This document shows, piece by piece, positions 1 to 64,000 of a DNA stretch of 64,000 nt. A program made the position numbers and the translations under genes. How positions within the stretch are numbered: position 1 is the stretch's first letter; each line of letters opens with the position of its first letter. A model generated the notes under the pieces. It saw nothing but the letters and a program-made list of their open reading frames with translations, ran no database searches and was not told where the DNA came from. The stretch is from an uncultured Devosia sp. (GTDB lineage Bacteria > Pseudomonadota > Alphaproteobacteria > Rhizobiales > Devosiaceae): contig NZ_CAMLHM010000001.1 of the NCBI RefSeq assembly GCF_946479885.1, forward strand, positions 248,001 to 312,000, read 5' to 3'.

Positions 1-1910
1 CCCATCTTGACCTGGTAGAGCCAGCCGGGGACTTCCTCCTGGAGGAAGACATCGGCCGCAAGGCCGATCTCGCCGATCTTGACCAGGGCCGGCAGCAGAG
101 CCGGGGTGCCGATGAAGCCGGTGCCGATGCGACCGTCCGCGCGGGCAATGGTGGCCTTGAAGTAGCGCTTGGCCGCTTCGACCTTGTCCGCCGGGATCAG
201 GTCGTGGAGGAAGGCCAGCGCATAGGAGGTCTGGTCGTCATAGGCAAGGCGCCCGGATGCGGTGATGAATTCGCTGGCAAAGGCCGCCTTGACCTTGGCC
301 GCAATGGCTTCCAGCCGCTCGGCCAGATCGACCTGGCCAACGATACGCGCGATCCGCGCGACATGCGTTGAGGCAATGAACAGATAGATCGTCGCCGAGG
401 CGTCGTCGCCGATGGTCGGCAGCGGCTTGGCGCTGGGCCCGCTGGGCTGCAGCCAATCGCCGAAGGAAAAGCCACGTCCGCCCCATTCCCGCGGCGGGCT
501 GACGATAGGTCCCTCGCTGATCGACCAGACGAAGTCGACCCACTTGACCATTGATGGCAGCACTTCGCTGAGGATCGCCGTATCGCCATAGTGCAGGTAG
601 ACCTGCCAGGGGATCATCCAGATGGCATCGCCCCAGCCGGTGGAGCCGAAAAAGCCCGGATAATCCTTGGGCTGCATGCGCGTCGGGTCCGGCACGACAT
701 GGGGCACAGCGCCGTCTTCGCGCTGGTCGGCCATCACGTCGCGGATCCACTTCTGAAAGAAGCTTTGTGCATCGGCAAGATAGAGCGCGGTGCCGGCAAA
801 GACCTGTGCATCGCCGGTCCAGCCCAGACGCTCGTCGCGCTGCGGGCAATCGGTGGGCACTTCGATGAAGTTGGCGCGCTGCGACCAGACGGTGTTGAGG
901 AAGAGGCGATCGACCAGGGGGTTGGCCGAGGTGAAGCTGGCCTTGACCTCGGTGACCGAACTGATTGGCACCGACACGATGCCGTCGAGCCTGGCGTTGC
1001 CGGCAAGGGTCACGCGGGCATAGCGGAAGCCCTGGAAGGTGAAATAGGGCCGGTAGTGCTCCCTGCCCTTGCCCGACAGCGTGTATTCGAGCCGGGCTGC
1101 GGCCGTACGGAAATTGACGTTGTAGAATTCGCCGTCCTGGTTGAGCACTTCGGCATGCTCGACCGTGACCACGGCGCCGGCTTCGCCCGTGACGTCGAAG
1201 GCGACATAGCCGCCGCTGTTCTGGCCGAAATCATAGACCGTGCGACCCTCGGCATCCGTCCACTGCTTGATGACGGCAAGTGGCGCCAGTTCGCGCACCG
1301 GCGTCGTTTCATGCGGGACCAGGCGTGCCTGGTCGAAAGCGATGACGGCACTGCCGGCGGTGACCACAGGCGTGATGCGGGCGTCGAATATCTCGCCGAA
1401 ATAGATACCCGATTTGCGCACGGGCAACTCGCCGCTGGCCCAGCTTGCATCGGTAACAAGCAGCGGCGCGCTATCGCCGGCACCGGCGCTCAGCTCGGCG
1501 ATGGCGGCGATCTCGCTGCCCCAGGCGTTGAAGATGGGGGCCTTGCCCCACATCATCTGCGAGCGCAGCCAGCCATCGGCCAGCCAGATGTCGATGCGAT
1601 TGGTGCCGGCGACCAGCAGGTCGCCCACCGCGTAGGTCTGATAGCTCAGGCGGACGTCATAGCTGGTCCAGCCGGGCGTCAGCAGATCGTCGCCGACGCG
1701 CTGGCCGTTGATGAAGCAGCGATAGAGGCCGAGCGCGGAAATATCGAGCAGTTCGCCACCGCCGACACTATCGAGCGTGAAGGTCTTGGTGAGGAAGCTG
1801 GCGGGCGTGCCGACCCCCTGGTCGGCCAGCGGCCGGACCATCTGGGCCGTCCAATGCCGCGCAGCTTTGATCCCCTGCGCCGATGCAGACGGTGCCAGTA
1901 CCTCGTTCAC
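1..1910 (-). CDS. alpha-L-rhamnosidase, GH78 (3'-truncated by window edge)
   Basis: Reading leftward from a GTG at 1910, about 636 codons stay open to the edge. The product releases terminal L-rhamnose from glycosides. Its order matches GH78: an N-terminal beta-sandwich (LGLYRCFINGQRVGDDLLTPGW), a Bac_rhamnosid region with VYDFGQNSGGYV, then the (alpha/alpha)6 barrel with DERLGWTGDAQ near residue 360, the conserved acidic catalytic segment, and a late LLQEEVPGWLYQV motif. No signal peptide is visible, so it probably acts in the cytoplasm on imported rhamnosides. Full family members run about 900-1000 residues, so the C-terminal third lies outside the window. It is divergent from the LacI gene at 2080, its likely regulator. 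The GTG start is inferred from homology; no better ATG is near. Confidence 0.9.
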   Translation of the reverse strand, partial: MNEVLAPSASAQGIKAARHWTAQMVRPLADQGVGTPASFLTKTFTLDSVGGGELLDISALGLYRCFINGQRVGDDLLTPGWTSYDVRLSYQTYAVGDLLVAGTNRIDIWLADGWLRSQMMWGKAPIFNAWGSEIAAIAELSAGAGDSAPLLVTDASWASGELPVRKSGIYFGEIFDARITPVVTAGSAVIAFDQARLVPHETTPVRELAPLAVIKQWTDAEGRTVYDFGQNSGGYVAFDVTGEAGAVVTVEHAEVLNQDGEFYNVNFRTAAARLEYTLSGKGREHYRPYFTFQGFRYARVTLAGNARLDGIVSVPISSVTEVKASFTSANPLVDRLFLNTVWSQRANFIEVPTDCPQRDERLGWTGDAQVFAGTALYLADAQSFFQKWIRDVMADQREDGAVPHVVPDPTRMQPKDYPGFFGSTGWGDAIWMIPWQVYLHYGDTAILSEVLPSMVKWVDFVWSISEGPIVSPPREWGGRGFSFGDWLQPSGPSAKPLPTIGDDASATIYLFIASTHVARIARIVGQVDLAERLEAIAAKVKAAFASEFITASGRLAYDDQTSYALAFLHDLIPADKVEAAKRYFKATIARADGRIGTGFIGTPALLPALVKIGEIGLAADVFLQEEVPGWLYQVKM

Positions 1911-1961
1911 GCTAACTCTCCGCTATCGCCCTTGCGGGTGTCGAAATTGCTCGCACCCGTC

Positions 1962-1991
1962 TGTAGAATGTTCTACGTATATCGTTCTACA
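1962..1991. promoter_or_regulatory. candidate LacI operator between rhamnosidase and lacI-type gene
   Basis: The divergent gap holds a perfect inverted repeat, GTAGAA-TG-TTCTAC (1963-1976). A further TTCTACA at 1985-1991 pairs with TGTAGAA at 1962-1968. Its location between the two start codons suits an operator for the adjacent LacI protein. This is inference from symmetry only. Confidence 0.45.
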
Positions 1992-2079
1992 AACGACGCG
2001 CCTTGGCAATAGGCATTTTTCGAGCGCTGTGGGATAAGGCTCCCGGGGCATGAAGCCGGCATCTGGGGATTGGCAAAGA

Positions 2080-3123
2080 ATGGACAAACCGGCATCACGC
2101 CGCACGGGCGGACGTGTCACCATTCGCGACGTGGCCGAGGATGCCGCCGTATCGGTGGCGGCCGTATCCAAGGTGTTGCGCGACGCCTATGGCGTGAGCG
2201 ACACCATGCGGGTCAAGGTGCGCGAATCCATGGCCAAGCTTGGCTATCGCCCGCATACGGCGGCGCGGGGTATGCGCGGCCAGACCTATACGATCGGCGT
2301 GCTGCTGGCCGACGTCAAAAACCCGTTCTTTCCGCAGCTGATCGATGGCATCGACGATAGCCTCGCCGGCACGCAATATGTGCCGCTCTTCGGCATCGGG
2401 CACGGCTCGACCAGCACCGAAAAGGCCATCGTCCATGCGATGGTCGATCGGCGCATGGACGGGTTGATCATGATCGGCCAGCGGCTGACCAATGCCGAGG
2501 TCGAGGCGATTGCGCGGGAGGCGGCCATTGCCGTCATCGGCCACCATGCACCGCAGGCGACGCTGTTCGATTCGGCCAATAATGATGACGAGCGCGGCGG
2601 CGCGATGGTGGTGGAGCACCTGCTGGAGCAAGGCTACAAGCGGCCGGCGATGATCACCCTGCGCCGGGCCGATCTCGGCCAGGCCGACGTTTCCCAGCGC
2701 CGGGAGGCCGGGTTCATTTCCGCCATGAGGGCGGCGGGGTTCGAGGATCGGTCCATCCGCATACCGGCGGCGGCGGATGATGTGGACGACGTGACCGCCA
2801 CGGTGCGTGCGCTGCTCGACGGCCCCGAGCCGCCCGATGCGATTTTCGGCTGGGCGGACTATTACGCGCTCGAAGTGTTGAGCGCAGTGCGGGCACTGGG
2901 GCTGCGTGTGCCCGAGGATATCGGGGTGATCGGCTACGACGATTCACCGCCCTGCGCCTATACGCAGAACGACCTCACGAGCATCGACCAGAAGGGGCGC
3001 GAGATCGGCCGGAACGCGGCGCGCCTGCTGCTGGAACGCATTGCCGGACGGACGACGGCCAGCCATTTCCTCGCGACGCCCTCGGTGAGCGTGCGCGGCA
3101 GCACGGTTCGTTCGAAAGCCTGA
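2080..3123 (+). CDS. LacI family transcriptional regulator (rhamnosidase neighbour)
   Basis: A DNA-binding helix-turn-helix opens the protein (VTIRDVAEDAAVSVAAVSKV). A hinge helix with LGYRPHTAARGMRG follows, then a periplasmic-binding-protein-like effector domain (VLLADVKNPFFPQLIDGID). About 347 residues from the ATG at 2080, which puts the HTH at residue 12 as usual for LacI; an in-frame ATG at 2050 would add ten residues and neither has a strong ribosome site. It is divergent from the GH78 gene and probably represses it, with rhamnose or a rhamnoside as inducer (inference). It converges with the next gene with only five bases between stop codons. Confidence 0.9.
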   Translation: MDKPASRRTGGRVTIRDVAEDAAVSVAAVSKVLRDAYGVSDTMRVKVRESMAKLGYRPHTAARGMRGQTYTIGVLLADVKNPFFPQLIDGIDDSLAGTQYVPLFGIGHGSTSTEKAIVHAMVDRRMDGLIMIGQRLTNAEVEAIAREAAIAVIGHHAPQATLFDSANNDDERGGAMVVEHLLEQGYKRPAMITLRRADLGQADVSQRREAGFISAMRAAGFEDRSIRIPAAADDVDDVTATVRALLDGPEPPDAIFGWADYYALEVLSAVRALGLRVPEDIGVIGYDDSPPCAYTQNDLTSIDQKGREIGRNAARLLLERIAGRTTASHFLATPSVSVRGSTVRSKA

Positions 3124-3128
3124 TGCGA

Positions 3129-3416
3129 TCAGGGTGACGGCAGGGGCGGCGGCACGTAGACCGGCACATCGGCCAGCACATCGAGGCGATGCTGGAACTC
3201 GAGATTCTGCACCGACCGGGTGAGCTGCTGCAATTGCAGCTCGTATTGCCGCTGCCGCGTGGCCGCGGCCACCTCGTTCTGCAGGCAAATCAGCCGCTGG
3301 CCATTGGCGAGGATGGCCTCGGCGGTATTGCCGGGCGCGGCCGGAGGGCATGCGGCCTGGGCCGGAATGCAGCACAGGACGGCGAGGACGACGCCGATGG
3401 TTGCGCGCTTGATCAT
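3129..3416 (-). CDS. small exported protein of unknown function
   Basis: A 95-residue product starts at the ATG at 3416: a basic start (MIKR), a hydrophobic stretch (ATIGVVLAVLCCIPAQA) and an AxA cleavage site before ACPPAAPG. The mature part is short, has two cysteines (ACPP and LICLQ) that could form a disulfide, a Gln-rich helical segment (residues about 50-70) and a proline-rich tail. It is likely periplasmic. I do not recognise the family. A longer start at 3452 would place the signal peptide internally, so it was not chosen. Confidence 0.6.
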   Translation of the reverse strand: MIKRATIGVVLAVLCCIPAQAACPPAAPGNTAEAILANGQRLICLQNEVAAATRQRQYELQLQQLTRSVQNLEFQHRLDVLADVPVYVPPPLPSP

Positions 3417-3517
3417 GCGAGCATGATGCGCCGGTCGGGCGCGCTGGTGCAACTCACGATGCCCTGAGCGTCCCGACCGTCCGGTGCGCCAGGTCGGTCC
3501 TGGTCGCTAGTGTCCGT

Positions 3518-3558
3518 CACCGCCGCGGATGTGAGGCGCCTGTCCGGGCGCCGCGGTG
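3518..3558 (-). terminator. possible terminator after the ssu-like operon
   Basis: Downstream of the ATPase stop lies a nested stem: outer CACCGC (3518-3523) with GCGGTG (3553-3558), inner GGCGCC (3535-3540) with GGCGCC (3547-3552). There is an asymmetric bulge and no clear T-run, so this is tentative. Confidence 0.3.
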
Positions 3559-3573
3559 GCAACATGGTCGCTC

Positions 3574-4389
3574 CTACTTGAAGATACCCTTGAGCAGCCG
3601 CCCCTCGATCTCGGCAAGATCGGCGGCGCCGCGCTGGCGTGGACGCGGGTGGTCGATGGTGACGTCGAGCGCGATGCGTCCCTCGTCGAGCACGATGACC
3701 CGATCGGCCAAGGCGACGGCCTCGGTCACGTCATGGGTCACGAACAGCGCCGTAAAACCCTGCTCGCGCCAGACGCGTTCGACCAGCGATTGCATAGTGA
3801 TGCGGGTCAGGGCGTCGAGCGCTCCCAAGGGCTCGTCCATCGCCAGAAAGCCCGGCTGGCTGACCAGCGCTCGCGCCAGCGCCGCGCGCTGCCGCTGGCC
3901 ACCCGACAGCCGCGACGGCCATTCGCCGGCCTTTTCGGCCAGTTGCACTTCGGCCAGCGCCGCCTCGGCCAGGCGTCGCGCCTCGCGCCGGTCGACACCT
4001 TCGCCAAGACCGACGGCGACATTGTCGACGACACTGGCCCAGGGCAGCAGGCGCGGTTCCTGGAAGACGATACGCGAGCTGGGCGCGGTCTCCGCGCCGT
4101 CGGCGCCCACGAAGCTGATGCGACCCGATGTCGGCGTATCGAGCCCGACCAGCAGGCGCAGCAGCGTGCTCTTGCCGCAACCGCTCTTGCCGACAATGGC
4201 CAGGAATTGCCCGGCGGGCACTTCGAGGTCGAGATCGTGCAACACGGGCATATCGCCGAAGCTCTTGGCGAGCCCCTGGATGCGGATGCCAACGCCGCGT
4301 TCGCCGTTGCGCTGCCGGGGCGCTCGCGCCTCATATTCGGGCTCGATATCCTTGCCCCAGACATTCTTGGTCCGGATGGACGTGCTCAT
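3574..4389 (-). CDS. ssuB: aliphatic sulfonate ABC transporter ATP-binding protein
   Basis: The 271-residue ATPase powers import of a sulfonate or related organosulfur compound at the inner membrane. Visible motifs: Walker [11 protein letters not shown]-loop FQEPRLLPW (typical of the SsuB/TauB/NrtD group), signature LSGGQRQR, Walker [12 protein letters not shown] and switch histidine VTHDVTEA. About 45 residues precede the usual SsuB start. It is the last gene of a five-gene operon transcribed leftward, two bases after the permease stop. The start at 4389 follows AGGAGCTGACC. Substrate assignment rests on the operon, not on this protein alone. Confidence 0.9.
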
Positions 4390-4391
4390 GG

Positions 4392-5243
4392 TCAGCTCCT
4401 TGCAGATTTCTGGTAGGCAGGGTTCCACGACAGGGTCAGCCGCTCGAGGGTGAGGGCGATGATGTCGGCCAGCTTGCCGAGCAGCGCATAGATGACGAGC
4501 GCCAGGATAACGACGTCGGTCATCATGAATTCGCGCGCCGAATTGGCCATGTGGCCGATGCCCGAGGAGGCAGCCATGGTTTCGGCGACGATCAGCGTCA
4601 GCCACATGATGCCCAGCGAGAAGCGCAGGCCGACAAAGATCGACGGCAGCGCGCCGGGGAAGATGACTTTGCGGAACAGCGTCCAGCCGTTCATGCCATA
4701 GACGCGGCCCATCTCGATCAGCTGGGGATCGACATTGCGCACGCCATGCAGGGTATTGAGGTAGATGGGGAAGAACACGCCCAGCGCCGTAAGGAAGAGC
4801 TTCGCCTCTTCGCCGATGCCGAACCACAGGATGACCAGCGGGATCAGCGCCAGGTTGGGAATGGTGCGCAGCATCTGCAGCGTCGTGTCGGTCAGCGCGT
4901 GGCTCAGCCGCGACACGCCATTGGCGAGGCCCGGCAGGAAGCCAATCGAGCCACCGACCAGCAGGCCCGAAATCGCCCGCACGGCACTCGCCCGGATATC
5001 GATCGCCAGTTCGCCGCTGCTGAGCTTGTCCCAAAAGGCCCAGACCACCTGGACCGGCGCCGGCATCAGCCGGTTGGTGATCCAGCCGAAGGACGAAGCC
5101 GCTTGCCAGAGCAGTACGATGCCGAGCGGCAGGAGGAAGGGCAGCAGCGTCGAGGGCGATATCTGCCATGCCGGGCGCGTCGCGCGGGCGCGCGGGCGCT
5201 TGGGCAGGGTGATGGGCTTACCGAGTTCAGCAGCGAGGGTCAT
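4392..5243 (-). CDS. ssuC: aliphatic sulfonate ABC transporter permease
   Basis: This inner-membrane permease has 283 residues and roughly six membrane segments. It carries the BPD_transp_1 coupling loop, seen as [18 protein letters not shown] and the family-typical [19 protein letters not shown], which docks onto the ATPase. A cytoplasmic basic tail ([10 protein letters not shown]) precedes the first membrane helix. It lies between the substrate-binding protein and the ATPase gene in a classical SsuABC set, though the order here is A-C-B. Confidence 0.9.
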
Positions 5244-5303
5244 GTCGGCCTCCGGTGAAAGCAGGAAAGAGAGCGGGCCGGCATCACGCCGGCCCGTTGA
5301 CGA

Positions 5304-6269
5304 TCAGATCGCTGGCGCCTGCCACACGGCCTCGGCAACGTTGAGTTGGCGCGGGATGATCTTGAGGTTGTAGAACTCATCGGCCAGCGCCTGCTGATAG
5401 GCGATGATGTCAGCGTCGAGTGGCACGATAGCGCCCAGGTCGGCGCCCTTGCGGCCCAGCGTGATGCGGGTGATTTCGGGCGGCACGCCGGTCGAGGCCG
5501 AGATGGCCTCTGCGGTCGCGTCGAGGTCGGTCTGCGCCGCGGTGCCCACCTTGCGCAGCTCGTCGATCACTTCGGCCAGGATGGTCGGGTTCTCTTTCGC
5601 GTAGGCGCCATTGGCCTGGTAGAAACCAAAGGAGTCCACGACGCCCTCGGTGGTGGTCAGCACACGGGTCTGCGGATCCTGCGCGGCGATGGCATAGTAG
5701 GGGTCCCAGATGACCCAGGCGTCGATCTGGTTGTTGGCAAAGGCCGGGGCAGCGTCGGGCGGGCCGAGATCGAGCGGGGTGACGTCGTCGAGCGTCAGGT
5801 CCGCGGTGCGCAGCGCCTTGACGATGAAGTTGTGCGCGCTCGAGCCGCGCTTGAAGGCGACCTTCTTGCCCTTGAGGTCGGCAATGGTCTGGATCGGGCT
5901 ATCCTGCTTCACCAGGATTGCCGAGCCATCAAGGCTGCCCGGCGTCGCGGCCACATAGACCAGGTCGCCGCCCGCGGCATGGGCGAACAGCGGCGGCACG
6001 TCGCCGGTCGAGCCAAAGTCGATGGCGTGGGCGCCGAGCGCTTCGAGCAGCGGCGGGCCGGAGGTGAATTCGGCCCAGCTCACGGTGATGCCGCGCGGCG
6101 CCAGCCGCGCTTCGAGCGCGCCGCTGGTCTTGGCCAGCGCGAAGACCCCGCCCTTCTGCCAGCCGATGCGGAACTCCTTGGCGGTGTCCTGCGCCCGGGC
6201 GAGCGAGGGCAGGCCGAGCACGGCAGCGGCGCCGGCGAAAAGCTGGAAAGTCTGTCTGCGGGTAAACAT
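5304..6269 (-). CDS. ssuA: aliphatic sulfonate ABC transporter substrate-binding protein
   Basis: The 321-residue periplasmic receptor opens with a signal sequence containing RR (MFTRRQTFQLFAGAAAVLGL, then PSLARA), possibly Tat-type. The mature part begins KEFRIGWQKGGVFALAK and matches SsuA/TauA proteins, including EFTSGPPLLEALGAHAIDFG and FKRGSSAHNF. It delivers ligand to the SsuC/SsuB pair encoded downstream. The co-transcribed monooxygenase suggests sulfonates or sulfones as ligand; this is inference. Confidence 0.9.
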   Translation of the reverse strand: MFTRRQTFQLFAGAAAVLGLPSLARAQDTAKEFRIGWQKGGVFALAKTSGALEARLAPRGITVSWAEFTSGPPLLEALGAHAIDFGSTGDVPPLFAHAAGGDLVYVAATPGSLDGSAILVKQDSPIQTIADLKGKKVAFKRGSSAHNFIVKALRTADLTLDDVTPLDLGPPDAAPAFANNQIDAWVIWDPYYAIAAQDPQTRVLTTTEGVVDSFGFYQANGAYAKENPTILAEVIDELRKVGTAAQTDLDATAEAISASTGVPPEITRITLGRKGADLGAIVPLDADIIAYQQALADEFYNLKIIPRQLNVAEAVWQAPAI

Positions 6270-6292
6270 GGGTCGGCTCCGTTGGGAAAAGG

Positions 6293-6859
6293 TCAGGCGG
6301 TCTGTGCGAGGAGGTCGGCGTTGCGGACGGCGGCCAGACGCCAGCCCAGCTCGTCCACCACCCGCTCGATGCGCGCCTTGAGGTTGGCGCTGGCTGGCAG
6401 GTAGTCGGCAAAATCGGGCTCGGTGGCGTAGATGCCGGTCGAGAGGATGTCGGCGGAAAAGAACGCGAAGAGCGGGCGCAGGCCGTGGTCGACGACCAGC
6501 GCGTGCCGCTCGCTGCCGCCGGTGGCGGTCAGCACGATGGGCTTGTCCTTGAGCGCCTTGGGGTCGATCAGGTCGAACAGGTGCTTGAACAGGCCCGTAT
6601 AGGTGCCCTTGTAGACGGGAGAACCGACCACCAGGGCATCGGCACTGGTGATGGTCTCGATCAGATCCACCAGGTCGGGCGGGGCATGCCGCGGATCGAG
6701 CGTTGCGCCGAGCGAGGGGTGGATATCGACCAGGTCATAGACCGTGGTGCGGGCGCCGGTGCGATCGGCCGCCGTGGCGACGATGGTTTCAACCAGGCTG
6801 CGGGTGCGTGAGGGGACTGAAGAACTGCCGGCAAAGCCGACGATATGCAACTGGCTCAT
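6293..6859 (-). CDS. NAD(P)H-dependent FMN reductase of the sulfonate operon
   Basis: A flavodoxin-like fold of 188 residues, matching the SsuE/MsuE family: GFAGSSSVPSRTRSL phosphate-binding loop near the N-terminus and the flavin-contacting SPVYKGTYTGLFKHLFDL around residues 80-97. It supplies reduced FMN to the monooxygenase encoded immediately upstream. The start overlaps the monooxygenase stop by one base (TGATG), which implies translational coupling and balanced expression of the two-component system. Confidence 0.88.
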   Translation of the reverse strand: MSQLHIVGFAGSSSVPSRTRSLVETIVATAADRTGARTTVYDLVDIHPSLGATLDPRHAPPDLVDLIETITSADALVVGSPVYKGTYTGLFKHLFDLIDPKALKDKPIVLTATGGSERHALVVDHGLRPLFAFFSADILSTGIYATEPDFADYLPASANLKARIERVVDELGWRLAAVRNADLLAQTA

Positions 6860-8223
6860 CAGGCGCTCCGCTGCTGCTGGTTGATACGGGCGAGGAAGCG
6901 ATTGACCGGGCGCTCGAGACCGAGGTTCTCGCGCAGGGTCGTGCCCTCATATTCGGTGCGGAACAGCCCGCGCTTCTGGAGGGTCGGCACGACCTGCTCG
7001 ACGAAGTCGGTGAGCCCGGTCGGCAGCACTGGCGGCATGATGTTGAAACCGTCGGCGGCGCCATTGGCGAACCATTCGACCAGGGCATCGGCGATCTGCT
7101 CGGGCGTGCCCACGGCCGTGCGGTGGCCGCGGGCGGTGGCCAGCGACAGGTAGAGCTGGCGCAGGGTGAGGCCCGTGCGGGCCAGGTCCGCCACCAGCTT
7201 GAGCCGGCTCTTGTTGAGCTCGGTATCCGATGGCAGCGGCGGTGCCTTGTCGTCGAGCGAGTAGCCGCTGAGATCGACGCCGACATAGTATTGCTTGAGG
7301 ATGCTCCAGGCGATGGTCGGGTGGACCAGCGACTGGATGAACTCGTAGTTCTGCTTGGCCTCGGCCTCGGTGCCGCCGAGCACCGGGAACAGGCCCGGCA
7401 TGATCAGCAACTGTTCCGGCCGACGACCATGCTTGGCCAGGCGCCCCTTGATGTCGGAATAAAATTCCTGCCCGTCGGCCAGCGTCTGGTTGGCGGTGAA
7501 GATGACTTCGGCCGTGCGGGCGGCGAGGCTGCGGCCGGCTTCGGACGCGCCGGCCTGCACCACCACTGGCCGACCCTGGGGCGAGCGGGCAACGTTGAGC
7601 GGCCCGGCGACATCGAAGAACTGCCCGTGGTGATCGACGCGGTGGACCTTGGCGGGATCGAGGAAGATGCCGCTCTGCTTGTCGACAACAAGCGCATCGT
7701 CCTCGTAGCTGTCCCAGAGGTCGAGCACCAGATCGACCACTTCCTCGGCGCGCTCATAGCGGTTGGCATGGGCGGGGTGGCCGGCGATGGAGAAGTTCTT
7801 GGAGACATCAGCGCCCGTGGTCACCACGTTCCAGGCCGCGCGGCCCTTGCTGATATGGTCGAGCGAGGCGAACTTGCGGGCCAGCAGGTAGGGATCTTCG
7901 TAGGTGGTCGAGGCGGTGGCGACAAAGCCGATATTGCTGGTCACCTGCGACAGCGCCGACCACAGCGTCACCGGCTCGAAATGCGCCGAATGGCTGACCC
8001 TGGCGCGAATTTCGGGGTCGCGGTCGCCGTCCCAGCCAGCCGGGCTGTCGGCGACGAAGACGAGGTCGAACAGGCCTTTTTCAGCCGTCTGCGCCAGGCC
8101 GCGATAATGATCGATATTGTGGCCGGCATCAGCCTGGGCATCGGGGTGCCGCCAGGCGGCGATGTGATGGCCCGTCGCCATGATGAAGGCGCCGAGGCGC
8201 ATTTTCCGGGTTGAGTCGCTCAT
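6859..8223 (-). CDS. FMN-dependent luciferase-like monooxygenase, NtaA/SnaA/DszA type
   Basis: The product has 454 residues of the bacterial luciferase-like superfamily, subgroup NtaA/SnaA/DszA. Signs: MRLGAFIMATGHHIAAWRHP at the start, AEKGLFDLVFVADS, NIGFVATASTTYEDPYLLARKFASLDHIS, GRAAWNVVTT and RPVVVQAGASEAGR. These enzymes use FMNH2 from a separate reductase and O2. Here the reductase is the next gene and an SsuABC-type importer follows, so it likely cleaves a C-S bond (sulfonate, sulfone or related sulfur source) in the cytoplasm. The classical SsuD is absent; this enzyme takes its place. Exact substrate unknown. Confidence 0.88.
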   Translation of the reverse strand: MSDSTRKMRLGAFIMATGHHIAAWRHPDAQADAGHNIDHYRGLAQTAEKGLFDLVFVADSPAGWDGDRDPEIRARVSHSAHFEPVTLWSALSQVTSNIGFVATASTTYEDPYLLARKFASLDHISKGRAAWNVVTTGADVSKNFSIAGHPAHANRYERAEEVVDLVLDLWDSYEDDALVVDKQSGIFLDPAKVHRVDHHGQFFDVAGPLNVARSPQGRPVVVQAGASEAGRSLAARTAEVIFTANQTLADGQEFYSDIKGRLAKHGRRPEQLLIMPGLFPVLGGTEAEAKQNYEFIQSLVHPTIAWSILKQYYVGVDLSGYSLDDKAPPLPSDTELNKSRLKLVADLARTGLTLRQLYLSLATARGHRTAVGTPEQIADALVEWFANGAADGFNIMPPVLPTGLTDFVEQVVPTLQKRGLFRTEYEGTTLRENLGLERPVNRFLARINQQQRSA

Positions 8224-8523
8224 CTCTGGCCTCTCGCTTGAGCTGCACCGGGATGTGCAGTGCTCATATTAGGACTTAATTCTATAGGTTTGGTCGAGTA
8301 TTGGTTTTTGCGTTGTTGAGCGGCTTCGCGGTTTGCCGTTGCGCAAAATAACGGCTTTGGAGGCAGCGCTTTTTTGGCAGCGGCCGCCGGGGGTGCCGAA
8401 CACCAGCCCGCCAATCGGGGTCATGACCCGGGGCGGGCGCACAGGCTTTCAAGCGCATTGAAACACTGCGAGCCGGCGGCCCGGGACAGTCTCAGGCCTT
8501 GTGGCTAAACGGTGAGACACCCG
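8224..8523. other. gene-free region upstream of the sulfur operon
   Basis: These 300 bases must carry the leftward promoter of the monooxygenase operon and the end of the araC-type gene. The stretch 8268-8330 is AT-rich compared with its surroundings, as expected for a promoter. I could not place a convincing -35/-10 pair. Open frames here have no recognisable protein features. Confidence 0.4.
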
Positions 8524-9507
8524 TCAGGGCGGGGGTGCGTCCGTTTCTTCGCTGGACCGGCCGCGCCGCCAGGTTCCGGGGGGAACGCCCATGACCTTCT
8601 TGAACGCGCGATTGAAGGCGGCTTCGGAGTCGTAGCCGACTTCGACCCCGGCCTGGGCTATGCTGACCTGCGGATTCTCCAGCCGGCGCGCGGCCAGCTG
8701 CATCCGCCACCGGCCGAGATATTGCATGGGGGAATCCCCGGCAAAGTGCGCGAACCGCTTGGCAAAGGCCGAGCGTGACATGCCCACCGCGCTCGCCAGG
8801 GCCTCGATGGTCCAGTCCCTGGCCGGACTGGCATGCACCAGGGACAGCGCGTGGCCGATCTGCGGGTCGCGCAGTCCGGAAAGCCAGCCGCGCGACATCA
8901 GCGGCAACTCGTTGGCATATTGGCGGATCACCTGGACAAACATCAGCTCGGCCAGCTTTGCCAATATCGTTTCGCCCCCCGCATCCCGATTTTCGGTTTC
9001 CGAAACCGCATGCTGCACCAGATGCGACAGCCAGCCGCTTGCGGCCGCACGGCCATGCAGGACGCGCGGCAGGGATTTGATGAACGGATTGTACGGCCGG
9101 ATATCGCAGCCGATATAGCCGCAGATGAAGCGACAGCCGTTGGGCCCGATCCCCTCGTTGAGGATGTAGGGCAGTTGTCGGTCCACCGGCCGGATATAGA
9201 CCGCGAGGTCAGGTTCGGCTCGCATGCCGATCGCCGAGCAGAAGGCATGGGCATCATCGAGGGGAAAGACGATGACGTCGCCGGCATTGAGGCGCATCGG
9301 TTCTGCCGGGCCGTCGATCATTTCCGCCCAGCACGACCCCTCGAGCAGGGTGTGGAACGAGAAGACGTATTGCGAATGCGGCATGACCTTGCTGGCAATG
9401 ACCGACGCGCGCGGCGTTTCCACCACCCATGGATCGTGGAAGGTGTTGTCGAAGAAGATTGCGCCGGTGAGCCGCACCGCGCTCAGCACATCGGATAATA
9501 CATCCAT
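8524..9507 (-). CDS. AraC family transcriptional regulator, cupin_6 type
   Basis: An N-terminal cupin_6 sensor (MDVLSDVLSAVRLTGAIFF at the start, then AGDVIVFPLDDAHAF) precedes two C-terminal AraC helix-turn-helix motifs (WTIEALASAVGMSRSAFAKR and ENPQVSIAQAGVEVGYDSEAAFNRAF). The ATG at 9507 gives 327 residues and the exact family N-terminus; a longer frame to 9630 is not needed. It is divergent from the BBE-type oxidase, and in this family regulator and oxidoreductase are often paired like this. It probably activates the oxidase in response to a small molecule. Confidence 0.9.
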   Translation of the reverse strand: MDVLSDVLSAVRLTGAIFFDNTFHDPWVVETPRASVIASKVMPHSQYVFSFHTLLEGSCWAEMIDGPAEPMRLNAGDVIVFPLDDAHAFCSAIGMRAEPDLAVYIRPVDRQLPYILNEGIGPNGCRFICGYIGCDIRPYNPFIKSLPRVLHGRAAASGWLSHLVQHAVSETENRDAGGETILAKLAELMFVQVIRQYANELPLMSRGWLSGLRDPQIGHALSLVHASPARDWTIEALASAVGMSRSAFAKRFAHFAGDSPMQYLGRWRMQLAARRLENPQVSIAQAGVEVGYDSEAAFNRAFKKVMGVPPGTWRRGRSSEETDAPPP

Positions 9508-9611
9508 CGCGCTACCCCTCGAAGAAGGCACGGCCGATACTATGCCCGGCCACCGATCCACACAAGCGACGACTGATTTATGCGCAGTATCGCCCATCAA
9601 CTGAAAGCGAC

Positions 9612-9630
9612 ATGACAGCAGTGTTGTCAT
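9612..9630. promoter_or_regulatory. inverted repeat in araC/oxidase intergenic region
   Basis: ATGACA (9612-9617) and TGTCAT (9625-9630) form perfect 6-base arms around a 7-base spacer, about 110 bases upstream of both divergent start codons. It is a candidate binding site for the AraC-type regulator. AraC proteins more often bind direct repeats, so this is only moderate. Confidence 0.35.
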
Positions 9631-9740
9631 TTACTTGCATACCGTCATGCACGGTTGAGCAAGAGAATAAGACGATTTGCCATTTTCTGGGCACCCTCGC
9701 CCCGAATACCCTTCCCCCAAGATCAGTGGAGGAGGCGCGA

Positions 9741-11108
9741 ATGACCAATATCGACACCTTGGCAGGCCAGCTACGTGGTCCGGTGATCCGGGCTGGAGAC
9801 GCCGGCTATGACGAAGCCCGCAAGCTCTACAACGCCATGATCGACAAGCGACCGCTGGCGATCGCGCGCTGCGCCGATGTCGGCGACGTCATGGCCTGCG
9901 TCAATTTCGCTCGCGACAACCAGCTTCCGCTCGCCATTCGGGGCGGCGGGCATAATGGCCCCGGCCTGGGCAGCGTCGACGACGGCCTGGTCATCGACCT
10001 ATCCGAAATGCGCGGTGTGCGGGTCGACCCCAAGAACCACACCGTCAGGGTGGGCCCCGGATGCACCACGGGCGAAGTGGACCACGCCACGCATGTTTTC
10101 GGCGTCGCAGTCCCCTTCGGCATCATCTCGACCACTGGCGTGGCGGGGCTGACGCTCTCGGGCGGCCATGGCTACCTGAGCCGGCAGTATGGGCTGGCCG
10201 CCGACAACCTCATCGAGGCCGACGTGGTGCTGCCCGACGGCACGTTCGTGACCGCGAGTGAAACCGAGAATGCCGACCTGCTCTGGGCGCTCCGCGGCGG
10301 CGGTGGCAATTTCGGGGTGGTGACGAGCTTCCTGTTCCGCACCAATCCCGCCAAGATGCTCTATGGCGGCCCGATCGTCTTCGAGATGGCCGATGCCCCG
10401 GACGTGATGCGGTGGTATCGCGACTTCCAGGCCAAGGCGCCTGACGACTTCTATATTTTCCTCGGGCTGCAATCGGTGCCCGGCACCGACCCGTTCCCCC
10501 AGGAGCACTGGAACAAGCGTATGTGCGTGCTGCTGGTCGCCCATAATGGCGCCGGGGGCGAAGCGGCGGTCAATGCCATCCGCGCCGAGTTGCCCAAGCC
10601 GATCATCGACTGGGCCGGCCCCATTCCCTATCCGGCCCTGCAGTCGATGTTCGACCCGTTCTATCCGGAGGGCATGCAGTGGTATTGGAAGGGCGATTTC
10701 GTCAAGACCCTGCCAGACGCGGCGATTGCCGCCCATGTCGAGCACGCGACCAATGGCAACGTGTTCTCCTGCATGCATCTCTACCCGATCGACGGAAAGG
10801 TGCAGCGCAAACAGCGGGACGAGACCGCCTGGTCGACGCGCGACGCCACCTGGTCAATGGTGATCGTCGGGGTCACTCCGGATGCTGCCGATGCGGGTGG
10901 TATCAAGAGCTGGGCGACGGACTACTGGAAAGCGGTTCATCCACACAACCTGGAAGGCGCCTATCCCAACTTCATGATGGCCGATGATGGCAAGGCGCGG
11001 ATAGAGGCAACCTTTGGTGCCAACTACCCGAAACTGCGGTCCCTGAAGCAAAAGTACGACCCGAACAACCTGTTCCGGGTGAACCACAATATCCAGCCGG
11101 CGGCATGA
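9741..11108 (+). CDS. FAD-binding oxidoreductase, berberine bridge enzyme family
   Basis: The 455-residue flavoprotein has an FAD_binding_4 domain (PLAIRGGGHNGPGLGSVDDG; the His of GGGHN is the usual covalent FAD attachment) and a C-terminal BBE motif (YPKLRSLKQKYDPNNLFRVN). At the position where doubly-linked members have cysteine, this protein reads VPFGIISTTGVAGLTLSGGH, so FAD is probably held by histidine only, as in 6-hydroxynicotine oxidase types. It likely oxidises an alcohol, sugar or amine with O2 as acceptor; the substrate is unknown. The ATG at 9741 follows GGAGGCGCGA; the longer frame from 9612 has no ribosome site. Confidence 0.9.
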   Translation: MTNIDTLAGQLRGPVIRAGDAGYDEARKLYNAMIDKRPLAIARCADVGDVMACVNFARDNQLPLAIRGGGHNGPGLGSVDDGLVIDLSEMRGVRVDPKNHTVRVGPGCTTGEVDHATHVFGVAVPFGIISTTGVAGLTLSGGHGYLSRQYGLAADNLIEADVVLPDGTFVTASETENADLLWALRGGGGNFGVVTSFLFRTNPAKMLYGGPIVFEMADAPDVMRWYRDFQAKAPDDFYIFLGLQSVPGTDPFPQEHWNKRMCVLLVAHNGAGGEAAVNAIRAELPKPIIDWAGPIPYPALQSMFDPFYPEGMQWYWKGDFVKTLPDAAIAAHVEHATNGNVFSCMHLYPIDGKVQRKQRDETAWSTRDATWSMVIVGVTPDAADAGGIKSWATDYWKAVHPHNLEGAYPNFMMADDGKARIEATFGANYPKLRSLKQKYDPNNLFRVNHNIQPAA

Positions 11109-11115
11109 TGTTGTC

Positions 11116-11148
11116 TCCCGGGTGGCGGGCGTTCCCCGCCACTCGGGA
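11116..11148. terminator. bidirectional terminator
   Basis: A 14-pair stem with one G-U pair, TCCCGGGTGGCGGG against CCCGCCACTCGGGA, surrounds a 5-base loop. It lies between the convergent stops of the FAD oxidase (11108) and the SnoaL-like gene (11164) and would serve both. No strong T-run is present. Confidence 0.65.
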
Positions 11149-11163
11149 ATGAATAGCTGACCG

Positions 11164-13089
11164 CTATGCGGCTTCGGCGAGTTGGCCGAGCTTGACCTGC
11201 ACCAAGAGGCTCAGTTCGTCATAGACGTTCCACTCGTCGACGATCTTGCCGTCTTTCCAGTGATAGTGGCTCATGCCCATCACCTGCACGCGCTTGCCGG
11301 TTGGGTCGCCGAGTTCGCCCAGAATGCCATAGCCAAGATGGTGGCCTTCCATGATCCAGCGGACGGCAACCTTGGTGCCCCCTTCTTCGCAGGGATTGGA
11401 GGCCACGTGCTGGATTTCGTAAGACGCATCCGGCAGTGAGCCGATCAGGCCCAGATGCTGATGGATGATGGCGGCGACGCCATAGAGCTCCTTCATCAGC
11501 GGGCCGTGATACTGCGCATTGGGCGCGTAATCCTGCGCGATCCGGCCGAACATGCGCTTGGTGAAGACCTCGTGCAGCATCTCGATGGTCTGGGCTTCGA
11601 CGTCATTATGGGCCAACGAAATATCGGCCTTCTCGGCTGGCGGAGTCTGGCCGAGAAAGCGGCGGTTCTCGCCGATATCGAGCGAGGTGAGACCTGCGTC
11701 GAACTTGGTCTTGGCGGTGCGCGCCGCGAAGTGATGCGGGTCGAGCCCGAGCTGCTTGATGATCGCCATCTGGTCGGCCACCACCCACTCGCGATAGATC
11801 TTGTTGCGATGGATCATGCAGTCGGCAATGGTCCGTGAGACGAAGGGCCTGAAGGTCGGCTGGCCGAGGTGGCCATATTGAGTGTGGCGGCCCGAGCCGG
11901 TCACCAGGTGGCTGGTATAGAAACCGTCCTGGTCATTGCCGTTCCAGATCACCTGCGTGCCCATGCCGCGGCGCTCGGGGAATGAGACCAGCCGCTGGAT
12001 GGTGTCGCGCACCACGTCCTCGCGATTGTAGATGGTGCCGGTGGTGCCGTAGAGCACGCAGTTATGCGTGTAGTGGGTGTAGATCAGCCCGATATCGCGC
12101 TCGTCCCAGATCTTGTGGGTGCAGCGGATGATGTAGTCGACGATGTCGGTATAGATGTCGTCGAAGCCTTCCATCGCCTGGCTGCGCTTGCGATTGGTCG
12201 GCGCCAGATCGGGATAGTCGCGGCGCTCCACCTGCAGCACATGCTCATCGTTGCGGAGCGAGGGTGAACCGCCCTTGGCTTTGGGGTTGCTCTCGATGTC
12301 ACTCATGATCGCTCCTTGATCGTCGGCCGGAATGGCTTGCTTGGTGTCGGTCCAATCCAGCCAGTCGCTGACATGACGCGCCACCGCAGCCGGATTTTCA
12401 AGCGGAGCGAAATGCCCCGCTTCGGGAATGGTAAAAAATCGGGCGCCAGCAATGCCTTCGGCGAGCTCACGATGGGCTTCGAGCGGGCAGACCTGCTCGG
12501 CGGCGCCGGCCAGGATCAGCGTCGGCACCGCGATGGCGGAAAGGCGCGGCCGGCTGTCGGCCCTGGCGATGGCGACTTCGGATTGGCTGGCCAACACATC
12601 GGGGCCGGCATCGCGGGCCATGGCGATAATCAGTTGGCGCAGCTCGGCGTCGGCGACCTTGCCGGGCGATACCAGCCGTTCCCAGGCATCGGCAATGTAG
12701 CTATCCATGCCCTCGTCACGCGCCCTGGTCACCGCGGCGCGTCGTAGCTCGGCATTGGCCTCAGGGTCGGGACGGCCCGTCGTATCGATCAGCGCCAGCC
12801 GCGCCACCCGCTCAGGCGCCTGGGCGATGATTTCGAGCGCAACGATGCCGCCCAGCGAAAATCCCAGCAGCGAAAAGCGCTCCGGTGCGTCCCGCAGGAT
12901 GCGCGCCGCGAGGTCGGCGGTGGATCGTTCGCCGGTCATGTCGACCACGCTGACGATGGGCACCGCCAGCCGCTGCAGCATCGGTGCGAACAGCCTGCCA
13001 TCGCAGACCGTGCCCGGCAGCAGCAATAGCGGCAGGGGCACCGTGACGGGGCCCTCCGTCTCTGACGATACGGGGATAACTTTATTCAT
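11164..13089 (-). CDS. alpha/beta hydrolase fused in frame to tandem SnoaL-like protein
   Basis: One open frame of 641 residues joins two parts usually encoded separately. Residues 1 to about 260 are an alpha/beta hydrolase: LLLLPGTVCDGRLFAPML oxyanion region, nucleophile elbow LLGFSLGGIVALE, and catalytic His in IPEAGHFAPLENP. The second part begins MSDIESNPKAKGG and carries two NTF2/SnoaL-like domains (FDDIYTDIVDYIIRCTHKIW and EVFTKRMFGRIAQDYAPNAQ), a fold used by ester cyclases and small-molecule isomerases. The junction holds an intact ribosome site and ATG (separate entry), so two proteins may still be made. An operator of the island's LacI-type set lies 81 bases upstream. Substrate unknown. 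Confidence 0.8.
   Translation of the reverse strand: MNKVIPVSSETEGPVTVPLPLLLLPGTVCDGRLFAPMLQRLAVPIVSVVDMTGERSTADLAARILRDAPERFSLLGFSLGGIVALEIIAQAPERVARLALIDTTGRPDPEANAELRRAAVTRARDEGMDSYIADAWERLVSPGKVADAELRQLIIAMARDAGPDVLASQSEVAIARADSRPRLSAIAVPTLILAGAAEQVCPLEAHRELAEGIAGARFFTIPEAGHFAPLENPAAVARHVSDWLDWTDTKQAIPADDQGAIMSDIESNPKAKGGSPSLRNDEHVLQVERRDYPDLAPTNRKRSQAMEGFDDIYTDIVDYIIRCTHKIWDERDIGLIYTHYTHNCVLYGTTGTIYNREDVVRDTIQRLVSFPERRGMGTQVIWNGNDQDGFYTSHLVTGSGRHTQYGHLGQPTFRPFVSRTIADCMIHRNKIYREWVVADQMAIIKQLGLDPHHFAARTAKTKFDAGLTSLDIGENRRFLGQTPPAEKADISLAHNDVEAQTIEMLHEVFTKRMFGRIAQDYAPNAQYHGPLMKELYGVAAIIHQHLGLIGSLPDASYEIQHVASNPCEEGGTKVAVRWIMEGHHLGYGILGELGDPTGKRVQVMGMSHYHWKDGKIVDEWNVYDELSLLVQVKLGQLAEAA
12304..12318 (-). 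promoter_or_regulatory. internal ribosome site and ATG at the fusion junction
   Basis: On the coding strand the junction reads CAAGGAGCGATCATGAGT, giving an AGGAG site five bases before an ATG at 12306. The CAA codon (12316-12318) is one transition from TAA. With TAA the upstream hydrolase would stop exactly inside the ribosome site of the SnoaL-like gene, a common arrangement. The fusion may therefore be a recent stop-codon loss, or a sequencing error. Confidence 0.6.
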
Positions 13090-13169
13090 CACTGTCCGCT
13101 CGCCTCGACCGCCGAGGCCGACCCCGACCAATGGCCGAGACCGATTTTGCCAAAAAACTCTGGCAAAAT

Positions 13170-13185
13170 TTGAATACGTATGCAA
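13170..13185. promoter_or_regulatory. LacI-type operator site A (TTGAATACGTATGCAA)
   Basis: The 16-base site matches the palindrome TTGCATACGTATGCAA at 15 of 16 positions. It lies between the divergent hydrolase-SnoaL gene (start 13089) and the histidinol-dehydrogenase homologue (start 13294), so one site could control both. Related sites are at 16895, 20127, 26415 and 26438. Confidence 0.75.
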
Positions 13186-13242
13186 GATCAAAATCAACAG
13201 CTGGCAGTGAGCCGTCCGCCAGCAATCTTGCAGCAAAATACC

Positions 13243-13261
13243 AGCATGCTTGCAGCATGCT
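13243..13261. repeat. two tandem copies of the palindrome AGCATGCT
   Basis: AGCATGCT occurs at 13243-13250 and 13254-13261, each self-complementary, separated by TGC and 33 bases before the downstream start. It could be a second operator or a leader hairpin for the dehydrogenase gene. Confidence 0.4.
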
Positions 13262-13293
13262 TGTTCTCACTCGCGCATTCGGAGCTGACCGCG

Positions 13294-14583
13294 ATGACCC
13301 TCGCCCCCAATTCACCTTTTCCCGGCGTCACCTATGTGAAGGCGCCCGAGCGCTCCTCGATCGGCGACAACGCCCCGGTCGAAACGCTGGTGAGCGAGAT
13401 CATCAAGAATGTCCGCGCCAATGGCGACGCAGCGGTTCGGGAATACTCCGCCAGGTTCGACAAGTCGGACCTCCAGGTGTTCGAAGTCACTGCAGCAGAA
13501 CGCGAATCCGCGCTGGCCGAACTCGATCCGCAGACCCGCAAGGACACCGAATTCGCCATCGCCAATGTGCGCAAATTCGCCGAAGCCCAGCTCGCCACCA
13601 TCCTGCCGCTCGAGGTCGAGACCCTCCCCGGCGTGCATATGGGCCACCGCGTCATCCCCATCCAGCGCGTCGGCTGCTACGTCCCCGGTGGGCGCTATCC
13701 CCTTCTATCTGCTCCGATAATGACCATCGTCCCGGCCAAGGTCGCCGGCGTCGACGAGGTCATCGCCTGTCTTCCGCCGAACGCCCACAAGGCGATGATT
13801 GCTGGCTGCCACCTCTCCGGCGCCGACCGCATCTTCCGCATCGGCGGCGCCCAGGCCATCGCAGCCATGGCCTATGGCACAGAGAGCGTGCCTGCCGTCA
13901 ACAAGATCGTCGGCCCCGGCAATGCCTTCGTCAACGAAGCCAAGCGCCAGGTGTTCGGCCCCGTGGGTATCGACCAACTCGCTGGCCCGTCAGAGATTTT
14001 CGTCGTCGCAGACGCCACCGGCGATGCCGAGATGATCGCCACCGATCTCCTCGCGCAAGCCGAGCACGACATCCGCACCCGCGTGGGTCTGATCACCACC
14101 GACAGGGCCCTGGCCGAGGCCACCCTCCGCGAAGTCGAGGCGCAGCTCCAGACGCTTTCCACGGCCACCACCGCCCGCGAAGCCTGGATCAACTACGGCG
14201 AAATCACCGTCTGCGCCGACGAAGCCGCCATGATCGCCTATTCCGACCTCATCGCCGCCGAACACCTGCAGGTCCACACCGCGGATGCCAAGGCCTTCGC
14301 CAAAAAGCTGAGGAATTACGGTAGCTTGTTCATCGGCGAACTGGCCAGCGTGGTCTATTCCGACAAGTGCAGCGGCACCAACCACACCCTCCCCACCATG
14401 GGCGCCGGCGCCTATACCGGCGGGTTGTGGGTCGGCGCCTATGTGAAGATCGCCACGCATCAGTGGCTGAGCGAAGAAGGCGTGAAGCAGGTCGCGCCAC
14501 CAGCGGCGCGACAGTCAGCCAGCGAGGGTCTGGAAGGCCACCGCCGGGCGGCGCAGCTGCGGCTGGACCGGATGCAGGCATAG
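13294..14583 (+). CDS. histidinol-dehydrogenase-family alcohol dehydrogenase (catabolic paralogue 1)
   Basis: 429 residues of the HisD fold, an NAD- and zinc-dependent family that can oxidise an alcohol through to the acid. Probable zinc ligands are kept: Gln and His in LLAQAEHD, Asp in [15 protein letters not shown] and a C-terminal His in EGLEGHRRAAQLRL; the catalytic Glu-His pair is in IAAEHLQVHT. It is not the biosynthetic enzyme: that is at 40819, and this protein has the TLPT...YTGGLWVG segment of catabolic HisD homologues such as sulfopropanediol 3-dehydrogenase. ATG 13294 follows GGAGCTGACCGCG; a start at 13180 would overlap the operator. It belongs to the palindrome-marked catabolic island. 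Confidence 0.85.
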   Translation: MTLAPNSPFPGVTYVKAPERSSIGDNAPVETLVSEIIKNVRANGDAAVREYSARFDKSDLQVFEVTAAERESALAELDPQTRKDTEFAIANVRKFAEAQLATILPLEVETLPGVHMGHRVIPIQRVGCYVPGGRYPLLSAPIMTIVPAKVAGVDEVIACLPPNAHKAMIAGCHLSGADRIFRIGGAQAIAAMAYGTESVPAVNKIVGPGNAFVNEAKRQVFGPVGIDQLAGPSEIFVVADATGDAEMIATDLLAQAEHDIRTRVGLITTDRALAEATLREVEAQLQTLSTATTAREAWINYGEITVCADEAAMIAYSDLIAAEHLQVHTADAKAFAKKLRNYGSLFIGELASVVYSDKCSGTNHTLPTMGAGAYTGGLWVGAYVKIATHQWLSEEGVKQVAPPAARQSASEGLEGHRRAAQLRLDRMQA

Positions 14584-14600
14584 ATCTCGCAGTCGGGAAT

Positions 14601-14642
14601 CCTCTCCCGCTTGCGGGAGAGGGGGACCACGCATAGCGTGGT
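14601..14642. repeat. paired palindromic repeat 5' of DUF559 gene
   Basis: Two hairpins in tandem: CCTCTCCCGC-TT-GCGGGAGAGG (14601-14622, perfect 10-base arms) and ACCACGC-ATA-GCGTGGT (14626-14642, 7-base arms). The first could terminate the dehydrogenase transcript. Similar CTCTCCC/GGGAGAG hairpins recur at 38598 and 47039. Confidence 0.75.
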
Positions 14643-14672
14643 GGAGAGGGGAGCCACGCGCGCGGAGCCATC

Positions 14673-15023
14673 GTGCGGTCACCAGACTTCATTCGCGATC
14701 GCGCCAAGACGCTGCGCCGCGCCATGACTCAGCCGGAGAAGACGCTGTGGCATCTTCTTCGGCGCAATAGCTTGGGCTGGCATTTTCGCCGTCAGCACCC
14801 GATTGGTCCGTATATTCTCGACTTCTACTGCGCCGCGCTAAAGCTCTGTGTCGAGGTCGATGGACCAGTGCATGATGAGCAGGTTGAGCGCGATGAGCGC
14901 CGAACGGCTTGGCTGAACAAGGAGGGGCTCACGGTGATCCGCTTCTCGGCCGACGAGGTCGAGACGCGGCCGGCAGCGATCATCGCCGCCATCGCGCGCG
15001 CGGCACCCCCCTCCACCGCCTGA
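14673..15023 (+). CDS. DUF559 domain protein, small Vsr-like endonuclease fold
   Basis: A 116-residue DUF559 protein: RAKTLRRAMTQPEKTLWHLL at the start, the core RRQHPIGPYILDFYCAALKLCVEVDG, then RRTAWLNKEGLTVIRFSADEV. DUF559 belongs to the PD-(D/E)XK nuclease-like proteins; the Asp of ILDFYC and the Glu-x-Asp of CVEVDG are the putative metal-binding acids. Cellular role unknown. Palindromic repeats lie on both sides, and the stop codon sits in the loop of the 3' hairpin. It resembles none of its catabolic neighbours, so it may be a passenger that moved in with the repeats. Confidence 0.85.
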   Translation: MRSPDFIRDRAKTLRRAMTQPEKTLWHLLRRNSLGWHFRRQHPIGPYILDFYCAALKLCVEVDGPVHDEQVERDERRTAWLNKEGLTVIRFSADEVETRPAAIIAAIARAAPPSTA

Positions 15024-15055
15024 CGGCGGTCGCCCTCCCCCGCAGGCGGGGGAGG
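15015..15055. repeat. paired palindromic repeat 3' of DUF559 gene
   Basis: ACCGCC-TGAC-GGCGGT (15015-15030) has the DUF559 stop TGA in its loop. CCTCCCCCGC-AG-GCGGGGGAGG (15034-15055) follows with perfect 10-base arms. The order (short hairpin, then long pyrimidine/purine hairpin) mirrors the 5' side. Confidence 0.75.
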
Positions 15056-15069
15056 AATCCCGGCTGCGC

Positions 15070-15771
15070 CTATTTGATCTTATCCGCCTCCAGCCAAGCC
15101 GCTTTCAGCTTCTCCACCGTGAACCCTGGCGCCCTTGCCGCGGTCAAAATCGGCACTTCCTTGCGCATCACCACATCGATCGCCCAGGCCATGCGCTCGA
15201 TATTCTCGGCCGGGATCACCACGGCGCCATGCCGATCGGCATGGATCAAATCCCCCGGCCGCACCGACATCCCGAACACCGTCACCGGGCAATCGAGCTC
15301 CGTCACATGCACAAAAGCGTGGCTTGGCCCGACGGCGCCGGCAATCACCTGGTAGCCTTCGTCGAGCATCCCAAGATCGCGCAGTACGCCATTGGTGACC
15401 GTGCCAGCTATGCCCAGCCCCTTGTGCTGGGCCACCTGCATTTCGCCCCAGAAACCGCCGATGACATGGGGGAAATCGGTGTCCTCGATGACCACGACAT
15501 TAGGCCCCTCGCCCGCTGCCACATACTCATAATAGGCCATGCGCAGGGCCCGCACCTCGGCTGCCGGCTTCTGTGCTGGCGACGAGGCGCGGATCTTGGC
15601 GGTGCGGGCAAAGCCCACGACCGGCGGCAGGTTTGGATCGGCGCAGACCACCGGGGTCTTGGTAAAGCCCTCCGCGGTGCGCCCGCCCATGACGTGTTCA
15701 AGGGCGTTGCAGACGGTGGGGGTATCGGCCTTGCGCAGGGCAGCAAGGACGTCGGGCGAGATGGTTGGCAT
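15070..15771 (-). CDS. RraA-like / HMG-aldolase-family protein
   Basis: A 233-residue protein of the RraA/DmtH family, whose enzymes include 4-hydroxy-4-methyl-2-oxoglutarate aldolase and oxaloacetate decarboxylase. Features: TPTVCNALEHVMGGR near the start, FWGEMQVAQHKGLGIAGTVTNGVLRD around residues 110-135 and RPGDLIHADRHGAVVIPAE at the C-terminal half, where Asp and Arg residues bind metal and oxyacid substrates. The ATG at 15771 follows GGAGAAACC. It sits 64 bases after the bicupin gene and is probably co-transcribed. A pyruvate-releasing retro-aldol step in the island's pathway is the likely role (inference). Confidence 0.85.
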   Translation of the reverse strand: MPTISPDVLAALRKADTPTVCNALEHVMGGRTAEGFTKTPVVCADPNLPPVVGFARTAKIRASSPAQKPAAEVRALRMAYYEYVAAGEGPNVVVIEDTDFPHVIGGFWGEMQVAQHKGLGIAGTVTNGVLRDLGMLDEGYQVIAGAVGPSHAFVHVTELDCPVTVFGMSVRPGDLIHADRHGAVVIPAENIERMAWAIDVVMRKEVPILTAARAPGFTVEKLKAAWLEADKIK

Positions 15772-15835
15772 GGTTTCTCCTTTTGGGCGTGAGCATCGAG
15801 CCATCCACACCCGGATCGTGGTGCTATCCGGAACT

Positions 15836-16873
15836 TTACTCCGCCGCCTGCGCCGCCACGAATTGCGGGGCCGCCGGTGCCGCGGCACCACGCACCACAA
15901 AGGCAATCGCATCAGCCGAAGCCGGGTTGCGGAAGCCATGCGCCAGGCCGATCGGCACGGTCAGCGTATCGCCGGCCCCCAGGATGAGCGCGCCATCGGC
16001 CCAGCTCACTTCCAGCGTGCCCGACTGCACGAAGATCACCTCCTGCTCGCTGCGGCTATGGGCCGGGATGGTTGCGCCTGTCTCGAGCTTGAGGCGACGC
16101 AGGGCAAAGTCATGCTGCCAGTGGCCGATGATCGGGCCGGCCTTGAAGCCGTCCTGGGCATCGATATCGCCGATCAGCGCGGCTTCTTCCACGCCCTCGC
16201 CCGCCAGCGGCGAGTTCGGGTTGCCCTTCATCTGCTCGGGCTTGAGCGCATATTTGCTGAGCTCGGACATTGGCGGCGTCGCCAGTTCCTTCATCTTGGC
16301 GGCGTCGGGGGGCAGCTCCATCTCGGCGCCCTCGGGCACCGTCTCGCCCAGCGTGGTATCGATCAGCTTGCCGCCTTTCAGCAGCTTGAGGCCAAAATCC
16401 TCGGCCATCTTGAAGACGCTGGGAGCCCAGACCACCTTGCCCGGATCGTCATGGCCGAGCACGACATAGAGGAAGCCAGTGCCCTCGTCGCGCTTCTCGA
16501 AGCCGCGGAACATGTGGGTTGGCACAGTGGCCACGTCGCCCGGCTCGACATCGAGATAACCCTCATCCTTGTTGGCGCCGAACACGAAGCGCCACTTGCC
16601 GGTATGGACCACGAAGGTTTCGGCCGTCAGGTGGCTATGCTGGCTGTTGGTGCAGCCAAAGGGCTGGCGCGCGGCGCCGACGTTGAAGCCATGCGCCTCG
16701 GGGATATGTACCACCTGCGCCGGGTTCTCGCTCACGCCGGGGCCGATGATGGTGAAGTTCTCCTTGCGGTCCGAACCGGGCGTGCGCGCATCGATAAAGG
16801 CGTTGCGCAGGCCCTTGAGATCGGCGTAGCGCACCAGGCGCTTTTCCATCTCGCTTTGCGTCCATTTGGTCAT
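15836..16873 (-). CDS. bicupin protein, possible dioxygenase
   Basis: The 345-residue protein has two cupin barrels. The first has a metal-site pattern in TNSQHSHLTAETFVVHTGKW and GDVATVPTHMFRGF (about residues 75-125). The second has GATIPAHSRSEQEVIFVQSG and GDTLTVPIGLAHGF (about residues 260-320). Bicupins include gentisate-type ring-cleaving dioxygenases and sugar-acid isomerases, so the reaction is not certain. An operator-like palindrome (site B) lies only 22 bases before its start, following AAAGGATGTTCCG. It is likely the first gene of a two-gene unit with the RraA-like gene. Confidence 0.8.
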   Translation of the reverse strand: MTKWTQSEMEKRLVRYADLKGLRNAFIDARTPGSDRKENFTIIGPGVSENPAQVVHIPEAHGFNVGAARQPFGCTNSQHSHLTAETFVVHTGKWRFVFGANKDEGYLDVEPGDVATVPTHMFRGFEKRDEGTGFLYVVLGHDDPGKVVWAPSVFKMAEDFGLKLLKGGKLIDTTLGETVPEGAEMELPPDAAKMKELATPPMSELSKYALKPEQMKGNPNSPLAGEGVEEAALIGDIDAQDGFKAGPIIGHWQHDFALRRLKLETGATIPAHSRSEQEVIFVQSGTLEVSWADGALILGAGDTLTVPIGLAHGFRNPASADAIAFVVRGAAAPAAPQFVAAQAAE

Positions 16874-16894
16874 CGGAACATCCTTTCATCGCAT

Positions 16895-16910
16895 TTGCAT
16901 TCGTATGCAT
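16895..16910. promoter_or_regulatory. LacI-type operator site B (TTGCATTCGTATGCAT)
   Basis: The core TGCATTCGTATGCA (16896-16909) is symmetric except at one pair. It is 22 bases upstream of the bicupin start codon, close enough to block transcription start or early elongation. Confidence 0.75.
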
Positions 16911-16953
16911 CGAGAGGCAAAAACGAGGCGTGGCCGGTTGAGCCTCGGTCTCG

Positions 16954-18024
16954 CTACGCCTCTTTGGGTCGGTAAACCTTGCGGCCGTCGGTTTCGACGA
17001 TGCCTGTCTTGGGAAGTCTGGCGGAGGTGCGGACAACCAGTTCGCCATTGAGAATGCGGTGTTCCGCCTCGATATCGCCGCTCGCGATCTGATCCATCAG
17101 GATATCGACCGTGGCTTCCACCATGCGCTTGAGCGGCTGGCTCATCGAGGTGATGCCATAGGAGGTCCAGCGGGCCGGTCCGACATCGTCGTAGCCAATG
17201 ATGGAGAGGTCCTCGGGTATCCGAAGCCCGAATTCATGACGCGCCACATCCATCACGGCGACAGCCATGTGGTCATTGGCGACAAACAGCGCATCGGGCC
17301 GGTCGGAGCGTGAAAACATCTTGCGCGCGGCGGCTTCGGCATCGGTCCGCGAATAGTTGCCGGTTTCGACGAGCACGTCGGTAAAGCCGTGCGCGGCCAG
17401 GCCCTCGATGAAACCCTGCTGGCGGTCGCGGTTGGTGGACGAGTTTTCGAGGCCGGCAATATAGGCAAAGCTCTTGTGCCCACCCGCCACCAGAAAGTCG
17501 GCAATCCGCTTGCCGCCTTCCCTGTTGCGCGTGGTGACGCTGGATACCGCATCGCGCTCGGTGGTGCGGTTGAACAGCACGACCGGAATGCCGGCGGTGG
17601 CGCACTCTTCCGACAGTTCCGAGGACAGCGAGGTCGATGCCAGGATGATGCCGTCGACGCGATACTGCATGAGCTGGTCGAAGACCGGATCGCTGTCACG
17701 GTCCTTGAAGCCGGTGAACAGCAGCAGGTGGTAGTTCTCCGCCGCCAGCGCCCGACCCAGCTCCTCAAGCACGTCCGGATAGAACAGGTTTTCCAGATAC
17801 GCCATCACCACCGCGATGATACGCGAGCGGTTGGTGATCAGCGAGCGGGCTATGGCGTTGGGCCGGTAGCCCAGTTGCTTGGCCGAAGCCAACACCTTCT
17901 GCCGCGTCTTGGGCGAGATCGACGCGCCGGGCGTAAAGGTGCGCGACACAGCCGACTGCGAGACGCCAGCGTGCTCGGCGACCTGGCTGGATGTGACGCC
18001 GGGCTTTTTTACTCCGCTGTCCAT
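16954..18024 (-). CDS. LacI family regulator of the catabolic island
   Basis: 356 residues. The HTH is VTSSQVAEHAGVSQSAVSRT, the hinge LGYRPNAIARSL, and the effector domain begins SRIIAVVMAYLENLFYPDVL. ATG 18024 lies 16 bases inside the end of the SDR gene, so the two are coupled. It is the third gene of the unit that starts under operator C and is the only LacI-type gene within the island. It is therefore the best candidate to bind the TTGCATnCGnATGCAA sites and to regulate itself. The inducer is unknown. Confidence 0.9.
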   Translation of the reverse strand: MDSGVKKPGVTSSQVAEHAGVSQSAVSRTFTPGASISPKTRQKVLASAKQLGYRPNAIARSLITNRSRIIAVVMAYLENLFYPDVLEELGRALAAENYHLLLFTGFKDRDSDPVFDQLMQYRVDGIILASTSLSSELSEECATAGIPVVLFNRTTERDAVSSVTTRNREGGKRIADFLVAGGHKSFAYIAGLENSSTNRDRQQGFIEGLAAHGFTDVLVETGNYSRTDAEAAARKMFSRSDRPDALFVANDHMAVAVMDVARHEFGLRIPEDLSIIGYDDVGPARWTSYGITSMSQPLKRMVEATVDILMDQIASGDIEAEHRILNGELVVRTSARLPKTGIVETDGRKVYRPKEA

Positions 18025-18773
18025 CCGCCATCCACCAGAAGTGAAGCACCTGTCACCAGCGCAGCGGCATCGGATGCGAGGAACACGATCGGGCCCATAA
18101 TGTCTTCGATCCGGCCCAGGCGACCGAGCTTGATCTTGGACAGGACCCAGCTCCGGAATTCGGGGTCGCTGAGATTCTTGCTCGTCAACTCGGTCTCGAT
18201 GAAGGTCGGGCACACCGTATTGACCCGGATATTATGAGGACCCAGCTCGATAGCCATGGCCTTGGAGAGCCCTTCAACAGCAAACTTGCTGGCGGCATAG
18301 ACGGCGCGGCTCGGCCCGCCCACATGGCCCATCTGTGATGAAATATGGATGATCGAACCGGGCAGGCCTGCCGCAGTCAGCCGCGCCACGACCGCCTGCG
18401 AGACGAAGAGCGCCGCCGACAGATTGAGGTCCATCACCGCCTGGTAGTTGGCCGGGGTGATATCGGCAAAGCTCGAATGCCGCGCCGTGCCCGCGGAATT
18501 GACCAGCACTTGGAAGGGTTCGACGTCGTCGACGAAAGCCTTGACCGCCGCGCTGTCGGTGATGTCGAGCGCCACGCCCTCGCCGGAGAGGCCCGCATCG
18601 GCCATCTGGTTGACCACGGTCTCGATATCGCCGGCCGTGCGCGCCGCAATGGTCACTGCGGCGCCGGCTTCGGCCAAGGCCACCGCCGCGCCCAGCCCGA
18701 TGCCGCGCGTGCCCCCGGTAACAAGGGCCCGCTTGCCGTCAAGACGGAAGCTGGGAGTGCGCGGCAGGCTCAT
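18009..18773 (-). CDS. short-chain dehydrogenase/reductase
   Basis: The product is a 254-residue classical SDR: cofactor loop TGGTRGIGLG, NSAG motif, catalytic Ser in IIHISSQMG and YAASK with the Tyr-Lys pair, ending GASLLVDGGWTAE. It probably oxidises or reduces a hydroxyl of the island's substrate with NAD(P). The start follows the dehydrogenase stop by one base and the end overlaps the LacI gene. The HisD-homologue plus SDR pair recalls the hpsN/hpsO pairing in dihydroxypropanesulfonate catabolism, but nothing here proves that substrate. Confidence 0.88.
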   Translation of the reverse strand: MSLPRTPSFRLDGKRALVTGGTRGIGLGAAVALAEAGAAVTIAARTAGDIETVVNQMADAGLSGEGVALDITDSAAVKAFVDDVEPFQVLVNSAGTARHSSFADITPANYQAVMDLNLSAALFVSQAVVARLTAAGLPGSIIHISSQMGHVGGPSRAVYAASKFAVEGLSKAMAIELGPHNIRVNTVCPTFIETELTSKNLSDPEFRSWVLSKIKLGRLGRIEDIMGPIVFLASDAAALVTGASLLVDGGWTAE

Positions 18774-18774
18774 C

Positions 18775-20103
18775 TTACTCGGCAGCCTCCGTGCGCGGCG
18801 TAGCGCCGGTGCCGTAGGGGATGTTGCGACCGCCATAGCGGCGCACCCGCACATTGGCCTGCTCGGCATGGCCGACAAAGCCCTCCAGCATCGATAGCCG
18901 CGAACCATACTCGCCGATCATGGCCGAGGCCGCGTCAGTCGTGACGGTCTGCCACGTACAGGTCTTCATGAATTTGCCCACCCACAGGCCACCCGTATAG
19001 CGCGCCGCCTTCATCGTGGGGAGAGTGTGATTGGTGCCGATCACCTTATCGCCATAGGCTACGTTGGTGCGCGGTCCGAGGAACAGTGCACCATAATTGG
19101 TGAGCCTGTCCCGGAACCACATATCGCGGTCCGTCATCACCTGCACATGTTCCGACGCGATGCGGTCGGCTTCGACCAGCATCTCGAAATAATCCTCGCA
19201 GACGATCACCTCGCCATAGTCCGCCCAGGACTTCCGGGCGATTTCGCCGGTGGGCAGGATTTCGAGCAGGCGCTCGATTTCGGCCATGGTCTCGCGTGCC
19301 AGCTTTTCCGACGTGGTCAACAGGATGGCGGGCGTGGTGGGGCCGTGCTCGGCCTGGCCGAGCAGGTCCGTGGCGCAGATTTCGCCGTCGACCGTTTCGT
19401 CGGCAATGACCAGGGTTTCCGTCGGACCGGCGAACAGGTCGATGCCGACGCGGCCGAAAAGCTGCCGCTTGGCTTCGGCAACGAAGGCATTACCCGGGCC
19501 CACCAGCATGTCGACCGGGTCGATGCTCTCGGTGCCGATGGCCATGGCGCCGATGGCCTGGATGCCGCCAAGGACGTAGATTTCATCGGCACCGGCCATC
19601 GCCTGTGCGGCGACGACAGCCGGTGCCGGCTTGGCTCCAAAAGGGGGAGCACAAGTGATGACCCGCTCGCATCCCGCCACCTTGGCTGTGATCACCGACA
19701 TGTGGGCGGAAGCGAGCAGAGGGTATTTACCGCCGGGCACGTAGCAACCCACGGCATTGATCGGCACATGCTTGTGGCCCAGCGTCACCCCAGGCAGCGT
19801 CTCGACCGAGAGGTCGGTCATGGTGGCGCGCTGCGCCCGCGCGAAATTGCGCACCTGGGTCTGGGCAAATTCGATGTCGGTAAGATCCTGATCGGTGAGC
19901 TGCGCAATGCAGTCGTCGATCTCCTGCTGACTCAGCCGGAAGTCCTCGCGGTCCCACCTGTCGAATTTGGCGCTGAGCTCGCGAACGGCATCGTCCCCGC
20001 GCTTTTCGATATCGCCGAGAATGCCCTCGACCGTGGCGCGCACCTGGCGATCCGCCTCGGCCCGCTCCTCGACATTCTTACCGCGCTTGAGCCAGACTGG
20101 CAT
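18775..20103 (-). CDS. histidinol-dehydrogenase-family alcohol dehydrogenase (HpsN-like, catabolic paralogue 2)
   Basis: 442 residues. It keeps the HisD metal and catalytic positions: [28 protein letters not shown] and the C-terminal [13 protein letters not shown]. The start MPVWLKRGK and the segment [19 protein letters not shown] fit the catabolic branch that includes sulfopropanediol 3-dehydrogenase (HpsN), with a C-terminal extension after the usual HisD end. The ATG at 20103 follows CAGGAGCGACCC; a longer frame to 20142 would run through operator C. It leads the SDR-LacI unit. Likely reaction: NAD-linked oxidation of a primary alcohol to the acid. Confidence 0.87.
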
Positions 20104-20126
20104 GGGTCGCTCCTGTTTCCTGCATT

Positions 20127-20142
20127 CTGCATACGTATGCAA
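20127..20142. promoter_or_regulatory. LacI-type operator site C (CTGCATACGTATGCAA)
   Basis: The inner 14 bases TGCATACGTATGCA (20128-20141) are a perfect palindrome. It lies between the amidase stop and the HpsN-like start, 24 bases before the start codon, and so marks an internal promoter in the leftward gene string. Confidence 0.8.
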
Positions 20143-20183
20143 ATTTGTAAACGGTCACCTTGCGGATCGCCGTCGGATTCTGT

Positions 20184-21839
20184 CTAGGCGGCCGGCGGTC
20201 GCTGAACCGCGTGGTCGGTCACTCGCTCGAAGGCGTCACCGATCTGGACGATGCGGGCCTCATCATGATGCTTGCCGATAATCTGCATGCCGATGGGCAG
20301 GCCGTTGTGAAAGCCGATCGGCAGGGCCAGCACGGGGTGACCGCTGACGTTGAAAGCGATGGTTCGCATCGGCGTCCACACGACTTCCCTTTCAAACGGC
20401 GCGGCCGGCAGGGCCGTGGTCAAAGCGCCCACGGTAGCCAGTGCATCGCAGCGGGTCAGCAGCGTGTCGACGGCGGAGCGGAATGCGGCCCCTGCCCGCT
20501 TTGCTGCGGCCAGTTCCTCATCCGTCACGGCCACGCCGGCAGCCAGGCTGAGAAAAGTGCGACGGCCATAGGCCCCGGGGTTCTGCCGCAGATTGTCGGC
20601 GTGATGATCAAAGCTCTCCTTGTGCAGGATTGCCGCGGCAGCCACTTCGATGGCGAAGTAGTCCGGCAGGTCGACCTCTTCGATTGTGGCGCCCAGCTGG
20701 GACAGCGTGGACATGGCCGCGTCCATAGCGGTCAGCACGGCCGGCATGGTCTGGGCGTCAAGGGCGAACCAGTTTCGGGCATAGCCAATGTGCAGCCCGG
20801 CCACCGACTGGCCCAGTCGCGCCGCAGCGCCCTGATGATCGGAAATGACGTCGAGCGTAATCGCAGCCTCGGCGACTGTCGCGCTCATGGGGCCGACATG
20901 ATCCATACTATCAGACATGGGCAGCACGCCTGCCGTAGGCACAGCGGCGAAGGTCGGCTTCAATCCAACTACGCCACAATAGAAAGCCGGCCCGCGCAGC
21001 GACCCGCCGGTGTCGGTGCCCAGCGTCGTCCGCAACAGGCCGCCGGCAACCGCGACGGCACTGCCAGACGATGAGCCTCCGGTAATGTGATCCAGGCTCC
21101 ACGGGTTGCGCGCCGGAGGGAATAGTCCGCCCTTGTCGGGGCCGACCGTACCCCATTCATAGGTCGCCAGCTTGCCAATCAGCACCGCGCCACCCGCCCG
21201 CAGCCGCTCGACGACCTCAGCATCGGCCGTGGCAATTGCGTCGGCCCGGCCCGGCGCATCGGCCGTCGTCGGCAAGCCGGCGACATCGATCAGGTCCTTG
21301 ATGCCGATTGGAATGCCATGCAGCGGACCACGATCCTGCCCAACCGCCAATTCAGCATCGGCACGGGCCGCTTCAGCCAGGGCGCGTTCGGTCGCGACCA
21401 CATAGAAGGCGCGATAGGCGCCATCCCGCCTGGCAATCCGGTCCAGATGCGCCTCAGCCAGCGCGACCGATGTCAGCCGCCCATCGCGCAGCATGCGGCC
21501 CTGCTCGAGTAGCGACAGATCCAGTGCGGCGTTGGCGGCGAGGCCGTCGGCCCCTTTCACGACGTCATTCCCGCGAAGGCGGGTATCCACACTTGTTTCC
21601 GTGGCGGGAAGAGTGGCTTCCCGCCTTTGCGGCAATGACGCCGTGGGTTGGAGAGATATAGGAGTGTCAGCCCCTTTGGCGCGCGCAAGTCCGTCGCGCA
21701 ACCAGGTCGCAAGCTTATAGATCCCGTCGCTCTCGCTCGCCGACAAGGCAATACCGTGGCGCGTCAAGGCAGCGTCGAAGGCGACGCGGCGTTCATTGTC
21801 GGTAGGATCGATGGCCAAGGCGGATACCTGCGCAGACAT
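20184..21839 (-). CDS. amidase-signature hydrolase with in-frame repeat insertion
   Basis: A 551-residue amidase-signature enzyme hydrolysing an amide, urea or carbamoyl bond. The Ser-cisSer-Lys triad is visible: Lys181 in GIPIGIKDL, cis-Ser in TGGSSSGS (about 256) and nucleophile Ser280 in TDTGGSLRGPA. A small N-terminal helical region (RVAFDAALTRHGIALSASES) precedes it. Residues about 58-98 are encoded by a palindromic repeat inserted in frame (see 21546-21677). It follows the ATPase gene's region closely: its start is two bases from the ATPase stop on the other side of the boundary, so it is read as the last gene of the ABC operon. The import partner suggests the amide is taken up first. 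Confidence 0.88.
   Translation of the reverse strand: MSAQVSALAIDPTDNERRVAFDAALTRHGIALSASESDGIYKLATWLRDGLARAKGADTPISLQPTASLPQRREATLPATETSVDTRLRGNDVVKGADGLAANAALDLSLLEQGRMLRDGRLTSVALAEAHLDRIARRDGAYRAFYVVATERALAEAARADAELAVGQDRGPLHGIPIGIKDLIDVAGLPTTADAPGRADAIATADAEVVERLRAGGAVLIGKLATYEWGTVGPDKGGLFPPARNPWSLDHITGGSSSGSAVAVAGGLLRTTLGTDTGGSLRGPAFYCGVVGLKPTFAAVPTAGVLPMSDSMDHVGPMSATVAEAAITLDVISDHQGAAARLGQSVAGLHIGYARNWFALDAQTMPAVLTAMDAAMSTLSQLGATIEEVDLPDYFAIEVAAAAILHKESFDHHADNLRQNPGAYGRRTFLSLAAGVAVTDEELAAAKRAGAAFRSAVDTLLTRCDALATVGALTTALPAAPFEREVVWTPMRTIAFNVSGHPVLALPIGFHNGLPIGMQIIGKHHDEARIVQIGDAFERVTDHAVQRPPAA
21546..21677. repeat. palindromic element inserted in frame in the amidase gene
   Basis: Arms at 21563-21583 (CGTCATTCCCGCGAAGGCGG plus G) and 21620-21640 are inverted copies with 19 of 21 matches. 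A near-exact 12-base direct repeat, GTCGGCCCCTTT (21546-21557) and GTCAGCCCCTTT (21666-21677), flanks them like a target duplication. The offset is exactly 120 bases, 40 codons, so the reading frame survives and the protein gains a repeated Lys-Gly-Ala-Asp with low-complexity sequence between. Confidence 0.8.
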
Positions 21840-21840
21840 G

Positions 21841-22899
21841 TCAGATGGCAGCGACGATACGCTGACCGCCGGCGCGGTCGAAGAGGTGACATGCGGCAGG
21901 AGCGATATTGACGCGGACCATGTCGCCGATCTCGGCCCGGTAGTCCTTGCCGACCTTGATGGACACGAGTTCGCCGGCCACGCGCATCGAGATCATCGTG
22001 GCTTCCCCGAGCAGCTCGACCGAATAGATCGGCGCTTCGACATGACCGCGCTCACCGGCCAGCACTGCATCTTCCGCGCGGAAGCCGAGCGTCACCGGGC
22101 CCTTGACCGACTTCGGCAGGCCATCGACGCGGATATGGTCGCCGCTGAACACACCATCGGCGATCTCGCCATGCACCAGGTTCATTGCCGGCGAGCCGAT
22201 GAAGCTGGCGACAAACGTGTTGGCCGGGCGATCGTAGATTTCCATGGGCGTGCCGACCTGCTGGATCAGCCCCTTGCTCATTACCACCACACGGTCGGCC
22301 AGCGTCATGGCCTCGATCTGGTCGTGGGTCACATAGATGGTGGTGCGCTTGAGCGTATGATGCAGGTTCTTGATCTGCGCGCGGGTCGAAACGCGCAGCT
22401 TGGCGTCGAGGTTGGACAGCGGCTCGTCCATCAGGAAGGCGTTGGGTTCGCGCACGATGGCGCGGGCGAGGGCCACGCGCTGGCGTTGGCCGCCGGACAG
22501 AGCCGCTGGCCGGCGCTGCAGGAAGTCGTCGAGCTCGACCATCTTGGACGCGGCCATTACCCGCTCGTGGTGCTGTTCGGCCGGCACCTTGCGGACCTTG
22601 AGAGGGAAACGGATGTTCTCGTAGACCGTCATGTTCGGATAGAGCCCGTAGCTCTGGAACACCATCGAGATGTCGCGGTCCTTGGGCTCGAGCCGGTTGA
22701 CCAGCCGTTCGCCGATCCAGATCTCGCCCTCGGTGATGTCCTCGAGCCCCGCGATCATGCGCATGGTCGTGGTTTTGCCGCAGCCGGAGGGTCCCAGCAG
22801 CACGAGGAATTCCTGGTCTGATATATCGAGGTTGAAATTGTCCACGCCGACAAAGTTGTTCCAGCGCTTGGACACATTCTTGAGACGGATCTGAGCCAT
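21841..22899 (-). CDS. carbohydrate-type ABC transporter ATP-binding protein (MalK/UgpC family)
   Basis: The 352-residue ATPase has Walker A GPSGCGKTTT, Q-loop FQSYGLYPNMTVYENI, signature LSGGQRQR, Walker [12 protein letters not shown] and switch region [10 protein letters not shown]. The C-terminal TOBE/OB domain (VTLGFRAEDAVLAGERGHV) is typical of MalK/UgpC-type subunits. It energises the two permeases encoded just upstream. The stop is followed by the amidase start after one base. Members of this family serve sugars, polyols or sugar phosphates. Confidence 0.92.
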   Translation of the reverse strand: MAQIRLKNVSKRWNNFVGVDNFNLDISDQEFLVLLGPSGCGKTTTMRMIAGLEDITEGEIWIGERLVNRLEPKDRDISMVFQSYGLYPNMTVYENIRFPLKVRKVPAEQHHERVMAASKMVELDDFLQRRPAALSGGQRQRVALARAIVREPNAFLMDEPLSNLDAKLRVSTRAQIKNLHHTLKRTTIYVTHDQIEAMTLADRVVVMSKGLIQQVGTPMEIYDRPANTFVASFIGSPAMNLVHGEIADGVFSGDHIRVDGLPKSVKGPVTLGFRAEDAVLAGERGHVEAPIYSVELLGEATMISMRVAGELVSIKVGKDYRAEIGDMVRVNIAPAACHLFDRAGGQRIVAAI

Positions 22900-22903
22900 G
22901 GGA

Positions 22904-23791
22904 TCAGCCTTTCACTGCGCCGGCGGTGAGCCCGCTGACGATCTGGCGTTGGAAGAAGAGCACGAGGATGAAGAGTGGCACCGTTGCCGAGACCACTGCG
23001 GCCACGGCGAACATGACATTGCCCTGCTCCTGCACCGAGCCGAGGAAACTCGAGATCTTGGGCACCATGGTCTGGTTATCGGCGCTGAGCAGCATCGAGG
23101 TGGTGGCAAAGTCGTTATAGGCGAGCAGGAAGCTGAACAGCCCCGTCGTCACCACGCCCGGCCACATCACCGGAATGATGACCCGCCGGAACGCCTCGAA
23201 GCGCGAGCAGCCATCGACCATGGCGCTCTCGTCGAGGTCCTTGGGAATGCTGAGGAAAAACGAATGCAGCATCCACAGCGTGAACGGCTGGTTGATCGCC
23301 ACCAGCACGATAATCGAGGTAGGCAGCACGCCCCAGATATTGAACTGGAAGAAGGGCAACAGGTAGCCCGAGACCAACGTGATATGCGGCATGGCGCGGA
23401 AGACCAGGGCAGCGATCAGGATCCAGAAGGCGTAGCGCTGGCCAGACCGGGCCAGCGCATAGCCACCCAGCGTACCCAGCGTCAGCGAAATGACGGTGAC
23501 ACTGACCGTGACGATGGCGGTATTGCCCGCAGCGCGCCAGAAGCCGCGCGTCACCCAGGCCCCGTAATAGCCGTCGCCGGTAAAGGCAGCGCCGGTCTGG
23601 ATCTGGGTATAGGTGCCGGCAATGGCGTTCCACCAGCTTTCGCGGGAGAAGAAATCGGGCTCGACCTTGAACGATCCCCAGACCGTCCAGACGAAGGGGA
23701 AGGCAGCCAGCACCACCCAGAGGGCGATGAAGCCTGATATCAGCAGGTTGAGCGGCAGCGGACGGCGTTGCGCGAGCACGGCTTCAGACAT
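22904..23791 (-). CDS. ABC transporter permease, MalG-like
   Basis: 295 residues with about six membrane segments and a coupling loop, EAFRRVIIPVMWPGVVTTGL, preceded by KDLDESAMVDGCS. The C-terminal GLTAGAVKG is typical of MalG-type sugar permeases. It pairs with the MalF-like permease encoded one base upstream and the ATPase four bases downstream. Confidence 0.92.
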   Translation of the reverse strand: MSEAVLAQRRPLPLNLLISGFIALWVVLAAFPFVWTVWGSFKVEPDFFSRESWWNAIAGTYTQIQTGAAFTGDGYYGAWVTRGFWRAAGNTAIVTVSVTVISLTLGTLGGYALARSGQRYAFWILIAALVFRAMPHITLVSGYLLPFFQFNIWGVLPTSIIVLVAINQPFTLWMLHSFFLSIPKDLDESAMVDGCSRFEAFRRVIIPVMWPGVVTTGLFSFLLAYNDFATTSMLLSADNQTMVPKISSFLGSVQEQGNVMFAVAAVVSATVPLFILVLFFQRQIVSGLTAGAVKG

Positions 23792-23792
23792 G

Positions 23793-24824
23793 TCACACCA
23801 CCTTGTGGTTGAATTCGCGCCAGGTGCGGATCAACACTGGCATGAGCAGCACGATGACCCCGGCAATGGTCAGCACCGAGGTGGCGCCGGCCGAACCGAA
23901 CAGCTGGGCGTCGCCGCTGAGATCGTTGAAGATCAGCCAGCTCAGCGACGTCGCATTGGCCTCGGCCGAGAAGCCGACGATCGGCTCGAAGACGCGGAAA
24001 TTGTCCATCAGCTGCACCAGGGCGACGAAGGTGGCGAGCGGTGCCAGGTGCGGGATGATGACGTAGCGGATGCGTTCCCATCGGGAGGCGCCATCGATCA
24101 TCGCCGATTCCAGCGTATCGCCCGGCACGGTCTGGAGCCCCGCATAGAACACCACGAAGCTGAACGGCGCATTGGTCCACACGCCATAGAACAGCAGCGA
24201 GGCCCAGGTCAGCATGGGCGAGGCGCGCAGCGACAGCGTCGGGTCGTTGAAGAGGTTCTGCAGCGTCGCGCCGATGATGCCGTTGGCCTGGATCATCCAG
24301 TAGAGGATCAGCGAGCCGACCAGCGGCGTAATGATCATGGGCAGCAGCGAGAAAAAGATCACCGGTCCCTTGGTGAACTTGGGCAGCGCGTTGACCGCCA
24401 GCGCGATGGCAAAGCCCAGCCCCATGGCCAGCGGCGTTACCACGAAACAGAAGACCAGGGTAAAGGCCAGGGCCTTGTAGAAGGGCAGATTGTAGATGCG
24501 GCTGACCACGTCACCGAAGCCGGCATTGCTGCTGAGGATGGCGCCGATCTCATTGACCGCCAGGTGGCCGCGATTGAGATAGGTGCCGAAGCCGTTGAAC
24601 CGCCCCATGGGCTGCGCGGATTCAAGTTCGGCCATGGCGGCCGTATCGACCCGGGTTTCCTTGGTGCAGCCGCCGAAGGGCTGGCAGTTTTCCACCTCGA
24701 CCAGGATGCGGCCATGCTCGACATGGAAGCTCTGCACCACGACCGAAACGATCGGCAGCGCGATGAACAGCACCATCGCGATCAGCGAGGGCAGGATGAA
24801 GGCAAAGAATGTCTTATGCGGCAT
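23793..24824 (-). CDS. ABC transporter permease, MalF-like
   Basis: 343 residues starting MPHKTFFAFILPSLIAMVLF. It has an extended periplasmic loop after the first membrane helix with a CQPFGGC cysteine pair, and the coupling loop DGASRWERIRYVIIPHLAPL. It is the larger permease of the island's importer. The frame continues further upstream to 25058, but that part translates palindromic repeat DNA, so the ATG at 24824 was chosen. Confidence 0.9.
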   Translation of the reverse strand: MPHKTFFAFILPSLIAMVLFIALPIVSVVVQSFHVEHGRILVEVENCQPFGGCTKETRVDTAAMAELESAQPMGRFNGFGTYLNRGHLAVNEIGAILSSNAGFGDVVSRIYNLPFYKALAFTLVFCFVVTPLAMGLGFAIALAVNALPKFTKGPVIFFSLLPMIITPLVGSLILYWMIQANGIIGATLQNLFNDPTLSLRASPMLTWASLLFYGVWTNAPFSFVVFYAGLQTVPGDTLESAMIDGASRWERIRYVIIPHLAPLATFVALVQLMDNFRVFEPIVGFSAEANATSLSWLIFNDLSGDAQLFGSAGATSVLTIAGVIVLLMPVLIRTWREFNHKVV

Positions 24825-24904
24825 CGAAGGCCCCTCGGAAGCAAAGCTGGCGAGTGTTTGCCGAACTGGATGAGGTTCAGTATCGCCACACCAACCAGGC
24901 GGCA

Positions 24905-25002
24905 CCTCCCCCTCGACGGGGGAGGTTGGGAGGGGGTGATGAGAGCCCCGATATTGGGGCCAGACATCCCCCACCCTTGATCCCTCCCCGCAAGGGGGAG
25001 GG
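24905..25002. repeat. three palindromic repeats between binding-protein and permease genes
   Basis: The gap holds three hairpins: CCTCCCCC-TCGAC-GGGGGAGG (24905-24925), GCCCC-GATATT-GGGGC (24945-24960) and CCCTCCCC-GCAAG-GGGGAGGG (24982-25002). In this position they could protect the upstream binding-protein mRNA and reduce read-through, giving more receptor than permease. Confidence 0.75.
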
Positions 25003-25023
25003 CGTCGACTGCGGGCTAGCGGC

Positions 25024-26262
25024 CTAGAGGTAGCCGCCTTCCTTGGCAGCGGTGTCATAGGCAGCCTTCACGTCGGCCAGTGCGGTGGCAGCATCTTCAG
25101 TGCCGGCCATGAACTCGGCCAGTTCGGACGACAGGGCCGTGTGCAGCAGGCCCATATAGGGCTGCATCGGGTAGGCACGGGCGCCGGCATTGGCGGTGGC
25201 GATCACGCCGACGGCAGCCGGACCGGGCTCGTAGCCGGCGACCAGCCAGGTGGCGACGGCCGGGTTGGCGGCGACCATTTCCGGGCTGATGCCATGCACC
25301 ATGGCCTGGAACGAGGCGGCAGCGTCTTCGTCCGAGATGTTCTTGGCGATGGTGAAGCCGTCCCACCACAGCGCCACGGCCGGGATGGTGCCGCCACCGA
25401 TGGTCGGGGCCGCGGCCAGTACGGTATTGGCGACGACGCCGTCGGCAGCACCTTCATCGTCGATGGTGGCGCCGGCCAGCGAACCCCATTCGACCATCAT
25501 GGCGGTGTTGCCGGCTTCATACTCGGCCTTGATGCCATTGGCGTCGAAGGTCAGGTAATCCGGGTCCATATAGGCGGTCAGGGCGCGCATGGTCTCGAGT
25601 ACCTTGGCGCCGTTCTCGTTGTCGATCGCCAGCTCGGCCGAGCCGGGGGCGAAGAACTCGGCGCCAGTGCCGAGATAGGCGTTGACGAATTCAGCCGCCA
25701 GGTCCCAGCCCGGCTTCACGGATGCGGCGACCGGATATTCCATGGCGCCCGATGCCTTGATCTTCTCGGCGGCGGCCAGGATGTCTTCATAGGATTTGGG
25801 TTCGGCGGCGCCAGCGGCGTCGAGCACGTCCTTGCGATAGAACAGGTGCTGCGCATTGCCCATGAAGGCGATGGCCATGACCTTGCCGTCGATCTTGATG
25901 AGCTGGTTGGGCTGCAGCGATGCGCCATACTTGGCCACCAGATCGTCGAGCGGACGGATCAGGTCGTCGTTCAGCAGCGGCACGATGGAGTTGTTGGCGA
26001 CCACTGCGACCGTATATTCGGCTGGGTTGATCGAGAGCGCCGGAACCTGGAGGTTCTTGTGCTCGGCATTGGCATTGGCGGTGACGGTCACCGTGTCCGA
26101 AGCACATTCCTCGGCCGTGGTATTGACGAGACGCAGGGCCTCGAAGTCATTGGACAGGATCCGCACCGAACCGGCGCCCTCGATCCCGCAGTCAGCAAAT
26201 GCCGCGCCGGCGGTGAGGCACAGGACCCCGAGCGATACAGTCGTCTTCAACATAAGCTTCAT
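25024..26262 (-). CDS. ABC transporter substrate-binding protein, MalE-like
   Basis: A 412-residue periplasmic receptor with a signal peptide (MKLMLKTTVSLGVLCLTAGA, cleaved near AFADCG). Family-like parts include YTVAVVANNSIVPLLNDDLI, AIAFMGNAQHLFYRKDVLDAAG and TAMMVEWGSLAG. A cysteine near the mature N-terminus (DCGIEGAG) and another at ECASDT may form a disulfide. It is the first gene of the operon, far downstream of double operator D. The ligand is unknown; the co-regulated HisD-like and amidase genes point to a hydroxylated, perhaps amidated, small molecule. Confidence 0.9.
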   Translation of the reverse strand: MKLMLKTTVSLGVLCLTAGAAFADCGIEGAGSVRILSNDFEALRLVNTTAEECASDTVTVTANANAEHKNLQVPALSINPAEYTVAVVANNSIVPLLNDDLIRPLDDLVAKYGASLQPNQLIKIDGKVMAIAFMGNAQHLFYRKDVLDAAGAAEPKSYEDILAAAEKIKASGAMEYPVAASVKPGWDLAAEFVNAYLGTGAEFFAPGSAELAIDNENGAKVLETMRALTAYMDPDYLTFDANGIKAEYEAGNTAMMVEWGSLAGATIDDEGAADGVVANTVLAAAPTIGGGTIPAVALWWDGFTIAKNISDEDAAASFQAMVHGISPEMVAANPAVATWLVAGYEPGPAAVGVIATANAGARAYPMQPYMGLLHTALSSELAEFMAGTEDAATALADVKAAYDTAAKEGGYL

Positions 26263-26414
26263 TTCGTTCTCCTGACGGCTAGAACGGCGCTCACTGGGCC
26301 AGATGCGCCGGCCGTCCCCTGTTGTCGTTACGCTCCCGCGGCTGGCGTGATCCCAAGCTCAACTTTCGATCGGCGCCCGCCTTTGTCTTCCGCACGTCAC
26401 AATTGGTAGCAGGC

Positions 26415-26453
26415 TTGCATACGAATGCAATACACATTTGCATTCGTATGCAA
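26415..26453. promoter_or_regulatory. double LacI-type operator D1/D2
   Basis: TTGCATACGAATGCAA (26415-26430) and TTGCATTCGTATGCAA (26438-26453) are 15-of-16 near-palindromes and are reverse complements of each other, with 23 bases centre to centre. They lie about 150 bases upstream of the binding-protein start. Paired operators suggest cooperative binding and tighter control here than at the single sites. Confidence 0.8.
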
Positions 26454-26857
26454 CGAGCCGCCGAAATGGCCTGCCATTTGTGCGTGGGTGACGGCTTCCT
26501 GGAAAGAACATCTCCACTCGGCGGCCAACATGCCTGCCGGTTTGCCCCTTAGGTGCAGAGGCGCTAGCGCTGCGCGAGGCTGGTCGATTCTCAGATAATC
26601 AGGGGGCAGTCCATGACTGACACGCCCCTGACGCCGCCGCCGCTGAGCAGGGTTTCGAGTAGCGCAGCGCCCTCGTCGCCCTTCGGAAATGTGGCAGGGG
26701 CGGCGGCGGTCAGTTGCGGCCGCAGTCTCCTTTGGATACGGTCTGGAAATCGCCGTATGGTGCCTTGATCGAAGTCTGGGACGCCTGGCGTCGGACTAGG
26801 GCGTCGGCACGACACCCTCAGCCGCCAGAAAAGAGCCGCCTGTCACCCGCGGCGCAA
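26454..26857. other. gene-free stretch between two ABC operons
   Basis: I see no gene here. The only sizeable frame (26591-26815, leftward) lacks recognisable motifs and a ribosome site. The right part of the leftward promoter for the binding-protein gene may begin here. Confidence 0.5.
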
Positions 26858-26885
26858 AGAGGGGCGAGCCGGAGCTCGCCCCTCT
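26858..26885 (-). terminator. rho-independent terminator of the ribose-type ABC operon
   Basis: AGAGGGGCGAGC pairs perfectly with GCTCGCCCCTCT around a 4-base loop, 11 bases after the binding-protein stop in the leftward direction, followed by TTT. Confidence 0.8.
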
Positions 26886-26895
26886 AGATAGACTC

Positions 26896-27984
26896 TTACT
26901 TGCCCCAGATCTTGGCATACTCGTCGCGATAGCCATTGCCCGGGTCGAACAGGTTGTTGTCGCCGCCGTCGAAGGAGATGTTCTCCTTGGTCACCACATG
27001 CAGCGGCGAGGTGTAGCCGGACCATTCCTCGCCCTGGATGGCGCGGTTGAGTTCGTCGATCAGCTGCCAGCCCTGGAGGTTGAGGGGCTCGGCCACCGTC
27101 ACCGCCTGGTACTGGCCAGTGCGAATGCGCTGATAGGCGCTTTCCGAGCCGTCGCCGGCTGCCACCGCCTTGGGTGCGCCGTCGCCGGGAATGCCGGCTG
27201 CAGCCAAGGCCGGTCCCATGAAGTCGAAATAGATGTCGTTGATGGCCAGGGCATGGGTCCAGCTGGCACCATACTTCTGCAGCAGCGCCGTGGTCAGCGA
27301 GGGCATGCGGGTCGAGGTATCGGCGATGGGCGTGTCGACATATTCGAGCACAGTGCCACCCAGAGCTTCGATCGTCTCCTTGATCTTGTCCGCCTTGGCG
27401 ATGGCGATGGCATAGGTGGAGTCGGTGAAGATGACGACGCCCGGCTTGCCGCCGGCATCGGCGAAGGCCCACTTGGCCGCGGCTGCCGACACTTCCATGG
27501 CATCGGTCGAGACGTTGGCGAAGATGCCGCTGGCCGGATCGGGTCCGATGACGGGGCCGGCATGCCAGCTGACGATGGGGATGCCCGCAGTCTTGACCTG
27601 TTCGAGCGCCGCCTGCTGCTCGACGGCGTCGAAGCCGTTGATGATGATGCCATCCGGGTTGAGCGCGAGTGCCTGGCCGAAGGCAGCAGCGCGGCCCTGA
27701 ATCGAACCGGCGCCATCGAGCACGTTGATGGTCCAGCCGATCTTGGTGGCCGCTTCCTGCACGCCCTTGGTGACACCCAGGATGCCGCCATTCTTGAGAT
27801 CGCCGGCAAGGACGACGATGGACTTGCCTGCGGCAGCGGCCGGACCAGTGGTCGGGCCGTCCCAGGTGGTCTTCTGGCCGGCATATTTCTGCACTTCTGC
27901 CATGGCGTCCGAGATCGCATCGGCGAAGGCCGGGCTGGCGGCCATGAGCGCCAGCATGGAGATAGTAAAGGTACGACGCAGCAT
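26896..27984 (-). CDS. sugar ABC transporter substrate-binding protein, RbsB-like
   Basis: 362 residues: a signal peptide MLRRTFTISMLALMAASPAF, then a Peripla_BP_4 domain (SIVVLAGDLKNGGILGVTKG, ALNPDGIIINGFDAVEQQAA, VIFTDSTYAIAIAKADKIKE). It is the periplasmic receptor for the permease and two-domain ATPase encoded upstream. The ATG at 27984 follows GGAGGAACCAACA. A sugar or sugar acid is likely, because the neighbouring regulator and the cluster to the right are of idonate/gluconate type. Confidence 0.9.
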   Translation of the reverse strand: MLRRTFTISMLALMAASPAFADAISDAMAEVQKYAGQKTTWDGPTTGPAAAAGKSIVVLAGDLKNGGILGVTKGVQEAATKIGWTINVLDGAGSIQGRAAAFGQALALNPDGIIINGFDAVEQQAALEQVKTAGIPIVSWHAGPVIGPDPASGIFANVSTDAMEVSAAAAKWAFADAGGKPGVVIFTDSTYAIAIAKADKIKETIEALGGTVLEYVDTPIADTSTRMPSLTTALLQKYGASWTHALAINDIYFDFMGPALAAAGIPGDGAPKAVAAGDGSESAYQRIRTGQYQAVTVAEPLNLQGWQLIDELNRAIQGEEWSGYTSPLHVVTKENISFDGGDNNLFDPGNGYRDEYAKIWGK

Positions 27985-28010
27985 TGTTGGTTCCTCCTGT
28001 TGTGCTGTCG

Positions 28011-29033
28011 TTATTTCGAGCCGGCACCCTTTTTGCGCTGGGCATATCCGGCGATACCGATGGCGATGAGCAGCGTGGCGCCATTGAAGAGAGGTTCGAC
28101 CCAGAAGCTGCCGCCGAACTGCTGGATGCCGGCGATGCCGACTGCCAGGATCATGACGCCAATGATGGTGCCCCACACATTGACGCGGCCCGGCTTGATG
28201 GTGGTCGAGCCAAGGAAGGCACCGACCAAAGCGGGCAGCAGGAATTCGAGGCCGACGCTGGCCTGGCCGATGCGCAGCTTTGAGGCCAGCAGGACGCCGG
28301 CAAAGGCGGTGAGCAGCCCCGAGGCCACGAAGGCGCCGACGACAAACTTGCGGGTCGGGATGCCGTTGAGCTCGGCGGCGCGCTGGTTGGCCCCGATGGC
28401 GTAGAGGTAGCGGCCGATGGGCGTGTAATCGAGCACCACCCAAAGCACGAGCGTGATGGCGAGCACGTAATAGGCCGTGATCGGCAGGCCGAAGAGGAAG
28501 GTGCCATTGACCGCATAGAAGGCGTCGGGCAGCACACCGACCATCTGCCGGCCGCCCGTATGCCAGAGCGCCAGAGCATAAAGGATGGTGCCGGTACCCA
28601 AGGTGGCGATGAAGCTGTCGATGCGGGCGACCTCGACCAGGAGGCCATTGAGCACGCCCACGGCGACGCCCAGGCACAGCACGATACCGACAGCCATCGG
28701 CCAGGGCAGGCCGTACATGGTCTGCAGCGAGATGGCGAGGATGTGCCAGAGCACGATGCCATAGCCGACAGTCAGGTCGATGCGGCCGGCCACCATCGGG
28801 ATCATCGCGGCCAGCGACAGCAGGGCGATGATCGCCTTGTCCGAGAGGATGGCGCGCAGGTTGAGGATGGTCGGAAACGTGGTGGGCAGCAGGATCGAGA
28901 ACAGTACGATCAGCGCCAGTGTCAGGATGACCAGGCCATAGCTCGGCAGCATGCGCAGCAGCTTGACCGCAGGAGACAGGCCGGCCAGTTCGTCCTTGGT
29001 GGGCTCGATGGCGTTTGATTCAATGGACGGCAT
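28011..29033 (-). CDS. sugar ABC transporter permease, RbsC-like
   Basis: 340 residues with about ten hydrophobic segments and the BPD_transp_2 hallmarks ILSDKAIIALLSLAAMIPMV, GRIDLTVGYGIVLWHILA, FIATLGTGTILYALAL and YTPIGRYLYAIGANQRAAEL. It forms the homodimeric channel of a ribose/xylose-type importer. Ten bases separate its start from the ATPase stop. Confidence 0.92.
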   Translation of the reverse strand: MPSIESNAIEPTKDELAGLSPAVKLLRMLPSYGLVILTLALIVLFSILLPTTFPTILNLRAILSDKAIIALLSLAAMIPMVAGRIDLTVGYGIVLWHILAISLQTMYGLPWPMAVGIVLCLGVAVGVLNGLLVEVARIDSFIATLGTGTILYALALWHTGGRQMVGVLPDAFYAVNGTFLFGLPITAYYVLAITLVLWVVLDYTPIGRYLYAIGANQRAAELNGIPTRKFVVGAFVASGLLTAFAGVLLASKLRIGQASVGLEFLLPALVGAFLGSTTIKPGRVNVWGTIIGVMILAVGIAGIQQFGGSFWVEPLFNGATLLIAIGIAGYAQRKKGAGSK

Positions 29034-29042
29034 TTGCAGACC

Positions 29043-30536
29043 TCAAGCAGCGTCACCGGCCGAAGCGGCCTGGATAAGGGTTTCGGTGGAGAGTTCGACA
29101 CCGGTCAGCTCGGCGACCGGCAGGCCGCGCGAGAACACGATGGCGCGGTGGCAGATATTGGCGATCTCCTCGAAGTCGGTGGAGATGACGAGCACGCCCA
29201 TGCCCGACGCCAGCGCCTCGAAGAGGAGATGGTAAATCTCGGCTTTGGCGCCGACGTCGACGCCAGCGGTGGGATCTTCGGTCACCAGCAGGCGCCGCCC
29301 CGATTCCAGCCAGCGGCCGACGATCACCTTCTGCTGGTTACCGCCCGACAGGGCTTCGATGGGCAGCGACGGATCGTTGGGAGACAGCCCGACCTGTGCG
29401 CCGATATCGCGCGCCAGCATTTCCTCCTGCCGCGGCGTCATCAGCGAGAAGAGGCCGCGCCCGGTGGCCGACGGGTTGATGAAGGCGTTTTCTCGGATGG
29501 TGAGACCCGTAGCGACGCTTTCGCGCACCCGGTCACGAGCGACGAGGCCAATGCCATCGCGCATCGCCGTCTGTGGCGACGACAGGTCCGGACTGCGCCC
29601 ATCGAGCACTACGCGACCGCCATGCTTGCGGCCACCGACCAGGGCCCTGCCGATATCCTCGTGCCCGGCGCCGCGCAACCCGGCCAGGCCGAGCAGTTCG
29701 CCGCGCCGGATATCGAAACTGACGGGACCGACGTTGCGCGTTGTCAGTTTGTCGACGCTGAGAATGGCGGGACCGTCGAGCACGGCCGGGCGCTGGATCT
29801 CGCGGGTCTTGCGGCCGACGATCAGCCCGACCAGTTCGTCGGGTGTGGTGTGCGCAACGTCGCGCATCGCGACCAGTTGGCCATCGCGCAGCACGGCGAC
29901 GCGGTCAGCGATCAGAAAGATTTCGTCGAGCCGGTGGCTGACATAGATCATGCCCACGCCCCGCTCACGCAGCGGTCGCAGGGCGGAAAACAGGCGCTCC
30001 ACCTCGTCGGCCGGCAGGCTTGCCGTGGGTTCGTCCAGCACCAGGAAGTCGCATTCGGCGGCCAGAGCGCGGGCGATCGCCACCAGCGACTTCTGCGTGC
30101 GCGACAGGCTCGAGACGCGCGCCGATGCCGGGAAATCCGCATCGACCAAAGCCAGCGCGCGTTCGGCCTTGGCCTGCGTCGCCGCCCAGTCGATCCGGCC
30201 CATCCGGCTTTCATAGCCGAGCAGCATGGCGACGTTCTCGGCCACGGTCATCCATTCGATCAAGCCCAGATCCTGGTGGATGAAAGCGACCTTCTGCCCG
30301 GAGGCGCGGCCCGCTTCATGGGCATAGGCCACACCATCGACCGAGACCTGTCCGGAGTCGGGATTGTGAATGCCGCCCAGCACCTTGATCAGCGTCGACT
30401 TGCCGGCGCCGTTCTCGCCCAACAGGGCAACGATCTCGCCGCGCCCGACCTTGAGCGATACCCCGCGCAAGGCCTGCGTGCCGCCAAACGATTTGACGAC
30501 GCGATCAAAGAATAAGCCGCCCGCGGCTTCGTCCAT
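29043..30536 (-). CDS. sugar ABC transporter ATP-binding protein, RbsA-like (two ATPase domains)
   Basis: 497 residues with two nucleotide-binding domains, as in RbsA/XylG. The first has Walker A GENGAGKST, Walker B FLVLDEPTASL and a weak signature SLSRTQKS. The second has a degenerate P-loop (GLAGLRGAGHEDIG) with a good signature LSGGNQQKV, the usual asymmetric design of the family. It is the first gene of the leftward ABC operon and is divergent from the LacI gene at 30617, across a gap holding a GntR-like palindrome. Confidence 0.92.
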   Translation of the reverse strand: MDEAAGGLFFDRVVKSFGGTQALRGVSLKVGRGEIVALLGENGAGKSTLIKVLGGIHNPDSGQVSVDGVAYAHEAGRASGQKVAFIHQDLGLIEWMTVAENVAMLLGYESRMGRIDWAATQAKAERALALVDADFPASARVSSLSRTQKSLVAIARALAAECDFLVLDEPTASLPADEVERLFSALRPLRERGVGMIYVSHRLDEIFLIADRVAVLRDGQLVAMRDVAHTTPDELVGLIVGRKTREIQRPAVLDGPAILSVDKLTTRNVGPVSFDIRRGELLGLAGLRGAGHEDIGRALVGGRKHGGRVVLDGRSPDLSSPQTAMRDGIGLVARDRVRESVATGLTIRENAFINPSATGRGLFSLMTPRQEEMLARDIGAQVGLSPNDPSLPIEALSGGNQQKVIVGRWLESGRRLLVTEDPTAGVDVGAKAEIYHLLFEALASGMGVLVISTDFEEIANICHRAIVFSRGLPVAELTGVELSTETLIQAASAGDAA

Positions 30537-30573
30537 CGATTGCTCCTCCCCCGGCCCCTTGTTTTGATCTTAG

Positions 30574-30586
30574 GTTTACCGGTAAC
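30574..30586. promoter_or_regulatory. GntR-like operator GTTTACCGGTAAC
   Basis: The inner TTACCGGTAA is a perfect palindrome between the divergent ATPase and LacI genes. Its TTA-N4-TAA form matches the known operator pattern of E. coli GntR-type LacI regulators. Confidence 0.65.
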
Positions 30587-30616
30587 GTAATGACAACCTG
30601 ATCCAATGGTCCCAGC

Positions 30617-31672
30617 GTGTCAAGCAAAAAAGATATCGATAACAATTCAGCTGGAAGCGCGCCGCCGGAACGCCGAACCGCAGCTGGACTGAGCGATATT
30701 GCGCGGCTGACCGGTGTCTCGAAAATGACGGTGAGCCGGGTGCTGCGCGGTGGCACCGGCTTTTCGGAGAACACCCGCCGCAAGGTGCTGGAGGAGGCCG
30801 AGCGCCTGGGTTACGTACCCAACCGGCTCGCCTCGGCCTTCGCGGCCGACCAGGCCTCGACCCTGGTGGGCGTCTGCGTGCCCCGGCTGACATCGGGCCT
30901 GTTCGGGCATGTGCTCGATGGGCTGGACCGCGCGCTGTCGCGGCTCGGCTACCAGATGATGATCGGCTGCAGCAACCATTCCCAGCCCGAGGAAGAGGAA
31001 TGGGTCCGCCAGATCGTGAGCTGGCGTCCGGCCGGCGTCATCCTGGCGGGGCGCAGCCACACGCCGGGCACGGTGCAGATGCTGTCGAGCGGTGGCATAC
31101 CCGTGGTTGAGATGTGGGACCTCACCACCAGCCCCATCGACCTGTCGGTCGGCTTTTCGCATTTCGACTGCGGTGTCGAGATGGCGCGCTTCGCGCTCAA
31201 CCAGGGCCGCCGCCGCGCCGCCTATCTCGGCGCCCATTCGCGCAGCGACGTGATGGGGCAGGCGCGGCTCGACGGTTTCGCCTCCGCCATGGACGAAGCG
31301 GGGCACCCGGTGGTCGAACGCGAAATCCTCGAGGATGCGCCGAGCTTCTATGCGGGCTTCTACGGTCTCGAAATCCTCCTGGCGCGCCAGCCGGACCTCG
31401 ACCTCGTCTATTTCCACAATGACGAAATGGCTATTGGTGGGCTGGCGTTTTGCCAGGCGCGCGGCCTGCGGGTGCCCGAGGATATCGGCATTGCCGGCTG
31501 GGGTGGCATGGAAGCCGCGTCCATCCTGCCCAAGCGCCTCACCACCACGGTCGTTCCCACGACCGGCCTCGGCACGCAGGCGGCCCGCGCACTGGTTGCC
31601 CGCATCCGGGGGGAGCCGACCCGGCGCGTCATCGCCGTGCGCACAAGGCTGATCGAAGGCGAAACGGTCTGA
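30617..31672 (+). CDS. LacI family regulator, GntR/IdnR-like (paralogue 1)
   Basis: 351 residues from a GTG at 30617; no in-frame ATG is close. HTH: LSDIARLTGVSKMTVSRVLR, hinge GYVPNRLASAF, then an effector domain with IPVVEMWDLTTSPIDLSVGF. That last segment closely parallels IPVVETWDLPKDPIENVVGF in the regulator at 37191, so the two likely sense related sugar acids. It is divergent from the ABC operon and converges, stop to stop, with the gluconolactonase gene. A GATATCGATAACA site lies inside its own first codons. Confidence 0.9.
   Translation: MSSKKDIDNNSAGSAPPERRTAAGLSDIARLTGVSKMTVSRVLRGGTGFSENTRRKVLEEAERLGYVPNRLASAFAADQASTLVGVCVPRLTSGLFGHVLDGLDRALSRLGYQMMIGCSNHSQPEEEEWVRQIVSWRPAGVILAGRSHTPGTVQMLSSGGIPVVEMWDLTTSPIDLSVGFSHFDCGVEMARFALNQGRRRAAYLGAHSRSDVMGQARLDGFASAMDEAGHPVVEREILEDAPSFYAGFYGLEILLARQPDLDLVYFHNDEMAIGGLAFCQARGLRVPEDIGIAGWGGMEAASILPKRLTTTVVPTTGLGTQAARALVARIRGEPTRRVIAVRTRLIEGETV
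30632..30644. promoter_or_regulatory. ATCGATAACA-type site inside the start of the LacI gene
   Basis: GATATCGATAACA is the exact reverse complement of TGTTATCGATATC at 34587-34599, upstream of the idnO-like gene. It shares ATCGATAACA with 37161-37174. Inside codons 6-10 it could act as a roadblock for autoregulation. Confidence 0.6.
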
Positions 31673-32563
31673 TCAGGGCCGCTGCGCGCCGTTCCGGTTG
31701 AGCACCACGCTGTAAAGACTGGTCGTTGCGGTGATGAACAACTGGTGCTTGGCGCGGCCGCCGAAGCAGAGGTTGGACACGCCTTCGGGCACCCGTATCA
31801 GCCCCATCAGCTCGCCCTCGGGCGAAAGGCAGCGCACGCCATCACCAGCCGACGACCAGACATTACCCTCGCTGTCGAGCCGTATGCCATCGGCCGCACC
31901 CACCGCGATAGCGTGGAACGGCCTCCCATGGCGCGGTCGGCCGTCGACCATGTCGAAGACCAGGATATGCCTGGCGTCATCGGCATACATCCGGCCGGTA
32001 TCGGCCACGTAGAGCCTGCTCTCGTCCGGACTAAAGGCCAGGCCATTGGGGCAGTTCATGTCGGTGATAACCGCCGCGATGCTCCCGTCCGGGTCGACTC
32101 GATAGACGTTGCAGGGCAGTTCCTGCTCGCTCCTGAAGCCCTCATAGTCGGTCTGGATACCGTAATGCGGATCGGTGAACCAGATGGTGCCATCGCTGGT
32201 GACCACCACGTCGTTTGGGGAATTGAGCCGTTTGCCCTCAAAGCCATCGGCGATGACGGTGATCGCGCCATCCCATTCGGTGCGGGTCACCCGGCGCGTG
32301 CCATGCTCGCATGATACCAGTCGTCCCTGCCGGTCGCGGGTATGGCCATTGCTGTAGTTGGACGGTTGCCGGAAAGTGCTGACGCCGTCGGGCGACCAAC
32401 GCAGGATCCGGTTGTTGGGAATGTCCGAAAACAACAGGCATCCCATGTCGCCGAACCAGACCGGACCCTCGACCCAGTCAAAGCCCGTCGCCAGCCGCTT
32501 GACCGGCGCGTTACCCATGACGAAGCGCCCGAAGCGTTCGTCGAAAACCTCGAAATCCGACAC
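31673..32563 (-). CDS. SMP-30/gluconolactonase family lactonase
   Basis: 296 residues of the six-bladed SGL propeller. Visible: WVEGPVWFGDMGCLLFSDIP (with the metal-ligand Glu), SNGHTRDRQGRLVSCEHGTR, GKRLNSPNDVVVTSDGTIWF (Asn/Asp metal site) and DGIRLDSEGNVWSS. It opens aldonolactones to aldonic acids, feeding gluconate or idonate to the dehydrogenases beside it. It is the last gene of the leftward unit, 12 bases after the IdnD-like stop. No signal peptide, so cytoplasmic. Confidence 0.9.
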   Translation of the reverse strand: MSDFEVFDERFGRFVMGNAPVKRLATGFDWVEGPVWFGDMGCLLFSDIPNNRILRWSPDGVSTFRQPSNYSNGHTRDRQGRLVSCEHGTRRVTRTEWDGAITVIADGFEGKRLNSPNDVVVTSDGTIWFTDPHYGIQTDYEGFRSEQELPCNVYRVDPDGSIAAVITDMNCPNGLAFSPDESRLYVADTGRMYADDARHILVFDMVDGRPRHGRPFHAIAVGAADGIRLDSEGNVWSSAGDGVRCLSPEGELMGLIRVPEGVSNLCFGGRAKHQLFITATTSLYSVVLNRNGAQRP

Positions 32564-32575
32564 GTGCTGTTCCCG

Positions 32576-33607
32576 TCAGGAGAATGCGATCTGCACCTTC
32601 ATCGCCTGCGAGCGATCCGATGCCAAGGTGAAAGCCTCGACGCTTTGCGCCAGTGGCATCGTCTGCGAGATCAGCGGCTTCACATCGATCAGCCCCTTGC
32701 GCATCAGCTCGACGCCGATGGCGAACTCGCTGTGGAAGCGGAACGAGCCGCGGATGTCGAGTTCCTTGCTGGTAATGGCCTGCATCGGCACAGTCATGTC
32801 GCCGCCCAGCCCGAGTTGCAGCACGACGCCCCGCGGCCGCAGCGCGCCGATGCCGCCTGCCAGTGCGACCGCTGCCCCGGAGCATTCGTAGAGCGCGTCG
32901 AAGTAGCCCTTATCTGCGCCATAGGCGGCCAGGGCATCCGGTTCGCTGGCCGAATTGATGGTGCGGTCGGCGCCGGCCTTGCGCGCGATGGACAGCGTGA
33001 AATCGGAGAGATCGGTGGCGACGATTTCGGCCGCACCGGCCCGGCGCGCCGCCAGGATGGAGAGCACGCCGATCGGGCCGCAGCCTGTTACCAAGACCCG
33101 CTTGCCGAACAGGTCGCCCGCCCGGCGCGTTGCATGCAGCGTCACCGCCAGCGGTTCGGCCATCGCCGCCTCACCGGCACTCAGCCCATCCGCCACCGCA
33201 CACTGGCTGGCCTTGGCCACCAGTTTCTGCCGGAACGCGCCCTGGATATGCGGGAACGGCATGGCCGAGCCATAGAAGCGCATGTTAAGGCACTGGTTGG
33301 GCAGACCCTCGGCGCAGTAGCGGCAGCTGCCGCAGGGCCGCGATGGCGAAACCGCCACGAGCTGGCCCTTCTCAAGGCCCGTTACGCCCTCGCCGATCTC
33401 TTCCACAAAGGCAGAGACCTCATGGCCCAGGATCATGGGCTCGCGCAGCCGGACGGTGCCGAAACCACCATGGTTGAAGTAATGCAGGTCCGACCCGCAA
33501 ATGCCGCCCGTCGCCAGCCGCAGCCCGACCTCGCCGGGCCCCACCGCTTCCTCCGGACGATCTTCGATCCGCAAATCCTTAGCGGCATGAATGACAATCG
33601 ACTGCAT
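32576..33607 (-). CDS. idnD: L-idonate 5-dehydrogenase, zinc-dependent
   Basis: 343 residues of the medium-chain dehydrogenase family. Zinc residues: GGICGSDLHYF, GHEVSAFVEEIG, a structural-zinc cysteine cluster CGSCRYCAEGLPNQC, and the NAD motif VTGCGPIGVLSIL. RFYGSAMPFPHIQGAFRQ is characteristic of L-idonate 5-dehydrogenases. It oxidises L-idonate to 5-ketogluconate. The ATG at 33607 overlaps the preceding stop (TGATG); a GTG one codon earlier is also possible. Confidence 0.88.
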   Translation of the reverse strand: MQSIVIHAAKDLRIEDRPEEAVGPGEVGLRLATGGICGSDLHYFNHGGFGTVRLREPMILGHEVSAFVEEIGEGVTGLEKGQLVAVSPSRPCGSCRYCAEGLPNQCLNMRFYGSAMPFPHIQGAFRQKLVAKASQCAVADGLSAGEAAMAEPLAVTLHATRRAGDLFGKRVLVTGCGPIGVLSILAARRAGAAEIVATDLSDFTLSIARKAGADRTINSASEPDALAAYGADKGYFDALYECSGAAVALAGGIGALRPRGVVLQLGLGGDMTVPMQAITSKELDIRGSFRFHSEFAIGVELMRKGLIDVKPLISQTMPLAQSVEAFTLASDRSQAMKVQIAFS

Positions 33608-34554
33608 CACAGCACCGGGGTCAGGAGGGGGCGGCCGGCAAAATGCGCCGCCAGGTTGTCGCGCACCAACTGGCCCATAGCCTGCCGGGTTTCTATCGTG
33701 CCCGAAGCGTGGTGCGGTTGCAGCAGCACATTGTCCAGCGTCAGGAAGCGCGGGTCGAGCTTGGGCTCGCCCTCGAACACGTCGAGTGCGGCCGAACCGA
33801 GCCGCCCCGAGGCGAGGGCGTCAATCAGCGCGTTTTCGTCGATATTGGACGCCCGCGAAATGTTGATCAGCATGCCTTCTGACCCCAGCGCCTCGATCAC
33901 CGCCTTGCCCACAACGTGGCGCGTGGCGGCAGATGCGGCGAGGGTCACGAACAGGAAGTCCGACCGCTCGGCCAGCGCCACAGGATCGGCAATGAACTCC
34001 CATTGGCTGGCATAGTCCTTGGGCCCGATGTCGGAATAGGCGATGTCCATGTCGAAGCCGGCGAGCCGCTTGGCGACCTCGTAGCCGATGCGGCCCAGGC
34101 CGAGAACACCGGCGCGCCGGCCCCAGACGCGGCGCTTCAGGGGGTAGAGCCCCTTGCTGGCCCACGATCCGTCCTTGACCCAGGTCTCGGCACCAATGAC
34201 GCCGCGCGACTGCGCCAGCATCATGGCGATGCCCAGGTCGGCCACGTCATTGGTCAGGACGTCGGGCGTGTTGCTGACGCGGATGCCGCGCGCCCGGCAG
34301 GAATCGAGGTCTACCGCATCGAACCCCACGCCATAGACGCTGATCACCTCGAGACTGGGGCAGGCAGCTATGATCTGGGCGTTGGCACCCAGTTCGCCGC
34401 GCGTGGCGATACCACGAATCCGCGGCCCGACCTCGGCCAGCAACGCCGCCTTGTCCTCCGCTTCGAAGTAGCGATGCGCCGCATACGCGGCATCGAGCGG
34501 CGTCTGGTCCCATTCTGGGTAGGGACCCATCTGCAATATCTCTGGCTTGGTCAT
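33607..34554 (-). CDS. D-2-hydroxyacid dehydrogenase, 2-ketogluconate/hydroxypyruvate reductase-like
   Basis: 315 residues: catalytic Arg in VISVYGVGFDAVDLDSCRAR region and INISRASNIDE, NAD-binding GVLGLGRIGYEVAKR, Glu in FEGEPKLD and His in QPHHASGT. This is the GhrB-like group that reduces 2-keto-gluconate, glyoxylate or hydroxypyruvate. Its place ahead of idnD and gluconolactonase favours a ketogluconate substrate. The ATG at 34554 begins MTKPEILQMG; longer frames to 35064 run antisense to the IdnO-like gene. Confidence 0.87.
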   Translation of the reverse strand: MTKPEILQMGPYPEWDQTPLDAAYAAHRYFEAEDKAALLAEVGPRIRGIATRGELGANAQIIAACPSLEVISVYGVGFDAVDLDSCRARGIRVSNTPDVLTNDVADLGIAMMLAQSRGVIGAETWVKDGSWASKGLYPLKRRVWGRRAGVLGLGRIGYEVAKRLAGFDMDIAYSDIGPKDYASQWEFIADPVALAERSDFLFVTLAASAATRHVVGKAVIEALGSEGMLINISRASNIDENALIDALASGRLGSAALDVFEGEPKLDPRFLTLDNVLLQPHHASGTIETRQAMGQLVRDNLAAHFAGRPLLTPVL

Positions 34555-34586
34555 GGTGGCTGTTGCAATTCCGGCTTGACACAAAA

Positions 34587-34599
34587 TGTTATCGATATC
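34587..34599. promoter_or_regulatory. candidate operator TGTTATCGATATC
   Basis: It lies in the divergent gap between the 2-ketoacid reductase (leftward) and the IdnO-like gene (rightward), 33 and 47 bases from the starts. TGTTA-N4-ATA is close to the E. coli GntR/IdnR operator form TGTTA-N4-TAACA. Confidence 0.65.
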
Positions 34600-34645
34600 A
34601 AAACAGCTACCGAAGCGTTTGTCGAGAGCGAATTTTGGAGGTGCC

Positions 34646-35401
34646 GTGTCTATCCAACTGTTCAGCCTGGAAGGGCGGCGCGCATTGATCACCGGCTCGT
34701 CGCAGGGCATCGGGCTGGCGCTGGCCAAGGGTTTGGCGGCTGCCGGCGCCCAGGTCGTTCTCAATGGTCGCGACGCCGGAAAGCTGGCGGCCGCGGCAGC
34801 ACAGGTCCCCGGAGCGGTCACCCTGGCTTTCGACGCGACCGACCACGACGGCGTGCGCGCTGCGGTCGATCGGTTCGAGGCGGAAACCGGCGCCATCGAC
34901 ATCCTGGTCAACAATGCCGGCATGCAGCACCGCGCCCCGCTCGACGAATTCCCCGCCTCCGCCTTCGAACGGCTGCTGCAGACCAATATCGCCAGCGTGT
35001 TCCATGTCGGCCAGGCCTGCGCCCGCCATATGATCGGGCGCGGCAAGGGCAAGATCATCAACATTGCCAGCGTGCAGACCGCCCTGGCCCGACCCTCGAT
35101 CGCCCCCTATACCGCCACCAAGGGCGCCGTGGGCAACCTGACCAAGGGCATGGCGACCGACTGGGCGCGGCATGGCCTGCAATGCAACGCCATCGCGCCG
35201 GGCTATTTCGATACGCCGCTCAATGCCGCGCTGGTGGCCGACCCGCAATTTTCCGCCTGGCTGGAAAAGCGCACCCCGGCCGGCCGTTGGGGCAATGTCG
35301 ACGAGCTCGTCGGCGCTGCGATTTTCCTCTCTTCCGATGCCTCGAGCTTCATCAACGGCCACATCCTCTATGTCGATGGCGGCATAACGGCCTCGCTGTG
35401 A
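34646..35401 (+). CDS. idnO: gluconate 5-dehydrogenase-like SDR
   Basis: 251 residues of a classical SDR: TGSSQGIGLALAKG cofactor loop, NNAGMQHRAPLDEF, and the catalytic set around IINIASVQ and YTATKGAVGNLTKG, ending GHILYVDGG. The start FSLEGRRALITGSSQGIG and MQHR motif fit IdnO-type 5-ketogluconate reductases. It reduces 5-ketogluconate to gluconate. The GTG at 34646 follows GGAGGTGCC, the best ribosome site; the ATG at 34586 lies within the operator and was rejected. The gene overlaps the kinase by four bases. Confidence 0.87.
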   Translation: MSIQLFSLEGRRALITGSSQGIGLALAKGLAAAGAQVVLNGRDAGKLAAAAAQVPGAVTLAFDATDHDGVRAAVDRFEAETGAIDILVNNAGMQHRAPLDEFPASAFERLLQTNIASVFHVGQACARHMIGRGKGKIINIASVQTALARPSIAPYTATKGAVGNLTKGMATDWARHGLQCNAIAPGYFDTPLNAALVADPQFSAWLEKRTPAGRWGNVDELVGAAIFLSSDASSFINGHILYVDGGITASL

Positions 35402-35898
35402 GCACGCTGCGCGTCGTCGTCATGGGCGTTTCCGGCTGCGGCAAGACCACGGTCGGCATGGCCCTGGCCGAGCGCCTGGGCGCCCGCTTCGTCGAGGGCG
35501 ACCGGCTGCACCCCGAGGCCAATGTCGCCAAAATGGCCGCCGGCACCCCGCTGACTGATGCCGACCGCTGGCCTTGGCTCGACGCCGTCGCGGTGGCGCT
35601 GGCCGGCGACGCTCCGGTCATCGCCAGCTGCTCGGCACTGAAGCGGGTCTATCGTGATCGCCTGCGCGGCGGCCTGAGCACGCCACTGCACTTCCTGCAC
35701 CTGGCGGGCGACCGGGCGATCCTGGCCCGACGCATGGGCGAGCGGCCGGGTCACTACATGCCCGTCAGCCTGCTCGACAGCCAGCTGGCGACGCTGGAGC
35801 CGCCGGCGCCGGACGAAGCCCTGACATTGCCAATGGACATGCCGATTGATCGGCTGGTCGAAACCGCCGTTGCCGCATTCACGAAAGGACCATCATGA
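35398..35898 (+). CDS. idnK: gluconokinase
   Basis: 166 residues: P-loop MGVSGCGKTTVG, then GARFVEGDRLHPEANVAKMAAG and PLTDADRWPWL, and RVYRDRLRGG with ARRMGERPGHYMP, all gluconokinase signatures. It phosphorylates gluconate to 6-phosphogluconate, the entry to Entner-Doudoroff. The GTG start overlaps the upstream TGA (GTGA), giving coupled translation. Confidence 0.92.
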   Translation: MSTLRVVVMGVSGCGKTTVGMALAERLGARFVEGDRLHPEANVAKMAAGTPLTDADRWPWLDAVAVALAGDAPVIASCSALKRVYRDRLRGGLSTPLHFLHLAGDRAILARRMGERPGHYMPVSLLDSQLATLEPPAPDEALTLPMDMPIDRLVETAVAAFTKGPS

Positions 35899-36782
35899 GC
35901 AGACCCGCAGCCCTTGTCGGAGCAGGCGCCATGGGCGGCGCCATCGGTGCCCGCCTCGCCCAATCCGGCACGACCCTGCGCGTTTACGACCGCAGCCCGG
36001 ACAAGGTGGCCGAGCTCGTCGCGCTCGGCGCCGCTGCCGCAACCAGTGCCGCCGATGCCGCGCACGGTGCCGAGGCGGTCATCCTCAGCCTCAATTCCCC
36101 GGCCATCGTGCGCGCCGCCGTTTTCGGTCCGCAGGGTGTGGCCGACGGCGCCGCGCCAGGCACGTTGATCATCGACATGTCCTCCATCGACCCCGCCGCC
36201 ACGCGGCAGCTCGCCGAGGAAGCGGCAGGCCGGGGCCTGCGCTGGGTCGATAGCCCGCTGTCCGGCGGCGCACCCAAGGCCGCCATCGGCCAGCTCACGC
36301 TCATGCAGGGCGGCAGCGAAGCTGATGTCGCCGACGCCCAGCGCATCCTGGGCAATGTCGCCTCCAACCAGACGCGCATGGGTGCCGTCAGCGCCGGCCA
36401 GGCCACCAAGCTGATCAACCAGGTGCTCTGCGGGCTCGGTTTCCTGGCCGTGGCCGAAGCAACCGCACTGGCCGAGGCGGCCGGGGTCGATGCCAGCCTG
36501 GTTCCCGCTGCGCTGCGGGGCGGCCGGGCCGACAGCGCCATCCTCCAGGAATACATGCCGCGCTACGCCAGCCGCGACTATCGCCGCACCGGCCGCATCG
36601 ACAACATGGTCAAGGACCTCGACGGGGCCATCGACCTGGCGCGCCAGACCCGCGTGCCGATGCCGCTGACTGCGCTCTGCGTCGAAATCCACCGCATGCT
36701 GACATCAGCCGGGCTGGGTGGCGAGGATCAGGCAGCGTTGATGGAATTCTTCAAGGGACCAGACAAGGAACAGTTCTCATGA
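35895..36782 (+). CDS. NAD(P)-dependent 3-hydroxyacid dehydrogenase, GarR/HIBADH family
   Basis: 295 residues. Cofactor motif VGAGAMGGAIGARLAQSG, substrate loop VDSPLSGGAPKAAIGQLTLM, catalytic Lys in GQATKLINQVLCG, and a final helical domain. The family includes tartronate-semialdehyde reductase, 3-hydroxyisobutyrate dehydrogenase and threonate dehydrogenase. It overlaps the gluconokinase gene by four bases (ATGA), so it belongs to the sugar-acid operon. The substrate, presumably a C3-C6 hydroxyacid, is unknown. Confidence 0.85.
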   Translation: MSRPAALVGAGAMGGAIGARLAQSGTTLRVYDRSPDKVAELVALGAAAATSAADAAHGAEAVILSLNSPAIVRAAVFGPQGVADGAAPGTLIIDMSSIDPAATRQLAEEAAGRGLRWVDSPLSGGAPKAAIGQLTLMQGGSEADVADAQRILGNVASNQTRMGAVSAGQATKLINQVLCGLGFLAVAEATALAEAAGVDASLVPAALRGGRADSAILQEYMPRYASRDYRRTGRIDNMVKDLDGAIDLARQTRVPMPLTALCVEIHRMLTSAGLGGEDQAALMEFFKGPDKEQFS

Positions 36783-37111
36783 TCACCCGCTACGCCCTCT
36801 TCGAAGGCAGCATCCGCAATGGCCAGGTCGACGCCTTCCGCGCCGCCGTAACCGCCGAACTCCTGCCACTGTGGAAGCAGTTTCCCGGCGCCAGCTCGGT
36901 CCGGCTGAGCTTTTCCGAAGCTCGCGACGAAGGCGCGCCGGAATATCCGCTGATCCTTGCCGTCAGCTACCCCGACCAGGCGGCCATGCAGCAGGCACTG
37001 GCGAGCCCGGTTCGTGCCCAGTCCCGCGCCGTCACCGAATCGGTCGTCGCGCGCTTCTTCAACGGCCGGATCCACCACCACGTGACCACGGCCAGCGACC
37101 ACGCGGTCTGA
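36779..37111 (+). CDS. small EthD/antibiotic-monooxygenase-like dimeric barrel protein
   Basis: 110 residues starting MITRYALFEGSIRNGQVDAF. The length and alternating pattern fit a dimeric alpha/beta barrel of the EthD/Dabb/ABM type, and RFFNGRIHHHVTTAS adds a His-rich end. Function is unknown; coupling by ATGA to the sugar-acid dehydrogenase and termination right after suggest an accessory mutarotase- or isomerase-like role in this operon. Confidence 0.65.
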   Translation: MITRYALFEGSIRNGQVDAFRAAVTAELLPLWKQFPGASSVRLSFSEARDEGAPEYPLILAVSYPDQAAMQQALASPVRAQSRAVTESVVARFFNGRIHHHVTTASDHAV

Positions 37112-37115
37112 CGCC

Positions 37116-37141
37116 AGGGGGCCGCCTTCTTGCGGCCCCCT
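37116..37141 (+). terminator. rho-independent terminator of the idnO operon
   Basis: AGGGGGCCGC and GCGGCCCCCT pair around CTTCTT, five bases after the last stop, followed by TT. Confidence 0.8.
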
Positions 37142-37160
37142 TCACTTCCTGATCTCTATG

Positions 37161-37174
37161 GTGATCGATAACAC
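37161..37174. promoter_or_regulatory. candidate operator GTGATCGATAACAC
   Basis: It lies 17 bases upstream of the LacI-type start. It shares ATCGATAACA with the sites at 30632 and (reversed) 34587, and suggests autoregulation. Confidence 0.6.
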
Positions 37175-37190
37175 GGGATGATTTGGACCC

Positions 37191-38219
37191 ATGGCCAGCG
37201 GACGACAGCAGCCCACCATGATGGACGTTGCCCAGCGCGCCGGCGTGTCCCCCATGACAGTGAGCCGGGCCTTCAAGGACGGCACCTCGGTCAGTGCCAA
37301 GACCCGGGAAAAGGTCACCGCCGCCGCTGACGAACTGGGTTACGTCTTCGACAGCACGGCGTCCAACCTTCGGTCGCAGAAGACCAATTTCGTCGCTGTC
37401 ACCATCCCCTCGATCAACAACGCAAACTTCGCGCAGACCGTCCGCGGTCTTTCCGACGCGCTGCGCCCGCGCGGGTTGCAGGTCCTGCTCGGCTATACTG
37501 ACTATGACATGGCCGAAGAGGAGCGGCTGATCGAGCAACTGCTGACCCGAAGGCCCGAAGCCATTGTGGTAACGGGGGGAAGTCACACGCCCCGCGCGCG
37601 TCGTTTGTTGCAGAATGCGGGCATTCCCGTGGTGGAAACCTGGGACCTGCCAAAAGACCCAATTGAAAATGTCGTCGGCTTTTCCAACGCCGCCGCCGTC
37701 GAGCGGCTGGTGGATCATCTGGTCGAAGAGGGCAAGACCCGAATCGCCTTCATTGGCGGCGACGTGACCCGGGATACGCGCGGTGCCGACCGACGGCTCG
37801 GCTTTCTGCGCGCGGTGGAGCGCCACGGCCTCCTGGCCGATCGGCTGATCGCCGTCGGCCTGCCGCCCATTTCAATGCGCGAGGGCGCGGACGCGATGGG
37901 GCATCTTCTGGACACGAGGCCAGATACCGAAGCGGTTATCTGCGTCTCCGATCTCTCGGCGTTCGGAGCCCTCACCGAATGCCAGCGGCGGGGCATCGCA
38001 GTGCCAACCGCCATGAGCATTGCCGGCTTCGGCGACTATGACCTCGGCCAGATCTGTGTGCCGCCGCTGACCACACTTAATCCCTATCCGACCGAAATAG
38101 GCCGCCAGGCTGCCGAACTTATCCTGGCTCTGCTCGACGGCCTTGCTCCCGACCCAATACAAAGCGTCGAACCCGAACTCCTCGTTCGCGGCAGCACAAG
38201 GTCGAAGCCGCGCGCCTGA
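37191..38219 (+). CDS. LacI family regulator, GntR/IdnR-like (paralogue 2)
   Basis: 342 residues. HTH MMDVAQRAGVSPMTVSRAFK, hinge LGYVFDSTASNLRS, effector domain with IPVVETWDLPKDPIENVVGF. This segment is shared with the regulator at 30617. It ends the idonate/gluconate region, behind a terminator and its own candidate operator. It probably represses the idnO and ghrB-idnD units in the absence of gluconate or idonate (inference). Confidence 0.9.
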   Translation: MASGRQQPTMMDVAQRAGVSPMTVSRAFKDGTSVSAKTREKVTAAADELGYVFDSTASNLRSQKTNFVAVTIPSINNANFAQTVRGLSDALRPRGLQVLLGYTDYDMAEEERLIEQLLTRRPEAIVVTGGSHTPRARRLLQNAGIPVVETWDLPKDPIENVVGFSNAAAVERLVDHLVEEGKTRIAFIGGDVTRDTRGADRRLGFLRAVERHGLLADRLIAVGLPPISMREGADAMGHLLDTRPDTEAVICVSDLSAFGALTECQRRGIAVPTAMSIAGFGDYDLGQICVPPLTTLNPYPTEIGRQAAELILALLDGLAPDPIQSVEPELLVRGSTRSKPRA

Positions 38220-38334
38220 CCCTACATGCGCAGATACCTTCGCCTCAACGGAATGAACCCATCGGCGCGACCTGCGCGGCAATTGGCGTGTCCGTTCTGG
38301 CTGAAAGATCGCGTCTTGGATATTTTGGGAAAAA

Positions 38335-38410
38335 TGGTGCCCGGGACCGGAATCGAACCAGTGACACGCGGATTTTCAATCCGCTGCTCTACCAACTGAG
38401 CTACCCGGGC
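38335..38410 (-). tRNA. tRNA-Phe (GAA)
   Basis: The reverse strand begins GCCCGGGTAGCTCAGTTGG and ends CCCGGGCACCA, with matching 7-base acceptor arms and encoded CCA. The anticodon arm GCGGA-TTGAAAA-TCCGC gives GAA; the T-arm has GGTTCGATTCC. Length 76 with CCA. Confidence 0.97.
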
Positions 38411-38582
38411 AATGGGGCGGAAGGACCGCCCGGCTCAAAGCCATCGGCCTTATAGGGGATGGGTTTTGAGGGTGCAAGCGGGAAAAGGGTTTGTGGAAAA
38501 GGAGTTTGCGGCATCGTGGTGATGTCGCACAGGGGCTGAGGTGTGCGGGCTTGAATAGGGCGCCTGGGAAGGCCCCCTCACC

Positions 38583-38620
38583 CGGCGCTACGCGCCGACC
38601 TCTCCCCCAGAGGGAGAGGT
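38583..38620. repeat. tandem palindromic repeat after yacG
   Basis: CGGCGC-TAC-GCGCCG (38583-38597) is followed by ACCTCTCCC-CCAGA-GGGAGAGGT (38598-38620), directly after the leftward yacG stop. It may end the housekeeping operon and is related to the repeats at 14601 and 47039. Confidence 0.75.
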
Positions 38621-38627
38621 GTAGAGG

Positions 38628-38819
38628 TCAGAACTCGTCGTCGTCGCCGGAGGTGGGCGTGTTGTCGTCGGCAGCGGGCTCGTCGTCCTTGGCAGGGATG
38701 ACGTAGTTGCCGGACAGCCAGCGGTTGAGGTCGACGTCGGCGCAGCGCTTGGAGCAGAAGGGCTTGAAGGCCTCGACCGAGGGCTTGCCGCAGATCGGGC
38801 ACTTTTTGGCCACGGGCAT
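38628..38819 (-). CDS. yacG: DNA gyrase inhibitor YacG, zinc protein
   Basis: 63 residues with the zinc ribbon C-x2-C-x15-C-x3-C (KCPICGKP and PFCSKRC), then DLNRWLSGNYVIP and an acidic tail. YacG binds GyrB and inhibits gyrase. The ATG overlaps the Maf stop (TGATG), so translation is coupled, in the usual Hyphomicrobiales order infA-maf-yacG. Confidence 0.93.
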   Translation of the reverse strand: MPVAKKCPICGKPSVEAFKPFCSKRCADVDLNRWLSGNYVIPAKDDEPAADDNTPTSGDDDEF

Positions 38820-39457
38820 CAGACGCCCGACAGGGTGGACTGGTTGAGCCAATTGAAATGGACCGGGTAGCCTTCTCCGGCGAGCAACTGGGCGGTTTCC
38901 ATCAGCGGCAGGCCGACAACGGCGGTGTAGGAGCCAGAGAGCTTGACCACGAAGGCGCCGGCAATGCCCTGAATGGCGTAGCCGCCGGCCTTGTCGCGCC
39001 ATTCGGCGCTGGCGAGATAGGCTTCCATCTCGCGGGTGGAGAGGCGCTTGAAGCGGAGGCGAGTCTCGACCAGCCGCTGGCGCTTTTGCCCCGACGCGGT
39101 CAGCACGGTCAGCGCGGTATAGACGCGATGGGCGCGGCCTGACAGCAGGCGGAGGCATTCGGTGGCCTCTTCCATGGTCTCGGCCTTGGGCAGTATGCGG
39201 CGGCCGACGGCGACGACCGTATCGGCGGCGAGGACCAGCGCGCCTTGGCCAAAGCCGGCGGAGCGGGCCTTGTGCTGGGCGGTCAGTGCCTTGAGATCGG
39301 CGAGGCGGATGGCAAGCTTGCGGGGGAGCTCGCCCTTTTCGGGCGTCTCATCAACATGAGCCGGCACCAGGTGCTCGGGCTCGATGCCGATCTGGTTGAG
39401 CAGCGCAAGCCGGCGCGGCGAGGCGGAGGCCAGGATCAGGTCCGGACGGCTGGCCAT
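38819..39457 (-). CDS. maf: Maf-like nucleotide pyrophosphatase
   Basis: 212 residues with [18 protein letters not shown], the catalytic Asp in [15 protein letters not shown] and [20 protein letters not shown]. Maf proteins hydrolyse non-canonical nucleoside triphosphates in the cytoplasm. It lies between infA and yacG in a conserved operon. Confidence 0.93.
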
Positions 39458-39467
39458 GGCTCGAACT

Positions 39468-39686
39468 CTACTTGAAGCGGTAGGTGATACGGCCCTTGGT
39501 CAGGTCGTAGGGCGTCATTTCGCACAGGACCTTGTCGCCGGCCAGGACGCGGATGCGGTTCTTGCGCATGCGGCCGGCGGTGTGGGCGATGATCTCGTGC
39601 TCGTTTTCCAACTTGACGCGGAACGTCGCATTGGGGAGCAATTCAGTCACCACGCCCGGAAATTCGAGCACTTCTTCCTTCGCCAT
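39468..39686 (-). CDS. infA: translation initiation factor IF-1
   Basis: 72 residues, the normal IF-1 length, S1/OB fold: [40 protein letters not shown], ending [10 protein letters not shown]. The ATG at 39686 follows AGGAGACAGT; a longer frame to 39707 would add seven foreign residues. Confidence 0.97.
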
Positions 39687-39811
39687 ACTGTCTCCTAATA
39701 GACCCATAGGGGCATAGCTTGCCGGCCACGGGTCGGAAAGTGGCCTTTACCTACTTCAATTCAACGGATTTGTGAACCTCTTGCGCCACGTCCGCTTTAC
39801 GGGGTCGCAAG

Positions 39812-40810
39812 TCAGTGCTGGTCGCCCTTCCGAACCCCAACGGTAGCGTCCACTTTGGCCGCATGTGCCCCGGAAACCAGGGGCTCAAGGCGCGTGCGAA
39901 CGCGCTTGCGGAGGCTGTCGCGCAGTTCGCGATAAGCCGACAGCACCACTTCGCGATTGCCCTCGACGAGGGAAGGATCGGTAACCTGCCAGGATTCGAT
40001 CGCGCCGGCTTCGAGGCCCTTGCGTGATACGGCTTCCGGGGCGTCGTCGGAAAGGGTGATCACCAGATCGAAGCGATTGGCGACCAGTTCGTCCAGGATA
40101 TGGGGGGTGTGGACGCTCATATCAATGCCGATCTCTTCCATCACCTCATGCACGAACTGGTCAGCCTTGCCGCCGTTAACCCCGACGGAGCGGGCAATGA
40201 CCCGACCTGGAAAGGCCTGGCGCGCCAAGGCCGCGGCGATGGGCGAGCGGACCGAATTCATCGAGCAGACGAAGAGCACGGACGGCAGCTCGCTCGTCGC
40301 CTCGTCGATCCTCGACGCATAGGGCTGGACGGCACAGATGAGGGTGAAGAGGCGGCGCGCGGTATTGAGATCGATGATGAGCTTGTTGTCGAGCCGGGTC
40401 CGCAGCAGTTCGGCGGCCTCGTTGTGCATGCCGCGGCGGGCCATGTCGACGGTTTCGATCTGGAACGGCTGGGCCGAGCGGATCGCCTCGTAATAGGCGT
40501 CGCGAATGCGGAAATAGTCGCGGATCAGCCGGCGGAAGGGGGTGAGCGAGAGGTAGTGCGCCGCGATGGGCTGGAAGGTCTCGGGGTGGCGCACGTCGAG
40601 CACGATGGAATTGCCGACGATGGACATATGCAGCGCGAACGGCCCGGTGGCGCTGACGCGGGCCGGCCGGAAGCGATTGTCCTCGAGCAGGTCATAGATG
40701 GCGATGCGCCATTCATGCACCTCGTCAGGATTGATCGAGGTGATGGTATTGGGGTCGAGCGTGACGGTCACCAGGCGATCCGTCTCAGCGGGTCGGGCCT
40801 GGGCCTCCAT
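39812..40810 (-). CDS. UPF0262 domain fused to low-molecular-weight phosphatase
   Basis: 332 residues with two domains normally encoded by adjacent genes. Residues 1 to about 160 match UPF0262 (WRIAIYDLLEDNRFRPA, YLSLTPFRRLIRDYF, TARRLFTLICAVQ). From about 177 it is a low-molecular-weight protein tyrosine phosphatase: SVLFVCSMNSVRSPIAAALA with the C182-x5-R188 P-loop and a DP acid in WQVTDPSLVEG. No ATG or ribosome site is present at the junction, so it is a real fusion. It starts eight bases after the hisD stop. The role of UPF0262 is unknown. Confidence 0.85.
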   Translation of the reverse strand: MEAQARPAETDRLVTVTLDPNTITSINPDEVHEWRIAIYDLLEDNRFRPARVSATGPFALHMSIVGNSIVLDVRHPETFQPIAAHYLSLTPFRRLIRDYFRIRDAYYEAIRSAQPFQIETVDMARRGMHNEAAELLRTRLDNKLIIDLNTARRLFTLICAVQPYASRIDEATSELPSVLFVCSMNSVRSPIAAALARQAFPGRVIARSVGVNGGKADQFVHEVMEEIGIDMSVHTPHILDELVANRFDLVITLSDDAPEAVSRKGLEAGAIESWQVTDPSLVEGNREVVLSAYRELRDSLRKRVRTRLEPLVSGAHAAKVDATVGVRKGDQH

Positions 40811-40818
40811 CGAAATGC

Positions 40819-42111
40819 TCAACGGTTGAGCCTGATGGAAACGGAGCGGCCATGGCCGTCGAGGCCCTCGACTTCGGCCAGCGTGACGGCCGCCTGGCTC
40901 AGTGCCGACAGGGTCGTTGGGTCGCAACCCAGGATCGAGGTCCGCTTCATGAAATCGAGCACGCCAAGGCCCGACGCGAACCGCGCGGTGCCGGCCGTGG
41001 GCAGGACGTGGTTGGAGCCGCCGACATAGTCGCCAATGGCCTCGGGCGTGTGGTGGCCGAGGAAGATCGCGCCGGCATGACGGATAGCGCCGAGGATGGA
41101 CTGCGGATCGTTGATCGCCAGTTCGACATGCTCGGAGGCGATGCGGTTGGCGAGGAGCACGGCTTCGTCGAGCGAGGCGACTGATATGATGGCGCTATAG
41201 TCGTGCCAGCCTTCGCGGGCATTGGCCGGATTGGGCAGGAGGTCGATCTGGCGGTCCACCTCTGATGCGACGGCGTCTGCCAGGCCCTTTTCGGTGGTGA
41301 CGAGAATGGAGCGGGCCCCTGCCCCGTGTTCCGCCTGTGCGATCAGATCGGCAGCGACCCACGCGGAATTGGCCGAACCATCGGCAATGACCAGCACCTC
41401 GGACGGCCCGGCGATCATGTCGATGCCGACCTGACCGAAGACCTGGCGCTTGGCGGTCGCCACATAGGCGTTGCCCGGTCCGACGATCTTGTCGACAGGC
41501 GCGATGGTCGATGTGCCATAGGCCAAAGCGGCCACCGCCTGGGCGCCGCCGACGCGGTAGATCTCGGTCACGCCGGCAATCTGGGCGGCGAGCAGGATGG
41601 GCGCGGCGATCTGGCCACCGGGGGTGGGCACGACCATGGCGATGCGCTCGACGCCGGCGACCCTGGCGGGCACCGCATTCATCAGCACCGAGGATGGGTA
41701 GGTGGCAAGACCGCCTGGGACATAGATGCCGACGGCATCGACTGACGTCCAACGGGTGCCGAGGGTCACGCCGAGGGGATCGGTATAGATGTGATCGACC
41801 GGCTTCTGCTTTTCGTGATGCGCCTTGATGCGATCATGCGCCAGCTGCAGCGCGGCGCGGACCTCGTCGCTGACACGGGCGGCGGCCGCGTCGATCTCGT
41901 CCTGCGGGATGCGCAAGTCGGCGGCCGTGTAGTGGGTGCGGTCGAAGCGGTTGGTCAGCTCGACCAGGGCGGCATCGCCGCGCGTACGGATATCGGCAAT
42001 GATGCCGGCAACGGTGTCGCTGACGTCCTGGCTGGACTCGCGCTTGCCGTCCAGCAATTGCCGGAAGCGGGACTCGAAATCACTGTCGGCGCTGTCGAGG
42101 CGGAGAACCAT
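40819..42111 (-). CDS. hisD: histidinol dehydrogenase (biosynthetic)
   Basis: 430 residues, the usual HisD length. It catalyses the last two steps of histidine synthesis. Zinc and catalytic residues: LIAQAEHGAGARS, IASEHVELAI, IGDYVGGSNHVLPT and EGLDGHGRSVSIRL. Context (DUF2948 upstream, UPF0262, infA) is the conserved alphaproteobacterial hisD neighbourhood. This marks it as the true HisD, against the two catabolic homologues at 13294 and 18775. Confidence 0.96.
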   Translation of the reverse strand: MVLRLDSADSDFESRFRQLLDGKRESSQDVSDTVAGIIADIRTRGDAALVELTNRFDRTHYTAADLRIPQDEIDAAAARVSDEVRAALQLAHDRIKAHHEKQKPVDHIYTDPLGVTLGTRWTSVDAVGIYVPGGLATYPSSVLMNAVPARVAGVERIAMVVPTPGGQIAAPILLAAQIAGVTEIYRVGGAQAVAALAYGTSTIAPVDKIVGPGNAYVATAKRQVFGQVGIDMIAGPSEVLVIADGSANSAWVAADLIAQAEHGAGARSILVTTEKGLADAVASEVDRQIDLLPNPANAREGWHDYSAIISVASLDEAVLLANRIASEHVELAINDPQSILGAIRHAGAIFLGHHTPEAIGDYVGGSNHVLPTAGTARFASGLGVLDFMKRTSILGCDPTTLSALSQAAVTLAEVEGLDGHGRSVSIRLNR

Positions 42112-42123
42112 AAGGCGCGTCCC

Positions 42124-42558
42124 TTAGTCCAATGCGTGGGCTGGCTTGGCGGCTGCGGCCCAGGCGGCGCCGAGATCGGAGAGGCGGGCCTCGAGGCATT
42201 CGACGCCGAGGCGGACTGTGCCGCCGCCGGCAAAGCTGAGCTCGATGATGCCGGCCGGGCCATCGACGGGCAGGAAGGTGATGGCAAGGAGGTTGAGCAC
42301 GCCTTCGGCCGAGCCGGGGTCGAAACCATTGGTGACAACGGACTGGACCGCATCGAAATGCAAAGCGGCGCGCTTGCGCAGGCCCTTGTCGCGACGGCCC
42401 TTGCCCGATTCCCAATCGAAGCGGTTCATCAGCAGCGCGAAGCGCCGATCACCACGGGCATAGCCCATGTCGGCGACGCGGACGACCGCGTCCTGCACAT
42501 GGGCGGAAATGACTTCGAGGTCTTCGGTATCAAGCGCGAGAAGCTTGAGGTCGGTCAT
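42124..42558 (-). CDS. DUF2948 family protein
   Basis: 144 residues, starting MTDLKLLALDTEDLEVISAH and containing FALLMNRFDWE, typical of DUF2948, which stands next to hisD across alphaproteobacteria. Function unknown; cytoplasmic, no membrane segment. It ends 12 bases before hisD. The murA gene that normally precedes it is 4.6 kb away here. Confidence 0.88.
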   Translation of the reverse strand: MTDLKLLALDTEDLEVISAHVQDAVVRVADMGYARGDRRFALLMNRFDWESGKGRRDKGLRKRAALHFDAVQSVVTNGFDPGSAEGVLNLLAITFLPVDGPAGIIELSFAGGGTVRLGVECLEARLSDLGAAWAAAAKPAHALD

Positions 42559-42863
42559 GGATGGTCGGCCCCGTCTATCCTGTCGCGTCGGCTTGTCGGA
42601 AGCCGCAAAGCACCTTTCGGGCCGACGCTGGTGATCTGAACGAACTTATCTGGTCACGCCTTGTCCGATCTACAAGTTTGAGCGCGCAGGGGCAATGCGA
42701 GATGTGGATGGGCAGGCGCAAGCGCCGCCTGGATCGCGGTTGTCATGAACGTGCGGACCCCGGGACGGGGCGGGGCAACATATGCAGGGCATCCTGGACA
42801 CCTGCTCGCCGGAAGGCGCGGCGCGGGTATGCGTTCCGGCCTTCTCCCTCGGCTCTCCGGTAA

Positions 42864-42888
42864 TTGCAATTGCAAGTCATTTGCAAAT
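42864..42888. repeat. adjacent AT-rich palindromes TTGCAATTGCAA and ATTTGCAAAT
   Basis: A perfect 12-base palindrome (42864-42875) and a perfect 10-base palindrome (42879-42888) share the TTGCAA core three bases apart. In this GC-rich setting they may be an operator or an old promoter of the DUF2948-hisD operon, whose start is 306 bases to the left. Confidence 0.4.
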
Positions 42889-43005
42889 TTGTTGACGCGC
42901 TGGTGTCCGGTGAGCATAAGTCGGCCGGGGCGGAGAAGATGACGATGGTTGAGACAGTTGGGCAAGGTGAGGGATGGGAGAGGGCTCGGTGCCCCACAAT
43001 CGTCC

Positions 43006-43068
43006 CCCTCGGGCTTGACCCAAAGGGGGTGCACTTGATCGGCATTCGGCAAGTGAAAAGCCCGAGGG
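43006..43068. repeat. long intergenic hairpin repeat
   Basis: CCCTCGGGCTT (43006-43016) pairs exactly with AAGCCCGAGGG (43058-43068). Inside, CACTTG (43032-43037) pairs with CAAGTG (43050-43055). Confidence 0.75.
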
Positions 43069-43116
43069 TGACGGCCGGTGGTGGACGCTACGCTGGATGA
43101 TGCGATGCGCCACGGA

Positions 43117-43148
43117 TGTGGATTCCGGCCTTCGCCGGAATGACATCG
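43117..43148. repeat. GGAATGAC-type palindromic repeat, sister of the amidase insertion
   Basis: The 32 bases match the reverse strand of 21560-21591 inside the amidase gene at 28 positions. Two of the four differences swap a C-G stem pair for G-C, so the hairpin is kept. Confidence 0.75.
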
Positions 43149-43339
43149 TGGGTGGGGTGGGGTTGCGAGCAGCTGGCTACAGTTCGCGTGACCTCACCCC
43201 TTCCTACCCCCCAACAAGGGGGAGGTTTCTCTCCACTCGTAGGGCGAGGTCGCGCCACAACCACAGGTGGCACTCCTTTGATGGCTCCGCACTCGGCGAG
43301 TGCATCATCATTCTCCCAGTTCCTTGTCACGCGGCTTGC

Positions 43340-43359
43340 AACTGACTGACCAGTCAGTT
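43340..43359. promoter_or_regulatory. TetR-type operator upstream of the efflux cassette
   Basis: AACTGAC and GTCAGTT form perfect 7-base arms around TGACCA, 26 bases before the TetR start. It is the expected autoregulatory site. Confidence 0.75.
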
Positions 43360-43385
43360 ATTATCTCCTCAATTGGAGCGTGAGA

Positions 43386-44030
43386 ATGACTGAGACCAAG
43401 AAATTCCGCAGGCGCGCTGATGCCAGGCCGGACGAGGTGCTGGATGCGGCGCTGGCGGTGTTTGTGGAAAAAGGGTTCGCCGCGGCGAAAGTGGAGGAGG
43501 TCGCCAAGCGCGCGGGCGTGTCCAAGGGGACGGTCTATCTCTACTTTCCGTCCAAGGAAGCCTTGATCGAGGGGATCGTGCGGCGGGCGGTGGCGCCGAT
43601 TGCGCTGCGCGCCCTGCCTGATCTCGAACAGTTCGAAGGCGATCCGCGCCTGCCCATCACCATGCTGCTGACCGTGCTGGTGCAGCAACTGGCGCAGCCC
43701 GACAAGATCGCGGTACCGCGGCTGATCCTGCGCGAGGTGATGAGCTTTCCCTCGATCGCCGAGCTCTATCGCAAGGAAGTGCTCGGCAAGGTGATGCCGG
43801 CGCTGGTCGGGCTGATCCGCCGAGGCGTCGAGGCGGGAAAACTGCGCCCGGTCGATCCGGAGCTGACGGTGCGGTCCATCATCGGGCCGGTGCTGGCCCA
43901 TGTGGCGCTGGCCGAGATCTTCGGCATCAAGCCGGAGGGCGAGGGCCTGGGCCTCGACAAGCTGGTCGCCAACCATCTCGATATCCTGTTTCGCGGCATC
44001 TGTGCCGAACCAGGCGAGGCAGTGCCATGA
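43386..44030 (+). CDS. TetR/AcrR family repressor of the efflux cassette
   Basis: 214 residues. HTH: VLDAALAVFVEKGFAAAKVEEVAKR then AGVSKGTVYLYFPSKEALIE; a helical ligand domain follows. It is first in a four-gene operon and overlaps the HlyD-like gene by ATGA. The ATG at 43386 follows TTGGAGCGTGAGA. It likely represses its own operon until a toxic compound binds. Confidence 0.92.
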   Translation: MTETKKFRRRADARPDEVLDAALAVFVEKGFAAAKVEEVAKRAGVSKGTVYLYFPSKEALIEGIVRRAVAPIALRALPDLEQFEGDPRLPITMLLTVLVQQLAQPDKIAVPRLILREVMSFPSIAELYRKEVLGKVMPALVGLIRRGVEAGKLRPVDPELTVRSIIGPVLAHVALAEIFGIKPEGEGLGLDKLVANHLDILFRGICAEPGEAVP

Positions 44031-44965
44031 ACGAGTTCTTTGCCGGCATACTGGCTGCCATCCTGTCCATCCTGCCCGGCGGGGTCGCCGAGAATACCGG
44101 CTATGCCGGATATCTCGAGGCCGACTATGTCTATGCCGCGCCGGTCAGCCCGGGGCGCATCGCCAACATCGCGGTGGCCGAGGGACAGGCCGTCGGTGCA
44201 GGTGACCTGCTGTTCACCCTGGATGGCGCCCAGCAACAGGCCCTGCTCACTGCAGCCGAGGCACGGGTGGAGGCGGCGCGGGCGACGCTGGAAAATCTCG
44301 AAACCGGCAGCCGGACGGAGGAAGTGGACGTGATCCGCGCCAATCTCAGCAAGGCGCAAGCCGACCTGGCGCTGGCGCAATCCAATCTCACCCGCAGTGA
44401 GAAGCTGCTGGCCGCCGGGACGGTGGCCTCGGTGCGGGTGGAGCAGGATCGGGCGGCGCTGGCTTCGGCCCAAGCCCAGGTGGCGCAGTTGACGGCGCAG
44501 GTCAATGTGGCGGAACTGCCGGCGCGCGACGCGCAGCAGGTGGCTGCCGAGGCAAACCTGGCCGCGGCGGAGGCGGATGCCGAGCGCGCTGCGCTGGAGC
44601 TCGAGGACCGGCAAACCAGGGCGCCGGTCGGCGGAACGGTGGATCGGCTGTTTTATGCCACGGGCGAGATAGCCACGGCCGGGGCGCCTGTGGTGGCCAT
44701 CCTGCCGGCAGGAGCGCTCAAGGCAACATTCTTCGTGCCGGAAACCGAGCGCTCGGCACTGACCATCGGGCAGACGGTCAGTGTCAGCTGCGATGGCTGC
44801 GCGGTGATGACGGCCATCGTAACCCGGCTCGCCAGCGAGCCGCAGACGACACCGCCCGTGATCTATTCGCGCGAGGAACGCGGCCGACTGGTCTATCTGG
44901 TGGAGGCACAGCTCGAGGCACCAGGCGCCCTGCGACCGGGCCAACCTGTGACGGTGACGCCATGA
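44027..44965 (+). CDS. HlyD family periplasmic adaptor of an ABC-2 exporter
   Basis: 312 residues: an N-terminal membrane/signal anchor (FFAGILAAILSILPGG), a biotinyl-lipoyl-like half (RIANIAVAEGQAVGAGDLLF), a long coiled-coil hairpin (residues about 75-190, Ala/Glu-rich), and a beta-barrel part (ATFFVPETERSALTIGQTV). It links the inner-membrane exporter to the outer envelope, as in YbhG/YbhFSR. It overlaps both neighbours by four bases. Confidence 0.9.
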   Translation: MNEFFAGILAAILSILPGGVAENTGYAGYLEADYVYAAPVSPGRIANIAVAEGQAVGAGDLLFTLDGAQQQALLTAAEARVEAARATLENLETGSRTEEVDVIRANLSKAQADLALAQSNLTRSEKLLAAGTVASVRVEQDRAALASAQAQVAQLTAQVNVAELPARDAQQVAAEANLAAAEADAERAALELEDRQTRAPVGGTVDRLFYATGEIATAGAPVVAILPAGALKATFFVPETERSALTIGQTVSVSCDGCAVMTAIVTRLASEPQTTPPVIYSREERGRLVYLVEAQLEAPGALRPGQPVTVTP

Positions 44966-45900
44966 CAAGCGACGACGCCATTGCGGTGCGGGGCCTCACC
45001 AAGCGGTTCGGCGACAAGACGGTGGTCGACCATTTCGACATCACCGTGCCGCGCGGGGCCATCTATGGCTTCCTTGGGCCCAACGGTTCGGGCAAGACCA
45101 CAACCATCCGCATGCTGTGCGGCCTGCTGCTGCCCGATGCGGGGGAAGGCACGTGCCTGGGCTTCGACGTGCGCAAGGAGGCCGCCGCGATCAAGACGCA
45201 GGTCGGCTACATGACGCAAAAGTTCAGCCTCTACGAGGATCTGAGCATTCGCGAGAATCTCGATTTCGTGGCGCGGATGTATGGCGTGCGCGATCGCCGC
45301 AACCGCGTGACGCGGGCGCTGGACGAGCTGGGACTGGCCGACCGGGCCGGGCAGTTGGCGGGGACGCTGTCAGGCGGATGGAAGCAGCGGCTGGCGCTGG
45401 CGGCCTGCCTGATCCACGACCCGCAATTGCTGCTGCTCGACGAACCGACGGCGGGCGTCGATCCCAAGGCACGGCGCGATTTCTGGGACGAAATCCGCCG
45501 GCTGAGCAAAGCCGGCGTCACGGTGCTGGTCTCGACGCATTACATGGACGAGGCCGTGCAGTGCGATTTCATCACCTATATCGCCTATGGCAAGAAGCTG
45601 ATCGACGGGCCGTCAGGGGACATTCCCAAGATGGTCGGACTGACCACCTGGCGAGCCGAGGGGCCGGAGCTGGCGGCGCTGGAAGCCGAGCTGGCCGGCC
45701 AGGCGGGCGTGGCGCAGATCGCGCGCTTCGGCTCGACGCTGCATGTGTCGGGGACCGACGCGGTAGCGCTCGAGGCGACCGTACGCAGTTTCGAGGCCCG
45801 TGGCCCGCAGCGCTGGAGCCTGATGCCGGCGGGGCTGGAAGAGGCGTTCATTTACCTGATGACGGGGGCGCGGGACAATTTCTCACGCGACGCGGCATGA
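44962..45900 (+). CDS. ABC-2 exporter ATP-binding protein
   Basis: 312 residues with Walker A GPNGSGKTTT, Q-loop MTQKFSLYEDLSIREN, signature LSGGWKQRLALA, Walker B LLLLDEPTAGVDP and switch VSTHYMDEA. The C-terminal part resembles YbhF/CcmA-type drug exporters. E. coli YbhF carries two such domains; here only one is present, so the active unit needs a dimer. Confidence 0.92.
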   Translation: MTSDDAIAVRGLTKRFGDKTVVDHFDITVPRGAIYGFLGPNGSGKTTTIRMLCGLLLPDAGEGTCLGFDVRKEAAAIKTQVGYMTQKFSLYEDLSIRENLDFVARMYGVRDRRNRVTRALDELGLADRAGQLAGTLSGGWKQRLALAACLIHDPQLLLLDEPTAGVDPKARRDFWDEIRRLSKAGVTVLVSTHYMDEAVQCDFITYIAYGKKLIDGPSGDIPKMVGLTTWRAEGPELAALEAELAGQAGVAQIARFGSTLHVSGTDAVALEATVRSFEARGPQRWSLMPAGLEEAFIYLMTGARDNFSRDAA

Positions 45901-47030
45901 GCCCCTTCTCGCTCTCCCGCTTTGCCGCCGTGCTGATGAAGGAATTCATCCAGATGCGACGCGACCGCGTCACCTTCGGCATGATGATCGGGCTGCCGAT
46001 CGTGCAGTTGATGCTGTTCGGCTTTGCCATCAATGCCGATCCGCGCCACCTGCCCACGCTGGTGGAGCTCAACGATGACGGGCCGCTGGTGCGCTCGGTG
46101 CTGTCGGGGATGGAAACCTCGGGCTATTTCGATTTCCAGGGCGTGGTGCACGGCCCTGACGAGGGCGAGGACGCGCTGCGGCGCGGGACGGCCAATTTCG
46201 TCGTGGTGATTCCCGACAATTTCGAGCGCGACGTGGTGCGCGGGCTGCGGCCGAATATCCTGGTGGCGGCCGATGCGGCCGACCCATCGGCGGTGGGTGG
46301 TGCCGCGGCCGCCTTGAACGGCATCGTCAATGGCGCCGTGGCGCAGACGCTGACCGGGCCGCTGGCCAAGCTGAGCGGCTCCCCTGCCCCGTTCGGGGTG
46401 ATCGTGCATCGGGAATACAATCCCGAAGGCCGGACCTCGACCAATATCGTGCCGGGGCTGCTGGCCATCATCCTTTCCATGACCATGGTGATGATCACGG
46501 CCGTGGCCATCGTCAAGGAACGCGAGCGCGGCACGATGGAAATGCTGATCTCGACGCCGGTGCGGCCGTTCGAGGTGATGCTGGGCAAGATCCTGCCCTA
46601 TGTGCTGGTGGGCTATGTGCAGACGGCGGTGTTCCTGGTGGCCGCCTTCACCGTGTTCGGCGTACCGTTCGAGGGCACGTTCATGGCCTTCTTCATCGGC
46701 TTCAACCTGTTCATCCTGGGCAATCTGGCGCTGGGCTTCCTGATCTCGACGGTGGCGCGCAACCAGATGCAGGCGATGCAACTGAGCTTCTTCACCATCC
46801 TGCCGTCGATCCTGCTGAGTGGCTTCATGTTCCCCTTTGCCGGCATGCCCGGCTGGGCGCAGACGATCGGCACGGCGGTGCCGGCGACGCATTTCATCCG
46901 GCTGGTGCGCATGGTGATGCTCAAGGGAGCCGATAGCGGGGACCTGACGGGCGAGTTCACCGCGCTGGCGGTGATCGTCTGCGTGATCTCGGTGCTGGCG
47001 ATGCTAAGATATCGGCAGACGCTGGATTGA
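45897..47030 (+). CDS. ABC-2 type exporter permease (YbhS/YbhR-like)
   Basis: 377 residues: one N-terminal membrane helix (VTFGMMIGLPIVQLMLFGFA), a long periplasmic domain (residues about 50-180), then five more segments. NIVPGLLAIILSMTMVMITA and KERERGTMEMLISTPVRPFE are ABC2_membrane_3 signatures. Only one permease gene is present, so it probably forms a homodimer. It is the last gene of the cassette. Confidence 0.92.
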   Translation: MSPFSLSRFAAVLMKEFIQMRRDRVTFGMMIGLPIVQLMLFGFAINADPRHLPTLVELNDDGPLVRSVLSGMETSGYFDFQGVVHGPDEGEDALRRGTANFVVVIPDNFERDVVRGLRPNILVAADAADPSAVGGAAAALNGIVNGAVAQTLTGPLAKLSGSPAPFGVIVHREYNPEGRTSTNIVPGLLAIILSMTMVMITAVAIVKERERGTMEMLISTPVRPFEVMLGKILPYVLVGYVQTAVFLVAAFTVFGVPFEGTFMAFFIGFNLFILGNLALGFLISTVARNQMQAMQLSFFTILPSILLSGFMFPFAGMPGWAQTIGTAVPATHFIRLVRMVMLKGADSGDLTGEFTALAVIVCVISVLAMLRYRQTLD

Positions 47031-47038
47031 GCTGTTTG

Positions 47039-47181
47039 CCCTCTCCCCTTGAGGGAGAGGGACGACCTGACGCGTTCAGCGGAAGGTCAGGGTGAGGGGT
47101 GCTGCGTTCGGGTATGCCGGAGGCGCAGCAAGAGACCCCTCATCCGCCCCTTCGGGGCACCTTCTCCCTCAAAGGGAGAAG
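47039..47181. repeat. palindromic repeats between convergent exporter and murA
   Basis: CCCTCTCCC-CTTGA-GGGAGAGGG (47039-47061) follows the exporter stop and CTTCTCCCT-CAA-AGGGAGAAG (47161-47181) follows the leftward murA stop. Smaller hairpins lie between. They probably double as terminators in both directions. Confidence 0.75.
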
Positions 47182-47197
47182 GGAACAGGCAGGGGAA

Positions 47198-48490
47198 CTA
47201 GCCCGCTACGCGCTCGATCTCGGCGCCGCAGCGGCTGAGCTTGTCTTCGAGCCGTTCGAAGCCGCGGTCGAGGTGGTAGATGCGGTTGACCACGGTCTCG
47301 CCCTTGGCGGCGAGGCCGGCAATGACCAGCGACACCGAGGCGCGCAGGTCGGTCGCCATGACCTGGGCGCCCTTGAGCTGGGGCTTGCCATGCACCGTGG
47401 CGATCTGGCCATCGACCGAGATATCGGCGCCGAAGCGGGCGAGCTCGGCCACATGCATGTAGCGGTTCTCGAAGATGGTCTCGCGGATCTGGCTGATGCC
47501 CGATGCCATGGTCATCAGGGCCATGAACTGGGCCTGGAGATCGGTGGGGAAGCCAGGGAACGGGTCGGTTTCAACATCGACGGGCTGGATGCCGTTGCCG
47601 TTGCGATAGACCCGCAGCCCCTGGGGCTCGACGGTGAGCTCGACGCCGGTGCGCGCCAGGATATCGAGCGCCGACTGCAGGTGCTCGGGCCGCGCGCCCT
47701 TGAGCAGCACATTGCCGCCGGTCATGGCGGTCGCCATGGCGAAGGTGCCGGTCTCGATGCGATCGGGGATCACGTCGACGGTGGCGCCATGGAGCTTTTC
47801 CACGCCCTCGATGGTGATGGTGCGCGTGCCGATGCCGGTGATCTTGGCGCCCATGGCGACGAGGCACTCGGCGACGTTGGTGATCTCGGGTTCCTGGGCG
47901 GCATTCTCGATGATGGTGGTGCCACGCGCCAGCGTGGCGGCCATCAGGATGGTGTGGGTCGCGCCGACCGAGACCTTGGGGAAGACGATGCGCGTACCGA
48001 CGAGGCCACCCTTGGGGGCCTTGGCGACGACATAGCCCTCGTCGATGTCGATCTCGGCGCCCAGTTCCTTGAGGCCATAGAGGAAGAGATCGACCGGCCG
48101 GGTGCCGATGGCGCAGCCGCCGGGCAGCGAGACACGGGCCTCGTGGCAGCGGGCCAGCAATGGCCCGATGACCCAGAAGCTGGCGCGCATCTTACTGACG
48201 AGCTCATAGGGAGCGGTGGTATCGACGATATCGGCGGCGTGGAAGGTCATGCGCTGACCGACGCCCTCTTCCTCGCCGCGACGGCGACCATGCACGGCAA
48301 TGTCGACGCCGTGGTTTTCGAGGATGCGCTCGAGCTGCTTGACGTCGGCCAGGCGCGGCACATTCTGCAGCACCAGCGGTTCGTCGGTCAGAAGCGAAGC
48401 GATCATCAGCGGCAAGGCGGCATTCTTGGCGCCCGAAATCGGGATTTCACCCTTGAGTTCGTTGCCACCGATCAAACGGATACGGTCCAT
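47198..48490 (-). CDS. murA: UDP-N-acetylglucosamine 1-carboxyvinyltransferase
   Basis: 430 residues; first committed step of peptidoglycan synthesis. Lys22 ([10 protein letters not shown]) and the catalytic Cys126 in [20 protein letters not shown] are present, so it should be fosfomycin-sensitive at this site. DQ-type closing residues and [12 protein letters not shown] are also seen. Normally murA adjoins DUF2948-hisD in this order; here a transporter cassette lies between. Confidence 0.97.
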
Positions 48491-48637
48491 AGTCTTGTCC
48501 TATATGGCGGGCGTGAGAGCCCTGCTACCTGGATTGGAGGTAGGCCAAGTCCTAGTTGCCACGTAAGCCAGACTCGCCGTTCTCGATGAAGGCAGGCCTG
48601 ATGCCTGCCAGTAGTTCAATAGTCGCCTGAAACTGGT

Positions 48638-48802
48638 TTACGGTTTATTGACCGTACCGGTTTCCGGTTGCCCCTGTGGGTCAGGCGCCTGGCGCTCCGA
48701 ATCGGCGCGCGCCTTGGCCTGCCCCTTCCGGCGCTTGAGGTTCTCTCGCAGCTTTGCGGCCAATCTTTGCTCGCGCAAGGCGGCCTGTTCGGATTTGGTC
48801 AT
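48638..48802 (-). CDS. small basic protein of unknown function upstream of murA
   Basis: 54 residues from the ATG at 48802: MTKSEQAALREQRLAAKLRE, then NLKRRKGQAKARADSE and a Pro/Gln tail. Very basic and helical. Similar short proteins are often found before murA in Hyphomicrobiales (from memory). The frame continues to 49042 through the tRNA on the other strand, which argues against a longer start. Confidence 0.6.
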   Translation of the reverse strand: MTKSEQAALREQRLAAKLRENLKRRKGQAKARADSERQAPDPQGQPETGTVNKP

Positions 48803-48958
48803 CGCTCGGCCAAGGAATCGTGTTGAAGCCTCGGGCGGTTGATAGGCGCTTTTTAGCCTTGCGTCGAGGTTGGGGCTATGGCAAAGGAGCCCCCGTCGCG
48901 CCGGGCACCAAGCCACGCGCCGATCTAGCGGTCGCGCTCTGTCCCAGAGTGCCCCGAT

Positions 48959-49033
48959 GCTGCCGTAGCTCAGTGGTAGAGCACCCCCTTGGTAAGGGGG
49001 AGGCCGACAGTTCAATCCTGTCCGGCAGCACCA
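48959..49033 (+). tRNA. tRNA-Thr (GGT)
   Basis: GCTGCCG at the 5' end pairs with CGGCAGC before ACCA; D-arm GCTCAGTGGTAGAGC; anticodon arm CCCCC-TTGGTAA-GGGGG gives GGT; T-arm ACAGTTCAATCCTGT. Length 75 with encoded CCA. Confidence 0.97.
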
Positions 49034-49347
49034 GTTTTCCAAACAAAATCAACGAGTTACAGAGCTTTTGGTTCGTCGACTGAGCCCGCACATGCTGGCA
49101 CAGCGGCTTTGGCGTCAGTGATTTCAGTGCTTTAGCGCGGGGATTTGCCCGATTGGTACAGGGCTGGCAGCGCCACAGCAATTTCTGGGCGGTATCGATT
49201 TGAGCGGCGCTGCAAAGGGCCCAACTGCGGAACGGACTGTTGCGTGCCGTCGGAATTTTCTAAATCTCTGTTCCACATAACGTTTTGCAATGTTCGCACA
49301 ATGGACGGGGGACAATCTGACGGTGTTCAAACAGAAAGGAACATCCG
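49034..49347. other. gene-free stretch after tRNA-Thr
   Basis: 314 bases with no credible gene. The right end carries the promoter of the small secreted protein; AT-rich sequence at 49252-49300 may hold it, but no -35/-10 pair stands out. Confidence 0.45.
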
Positions 49348-49599
49348 ATGAAAACTCTCTCCATAGTCACCGTTCTTGCCGTTATCGGTCTCAGCGCCGT
49401 TCCGGCTTTCGCCCTCGACACCGTCCACGGCAAGCCCACGAACGCGCTTGAACGCAGTTTGCGCGACCGTGGCATCGTCACCTCTGGTTTTGAGGAATGG
49501 AGCGGGCTGATCCGGGCCTGGGTGCCCAACGATCAGGGCGGCACCAGCATGGTGTTTCTAGACCCTGACACGCTGGAACTGGTAACACCGGGGGCGTAG
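49348..49599 (+). CDS. small secreted protein of unknown function
   Basis: 83 residues. Signal peptide MKTLSIVTVLAVIGLSAVPA with cleavage near AFALD; mature part of about 60 residues rich in Trp/Asp/Gly (FEEWSGLIRAWVPNDQGG), no cysteines. Start preceded by AAAGGAACATCCG. It is likely periplasmic. It stands just before the two-component system and could be an output or sensed partner. Confidence 0.75.
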   Translation: MKTLSIVTVLAVIGLSAVPAFALDTVHGKPTNALERSLRDRGIVTSGFEEWSGLIRAWVPNDQGGTSMVFLDPDTLELVTPGA

Positions 49600-49774
49600 C
49601 CGATACCCGAACGCCAGGCTGCCAGGTGCCGCTCGCGGCAAAGGCGGCCTGCGTACCTAGCCGGCACGGGCCGGCTGGCTACGCGCATTCGTTCGGTCAA
49701 GCCTGGTCCGCGCAAGTGCAACCCAGCCGCGGTGCTTGTTGCTAGAATGGGCTGGCATTGGACAGGAAACACAA

Positions 49775-50443
49775 TTGCGCATTCTGTTGGTTGAAGACGA
49801 AAGGGACATGGCGGCGGCCCTGACCGCAACGCTCAGTCGCCATGACGTTGTCGTGGATCATGCTGCCACCCTGGAAATCGCCGAAGAGGCCTGCCGCAGC
49901 GGTGTGCATGATGCCGTGCTGCTGGATCGCAAGCTGCCTGACGGCGATGGCCTGTCGCTGATCCCGTTGCTGCGCCGGGAACAGCCGGGGCTGCCTGTCA
50001 TCGTGCTGTCGGCGCTTGGCTCGTCCGACCATCGCATCGCGGGGCTCGATCATGGCGCCGACGACTATCTGGCCAAGCCGTTCTCCACCGACGAATTGAT
50101 GGCGCGGCTGCGCGCCGTCATGCGGCGCCCCACCCAGATCGGGCAGAGCACGGTCAATGTCGGCCGCTTGCAGTTCAACCTGACCGAACGACACGCGGAA
50201 GTAGGCGGCGTACCGCTGGATTTGACCCGACGGGAACTGTTGGCCCTGGAAATCCTGGTGCGGCGCGCTGGCCGCACCGTGGCGCGCAGCGCATTGGAGG
50301 AAGCGGTCTATGGCTATGACGAGGAAATCGCCTCCAATACGCTGGATTCACACATCTCGCGTGTGCGGAACAAGCTGAGCGGCGCGGGCGTCGAGATTCA
50401 TGCCATCCGCGGTCTGGGCTATCTGCTCAGAGCTGCCACATGA
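49775..50443 (+). CDS. OmpR-family response regulator (TTG start)
   Basis: 222 residues: receiver MRILLVEDERDMAAALTATL with acidic pocket, phospho-acceptor Asp51 in LLDRKLPDGDG, Lys101 in DDYLAKPF, and a Trans_reg_C winged helix (RRELLALEILVRRAGRTVAR, ending IRGLGYLLRA). The family N-terminus begins at a TTG (49775) preceded by CAGGAAACACAA; the longer in-frame TTG at 49736 adds 13 residues that do not fit. It overlaps the kinase by four bases. Confidence 0.9.
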   Translation: MRILLVEDERDMAAALTATLSRHDVVVDHAATLEIAEEACRSGVHDAVLLDRKLPDGDGLSLIPLLRREQPGLPVIVLSALGSSDHRIAGLDHGADDYLAKPFSTDELMARLRAVMRRPTQIGQSTVNVGRLQFNLTERHAEVGGVPLDLTRRELLALEILVRRAGRTVARSALEEAVYGYDEEIASNTLDSHISRVRNKLSGAGVEIHAIRGLGYLLRAAT

Positions 50444-51774
50444 AGCCCTGGCGTTCCGGCTCGCTGCGCACCAAGCTGACGTGGCGCATGGTGGTGATGC
50501 AGGCACTGGTGCTGATGGCATTCACCGGCATGGCCGCCGTTCCGATCTACCAGTTCCTCAGCGAGGACCAGCGCTTCGACGACGATATTGTCGACGACAT
50601 TGCCGGCTCGATCCATCGCACCGAAACCAGAAGTCTGGAGCTTGTTGTCGACGGCGACCTGCTGGCGGAAGCCACCGCACACCCCGGATTGTGGTTCTAC
50701 GCCGTCGATGCCGAAGGCAGATCCGTGCAAATGGGCGAAGTCCCCGATTCCATCGTGCCCTTGCCGCCCGCCCTGGCGCGGATGACATCAGCCAATCTTG
50801 CCGGCGAGACCGGCGAGGAGACGGTGGCCATCCTGCGGCGCCTCGATACCGATATGGGGCAGTTCTGGATCATCACAGGTGGTGGTCCGGAAATCGGCTT
50901 CGATACGGTTTTCGGCAACCCATTCTTTGGTGGTCTGCTGATCCTGCTGACTGTGGTTTCCCTGGTCGCCATCCCCCCGATCGTCACGAGTCAGTTGCGT
51001 GGGGTCGACGAGGTGGCGGCCGAGGCTGACAAGATCGATGTCGACATGCGGGGTGTCCGCCTGTCATCGGCACATGTTCCGGAGGAGCTGCATTCGCTGG
51101 TTCGAGCGGTCAATTCCGCGCTGCAGCGCCTCGATGACGGCATCGAACGCCGGCAGCGCTTTCTTGCCGATGCGGCCCATGAACTGCGCACGCCTGTTGC
51201 GATCCTCCAGACGCGCATCGAGTCCCTGCCCGAGGGCGACCAGCGCAGCCGGCTGATGCTTGATGTCGCGCGTCTTGCCAATCTGGCCAACCAATTGCTG
51301 GACCTGCAGCGGCTGGACGCAGACCTGGCGCTGTTCGTGCCTGTGAACCTGGTGGATCTGGCCGCGCAGGTTACCGCCGACATGGCGCCGCTGGCCATTG
51401 CGGCGGGCGACGACATCTCCTTCGACGCGGAGGTGGACAGCGTAACCGTGGCCGGAGACCCGGCCTCGCTGTCGCGCGCCATCGTCAATCTGATCCAGAA
51501 CGCCGTGATTCACGGCGGCCAAAACAGTGCGATCCGCGTCGGGGTGGGGCGAGATGGGTCGGTCCGCGTGGCCGATAGTGGCCCCGGTATTGCCGAGGAG
51601 CATCGCCAAGCCATCTTCGAGCCCTTCAACCGCGTCGTGCCGCTCGATCAAGGCGCCGGTCTGGGCCTGTCGCTGGTCAGGGACATCATCGAGCGCCACA
51701 ACGGTCATGTCACGGTCGGCGACGCTCCCGGCGGCGGCGCCCTGTTCGAGATCAGGCTTCCCCTAGCCACCTAA
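50440..51774 (+). CDS. sensor histidine kinase
   Basis: 444 residues. Two membrane helices (about 19-40 and 163-184) bracket a periplasmic sensor domain of about 120 residues; HAMP-like linker; HisKA with His247 in FLADAAHELRTPVAIL; HATPase with NLIQNAVIHGG, DSGPGIAEEHRQAIFEPF and GAGLGLSLVRDIIERHNGH. It resembles TctE/QseC-type kinases and forms a coupled pair with the regulator. The signal is unknown. Confidence 0.92.
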   Translation: MKPWRSGSLRTKLTWRMVVMQALVLMAFTGMAAVPIYQFLSEDQRFDDDIVDDIAGSIHRTETRSLELVVDGDLLAEATAHPGLWFYAVDAEGRSVQMGEVPDSIVPLPPALARMTSANLAGETGEETVAILRRLDTDMGQFWIITGGGPEIGFDTVFGNPFFGGLLILLTVVSLVAIPPIVTSQLRGVDEVAAEADKIDVDMRGVRLSSAHVPEELHSLVRAVNSALQRLDDGIERRQRFLADAAHELRTPVAILQTRIESLPEGDQRSRLMLDVARLANLANQLLDLQRLDADLALFVPVNLVDLAAQVTADMAPLAIAAGDDISFDAEVDSVTVAGDPASLSRAIVNLIQNAVIHGGQNSAIRVGVGRDGSVRVADSGPGIAEEHRQAIFEPFNRVVPLDQGAGLGLSLVRDIIERHNGHVTVGDAPGGGALFEIRLPLAT

Positions 51775-52018
51775 ACTGGTCCCACTGGGTCACATCACCC
51801 GCTGGCAGCGGACAATCCCCTTTGTGGCCCCTTGCGCAGCGTCTGTCGCCAAAACGTCGCCCGACGGCGATCGCCCCGGCCACCATGCCCCGGTGTGCCC
51901 CTGCCCGATTGGCAACGACGCGCAACCTTCGCGCAATCATGGCCCCGCATAGGGGAGGTGCCGGCGACGACGTTCGAGGCGGCGCACTGCACAACACGAC
52001 ATCGGAAGAGAAACTGAC

Positions 52019-53146
52019 ATGAAACCGACCGAAAAACCCATGAAGAACCTGGTGATGGGGCGCCGCGACTTTCTGGGCGGCGCGACAGCACTTGGTGTTG
52101 GCGCCGGATTGTCGGCGCCCGCCATCGTCTCCCGCGCCACCGCGGCGGAGACTTCGGACATCGCGTTGCGAGACCAGGACCTGCGCTTCATCGGTACGGA
52201 AGAGACTTTCTCCACCCATGAACTGATGGTGCTGAACGACCGGCTGTTTCTCGAGGATACCGGTCTTGCCGAAATCGGGGAGCTCCGCATCGGCAGGATG
52301 GATGAGGCGGGGATCAACGTTCAAGTGCTCTCCGCCCACACGCCCGGTGTGCAGAACCTGCCAGGCCAGGAGGGCATCGATTTTGCCTATCGTCTCAACA
52401 AGCTGATTGTCGATGGACCGATGAAAACCTATCCGGGGCGCTTTCAGGCCTTTGCCACGCTGCCGTTGCAGAGCCCCGAGGCCTCGGCGGATGAACTGGA
52501 GCGCGCCGTTCGCGAGGATGGCTTCCTCGGCGCCCTGACCAACGGCATCATCGGGAAGAAATTCCTCGACCACCCCGACTTTGAACCCGTGCTGGCGCGT
52601 GCCGAAGCCCTTGATGTGCCGATCTACATCCATCCGGGCCTGCCGCCCGACGAGGTGTTTCACATCTACTACAGCAATATGCGGCCGGAATATCAGACGG
52701 AGTTCCAGGACCAGGTTCTCAGCATCTCAGCCTATGGATGGCACCAGGAAGTGGTTACCCAGTGCATCCGAATGATCACCTCCGGGGTATTCGACAGGCA
52801 TCCCAAACTGCAGATCATCATCGGCCATATGGGCGAGGGCCTTCCCTTCTTCTACAAACGCATCGTCGAGAAGATGAGCGAGGTGACGGCCAGCAGCCTG
52901 GACAAGCCGTTCGAGCAGTATTTCCATGACAATTTCTGGTTCACAACCAGCGCATTCTTCCAGGACGAACTGCTCGACCTGCTGCTGAAGTCCTTCAGTG
53001 TGGATCGGGTGATGTTCGCGACCGACTATCCGTTTGTGAACATGAAGGACGGAACCGACTGGTTCCGGGCCGTCAACCTGCCACGGGAAGACAAGGAGAA
53101 GATCGCGTTCCGAAATGCCGAAAAGCTGTTCGGCATCAAGGTCTGA
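52019..53146 (+). CDS. Tat-exported amidohydrolase_2 family protein
   Basis: 375 residues. A twin-arginine signal MGRRDFLGGATALGVGAGLS, starting at about residue 14, then an amidohydrolase_2 (ACMSD-like) TIM barrel. Metal and catalytic positions: EETFSTHEL, IYIHPGLPPDEV, IIGHMGEGLPF and MFATDYPFVNM. The first motif is E-x-F-x-x-H instead of the usual H-x-H, as in 2,3-dihydroxybenzoate decarboxylase relatives. It likely hydrolyses or decarboxylates an aromatic or cyclic acid in the periplasm. It may be a target of the two-component system next to it. Confidence 0.85.
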   Translation: MKPTEKPMKNLVMGRRDFLGGATALGVGAGLSAPAIVSRATAAETSDIALRDQDLRFIGTEETFSTHELMVLNDRLFLEDTGLAEIGELRIGRMDEAGINVQVLSAHTPGVQNLPGQEGIDFAYRLNKLIVDGPMKTYPGRFQAFATLPLQSPEASADELERAVREDGFLGALTNGIIGKKFLDHPDFEPVLARAEALDVPIYIHPGLPPDEVFHIYYSNMRPEYQTEFQDQVLSISAYGWHQEVVTQCIRMITSGVFDRHPKLQIIIGHMGEGLPFFYKRIVEKMSEVTASSLDKPFEQYFHDNFWFTTSAFFQDELLDLLLKSFSVDRVMFATDYPFVNMKDGTDWFRAVNLPREDKEKIAFRNAEKLFGIKV

Positions 53147-53285
53147 CGCATCCGCACCGGGCAGAATTTCGTGTCACGGCGGCACGAACGGAGCTCCCTT
53201 TGGCCGTATCGCGAGGGTACAGCCAAAGGATGCCAGACCGAACCTCGGTGCGTTTGACGATCAGTTTCCGATGCTGTCGGCGCCG

Positions 53286-54344
53286 TCAGCGCAGGATGCG
53301 TTTGCCGGTTTCGGCGTCGAACAGGTGCAGGAGGCTGGTGTCGAAGGCAATGCCGATCGACTGGCCCGGGGCGGCGCTGATCCGTTCGCGGAAGACGCCC
53401 ACGAGGTCCTGCCCGCCCAGATTCAGGGTCACCTGGGTTTCGGAGCCGGTTGGCTCGATAACGACGACCTCAGCCATGGTTCCCGACGGGGCGAGGCGCA
53501 GATGCTCGGGGCGGACGCCCAGGGTCACCGGACCATCCTTCATGCCGGCCGGCAGGGTGCCCAGGTCGATACTGGTGCCATCGGCAAAGTGGAACGCGGA
53601 CCCCACGATCGAGCCGCGGATGATGTTCATGGCGGGCGATCCGATGAAGCCGGCGACAAACAGGTTGGCGGGGTGATCGTAGAGCTCTAGCGGCGTGCCG
53701 ATCTGCTCGATATTGCCCGAATGCATGACCACGATGCGGTCGGCCATGGTCATGGCCTCGATCTGGTCGTGCGTAACATAGACCGTGGTGGTCTTGAGGC
53801 GCTGGTGGTTGAGCTTGATCTCGCTGCGCATCTGCACGCGCAGCTTGGCATCCAGATTGCTCAGCGGTTCGTCGAACAGGAAGACGGTGGGATTGCGCAC
53901 GATGGCGCGGCCCATGGCGACGCGCTGCCGCTGCCCGCCGGACAGGTGGCGCGGATAGCGCTCGAGATAGGTGTCGAGCCCCAGAATCACCGCGGCGTCG
54001 GCGACACGACGCTTGATCTCGTCCTTGGGCACCCGAGCCAGGCGCAGCGAAAACGCCATGTTCTCTTCGACGGTCATATGCGGGTAGAGGGCGTAGGACT
54101 GGAACACCATGGCGATGTCACGGTCCTTGGGCGCCAGGTCGTTGACCACCATGCCGGCGATTTCGATCTCGCCGCCGGTAATGTCCTCGAGGCCGGCGAT
54201 CATCCGCAACAGGGTGGATTTTCCGCAGCCGGACGGTCCAACCAGGATCACGAATTCGCCGTCGGCAATGTCGATGGACACCCCGTGCAGCACTTCCATG
54301 TTGCCATAGTTCTTTCGAACATCCCGGATCGTTACGGCACCCAT
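53286..54344 (-). CDS. sugar ABC transporter ATP-binding protein (UgpC/MsmX-like)
   Basis: 352 residues: Walker [11 protein letters not shown]-loop [15 protein letters not shown], signature LSGGQRQR, Walker [26 protein letters not shown], and C-terminal OB domains ([20 protein letters not shown]). It is divergent from the binding protein and fused permease, which lack an ATPase of their own, so it very likely powers them. It could also serve other importers. Confidence 0.92.
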
Positions 54345-54522
54345 CTTGTCCTCCCCAGATGATGGTCGACGCTCACTCGGCCCGCATTACCGGGGCCGTT
54401 GGTGAGCCAAAAAACACGCGGCACGACAACCTCTGACGGCGCTCCACCCTCCCTGGCGAAACAGGCGTCACGTTATCGCATCCTGACGTCGTGTCTAATG
54501 GGATGGTTGGGCCCCATCAAGT

Positions 54523-54603
54523 CTTTTGTGGGACAAAAGGTTGACTCGGCGACCAATGATCTCCTAATCCTTGGTATATTCACTGCCAATGATGGGACAA
54601 AAG
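54523..54603. promoter_or_regulatory. candidate operator region: palindrome CTTTTGT-GGG-ACAAAAG and a repeat half-site
   Basis: CTTTTGTGGGACAAAAG (54523-54539) has perfect 7-base arms. TGGGACAAAAG recurs at 54593-54603, 64 bases downstream. Both lie in the 393-base gap (54345-54737) between the divergent ATPase and binding-protein genes, which is otherwise empty. The GntR/FCD regulator at 58227 is the likely binder. Confidence 0.55.
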
Positions 54604-54737
54604 ACCACGTGGCGGGTGGAGCGTGTGATGGAGCGGGAGGCTCCGTCACCGGGAGGATGAGGCGCATCGCGACATCGTTTTCACGCCGCCAATGGTCGCG
54701 AGCGCTCAGCCATGTTTCAACAGGAGGAGACGGAAGC

Positions 54738-56138
54738 ATGACGTCGAATAAGTTCACCCGCCGGGATATCTTGAAGACCGGCGGTGCCGCGGGCCTTGGC
54801 CTGCTGGCCGCAGGCAACGGCCTGCCCGTGTTTGCAGAGGAAGCCGCGCCGGAACTGGATCTGCCGCAGGGTGCCGCCGGCAAGCTGACGGTCATTCACC
54901 GCACTGAATATTTCGAGGCCGCGCAGAACCTGTTCCGCGACACGGTCACCAAGTTCGCCGCCGCCAATAATACCGAGCTCGATATCTCCACGACCAATCC
55001 GGAATCGTTCGGCGATTTCCTGGGCAAGATGTCGGCGGCGGTGAAGGCCGGGAACCCGCCCGACCTGGCCTATACCAGCAACGTCTCGGTGCCCCAGATG
55101 CACCTTTTGGGCCTGCTCGAAGACGTCAACGACGTGGTCGAGGAAGCCATCAGCAAATACGGCAACGTGATGCGCGGCATCAATGCCGAGAAGTCCGGCA
55201 AGATTGACGGCCGCTGGGTCGCCATCCCCTTCATCGCCAACACGACGGGCACCTACTTCCGTGGTGACAAGCTGAAGGAAAAGGGCATCGATCCGGCAAC
55301 GCTCGACACCTGGCCCAAGCGTCGCGAGGCAGCTCTCGCCATCTCCGACCCGGACAATGAATTCTGGGGCTGGGGCCTCACGGTCAACCAATCCGGCGAC
55401 GGCTGGGGCGTGGCATCGGGTATCCTCAATGCCTTTGGCGGTCACTTTACCGACGAGACCGGCACCAAGGTGGAGTTCGACTCTCCCGAAACTGTTGCCG
55501 CCTTCGAGTTCATCCGCGAAACCTATGATCGCAACGGCAAATATGCCGCCATGTTGCCGCCGGGCGTGGAAAGCTGGGGCGACACCTCCAACAACGAGGC
55601 CTATCTGGCCGGCAGCATCGGCTATACGCACAATGCCTTCTCGGTCTATGCCGCAGCCAAGCGCGACAATAACCCGGTCTTTGCCAATACCCTCCTGCTG
55701 CGACAGCCCAATGCCAACAATGGTGACAGCCGCGACGGTGGTGCCGTGGGTGGCTGGCTGACGATCTTCAAGGGTGCGCCCAATGCGGACCTGGCCAAGA
55801 AGCTGGCGCTGGATCTGCTTGATCCGGCCAATTTCACGCCCATGTCCTCGATCGCCGGGGGGCTGTTCATGCCGGCTTACGAGAACCTGTGGACCGACGA
55901 ACTGCTCTCGGGCGACCCCAACTACGCGACCATCAAGGACCAGGTCAGCATAGCCGAGCCGTTCATCGGCGCCTCCTGGCCGGCTCAGCCGGCCGCCCAG
56001 ATCGACGCCATCCGCGCCCAGGGCGTGCTGGAACAGTCGATGGGCAATGTGATTGCCGGCCGCATGTCGCCGCAGGAAGCGGTGACCGACGCGCACAACA
56101 AGATCGTCCAGATCTTCGAAGAAGGCGGCATCATGTAG
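54738..56138 (+). CDS. sugar ABC transporter substrate-binding protein, Tat-type signal
   Basis: 466 residues. Signal MTSNKFTRRDILKTGGAAGL, with RRDILK being a twin-arginine motif, cleaved around PVFAEE. The receptor domain fits SBP_bac_1 (LTVIHRTEYFEAAQNLFRDT, AAVKAGNPPDLAYTSNVSVP, IPFIANTTGTYFRGDKLKEK). The start at 54738 follows GGAGGAGACGGAAGC. It serves the fused permease encoded 130 bases downstream. The downstream sugar-acid dehydratase suggests an acidic sugar or oligosaccharide as ligand. Confidence 0.92.
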   Translation: MTSNKFTRRDILKTGGAAGLGLLAAGNGLPVFAEEAAPELDLPQGAAGKLTVIHRTEYFEAAQNLFRDTVTKFAAANNTELDISTTNPESFGDFLGKMSAAVKAGNPPDLAYTSNVSVPQMHLLGLLEDVNDVVEEAISKYGNVMRGINAEKSGKIDGRWVAIPFIANTTGTYFRGDKLKEKGIDPATLDTWPKRREAALAISDPDNEFWGWGLTVNQSGDGWGVASGILNAFGGHFTDETGTKVEFDSPETVAAFEFIRETYDRNGKYAAMLPPGVESWGDTSNNEAYLAGSIGYTHNAFSVYAAAKRDNNPVFANTLLLRQPNANNGDSRDGGAVGGWLTIFKGAPNADLAKKLALDLLDPANFTPMSSIAGGLFMPAYENLWTDELLSGDPNYATIKDQVSIAEPFIGASWPAQPAAQIDAIRAQGVLEQSMGNVIAGRMSPQEAVTDAHNKIVQIFEEGGIM

Positions 56139-56150
56139 CCGCAGAAAACC

Positions 56151-56222
56151 GCGCGGCGAGCCGGGTGTCCTGGCCCGCCGCGCATTTCGACCCGAGCCTG
56201 TGCCGCCTTTGGCCGCGCGGCC
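56151..56222 (+). terminator. hairpins between binding-protein and permease genes
   Basis: GCGCGGCG (56151-56158) pairs with CGCCGCGC (56176-56183), then ATTT. A second palindrome GGCCGCGCGGCC (56211-56222) is followed by a T-rich stretch. They probably attenuate read-through so that the receptor is made in excess. Confidence 0.5.
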
Positions 56223-56268
56223 GGTTTCTTGTTTGCGACGGGGGACATGACCCCGCTGGAGTATTGGC

Positions 56269-58230
56269 ATGGAAGATCGGATGACCCTGACGCTGGCAGC
56301 GGCACGGCCGCGGCCCACCCGCAAAAAGCGCCTGGAGGCCTTGTTCGGCCGGGACTGGAAAGTCGGCTACCTGTTCGTGCTGCCGCTCGTCCTCATCATG
56401 GCTTTGCTGATCTTCTGGCCATTCGTCAGCGCCATCTTCATCAGCACGACGTCGCTGAACTTCCTGACGGGCGAAACCGCCAATGTCGGACTGCGCAATT
56501 ATGCGCGCCTGTGGACCAACAGCGACTTCCTGCAGTCGATGCAGAATACGATCCAGTTCACCTTCTGGTCGCTGCTGCTCAAATTCATCATCGGCATGAC
56601 GGTGGCGCTCATCCTCAACAGCCGCATGCCGTTCCGAAGCCTGCTCAGCGGCATCATGCTGCTACCCTGGATCGTGCCGGAAATCGTCACGGCACTGGCC
56701 TGGAAAAGCATCTACGACCCGATGTTCGGCGGGCTCAACCCGATCCTGCAGGGCGTTGGCATCATCGATCATCCACTGGGCTGGCTGTCGGACCCCAACA
56801 TGGCCATGGGCAGCATCATCTCGGTCAATATCTGGAAGGGCATTCCCTTCTTCGTGCTGCTGCTGCTGGCAGGCCTCAAGGCGATCGACCGCGAGCAGAT
56901 CGAGGCCGCGCAGGTCGATGGCGCCAACGCGATCCAGCGCTTCCGTAATGTCACCCTGCCCGGCCTGCGCTACGTGATCGTGGTCACCTTGCTGCTGTCG
57001 TTCATCTCCACCTTCAACCAGTTCGGCCTGCCCTTCCTCATGACGGGTGGCGGACCGAGCGGGGCCACCAAGCTCTATTCGATCCTGGCCTATGAGAAGG
57101 CCCTGGGTTCGCTGCAATATGGCCCGGGCATCGCCATCGCCTTCAGCGTTGCGCCGCTCATGGCCATCCTGATCTGGCTGCTTGCCCGCTTCATGCGCCA
57201 CGACGACAAGCGCGACGGCGCGCCTGAACGTGGCCCTGGGATTGCCGACCGCCTGCTGGCCGGTGGCACCTGGCTGGTCAATGTCATCATCGACCTGGCC
57301 TTCCTGCCGATCCAGCTGGTGTTTGCGGGTATCGAATGGGCGGTGCGCCGGGTGCGGGTGGCCACGGGCCGCTCGCCCGTGCAGCCCATCTTCAAGCAGA
57401 CGGCGCGCTCCAATGCCGGGCCGCTGGCGCGACTGCTGGTGCTGACGCCGCTGCTGGCCTTTGTGATCTTTCCCTTCTACTGGATCGTGACCACGTCGCT
57501 CAAAACGACAGCGCAGATCAGCGAGCGACGCTCGATCTTCTGGCCCGAGCCCTTTACCAGCGACCAATACACGTCCCTGCTCCGCGACACGCCATTCCTG
57601 ACCTGGCTGATGAACTCGGTATTCGTCGCGGCGCTGAGCACGCTGGTCTCGGTGGCCCTGGCCTCGCTGGCGGCCTATGCGCTGTCACGGCTGCGGTTCC
57701 GCGGCGCGGGGCTGCTGACCACCCTGCTGCTGATCACCTATCTGCTGCCGGGCACGCTGTTGTTCATCCCGCTCTACCAGACGCTGACCTCGATCGGCGT
57801 CATCAACAGCCATGCGGCCCTGATCATCACCTACCCGACGTTCCTCTTGCCCTTTGCCACCTGGGTATTGATGGGGTATTTCAGGTCCATTCCGGTCGAG
57901 CTCGAAGAAGCAGCACGCATCGATGGCGCAAGCCGGCTCTATATCTTCTGGCGTATCACACTGCCGCTTGCGGCGCCTGCCATCCTGTCGGTGACCCTGT
58001 TTGCCTTTACCAATGCCTGGAACGAGTTCCTCTTTGCCTTCGTCTTCATCACCAGCGAGTCGCTGCGCACCCTGCCGATCGGGCTGCAGTCACTCGTGGT
58101 CGGTGATATCCTGCCCTGGGGCAAGCTGATGGCGGCCTCGCTGCTGACGGCCATTCCGGTGGCAGTGCTCTATGTCTATGCGCAGCGTTTCCTCGCCGAA
58201 GGGCTGACTGTCGGGGCTGTGAAGGGATGA
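56269..58230 (+). CDS. fused sugar ABC permease (MalF-MalG in one polypeptide)
   Basis: 653 residues carrying two complete permease domains. The N-terminal half (about 30-310) is MalF-like with AAQVDGANAIQRFRNVTLPG as coupling loop. The C-terminal half (about 390-653) is MalG-like with AARIDGASRLYIFWRITLPL and ends GLTVGAVKG. Between them lie about 80 residues with an extra hydrophobic stretch (WLVNVIIDLAFLPIQLVFAG), enough to bring the second half into the correct orientation. No stop or ribosome site lies between. The gene overlaps the GntR regulator by ATGA. Confidence 0.9.
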   Translation: MEDRMTLTLAAARPRPTRKKRLEALFGRDWKVGYLFVLPLVLIMALLIFWPFVSAIFISTTSLNFLTGETANVGLRNYARLWTNSDFLQSMQNTIQFTFWSLLLKFIIGMTVALILNSRMPFRSLLSGIMLLPWIVPEIVTALAWKSIYDPMFGGLNPILQGVGIIDHPLGWLSDPNMAMGSIISVNIWKGIPFFVLLLLAGLKAIDREQIEAAQVDGANAIQRFRNVTLPGLRYVIVVTLLLSFISTFNQFGLPFLMTGGGPSGATKLYSILAYEKALGSLQYGPGIAIAFSVAPLMAILIWLLARFMRHDDKRDGAPERGPGIADRLLAGGTWLVNVIIDLAFLPIQLVFAGIEWAVRRVRVATGRSPVQPIFKQTARSNAGPLARLLVLTPLLAFVIFPFYWIVTTSLKTTAQISERRSIFWPEPFTSDQYTSLLRDTPFLTWLMNSVFVAALSTLVSVALASLAAYALSRLRFRGAGLLTTLLLITYLLPGTLLFIPLYQTLTSIGVINSHAALIITYPTFLLPFATWVLMGYFRSIPVELEEAARIDGASRLYIFWRITLPLAAPAILSVTLFAFTNAWNEFLFAFVFITSESLRTLPIGLQSLVVGDILPWGKLMAASLLTAIPVAVLYVYAQRFLAEGLTVGAVKG

Positions 58231-58979
58231 ACGATCCGTCTCGGATGGCGGCGGCCGGCAATGCGCTGAACGCCTCCATCGTGCGCAACTCGATCCCGTC
58301 TGCTGTTGACGCCATGGTGCTCAACATCCGCGGCCTCATCACCGATGGCGGGCTGGGCGTAGGGGACAGCCTGCCCACCGAGCGGGAGTTGTGCGAACGG
58401 TTCCAGGCCAGCCGGAACACGGTGCGCGAAGCCATGCGCATCATGAAGGCCTATGGCATCGTGTCGGTGCGCCCGAAGGTGGGCGCCATCATCGTCGACG
58501 ATCGGATGGAACGGGCGCTGGACCTGTTCTCGTTCAACACGCTCAATATTTCGCGGCGGACGTTCGACGACATCCAGGGCTTCCGCAAGCTGATCGAGGT
58601 TGGCTCGGTCGACGCCATTTTCGACCAGATGCGACCCGACGACATCGCCGAGATGCGCGCCATCAACGCCCAGATGCGGGCCGCAGGGTCGATTGAGGAG
58701 GCATCGGAGATGGATTTCCGTTTCCACCTCCGACTGGTGTCGATCCTGGACAACCGGGCCGTGCGCGACGTGTACCGGATCATGAAGCCGGTCATTATCC
58801 GCATCATGGAGCGGGCCAAGCAGTTGCAGGATTTCACGGTCGACACCTACGACCAGCACGCCGCCGTGGTGGACGCCTTGGCGATCCGAGACCGCATTCG
58901 ATACCAGTATGCATTGCAGTCCCACCTGCAGGTGGGCATCACGACATTTGAGACCCCTCAGGACATCACGCCGGCATAA
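58227..58979 (+). CDS. GntR family regulator, FadR/FCD type
   Basis: 250 residues: winged helix (VGDSLPTERELCERFQASRN, TVREAMRIMKAYGIVSVRP) then an all-helical FCD ligand domain (FRKLIEVGSVDAIFDQM, EMDFRFHLRL, DQHAAVVDALAIRD). The His and Asp residues of this domain normally bind a metal with an organic-acid effector. It is coupled to the permease gene. It likely controls the transporter through the 54523 palindrome, with a sugar acid as ligand (inference). Confidence 0.9.
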   Translation: MNDPSRMAAAGNALNASIVRNSIPSAVDAMVLNIRGLITDGGLGVGDSLPTERELCERFQASRNTVREAMRIMKAYGIVSVRPKVGAIIVDDRMERALDLFSFNTLNISRRTFDDIQGFRKLIEVGSVDAIFDQMRPDDIAEMRAINAQMRAAGSIEEASEMDFRFHLRLVSILDNRAVRDVYRIMKPVIIRIMERAKQLQDFTVDTYDQHAAVVDALAIRDRIRYQYALQSHLQVGITTFETPQDITPA

Positions 58980-59089
58980 CGGGCGTGCGCGAGCAGTCGA
59001 GCGGGTCGCAAGGCCGCCGCTCCATCCTGACAGTATTTTTAGACGAGAGGCGGCGTGGCGGGAGGTCGCGCCGGATTGGGAGAAGCCAA

Positions 59090-60247
59090 GTGAAGATCAC
59101 ATCGGTCAAGACGGCGGCGACGAGCGGCCATTGCATGCATCTGTGGGTCCGTATCGAGACGGATGCAGGGATTACGGGCCTTGGTGAATGCGTCCATGGC
59201 GGGCATCAGGCCATCGCCATCATCCAGCACGAGCTGGCGCACAAGCTGGTCGGCCGCGATCCCTTTGCCATCGACGCCATCTTCGAGGAAATCCGCCGCA
59301 GCCTGGTATTCGAGGGCGGCTTTGCCGGTGCGTTGATCACCGCGCTGACGGGCATCGAGATCGCGCTCTGGGATCTCAAGGGCAAGGCCCTCAAGGTGCC
59401 GATCTATGAGCTGATGGGCGGCAAGTTCCGCGACGACATCCGCGTATACTGCGATTGCGAAGTCTCGCCCGGCATGAATATGGGCGAAGTGCAGGCGGTG
59501 GTCGACGAGGTGCTGGAGGCCGGCTTCACCGCGCTCAAGGTCGATCTCGATATCCGCGCCTATGGCCATACCGGCAGCGAGACGGGTTGGTACGAGAAGG
59601 ACAAGTTCAACATGACTCCCAACAAATGGGAGCATAACCGCATGGTCGAACTGGCCGGCATGGTGGTGGAAGCCGCGGGGCCGTCAGTGGACGTGGCCAC
59701 GGACCTGCACACCAGGCTCGACAAGCACAGCGCCATCCGCCTGGCCCGCGACCTCGAACCGCTCAAGCTGATGTGGCTGGAAGAACCGGTGCCACCCGAG
59801 AATATCGACGTGATGGCGGAGATCACGCGCAGCACGTCGACGCCAATCTGTGCCGGCGAGAACCTCTACCTGCGCCACGGCTTCCGCAAGCTGCTCGAGC
59901 AGCAGGCGGTCGACATCATCATGCCCGATATCCCCAAATGCGGCGGGCTGTCGGAATGCCGCAAGATTGCCGAGCTGGCCGATCTCTATTCGATCCCCTT
60001 TGCGCCCCACAATGTCTCCTCGCCCATCGGCACGATGGCATCGGCGCAGGTCTGCGCCACCATTCCCAATTTCCTGGTGCTGGAGTTCCACTGGTTCCAT
60101 CGCGACTACTGGTCGACGATCACCGATGGCGGCGAGATCATCAAGAACGGCAAGATCGCCATGAGCGACCGGCCCGGCATCGGGCTCGAGCTCAATGAAG
60201 AGGTGGCCAGAGCGCATCAATATCCGGGCACGACCTGGTTCGCGTGA
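59090..60247 (+). CDS. enolase-superfamily sugar-acid dehydratase (mandelate racemase family)
   Basis: 385 residues from GTG 59090, preceded by GGGAGAAGCCAA. Capping domain KITSVKTAATSGHCMHLWVR. Barrel residues: Asp and His in VATDLHTRLD, Glu in MWLEEPVPPEN, Glu in CAGENLYLRH, the general base His in FAPHNVSSPIG and Glu in LVLEFHWFHRD. The DxH plus APHN pattern fits mannonate/gluconate/galactonate-type dehydratases, not muconate lactonising enzymes. It dehydrates an acid sugar to a 2-keto-3-deoxy acid. It is the catabolic gene of this transporter cluster. Confidence 0.87.
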   Translation: MKITSVKTAATSGHCMHLWVRIETDAGITGLGECVHGGHQAIAIIQHELAHKLVGRDPFAIDAIFEEIRRSLVFEGGFAGALITALTGIEIALWDLKGKALKVPIYELMGGKFRDDIRVYCDCEVSPGMNMGEVQAVVDEVLEAGFTALKVDLDIRAYGHTGSETGWYEKDKFNMTPNKWEHNRMVELAGMVVEAAGPSVDVATDLHTRLDKHSAIRLARDLEPLKLMWLEEPVPPENIDVMAEITRSTSTPICAGENLYLRHGFRKLLEQQAVDIIMPDIPKCGGLSECRKIAELADLYSIPFAPHNVSSPIGTMASAQVCATIPNFLVLEFHWFHRDYWSTITDGGEIIKNGKIAMSDRPGIGLELNEEVARAHQYPGTTWFA

Positions 60248-60356
60248 CGCCCGGCGGGAATCCAACACGCGCGATATCGATAGAGGGGCTCGGAGTCGCG
60301 CGGCGGGCGCTGGTGTCAAAAGCACCGGCGCCCTGACTTTTCCGGTCAGCCGCGTC

Positions 60357-61490
60357 CTACTTCCAGGTGAAGATGCGCGTCACCGAGTAGTTGAACACCG
60401 AGCTCATCAGTGCGCCGGCGAGACCGGCGACGATGGGGACGGCCCGCGCCTCGTAGATCACCGAGGCGATCGAGACGTTGGCAATGCCACCGAGCGAGCA
60501 GACCAGGTAGAAGATCAGCAGCCCCATCCACAGCTTGGCGCCGTGCAGCTTGCGATCGGCATAGGTCAGGATGTTGTTGATGAAGAAGTTCCAGGTCATG
60601 GCCGTGATGGTGGCGACCACCTGACCCACGATGAATGGCTGGGGGAAGACGCTGGTCAGCAGCCACAGCACGGTCAGGTGCACCGCAAGCCCGCTGAACC
60701 CGACCAGGGCGAAGAGCAGGAAGCTGGTGGGCAAGAGGCCACCGGTCAACTTGGACAGCCAGAGCCCGAGGAACTGCAGCACGACGAGCGGGCTCATCTT
60801 GCTTTCGCCGGAGAGGCGCTGGCGGAACACGTAGGGCACCTGGGCGATGGCCGGCGGCGTGCCCTTGCGGGCGGCGGTCACGACCAGATCGAGCAGGATC
60901 TTGAAGCCTTCGGCGGACAGCTGGGGGGCGACATCGATGAACAGGTCGCGGCGCAGCATGAAAAAGCCGCTCATCGGATCGGCCAGTTCCTGGCCGGCCA
61001 CCAGGGTCGAGAGGCGCGTGGCGAGGTTGCTGCCCCAAAGGCGCAGCGGGGAGAGCCCATCGCCGGCCGAGCCACCGCCGGCATAGCGCGACCCCACCGC
61101 GATATCGGCGCCGGCGCGCACCTTGGCGAGCATGGCCGGCAGGATGGCTTCATCATGCTGGAGGTCGCCATCCATCACCGCGACGAAGGGTGCGCTGGTG
61201 GAGAGAATGCCTTCAGCACATGCCGAGGAGAGGCCGCGCCGGCCCAGGCGCTTGATGCAGCGCACATTTTCGTGCTGCCGTGACAGCTCCCAGGCCGCGT
61301 CGGCGGTGCCATCGGGGCTGTTGTCATCAACGAAGATCAGTTCCCAGTTGATGCCAGCCAGCGCCACGCCCAGCCGGTCGACCAAAGGCGCGACATTGTC
61401 GTGCTCGTTGAAGGTGGGGACGATGATGGCCAGCTCGGGCGCCTGCCTGGTGGCGGCAGAAGTAGCGGAGGTCTTGGTCAGGACGGACAT
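60357..61490 (-). CDS. GT2 glycosyltransferase with C-terminal GtrA domain
   Basis: 377 residues. Residues 20 to about 250 are a DPM1-like family 2 glycosyltransferase: IIVPTFNEHDNVAPLVDRLG, FVDDNSPDGTAD, AVMDGDLQHDEAILP and SRYAGGG. The C-terminal part has four membrane helices of the GtrA type (FALVGFSGLAVHLTVLWLLT, TAMTWNFFINNILTY). Such proteins load a sugar on polyprenyl phosphate and help flip it. It starts eight bases after opgC, so it may decorate osmoregulated glucans. Confidence 0.9.
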   Translation of the reverse strand: MSVLTKTSATSAATRQAPELAIIVPTFNEHDNVAPLVDRLGVALAGINWELIFVDDNSPDGTADAAWELSRQHENVRCIKRLGRRGLSSACAEGILSTSAPFVAVMDGDLQHDEAILPAMLAKVRAGADIAVGSRYAGGGSAGDGLSPLRLWGSNLATRLSTLVAGQELADPMSGFFMLRRDLFIDVAPQLSAEGFKILLDLVVTAARKGTPPAIAQVPYVFRQRLSGESKMSPLVVLQFLGLWLSKLTGGLLPTSFLLFALVGFSGLAVHLTVLWLLTSVFPQPFIVGQVVATITAMTWNFFINNILTYADRKLHGAKLWMGLLIFYLVCSLGGIANVSIASVIYEARAVPIVAGLAGALMSSVFNYSVTRIFTWK

Positions 61491-61498
61491 GTCGTCTC

Positions 61499-62740
61499 CT
61501 AGGCGTGGGATGGGGCGGTGGTTCGCGTGGCGCTGCGCAGCTCGGCCGTGCGGGTCAGGACCCAGGCCAGTGCGAGCAGGACCAGCAGACCGCCGCCGAG
61601 AATGAGGCCGTCGAACAGGGGATCGGGTTGGCGGGGGGTCTTCACCACCTGCAGGAACATGCTGATCACCGTGCCGGCGGCGAACACTGCCAGCCCCTGG
61701 CGACCAAGCAGCCGGAAGGGCGCGGCCACGGGAGAGGCCGCAAGGGTCCGCATGATGGGCAGGTGGCCCAACACGTAGAACAAGGCCAGGGCATGCAGCA
61801 GGCGCGGCAGGGCCAGGAAGGTCTTGTCGAACCAGGTGATGTAGAAGGGGGCACCGGCATCGGCGATCAGGGTGAGGACGCCGCGCCCGGCCTCGCCCAG
61901 CTGGGGAATTTTGACCCAGAGCAGGACGAAGACCACAAAGGCGGCGGCAAGGCCGAACAGAGCCGGATGGTAGGGAATGAAGCGTTTGCCGGCCTTCATG
62001 GCGACGCCCGAGAGCAAGCCGACAACGAACAGGATCTGCCAGGAGAAGGGGTTGAAGAACCAGCCGCCAGAGGTCGGAAAGTTCGGCAGGTTGAGCCGGA
62101 ACTGGCCAGCGGCGGCCCAGAGGGCAACCGAGAGCACCAGCATCAGCCAGGGCCGGCGCAAGCCGACCAGCAGGAAGACCGGCGTGGCCAGCAGCAGCAT
62201 GGTGTAGAGCGGCAGGATGTTGAGATAGCCCAGCTGGTGCGTCAGCAATGGAATGCCGATCAGCGTGCTCAGGGGCTGGCCATAGATGGGGGTGATATTG
62301 TTCTTGTGCATCACCTCGGGCAGGCCGAACCAGAGCGCCGCCGCCGAGAACATGCCGAGGCACAGCATGGTGATGGTGATGTGCACGAAATAGAGCTGGC
62401 GTGCACGCGCCCAGACCTTTGATATGGCCAGCCACAGATTGCCGGACCGGAAGCCGTTGGAATAGGCCAGGCCCGCGGCCATGCCCGACATGAAGACGAA
62501 GGCTTCTGCGGCGTCGGAGAAGCCGAAATTGCGGTTGGTGAAGGTCTCGTAGATGGTGCCCGGCACGTGGTTGATGAAAATCATCATCAGGGCAATGCCC
62601 CGGAACATGTCGAGGCGCGCATCGCGACCGACCGGGGCGCCGGACGCAGCGCGCGTCGTTGCCGGCGACCAGATGGCGCGCATCCAGTTGGGGCCCAGCA
62701 GGCCGGCCGACCGGTAGGTCGTGGTATCAGGCAGGGACAT
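61499..62740 (-). CDS. opgC: OpgC family protein, glucan succinyl/acyl modification
   Basis: 413 residues with about ten membrane helices and the OpgC signatures RDARLDMFRGIALMMIFINH, NFGFSDAAEAFVFMSGMAAG and QLYFVHITITMLCLGM. OpgC transfers acyl groups to osmoregulated periplasmic glucans at the inner membrane. The ATG lies 14 bases inside the end of the opgH gene, so the two are coupled. Confidence 0.92.
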   Translation of the reverse strand: MSLPDTTTYRSAGLLGPNWMRAIWSPATTRAASGAPVGRDARLDMFRGIALMMIFINHVPGTIYETFTNRNFGFSDAAEAFVFMSGMAAGLAYSNGFRSGNLWLAISKVWARARQLYFVHITITMLCLGMFSAAALWFGLPEVMHKNNITPIYGQPLSTLIGIPLLTHQLGYLNILPLYTMLLLATPVFLLVGLRRPWLMLVLSVALWAAAGQFRLNLPNFPTSGGWFFNPFSWQILFVVGLLSGVAMKAGKRFIPYHPALFGLAAAFVVFVLLWVKIPQLGEAGRGVLTLIADAGAPFYITWFDKTFLALPRLLHALALFYVLGHLPIMRTLAASPVAAPFRLLGRQGLAVFAAGTVISMFLQVVKTPRQPDPLFDGLILGGGLLVLLALAWVLTRTAELRSATRTTAPSHA

Positions 62741-64000
62741 GGCTTGCCGCCCTCATGGTTGCCACGGGGGCTTCGGTTTCAATGGACGGGCCCGGAACAG
62801 ACCAGGCCGACAGGACGGCGCGCTGCTCGACCAGGACGGGCGGTGGCGCGATCTCGATCTCGGTGCGGAAGGGCAGCGGCAGATGGCGCGACGGGCGCGA
62901 CGTGGCCGAGACCAGCAGCGGGGCCACCATGGCCGGCAGCATGGCGGGAGCGACCCAGACCGCCACCGATGGCGCGAAGGCCAGCGTGCCACCGAGGGCC
63001 AGCGTCGCAAGGGCGACGATCCACCAGGTGGCGTGAACGGCCTCGCGAACACTCACCCAGTTCTGCCCGCGGCCGGTTGGCGGCCAACCGCCATCAAGGC
63101 CCAACAGAACCTGGGCGACCGCACGGGTCTGCAGCAGCAGCATGGTCGGCGCCAGGACGGTCGACAATGCGATCTCACCCAGCACGGACAGCAGTGTCAC
63201 GGGGGTGCCACCGAAGCGTCGGTTCTGGCCATCGACGGCGCCGCGGAGCAGGATCAGCACCTTGGGCAGTACCAGGATCGCCGCCACGACAAGACCAAGG
63301 GCCCAGACCTCGATGAGAGGGACGCCCAGGCCCGGCAGCACCGGCGGCTGATCGGGCAGCGCACCGGCCACGATGCTGATGATCAGCAGCGCCAGCCAGA
63401 GCGGCGAGGCGAGGTAGGCCATGATACCCTGGATGAAGGTGAAGCGGCTCCAGATCTTGAGGCCCGGCGCCGCCAGGAGGCGCCCATGCTGCAAGTTGCC
63501 CTGGCACCAGCGACGGTCGCGCTTGGCATATTCGATCAGGTTTTCCGGGCCTTCCTCGTAGGAACCCTCCAGCCAGGGATCGACCTCGACCTTCCAGCCG
63601 GCACGCGACAGCAGCGCGGCCTCGACATAATCGTGGCTGAGGATGTGGCCGCCAAACGGCGGGGTGCCCGACAGTTCGGGCAGGCCGCAGCTCGCCGCGA
63701 AGGCATGCATGCGAACGATGGCGTTGTGGCCCCAATAGGGCCCCTCCCGCCCCTGCATCAGCGCGGCACCGCGAGCAAAGGTGGGCGACAGGTAGGACGC
63801 CGCGAACTGGATGGAGCGGCCGAACATGGTGCGGGCATTGATGATGCGCGGCACGGTCTGCAACAGGCCGAGGTCGGGGTCAGCCTCCATGCGACGCACC
63901 ATGGCTACCATGGTCGCGCCTTCCATCAGACTATCGGCATCAAGAATGAGCGCGTAGTCATAGGCGCCGCCGGACCGGGCGACGAAGTCCTCGATATTGC
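62727..64000 (-). CDS. opgH: glucan biosynthesis glucosyltransferase H (5'-truncated by window edge)
   Basis: The C-terminal 424 codons are in the window and the start lies beyond 64000. Visible: the GT-A Asp motif ILDADSLMEG, ALMQGREGPYWGHNAIVRMH, FGGHILSHDYVEAALLSRAG, and a QxxRW-like RRWCQGNLQHGRLL, followed by membrane helices. It polymerises the beta-glucan backbone from UDP-glucose across the inner membrane. It is followed by opgC and the GT2-GtrA gene. Confidence 0.95.
   Translation of the reverse strand, partial: NIEDFVARSGGAYDYALILDADSLMEGATMVAMVRRMEADPDLGLLQTVPRIINARTMFGRSIQFAASYLSPTFARGAALMQGREGPYWGHNAIVRMHAFAASCGLPELSGTPPFGGHILSHDYVEAALLSRAGWKVEVDPWLEGSYEEGPENLIEYAKRDRRWCQGNLQHGRLLAAPGLKIWSRFTFIQGIMAYLASPLWLALLIISIVAGALPDQPPVLPGLGVPLIEVWALGLVVAAILVLPKVLILLRGAVDGQNRRFGGTPVTLLSVLGEIALSTVLAPTMLLLQTRAVAQVLLGLDGGWPPTGRGQNWVSVREAVHATWWIVALATLALGGTLAFAPSVAVWVAPAMLPAMVAPLLVSATSRPSRHLPLPFRTEIEIAPPPVLVEQRAVLSAWSVPGPSIETEAPVATMRAASHVPA

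Follow-up and report, generated by a model that had tools for sequence, protein, structure and literature searches.

Related Systems

Local regulons of LacI-family regulators, as described in the main text of Ravcheev et al. 2014 (PMC4052901), combine one LacI protein, a palindromic operator, autoregulation, and an importer with enzymes, and the locus analyzed here would be built likewise. The spacing of sites in those regulons peaks at 13, 22, and 32; the pair of sites in our window (the whole 64-kb stretch of DNA that was analyzed) is spaced by 23 bp, near the peak at 22. The word "histidinol" has 0 occurrences in that main text.

Two proteins of the cluster, HisD1 and HisD2, have Pfam domain PF00815 in common with histidinol dehydrogenase (HisD). 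Their motif is G-[RK]-[YF]-P-x, whereas that of HisD is G-S-A-P-L, which is not present in either paralogue. With HpsN, the R-DHPS (2,3-dihydroxypropanesulfonate) 3-dehydrogenase, they share the HisD-type family, the catalytic Glu318-His319, and the Asp352-Lys353 pair. According to the available text of PMC11382572, HpsN is marked by the specific motif G-R-Y-A/S-H with the diagnostic His126, a position at which Leu is usual in HisD; the HisD1 and HisD2 sequences of the window and its relatives have Leu, Ile, or Met there. The cluster partners and the regulator also differ from those of HpsN.

As in the AtzE-AtzG-AtzH system of cyanuric acid degradation, in the available part of PMC6219798, an amidase is clustered with an NTF2-superfamily protein, which belongs to SnoaL families here and to DUF3225 there. 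In a PDB profile search, neither the N-terminal extension of the amidase nor the small ORFs found in related clusters matched AtzG. The HMG/CHA aldolase and RraA family, as presented in the accessible part of PMC5065237, has a catalysis-essential Arg followed by a metal-binding Asp. Both are kept in the RraA-like protein of the cluster (E-x20-R-D in 41 of 43 orthologues), but none of the NCBIfam models listed for this protein reached its cut-off.

Gene Cluster and Palindromic Sites

The 16-bp palindrome TTGCATACGTATGCAA occurs five times in the 64-kb window at ≤3 mismatches (Table 1), compared with 0.08 expected from dinucleotide shuffles; a count of five was reached in 0 of 100 such shuffles, and a 4-mismatch scan of the window yielded nothing beyond these sites. 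All five had been located in the original prediction, and they proved to be the only matches at ≤3 mismatches. It had also put a site before every transcription unit of the island, and each unit is indeed preceded by one or two. Operator 1 lies within a 204-bp divergent gap and serves two units, whereas the pair 4a/4b is located 153–191 nt upstream of the solute-binding protein (SBP) gene. The flanks of the five sites are unlike one another. Gene starts at 13089, 13294, 16873, 20103, and 26262 were picked by eye within open frames. Operator 3 overlaps the sole sigma-70-like match of region 11000–26700 (20151–20124, minus strand), but the promoter scan gave fewer matches than shuffles (one versus a mean of 3.0) and was left out as evidence.

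Table 1. Genes of the cluster and predicted operators, with positions in the window.
Feature	Position	Strand	Sequence or domain	Remarks
Alpha/beta hydrolase and tandem SnoaL (NTF2-like, "ester cyclase")	11164..13089	-	Pfam Abhydrolase_1/6, SnoaL, SnoaL_2	fused in frame
Operator 1	13170..13185		TTGAATACGTATGCAA, 1 mismatch	between hydrolase-SnoaL and HisD1; same gap in Devosia-type relatives
HisD1, histidinol-dehydrogenase family	13294..14583	+	PF00815	motif GRYPL
RraA/HMG-CHA-aldolase-like protein	15070..15771	-	PF03737	start by eye, frame open to 15939
Bicupin	15836..16873	-	PF07883/PF00190
Operator 2	16895..16910		TTGCATTCGTATGCAT, 2 mismatches	22 nt upstream of bicupin start
LacI-family regulator	16954..18024	-	PF00356 + PF13377	proposed binder
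Short-chain dehydrogenase (SDR)	18009..18773	-	PF13561	start by eye, frame open to 18908
HisD2, histidinol-dehydrogenase family	18775..20103	-	PF00815	motif GKYPL
Operator 3	20127..20142		CTGCATACGTATGCAA, 1 mismatch	24 nt upstream of HisD2 start codon
Amidase-signature enzyme	20184..21839	-	PF01425 at residues 127-530
ABC importer ATPase, UgpC/MalK type	21841..22899	-	NF008653 UgpC	455.7 bits vs. 432
ABC permease 2	22904..23791	-	PF00528
ABC permease 1	23793..24824	-		synteny with annotated sugar ABC permease genes in relatives; start by eye, frame open to 25058
ABC solute-binding protein (SBP)	25024..26262	-		synteny with annotated "extracellular solute-binding protein" in relatives
Operator 4a	26415..26430		TTGCATACGAATGCAA, 1 mismatch	importer-amidase unit
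Operator 4b	26438..26453		TTGCATTCGTATGCAA, 1 mismatch	23 bp from 4a; for spacing peaks see text

The domain assignments proposed originally agreed with Pfam, which gave no match for the SBP. The hydrolase-SnoaL unit was recovered with its operator and its families; what did not hold was its division into two genes, as both parts form one open frame in the window (the SnoaL part has an inner Met at 12306). The same fusion occurs in 18 related loci, and L027, L028, and L004 encode the two parts as separate genes. A long frame was also seen in L062, in a different arrangement. The regulator gene is the only LacI gene inside the island, as had been stated; two others in the window (2050–3123 and 30617–31672) fall outside the island and differ in recognition-helix letters. 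Being the last gene of the HisD2-SDR-LacI unit behind operator 3, it would be autoregulated. Methionine-synthase-like, HpcH/HpaI, and MFS proteins of relatives were searched against the window, and none was found.

Conservation of the Sites in Related Genomes

The original prediction had named a lack of motif enrichment at these genes in related genomes as one result that would refute it; enrichment was present. At least one site at ≤3 mismatches was detected in 80 of 84 related loci, although related genomes are not independent of one another. The 29 Devosia-type loci contained 114 sites at this threshold, with the palindrome recurring at the same promoters as in the window; positions 2, 3, 5, 6, 8, 9, 11, and 14 were invariant across these sites, which were picked by likeness to the consensus. 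At ≤2 mismatches, the same loci yielded 103 places, compared with a mean of 0.15 and a maximum of four for 60 scrambled-half palindromes. All 20 sites found at ≤2 mismatches in five whole genomes fell inside the 21-kb cluster ranges when compared by eye, and the reversed-pattern control gave 0. Fewer sites were seen in Roseobacter loci. One genome had its cluster split approximately 60 kb apart, with sites in both halves.

We compared the presence of sites with that of the regulator in 75 genomes of the genus Devosia, 33 of which carry a LacI orthologue (77–92%). Sites at ≤2 mismatches were detected in 31 of the 33 genomes with a ≥77% LacI versus 14 of the 42 without. The two carriers without such a site (G050 and G054) correspond by coordinates to loci L016 and L026, in which HisD2-SDR-LacI, preceded by a site with 3 mismatches, was the only part of the cluster recovered. 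The 14 genomes without a close LacI had one to three sites each, some of which are accounted for by more distant regulators: G028 has the whole cluster with a 53% LacI, and in G012 and G025 the sites adjoin a 38–39% LacI paralogue. Four of the 75 sites listed for 15 LacI carriers fall outside the cluster. Across the Devosia genomes for which positions were listed, the motif is nearly confined to it.

Among 60 genomes drawn from the genus Enterobacter, the exact local form of the site was detected in 19 of the 20 that have a LacI orthologue and in none of the other 40 (Fisher p about 1e-14, with no correction for kinship). This form was chosen after being seen in related loci, and only the exact form separates the genomes: at ≤2 mismatches 57 of 60 genomes matched versus 52 of 60 for the reversed control, which is uninformative. 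Enterobacterales also had site pairs 88–90 bp apart beside orthologous lacI. With the motif at the same promoters and its tracking of the LacI orthologue, the relatives strongly support the predicted LacI regulon, as originally read from the window.

Proposed Regulon and Alternative Explanations

We consider it probable that in this Devosia-like bacterium the cluster forms a local LacI-type regulon controlling one catabolic route. The sites, synteny, and co-occurrence indicate that the palindrome is a switch likely bound by the cluster's own LacI; binding, repression, and an effector are inferred. A LacI dimer would bind the 16-bp palindrome and repress five units, namely HisD2-SDR-LacI (the regulator's own operon), bicupin-RraA, hydrolase-SnoaL, HisD1, and importer-amidase, until the imported compound or an early product releases it.

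All steps proposed for the pathway derive from family membership. A polyol-like compound would be taken up by the ABC importer. The HisD enzymes would perform a zinc/NAD four-electron oxidation (CH2OH to COOH) and the SDR a secondary-alcohol oxidation, while the bicupin and SnoaL proteins may catalyze rearrangement, decarboxylation, or oxidative cleavage. A hydrolysis step is also envisaged, and the last step would be an aldol cleavage or decarboxylation giving pyruvate. HisD2, the SDR, the bicupin, the alpha/beta hydrolase, and a pyruvate aldolase would form the core of the route, and HisD1 with the tandem SnoaL, often with the amidase, an add-on module. In 65 loci of ≥20 kb, HisD1 and the tandem SnoaL were both present in 44, both absent in 21, and discordant in 0; the amidase accompanied HisD1 in 35 of the 44 loci and occurred in 0 of the 21 others. 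The aldolase is of the RraA type in the window and of the HpcH/HpaI type in Enterobacterales. Pantothenate, kojic acid, pyridoxine, thiamine, and branched sugar acids found no support as substrates, and none is proposed. The enzyme set had been said to match no familiar pathway, and this stands, as DHPS degradation fails the diagnostic-residue test and no substrate emerged. No description of the cluster was found in the literature searched, which covered few subscription papers and no supplements.

A possible, though rather unlikely, alternative is that one regulator controls two pathways, the HisD2 core being one and a HisD1-SnoaL-amidase route with a different substrate the other. Such a division would fit the joint presence or absence of HisD1 and the tandem SnoaL in the 65 loci. 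Moreover, HisD2-SDR-LacI stands without HisD1 and the tandem SnoaL in L015, L016, L026, and L029. However, the two modules are adjacent and have the same operator, and the shared frame joins the SnoaL of one to the hydrolase of the other, which suggests consecutive steps.

That the palindrome is bound by another regulator, with LacI as a passenger, is very improbable. Sites in some genomes without a close LacI could be read in this way, as could the second LacI in L001 and L003, two of three annotated related clusters, but in the genus Enterobacter the presence of the exact site follows that of the LacI orthologue, and the site adjoins lacI there. Furthermore, a LacI paralogue of 37% identity in locus L089 shares the helix string GVSQSAVSR with the LacI of the window cluster, and the adjoining site, TTGCATCCGGATGCAA, has the same TTGCAT half and a different center. 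Palindromes with a central CG are of the LacI type.

The first idea drawn from the best matches, that HisD1 and HisD2 are HpsN enzymes of a DHPS degradation cluster, is very improbable. The nearest PDB chains of HisD1 were HpsN (8wwe/8v35), the nearest of HisD2 was also HpsN, and both matched solved HisD more weakly. Among the 120 homologues listed, HisD2 is called "sulfopropanediol 3-dehydrogenase" under several JGI names and one NCBI name, and both the catalytic Glu-His and the pair Asp352-Lys353 are retained. The diagnostic-residue test nevertheless argues against the assignment: at the position of the HpsN motif, HisD1 has G-R-Y-P-L/I and HisD2 mostly G-K-Y/F-P-L/M, and His126 is absent in 49 of 49 readable HisD1 (52 in total) and 78 of 78 readable HisD2 (79 in total). 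Regarding the partners HpsO, HpsP, and sulfolyase, an SDR is present in the cluster, and no sulfolyase was seen among annotated neighbors or Pfam-scanned genes; partners may lie elsewhere.

It is barely conceivable that the sites lack a regulatory role and represent chance palindromes or copies of a repeat element, a view with nothing in its favor beyond bare possibility and contradicted by their excess over expectation in the window, their conservation in front of orthologous genes among relatives from both Alpha- and Gammaproteobacteria, and the mutually different flanks of the window sites.

HisD-Type and Other Enzymes

The regulation is of an ordinary kind, and the interest rests on the enzymes. 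Both HisD paralogues scored above the TIGR00069 hisD cut-off (450.4 and 436.2 bits versus 243.8). By the published motif test they appear to fit neither histidinol nor DHPS dehydrogenases, and they are perhaps a third HisD-type group. We give an even chance to a broader proposal, in which HisD1 and HisD2 are a third functional group, acting by four-electron oxidation on a sulfur-free non-histidinol alcohol, and head an undescribed catabolic pathway that is common to Devosia, rhizobia, roseobacters, and Enterobacterales, has unusually many NTF2-fold (SnoaL) enzymes, and serves a common unrecognized natural substrate. A pathway this compact and widely shared, under a clear genetic switch, would directly serve as a test case in the search for an overlooked nutrient. 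In addition, the genes that some databases call sulfopropanediol dehydrogenase may fall outside the sulfur cycle, so that counting DHPS degraders by HisD-family similarity could overestimate their number.

The amidase has an N-terminal extension of about 100 residues ahead of its domain. AtzE was its best NCBIfam model, with a score below the cut-off. An AtzG-like helper in the extension received no support, as an AtzG-type helper had no match in the Pfam, NCBIfam, and PDB profile searches; the fold may still be similar. The predicted model of the bicupin (pLDDT 85) retrieved generic bicupins only among the 50 matches listed (query TM 0.44–0.56), with oxalate decarboxylase and quercetinase at the top, and the predicted SnoaL structure was poor (pLDDT 30.5). 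Profile searches with the bicupin and SnoaL returned only general cupin/quercetinase and ester-cyclase or polyketide-cyclase chains, so no reaction can be named for either protein. The number of SnoaL (NTF2-fold) proteins in one cluster reached up to four in Paracoccus alcaliphilus.

Gene Content of the Island

The Pfam domain search agreed with the gene list of the original prediction, returning an alpha/beta hydrolase and a tandem SnoaL (NTF2-like "ester cyclase") protein sharing one frame, the two histidinol-dehydrogenase-family paralogues HisD1 and HisD2, an RraA-like protein, a bicupin, LacI, an SDR, an amidase, an ABC ATPase and, through PF00528, ABC permease 2. The solute-binding protein had no match in this search; it and permease 1 were named from synteny with annotated relatives. 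The best matches of the island LacI were mostly Devosia records, with identity of up to 92%.

Coordinates of features in the window and in related loci of other genomes (L-numbers)
Feature	Sequence	Position	Strand
Sulfonate-type ABC importer, NADPH-FMN-reductase-like and flavin-monooxygenase-like genes	Window	3574-8223	
Island	Window	11164-26453	
HisD1	Window	13294-14583	+
DUF559 gene	Window	14673-15023	
LacI	Window	16954-18024	-
HisD2	Window	18775-20103	-
Imperfect palindromic element	Window	21562-21640	
Diverged copy of its half-pattern	Window	43125-43144	
Plasmid cluster, Paracoccus alcaliphilus	L095	2416-14044	
Site outside the cluster	L087	9867	
Site outside the cluster	L088	9527	
Site outside the cluster	L090	9784	
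Sister operator	L089	8893	
Sister operators	L092	9102, 9125	

The palindrome is absent before the DUF559 (restriction-endonuclease-like) gene, which lies between HisD1 and RraA, and from the sulfonate-type importer region near the island, whose genes were named by eye. The imperfect palindromic element, GTCATTCCCGCGAAGGCGGG plus an inverted copy, lies within the amidase reading frame, where it is translated in frame and separates an N-terminal extension from the amidase domain; a search of five related loci at up to two mismatches did not find it.

Candidate LacI Operators

The five palindrome sites claimed originally were confirmed: the 16-bp pattern had five matches in the window at up to three mismatches (0.08 expected), with no sixth even at four. 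With gene starts read from open frames, one site lies in the gap common to hydrolase and HisD1, one 22 nt upstream of the bicupin start and one 24 nt upstream of the HisD2 start, while a pair 23 bp apart precedes the importer genes.

Related loci comprised the best 80 of 566 candidates encoding a LacI relative in one genome-collection scan plus four plasmid loci, with synteny established by tblastn. At least one site at up to three mismatches was present in 80 of the 84; the others were L059, L060, L082 and L083, all but L059 being on contigs that do not span the full flank. The 29 Devosia-type loci (LacI identity of 76% or more; some not named Devosia) held 114 such sites and, in this set selected by similarity to the consensus, eight of 16 positions were invariant. 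At up to two mismatches, these loci held 103 sites; 60 scrambled-half palindromes searched in that DNA averaged 0.15 matches and never exceeded 4. Adjacent sites separated by under 150 bp were spaced by 22-25 bp (21 pairs), 53-56 bp (13), 88-90 bp (22) or other distances (5). For LacI-type sites, Ravcheev et al. (PMC4052901) describe spacing peaks at 13, 22 and 32 bp, and interpret the latter two as cooperative binding. The longer spacings may reflect looping.

Co-Occurrence of Sites and LacI

Five whole genomes contained 20 sites at up to two mismatches, every one within the fetched 21-kb cluster ranges (read by eye), and the reversed-pattern control gave no matches. Across 75 genomes of Devosia, the genus of L010, sites at this threshold occurred in 45 and the reversed pattern in three. 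LacI of at least 77% identity was encoded by 33 (a count by eye that includes fragments), of which 31 had a site, versus 14 of the 42 others (Fisher p ~5e-8, kinship uncorrected). The two carriers without a site, G050 and G054, correspond by their coordinates to loci L016 and L026, in which HisD2-SDR-LacI was the sole cluster part found and is preceded by a three-mismatch site. Among the 14, G028 encodes a 53% LacI within a complete cluster that has three sites (L091), and in G012 and G025 the sites adjoin a 38-39% LacI paralogue. For the 15 carriers with site positions available (including G001 and G002), 69 of 75 sites lay at most 20 kb from the LacI of at least 77% identity; two were in the detached half of a split cluster (G031), and the other four were in G030 (two), G035 (one) and G009 (one, next to a LacI paralogue).

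In 60 genomes sampled from Enterobacter, the genus of L033, the two-mismatch threshold was uninformative (57 genomes with matches, 52 with the reversed control). The exact form TTGCATACGCATGCAA, picked after being seen in related loci, occurred in 19 of 20 genomes with a LacI orthologue versus 0 of 40 without (Fisher p ~1e-14, kinship uncorrected); in the twentieth carrier, G092, the LacI gene is truncated by a contig end.

The split cluster in G031 bears on whether the sites were inherited passively with one DNA block. There, ~60 kb separates hydrolase-SnoaL, HisD1, RraA and bicupin from LacI-SDR-HisD2-amidase-importer, and two sites remain on either half, in the gaps where they would be expected. 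A trans-acting regulator fits this arrangement better. The sites, their placement, their conservation at orthologous promoters and their co-occurrence with the LacI orthologue thus support the predicted LacI regulon over the island units. LacI would bind the sites and repress the units until released by the imported compound or a product; such regulation is of a known kind.

Sites with 0-2 mismatches outside the cluster in the LacI-bearing G030 and G035 (L087, L088, L090) had no cluster gene beside them except general LacI, UgpC or SDR relatives. LacI paralogues of 37-38% identity adjoin sister operators such as TTGCATCCGGATGCAA (L089, L092). The L089 paralogue, adjacent to a CaiB-like gene (named by eye), has the same helix string as the island LacI (GVSQSAVSR), and the two are a possible specificity pair for the study of operator centres.

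The HisD Paralogues

Comparison with solved structures placed HisD1 and HisD2 closer to HpsN, the R-DHPS (2,3-dihydroxypropanesulfonate) 3-dehydrogenase, than to HisD, and among the matches listed (120 of 8000 scored) HisD2 is called a sulfopropanediol 3-dehydrogenase by several JGI entries and one from NCBI. The motif test in PMC11382572 assigns G-R-Y-A/S-H to HpsN and G-S-A-P-L to HisD. HisD1 sequences read GRYPL (n = 26) or GRYPI (n = 22), with F in one irregular sequence and three of 52 unreadable; at the position of the diagnostic His of HpsN, HisD2 has L (n = 52), M (n = 25) or I (n = 1), with one of 79 unreadable. That His is absent from every readable sequence of either paralogue and both differ from HpsN in the motif, although the Asp352-Lys353 pair is retained in nearly all (50 of 52 HisD1, 78 of 79 HisD2). 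Neither carries the G-S-A-P-L of HisD. As they pass neither motif test, we regard them, judged by sequence, as possibly forming a third group of the HisD family, and the database naming of the cluster HisD proteins is likely wrong. The retained Lys beside the metal may confer a preference for an anionic partner group.

Modules and Pathway

Module counts cover the 65 loci that span 20 kb or more. HisD1 and the tandem SnoaL were both present in 44 and both missing from 21, with no discordant locus; the amidase accompanied HisD1 in 35 of 44 loci and occurred in none of the 21 without it. HisD2 was present in 62 of the 65. RraA occurred in 23 of the 44 HisD1 loci; the remainder were 20 Enterobacterales loci and L003, which ends early. 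Among the related loci, an MFS transporter was present in 23 and a cobalamin-independent methionine-synthase-like gene (PF01717), not found in the window, in 29 (ten Devosia-type). An HpcH/HpaI aldolase (PF03328) replaces RraA in 23 loci, 22 of them Enterobacterales L032-L052 plus L057. HpcH/HpaI enzymes are pyruvate aldolases. Two unrelated aldolase types in a comparable slot suggest that the pathway truly includes an aldol cleavage or decarboxylation, and this gives the best clue to how it ends; any order of the enzyme steps would be putative.

No description of the cluster turned up in literature searches directed at it. Its enzyme set, its distribution across Devosia, Enterobacterales and roseobacters, and the probable misnaming of its HisD proteins make a bench test worthwhile. 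The Paracoccus alcaliphilus plasmid cluster (L095) contains four separate "ester cyclase" genes amid importer, HisD, SDR and LacI genes.
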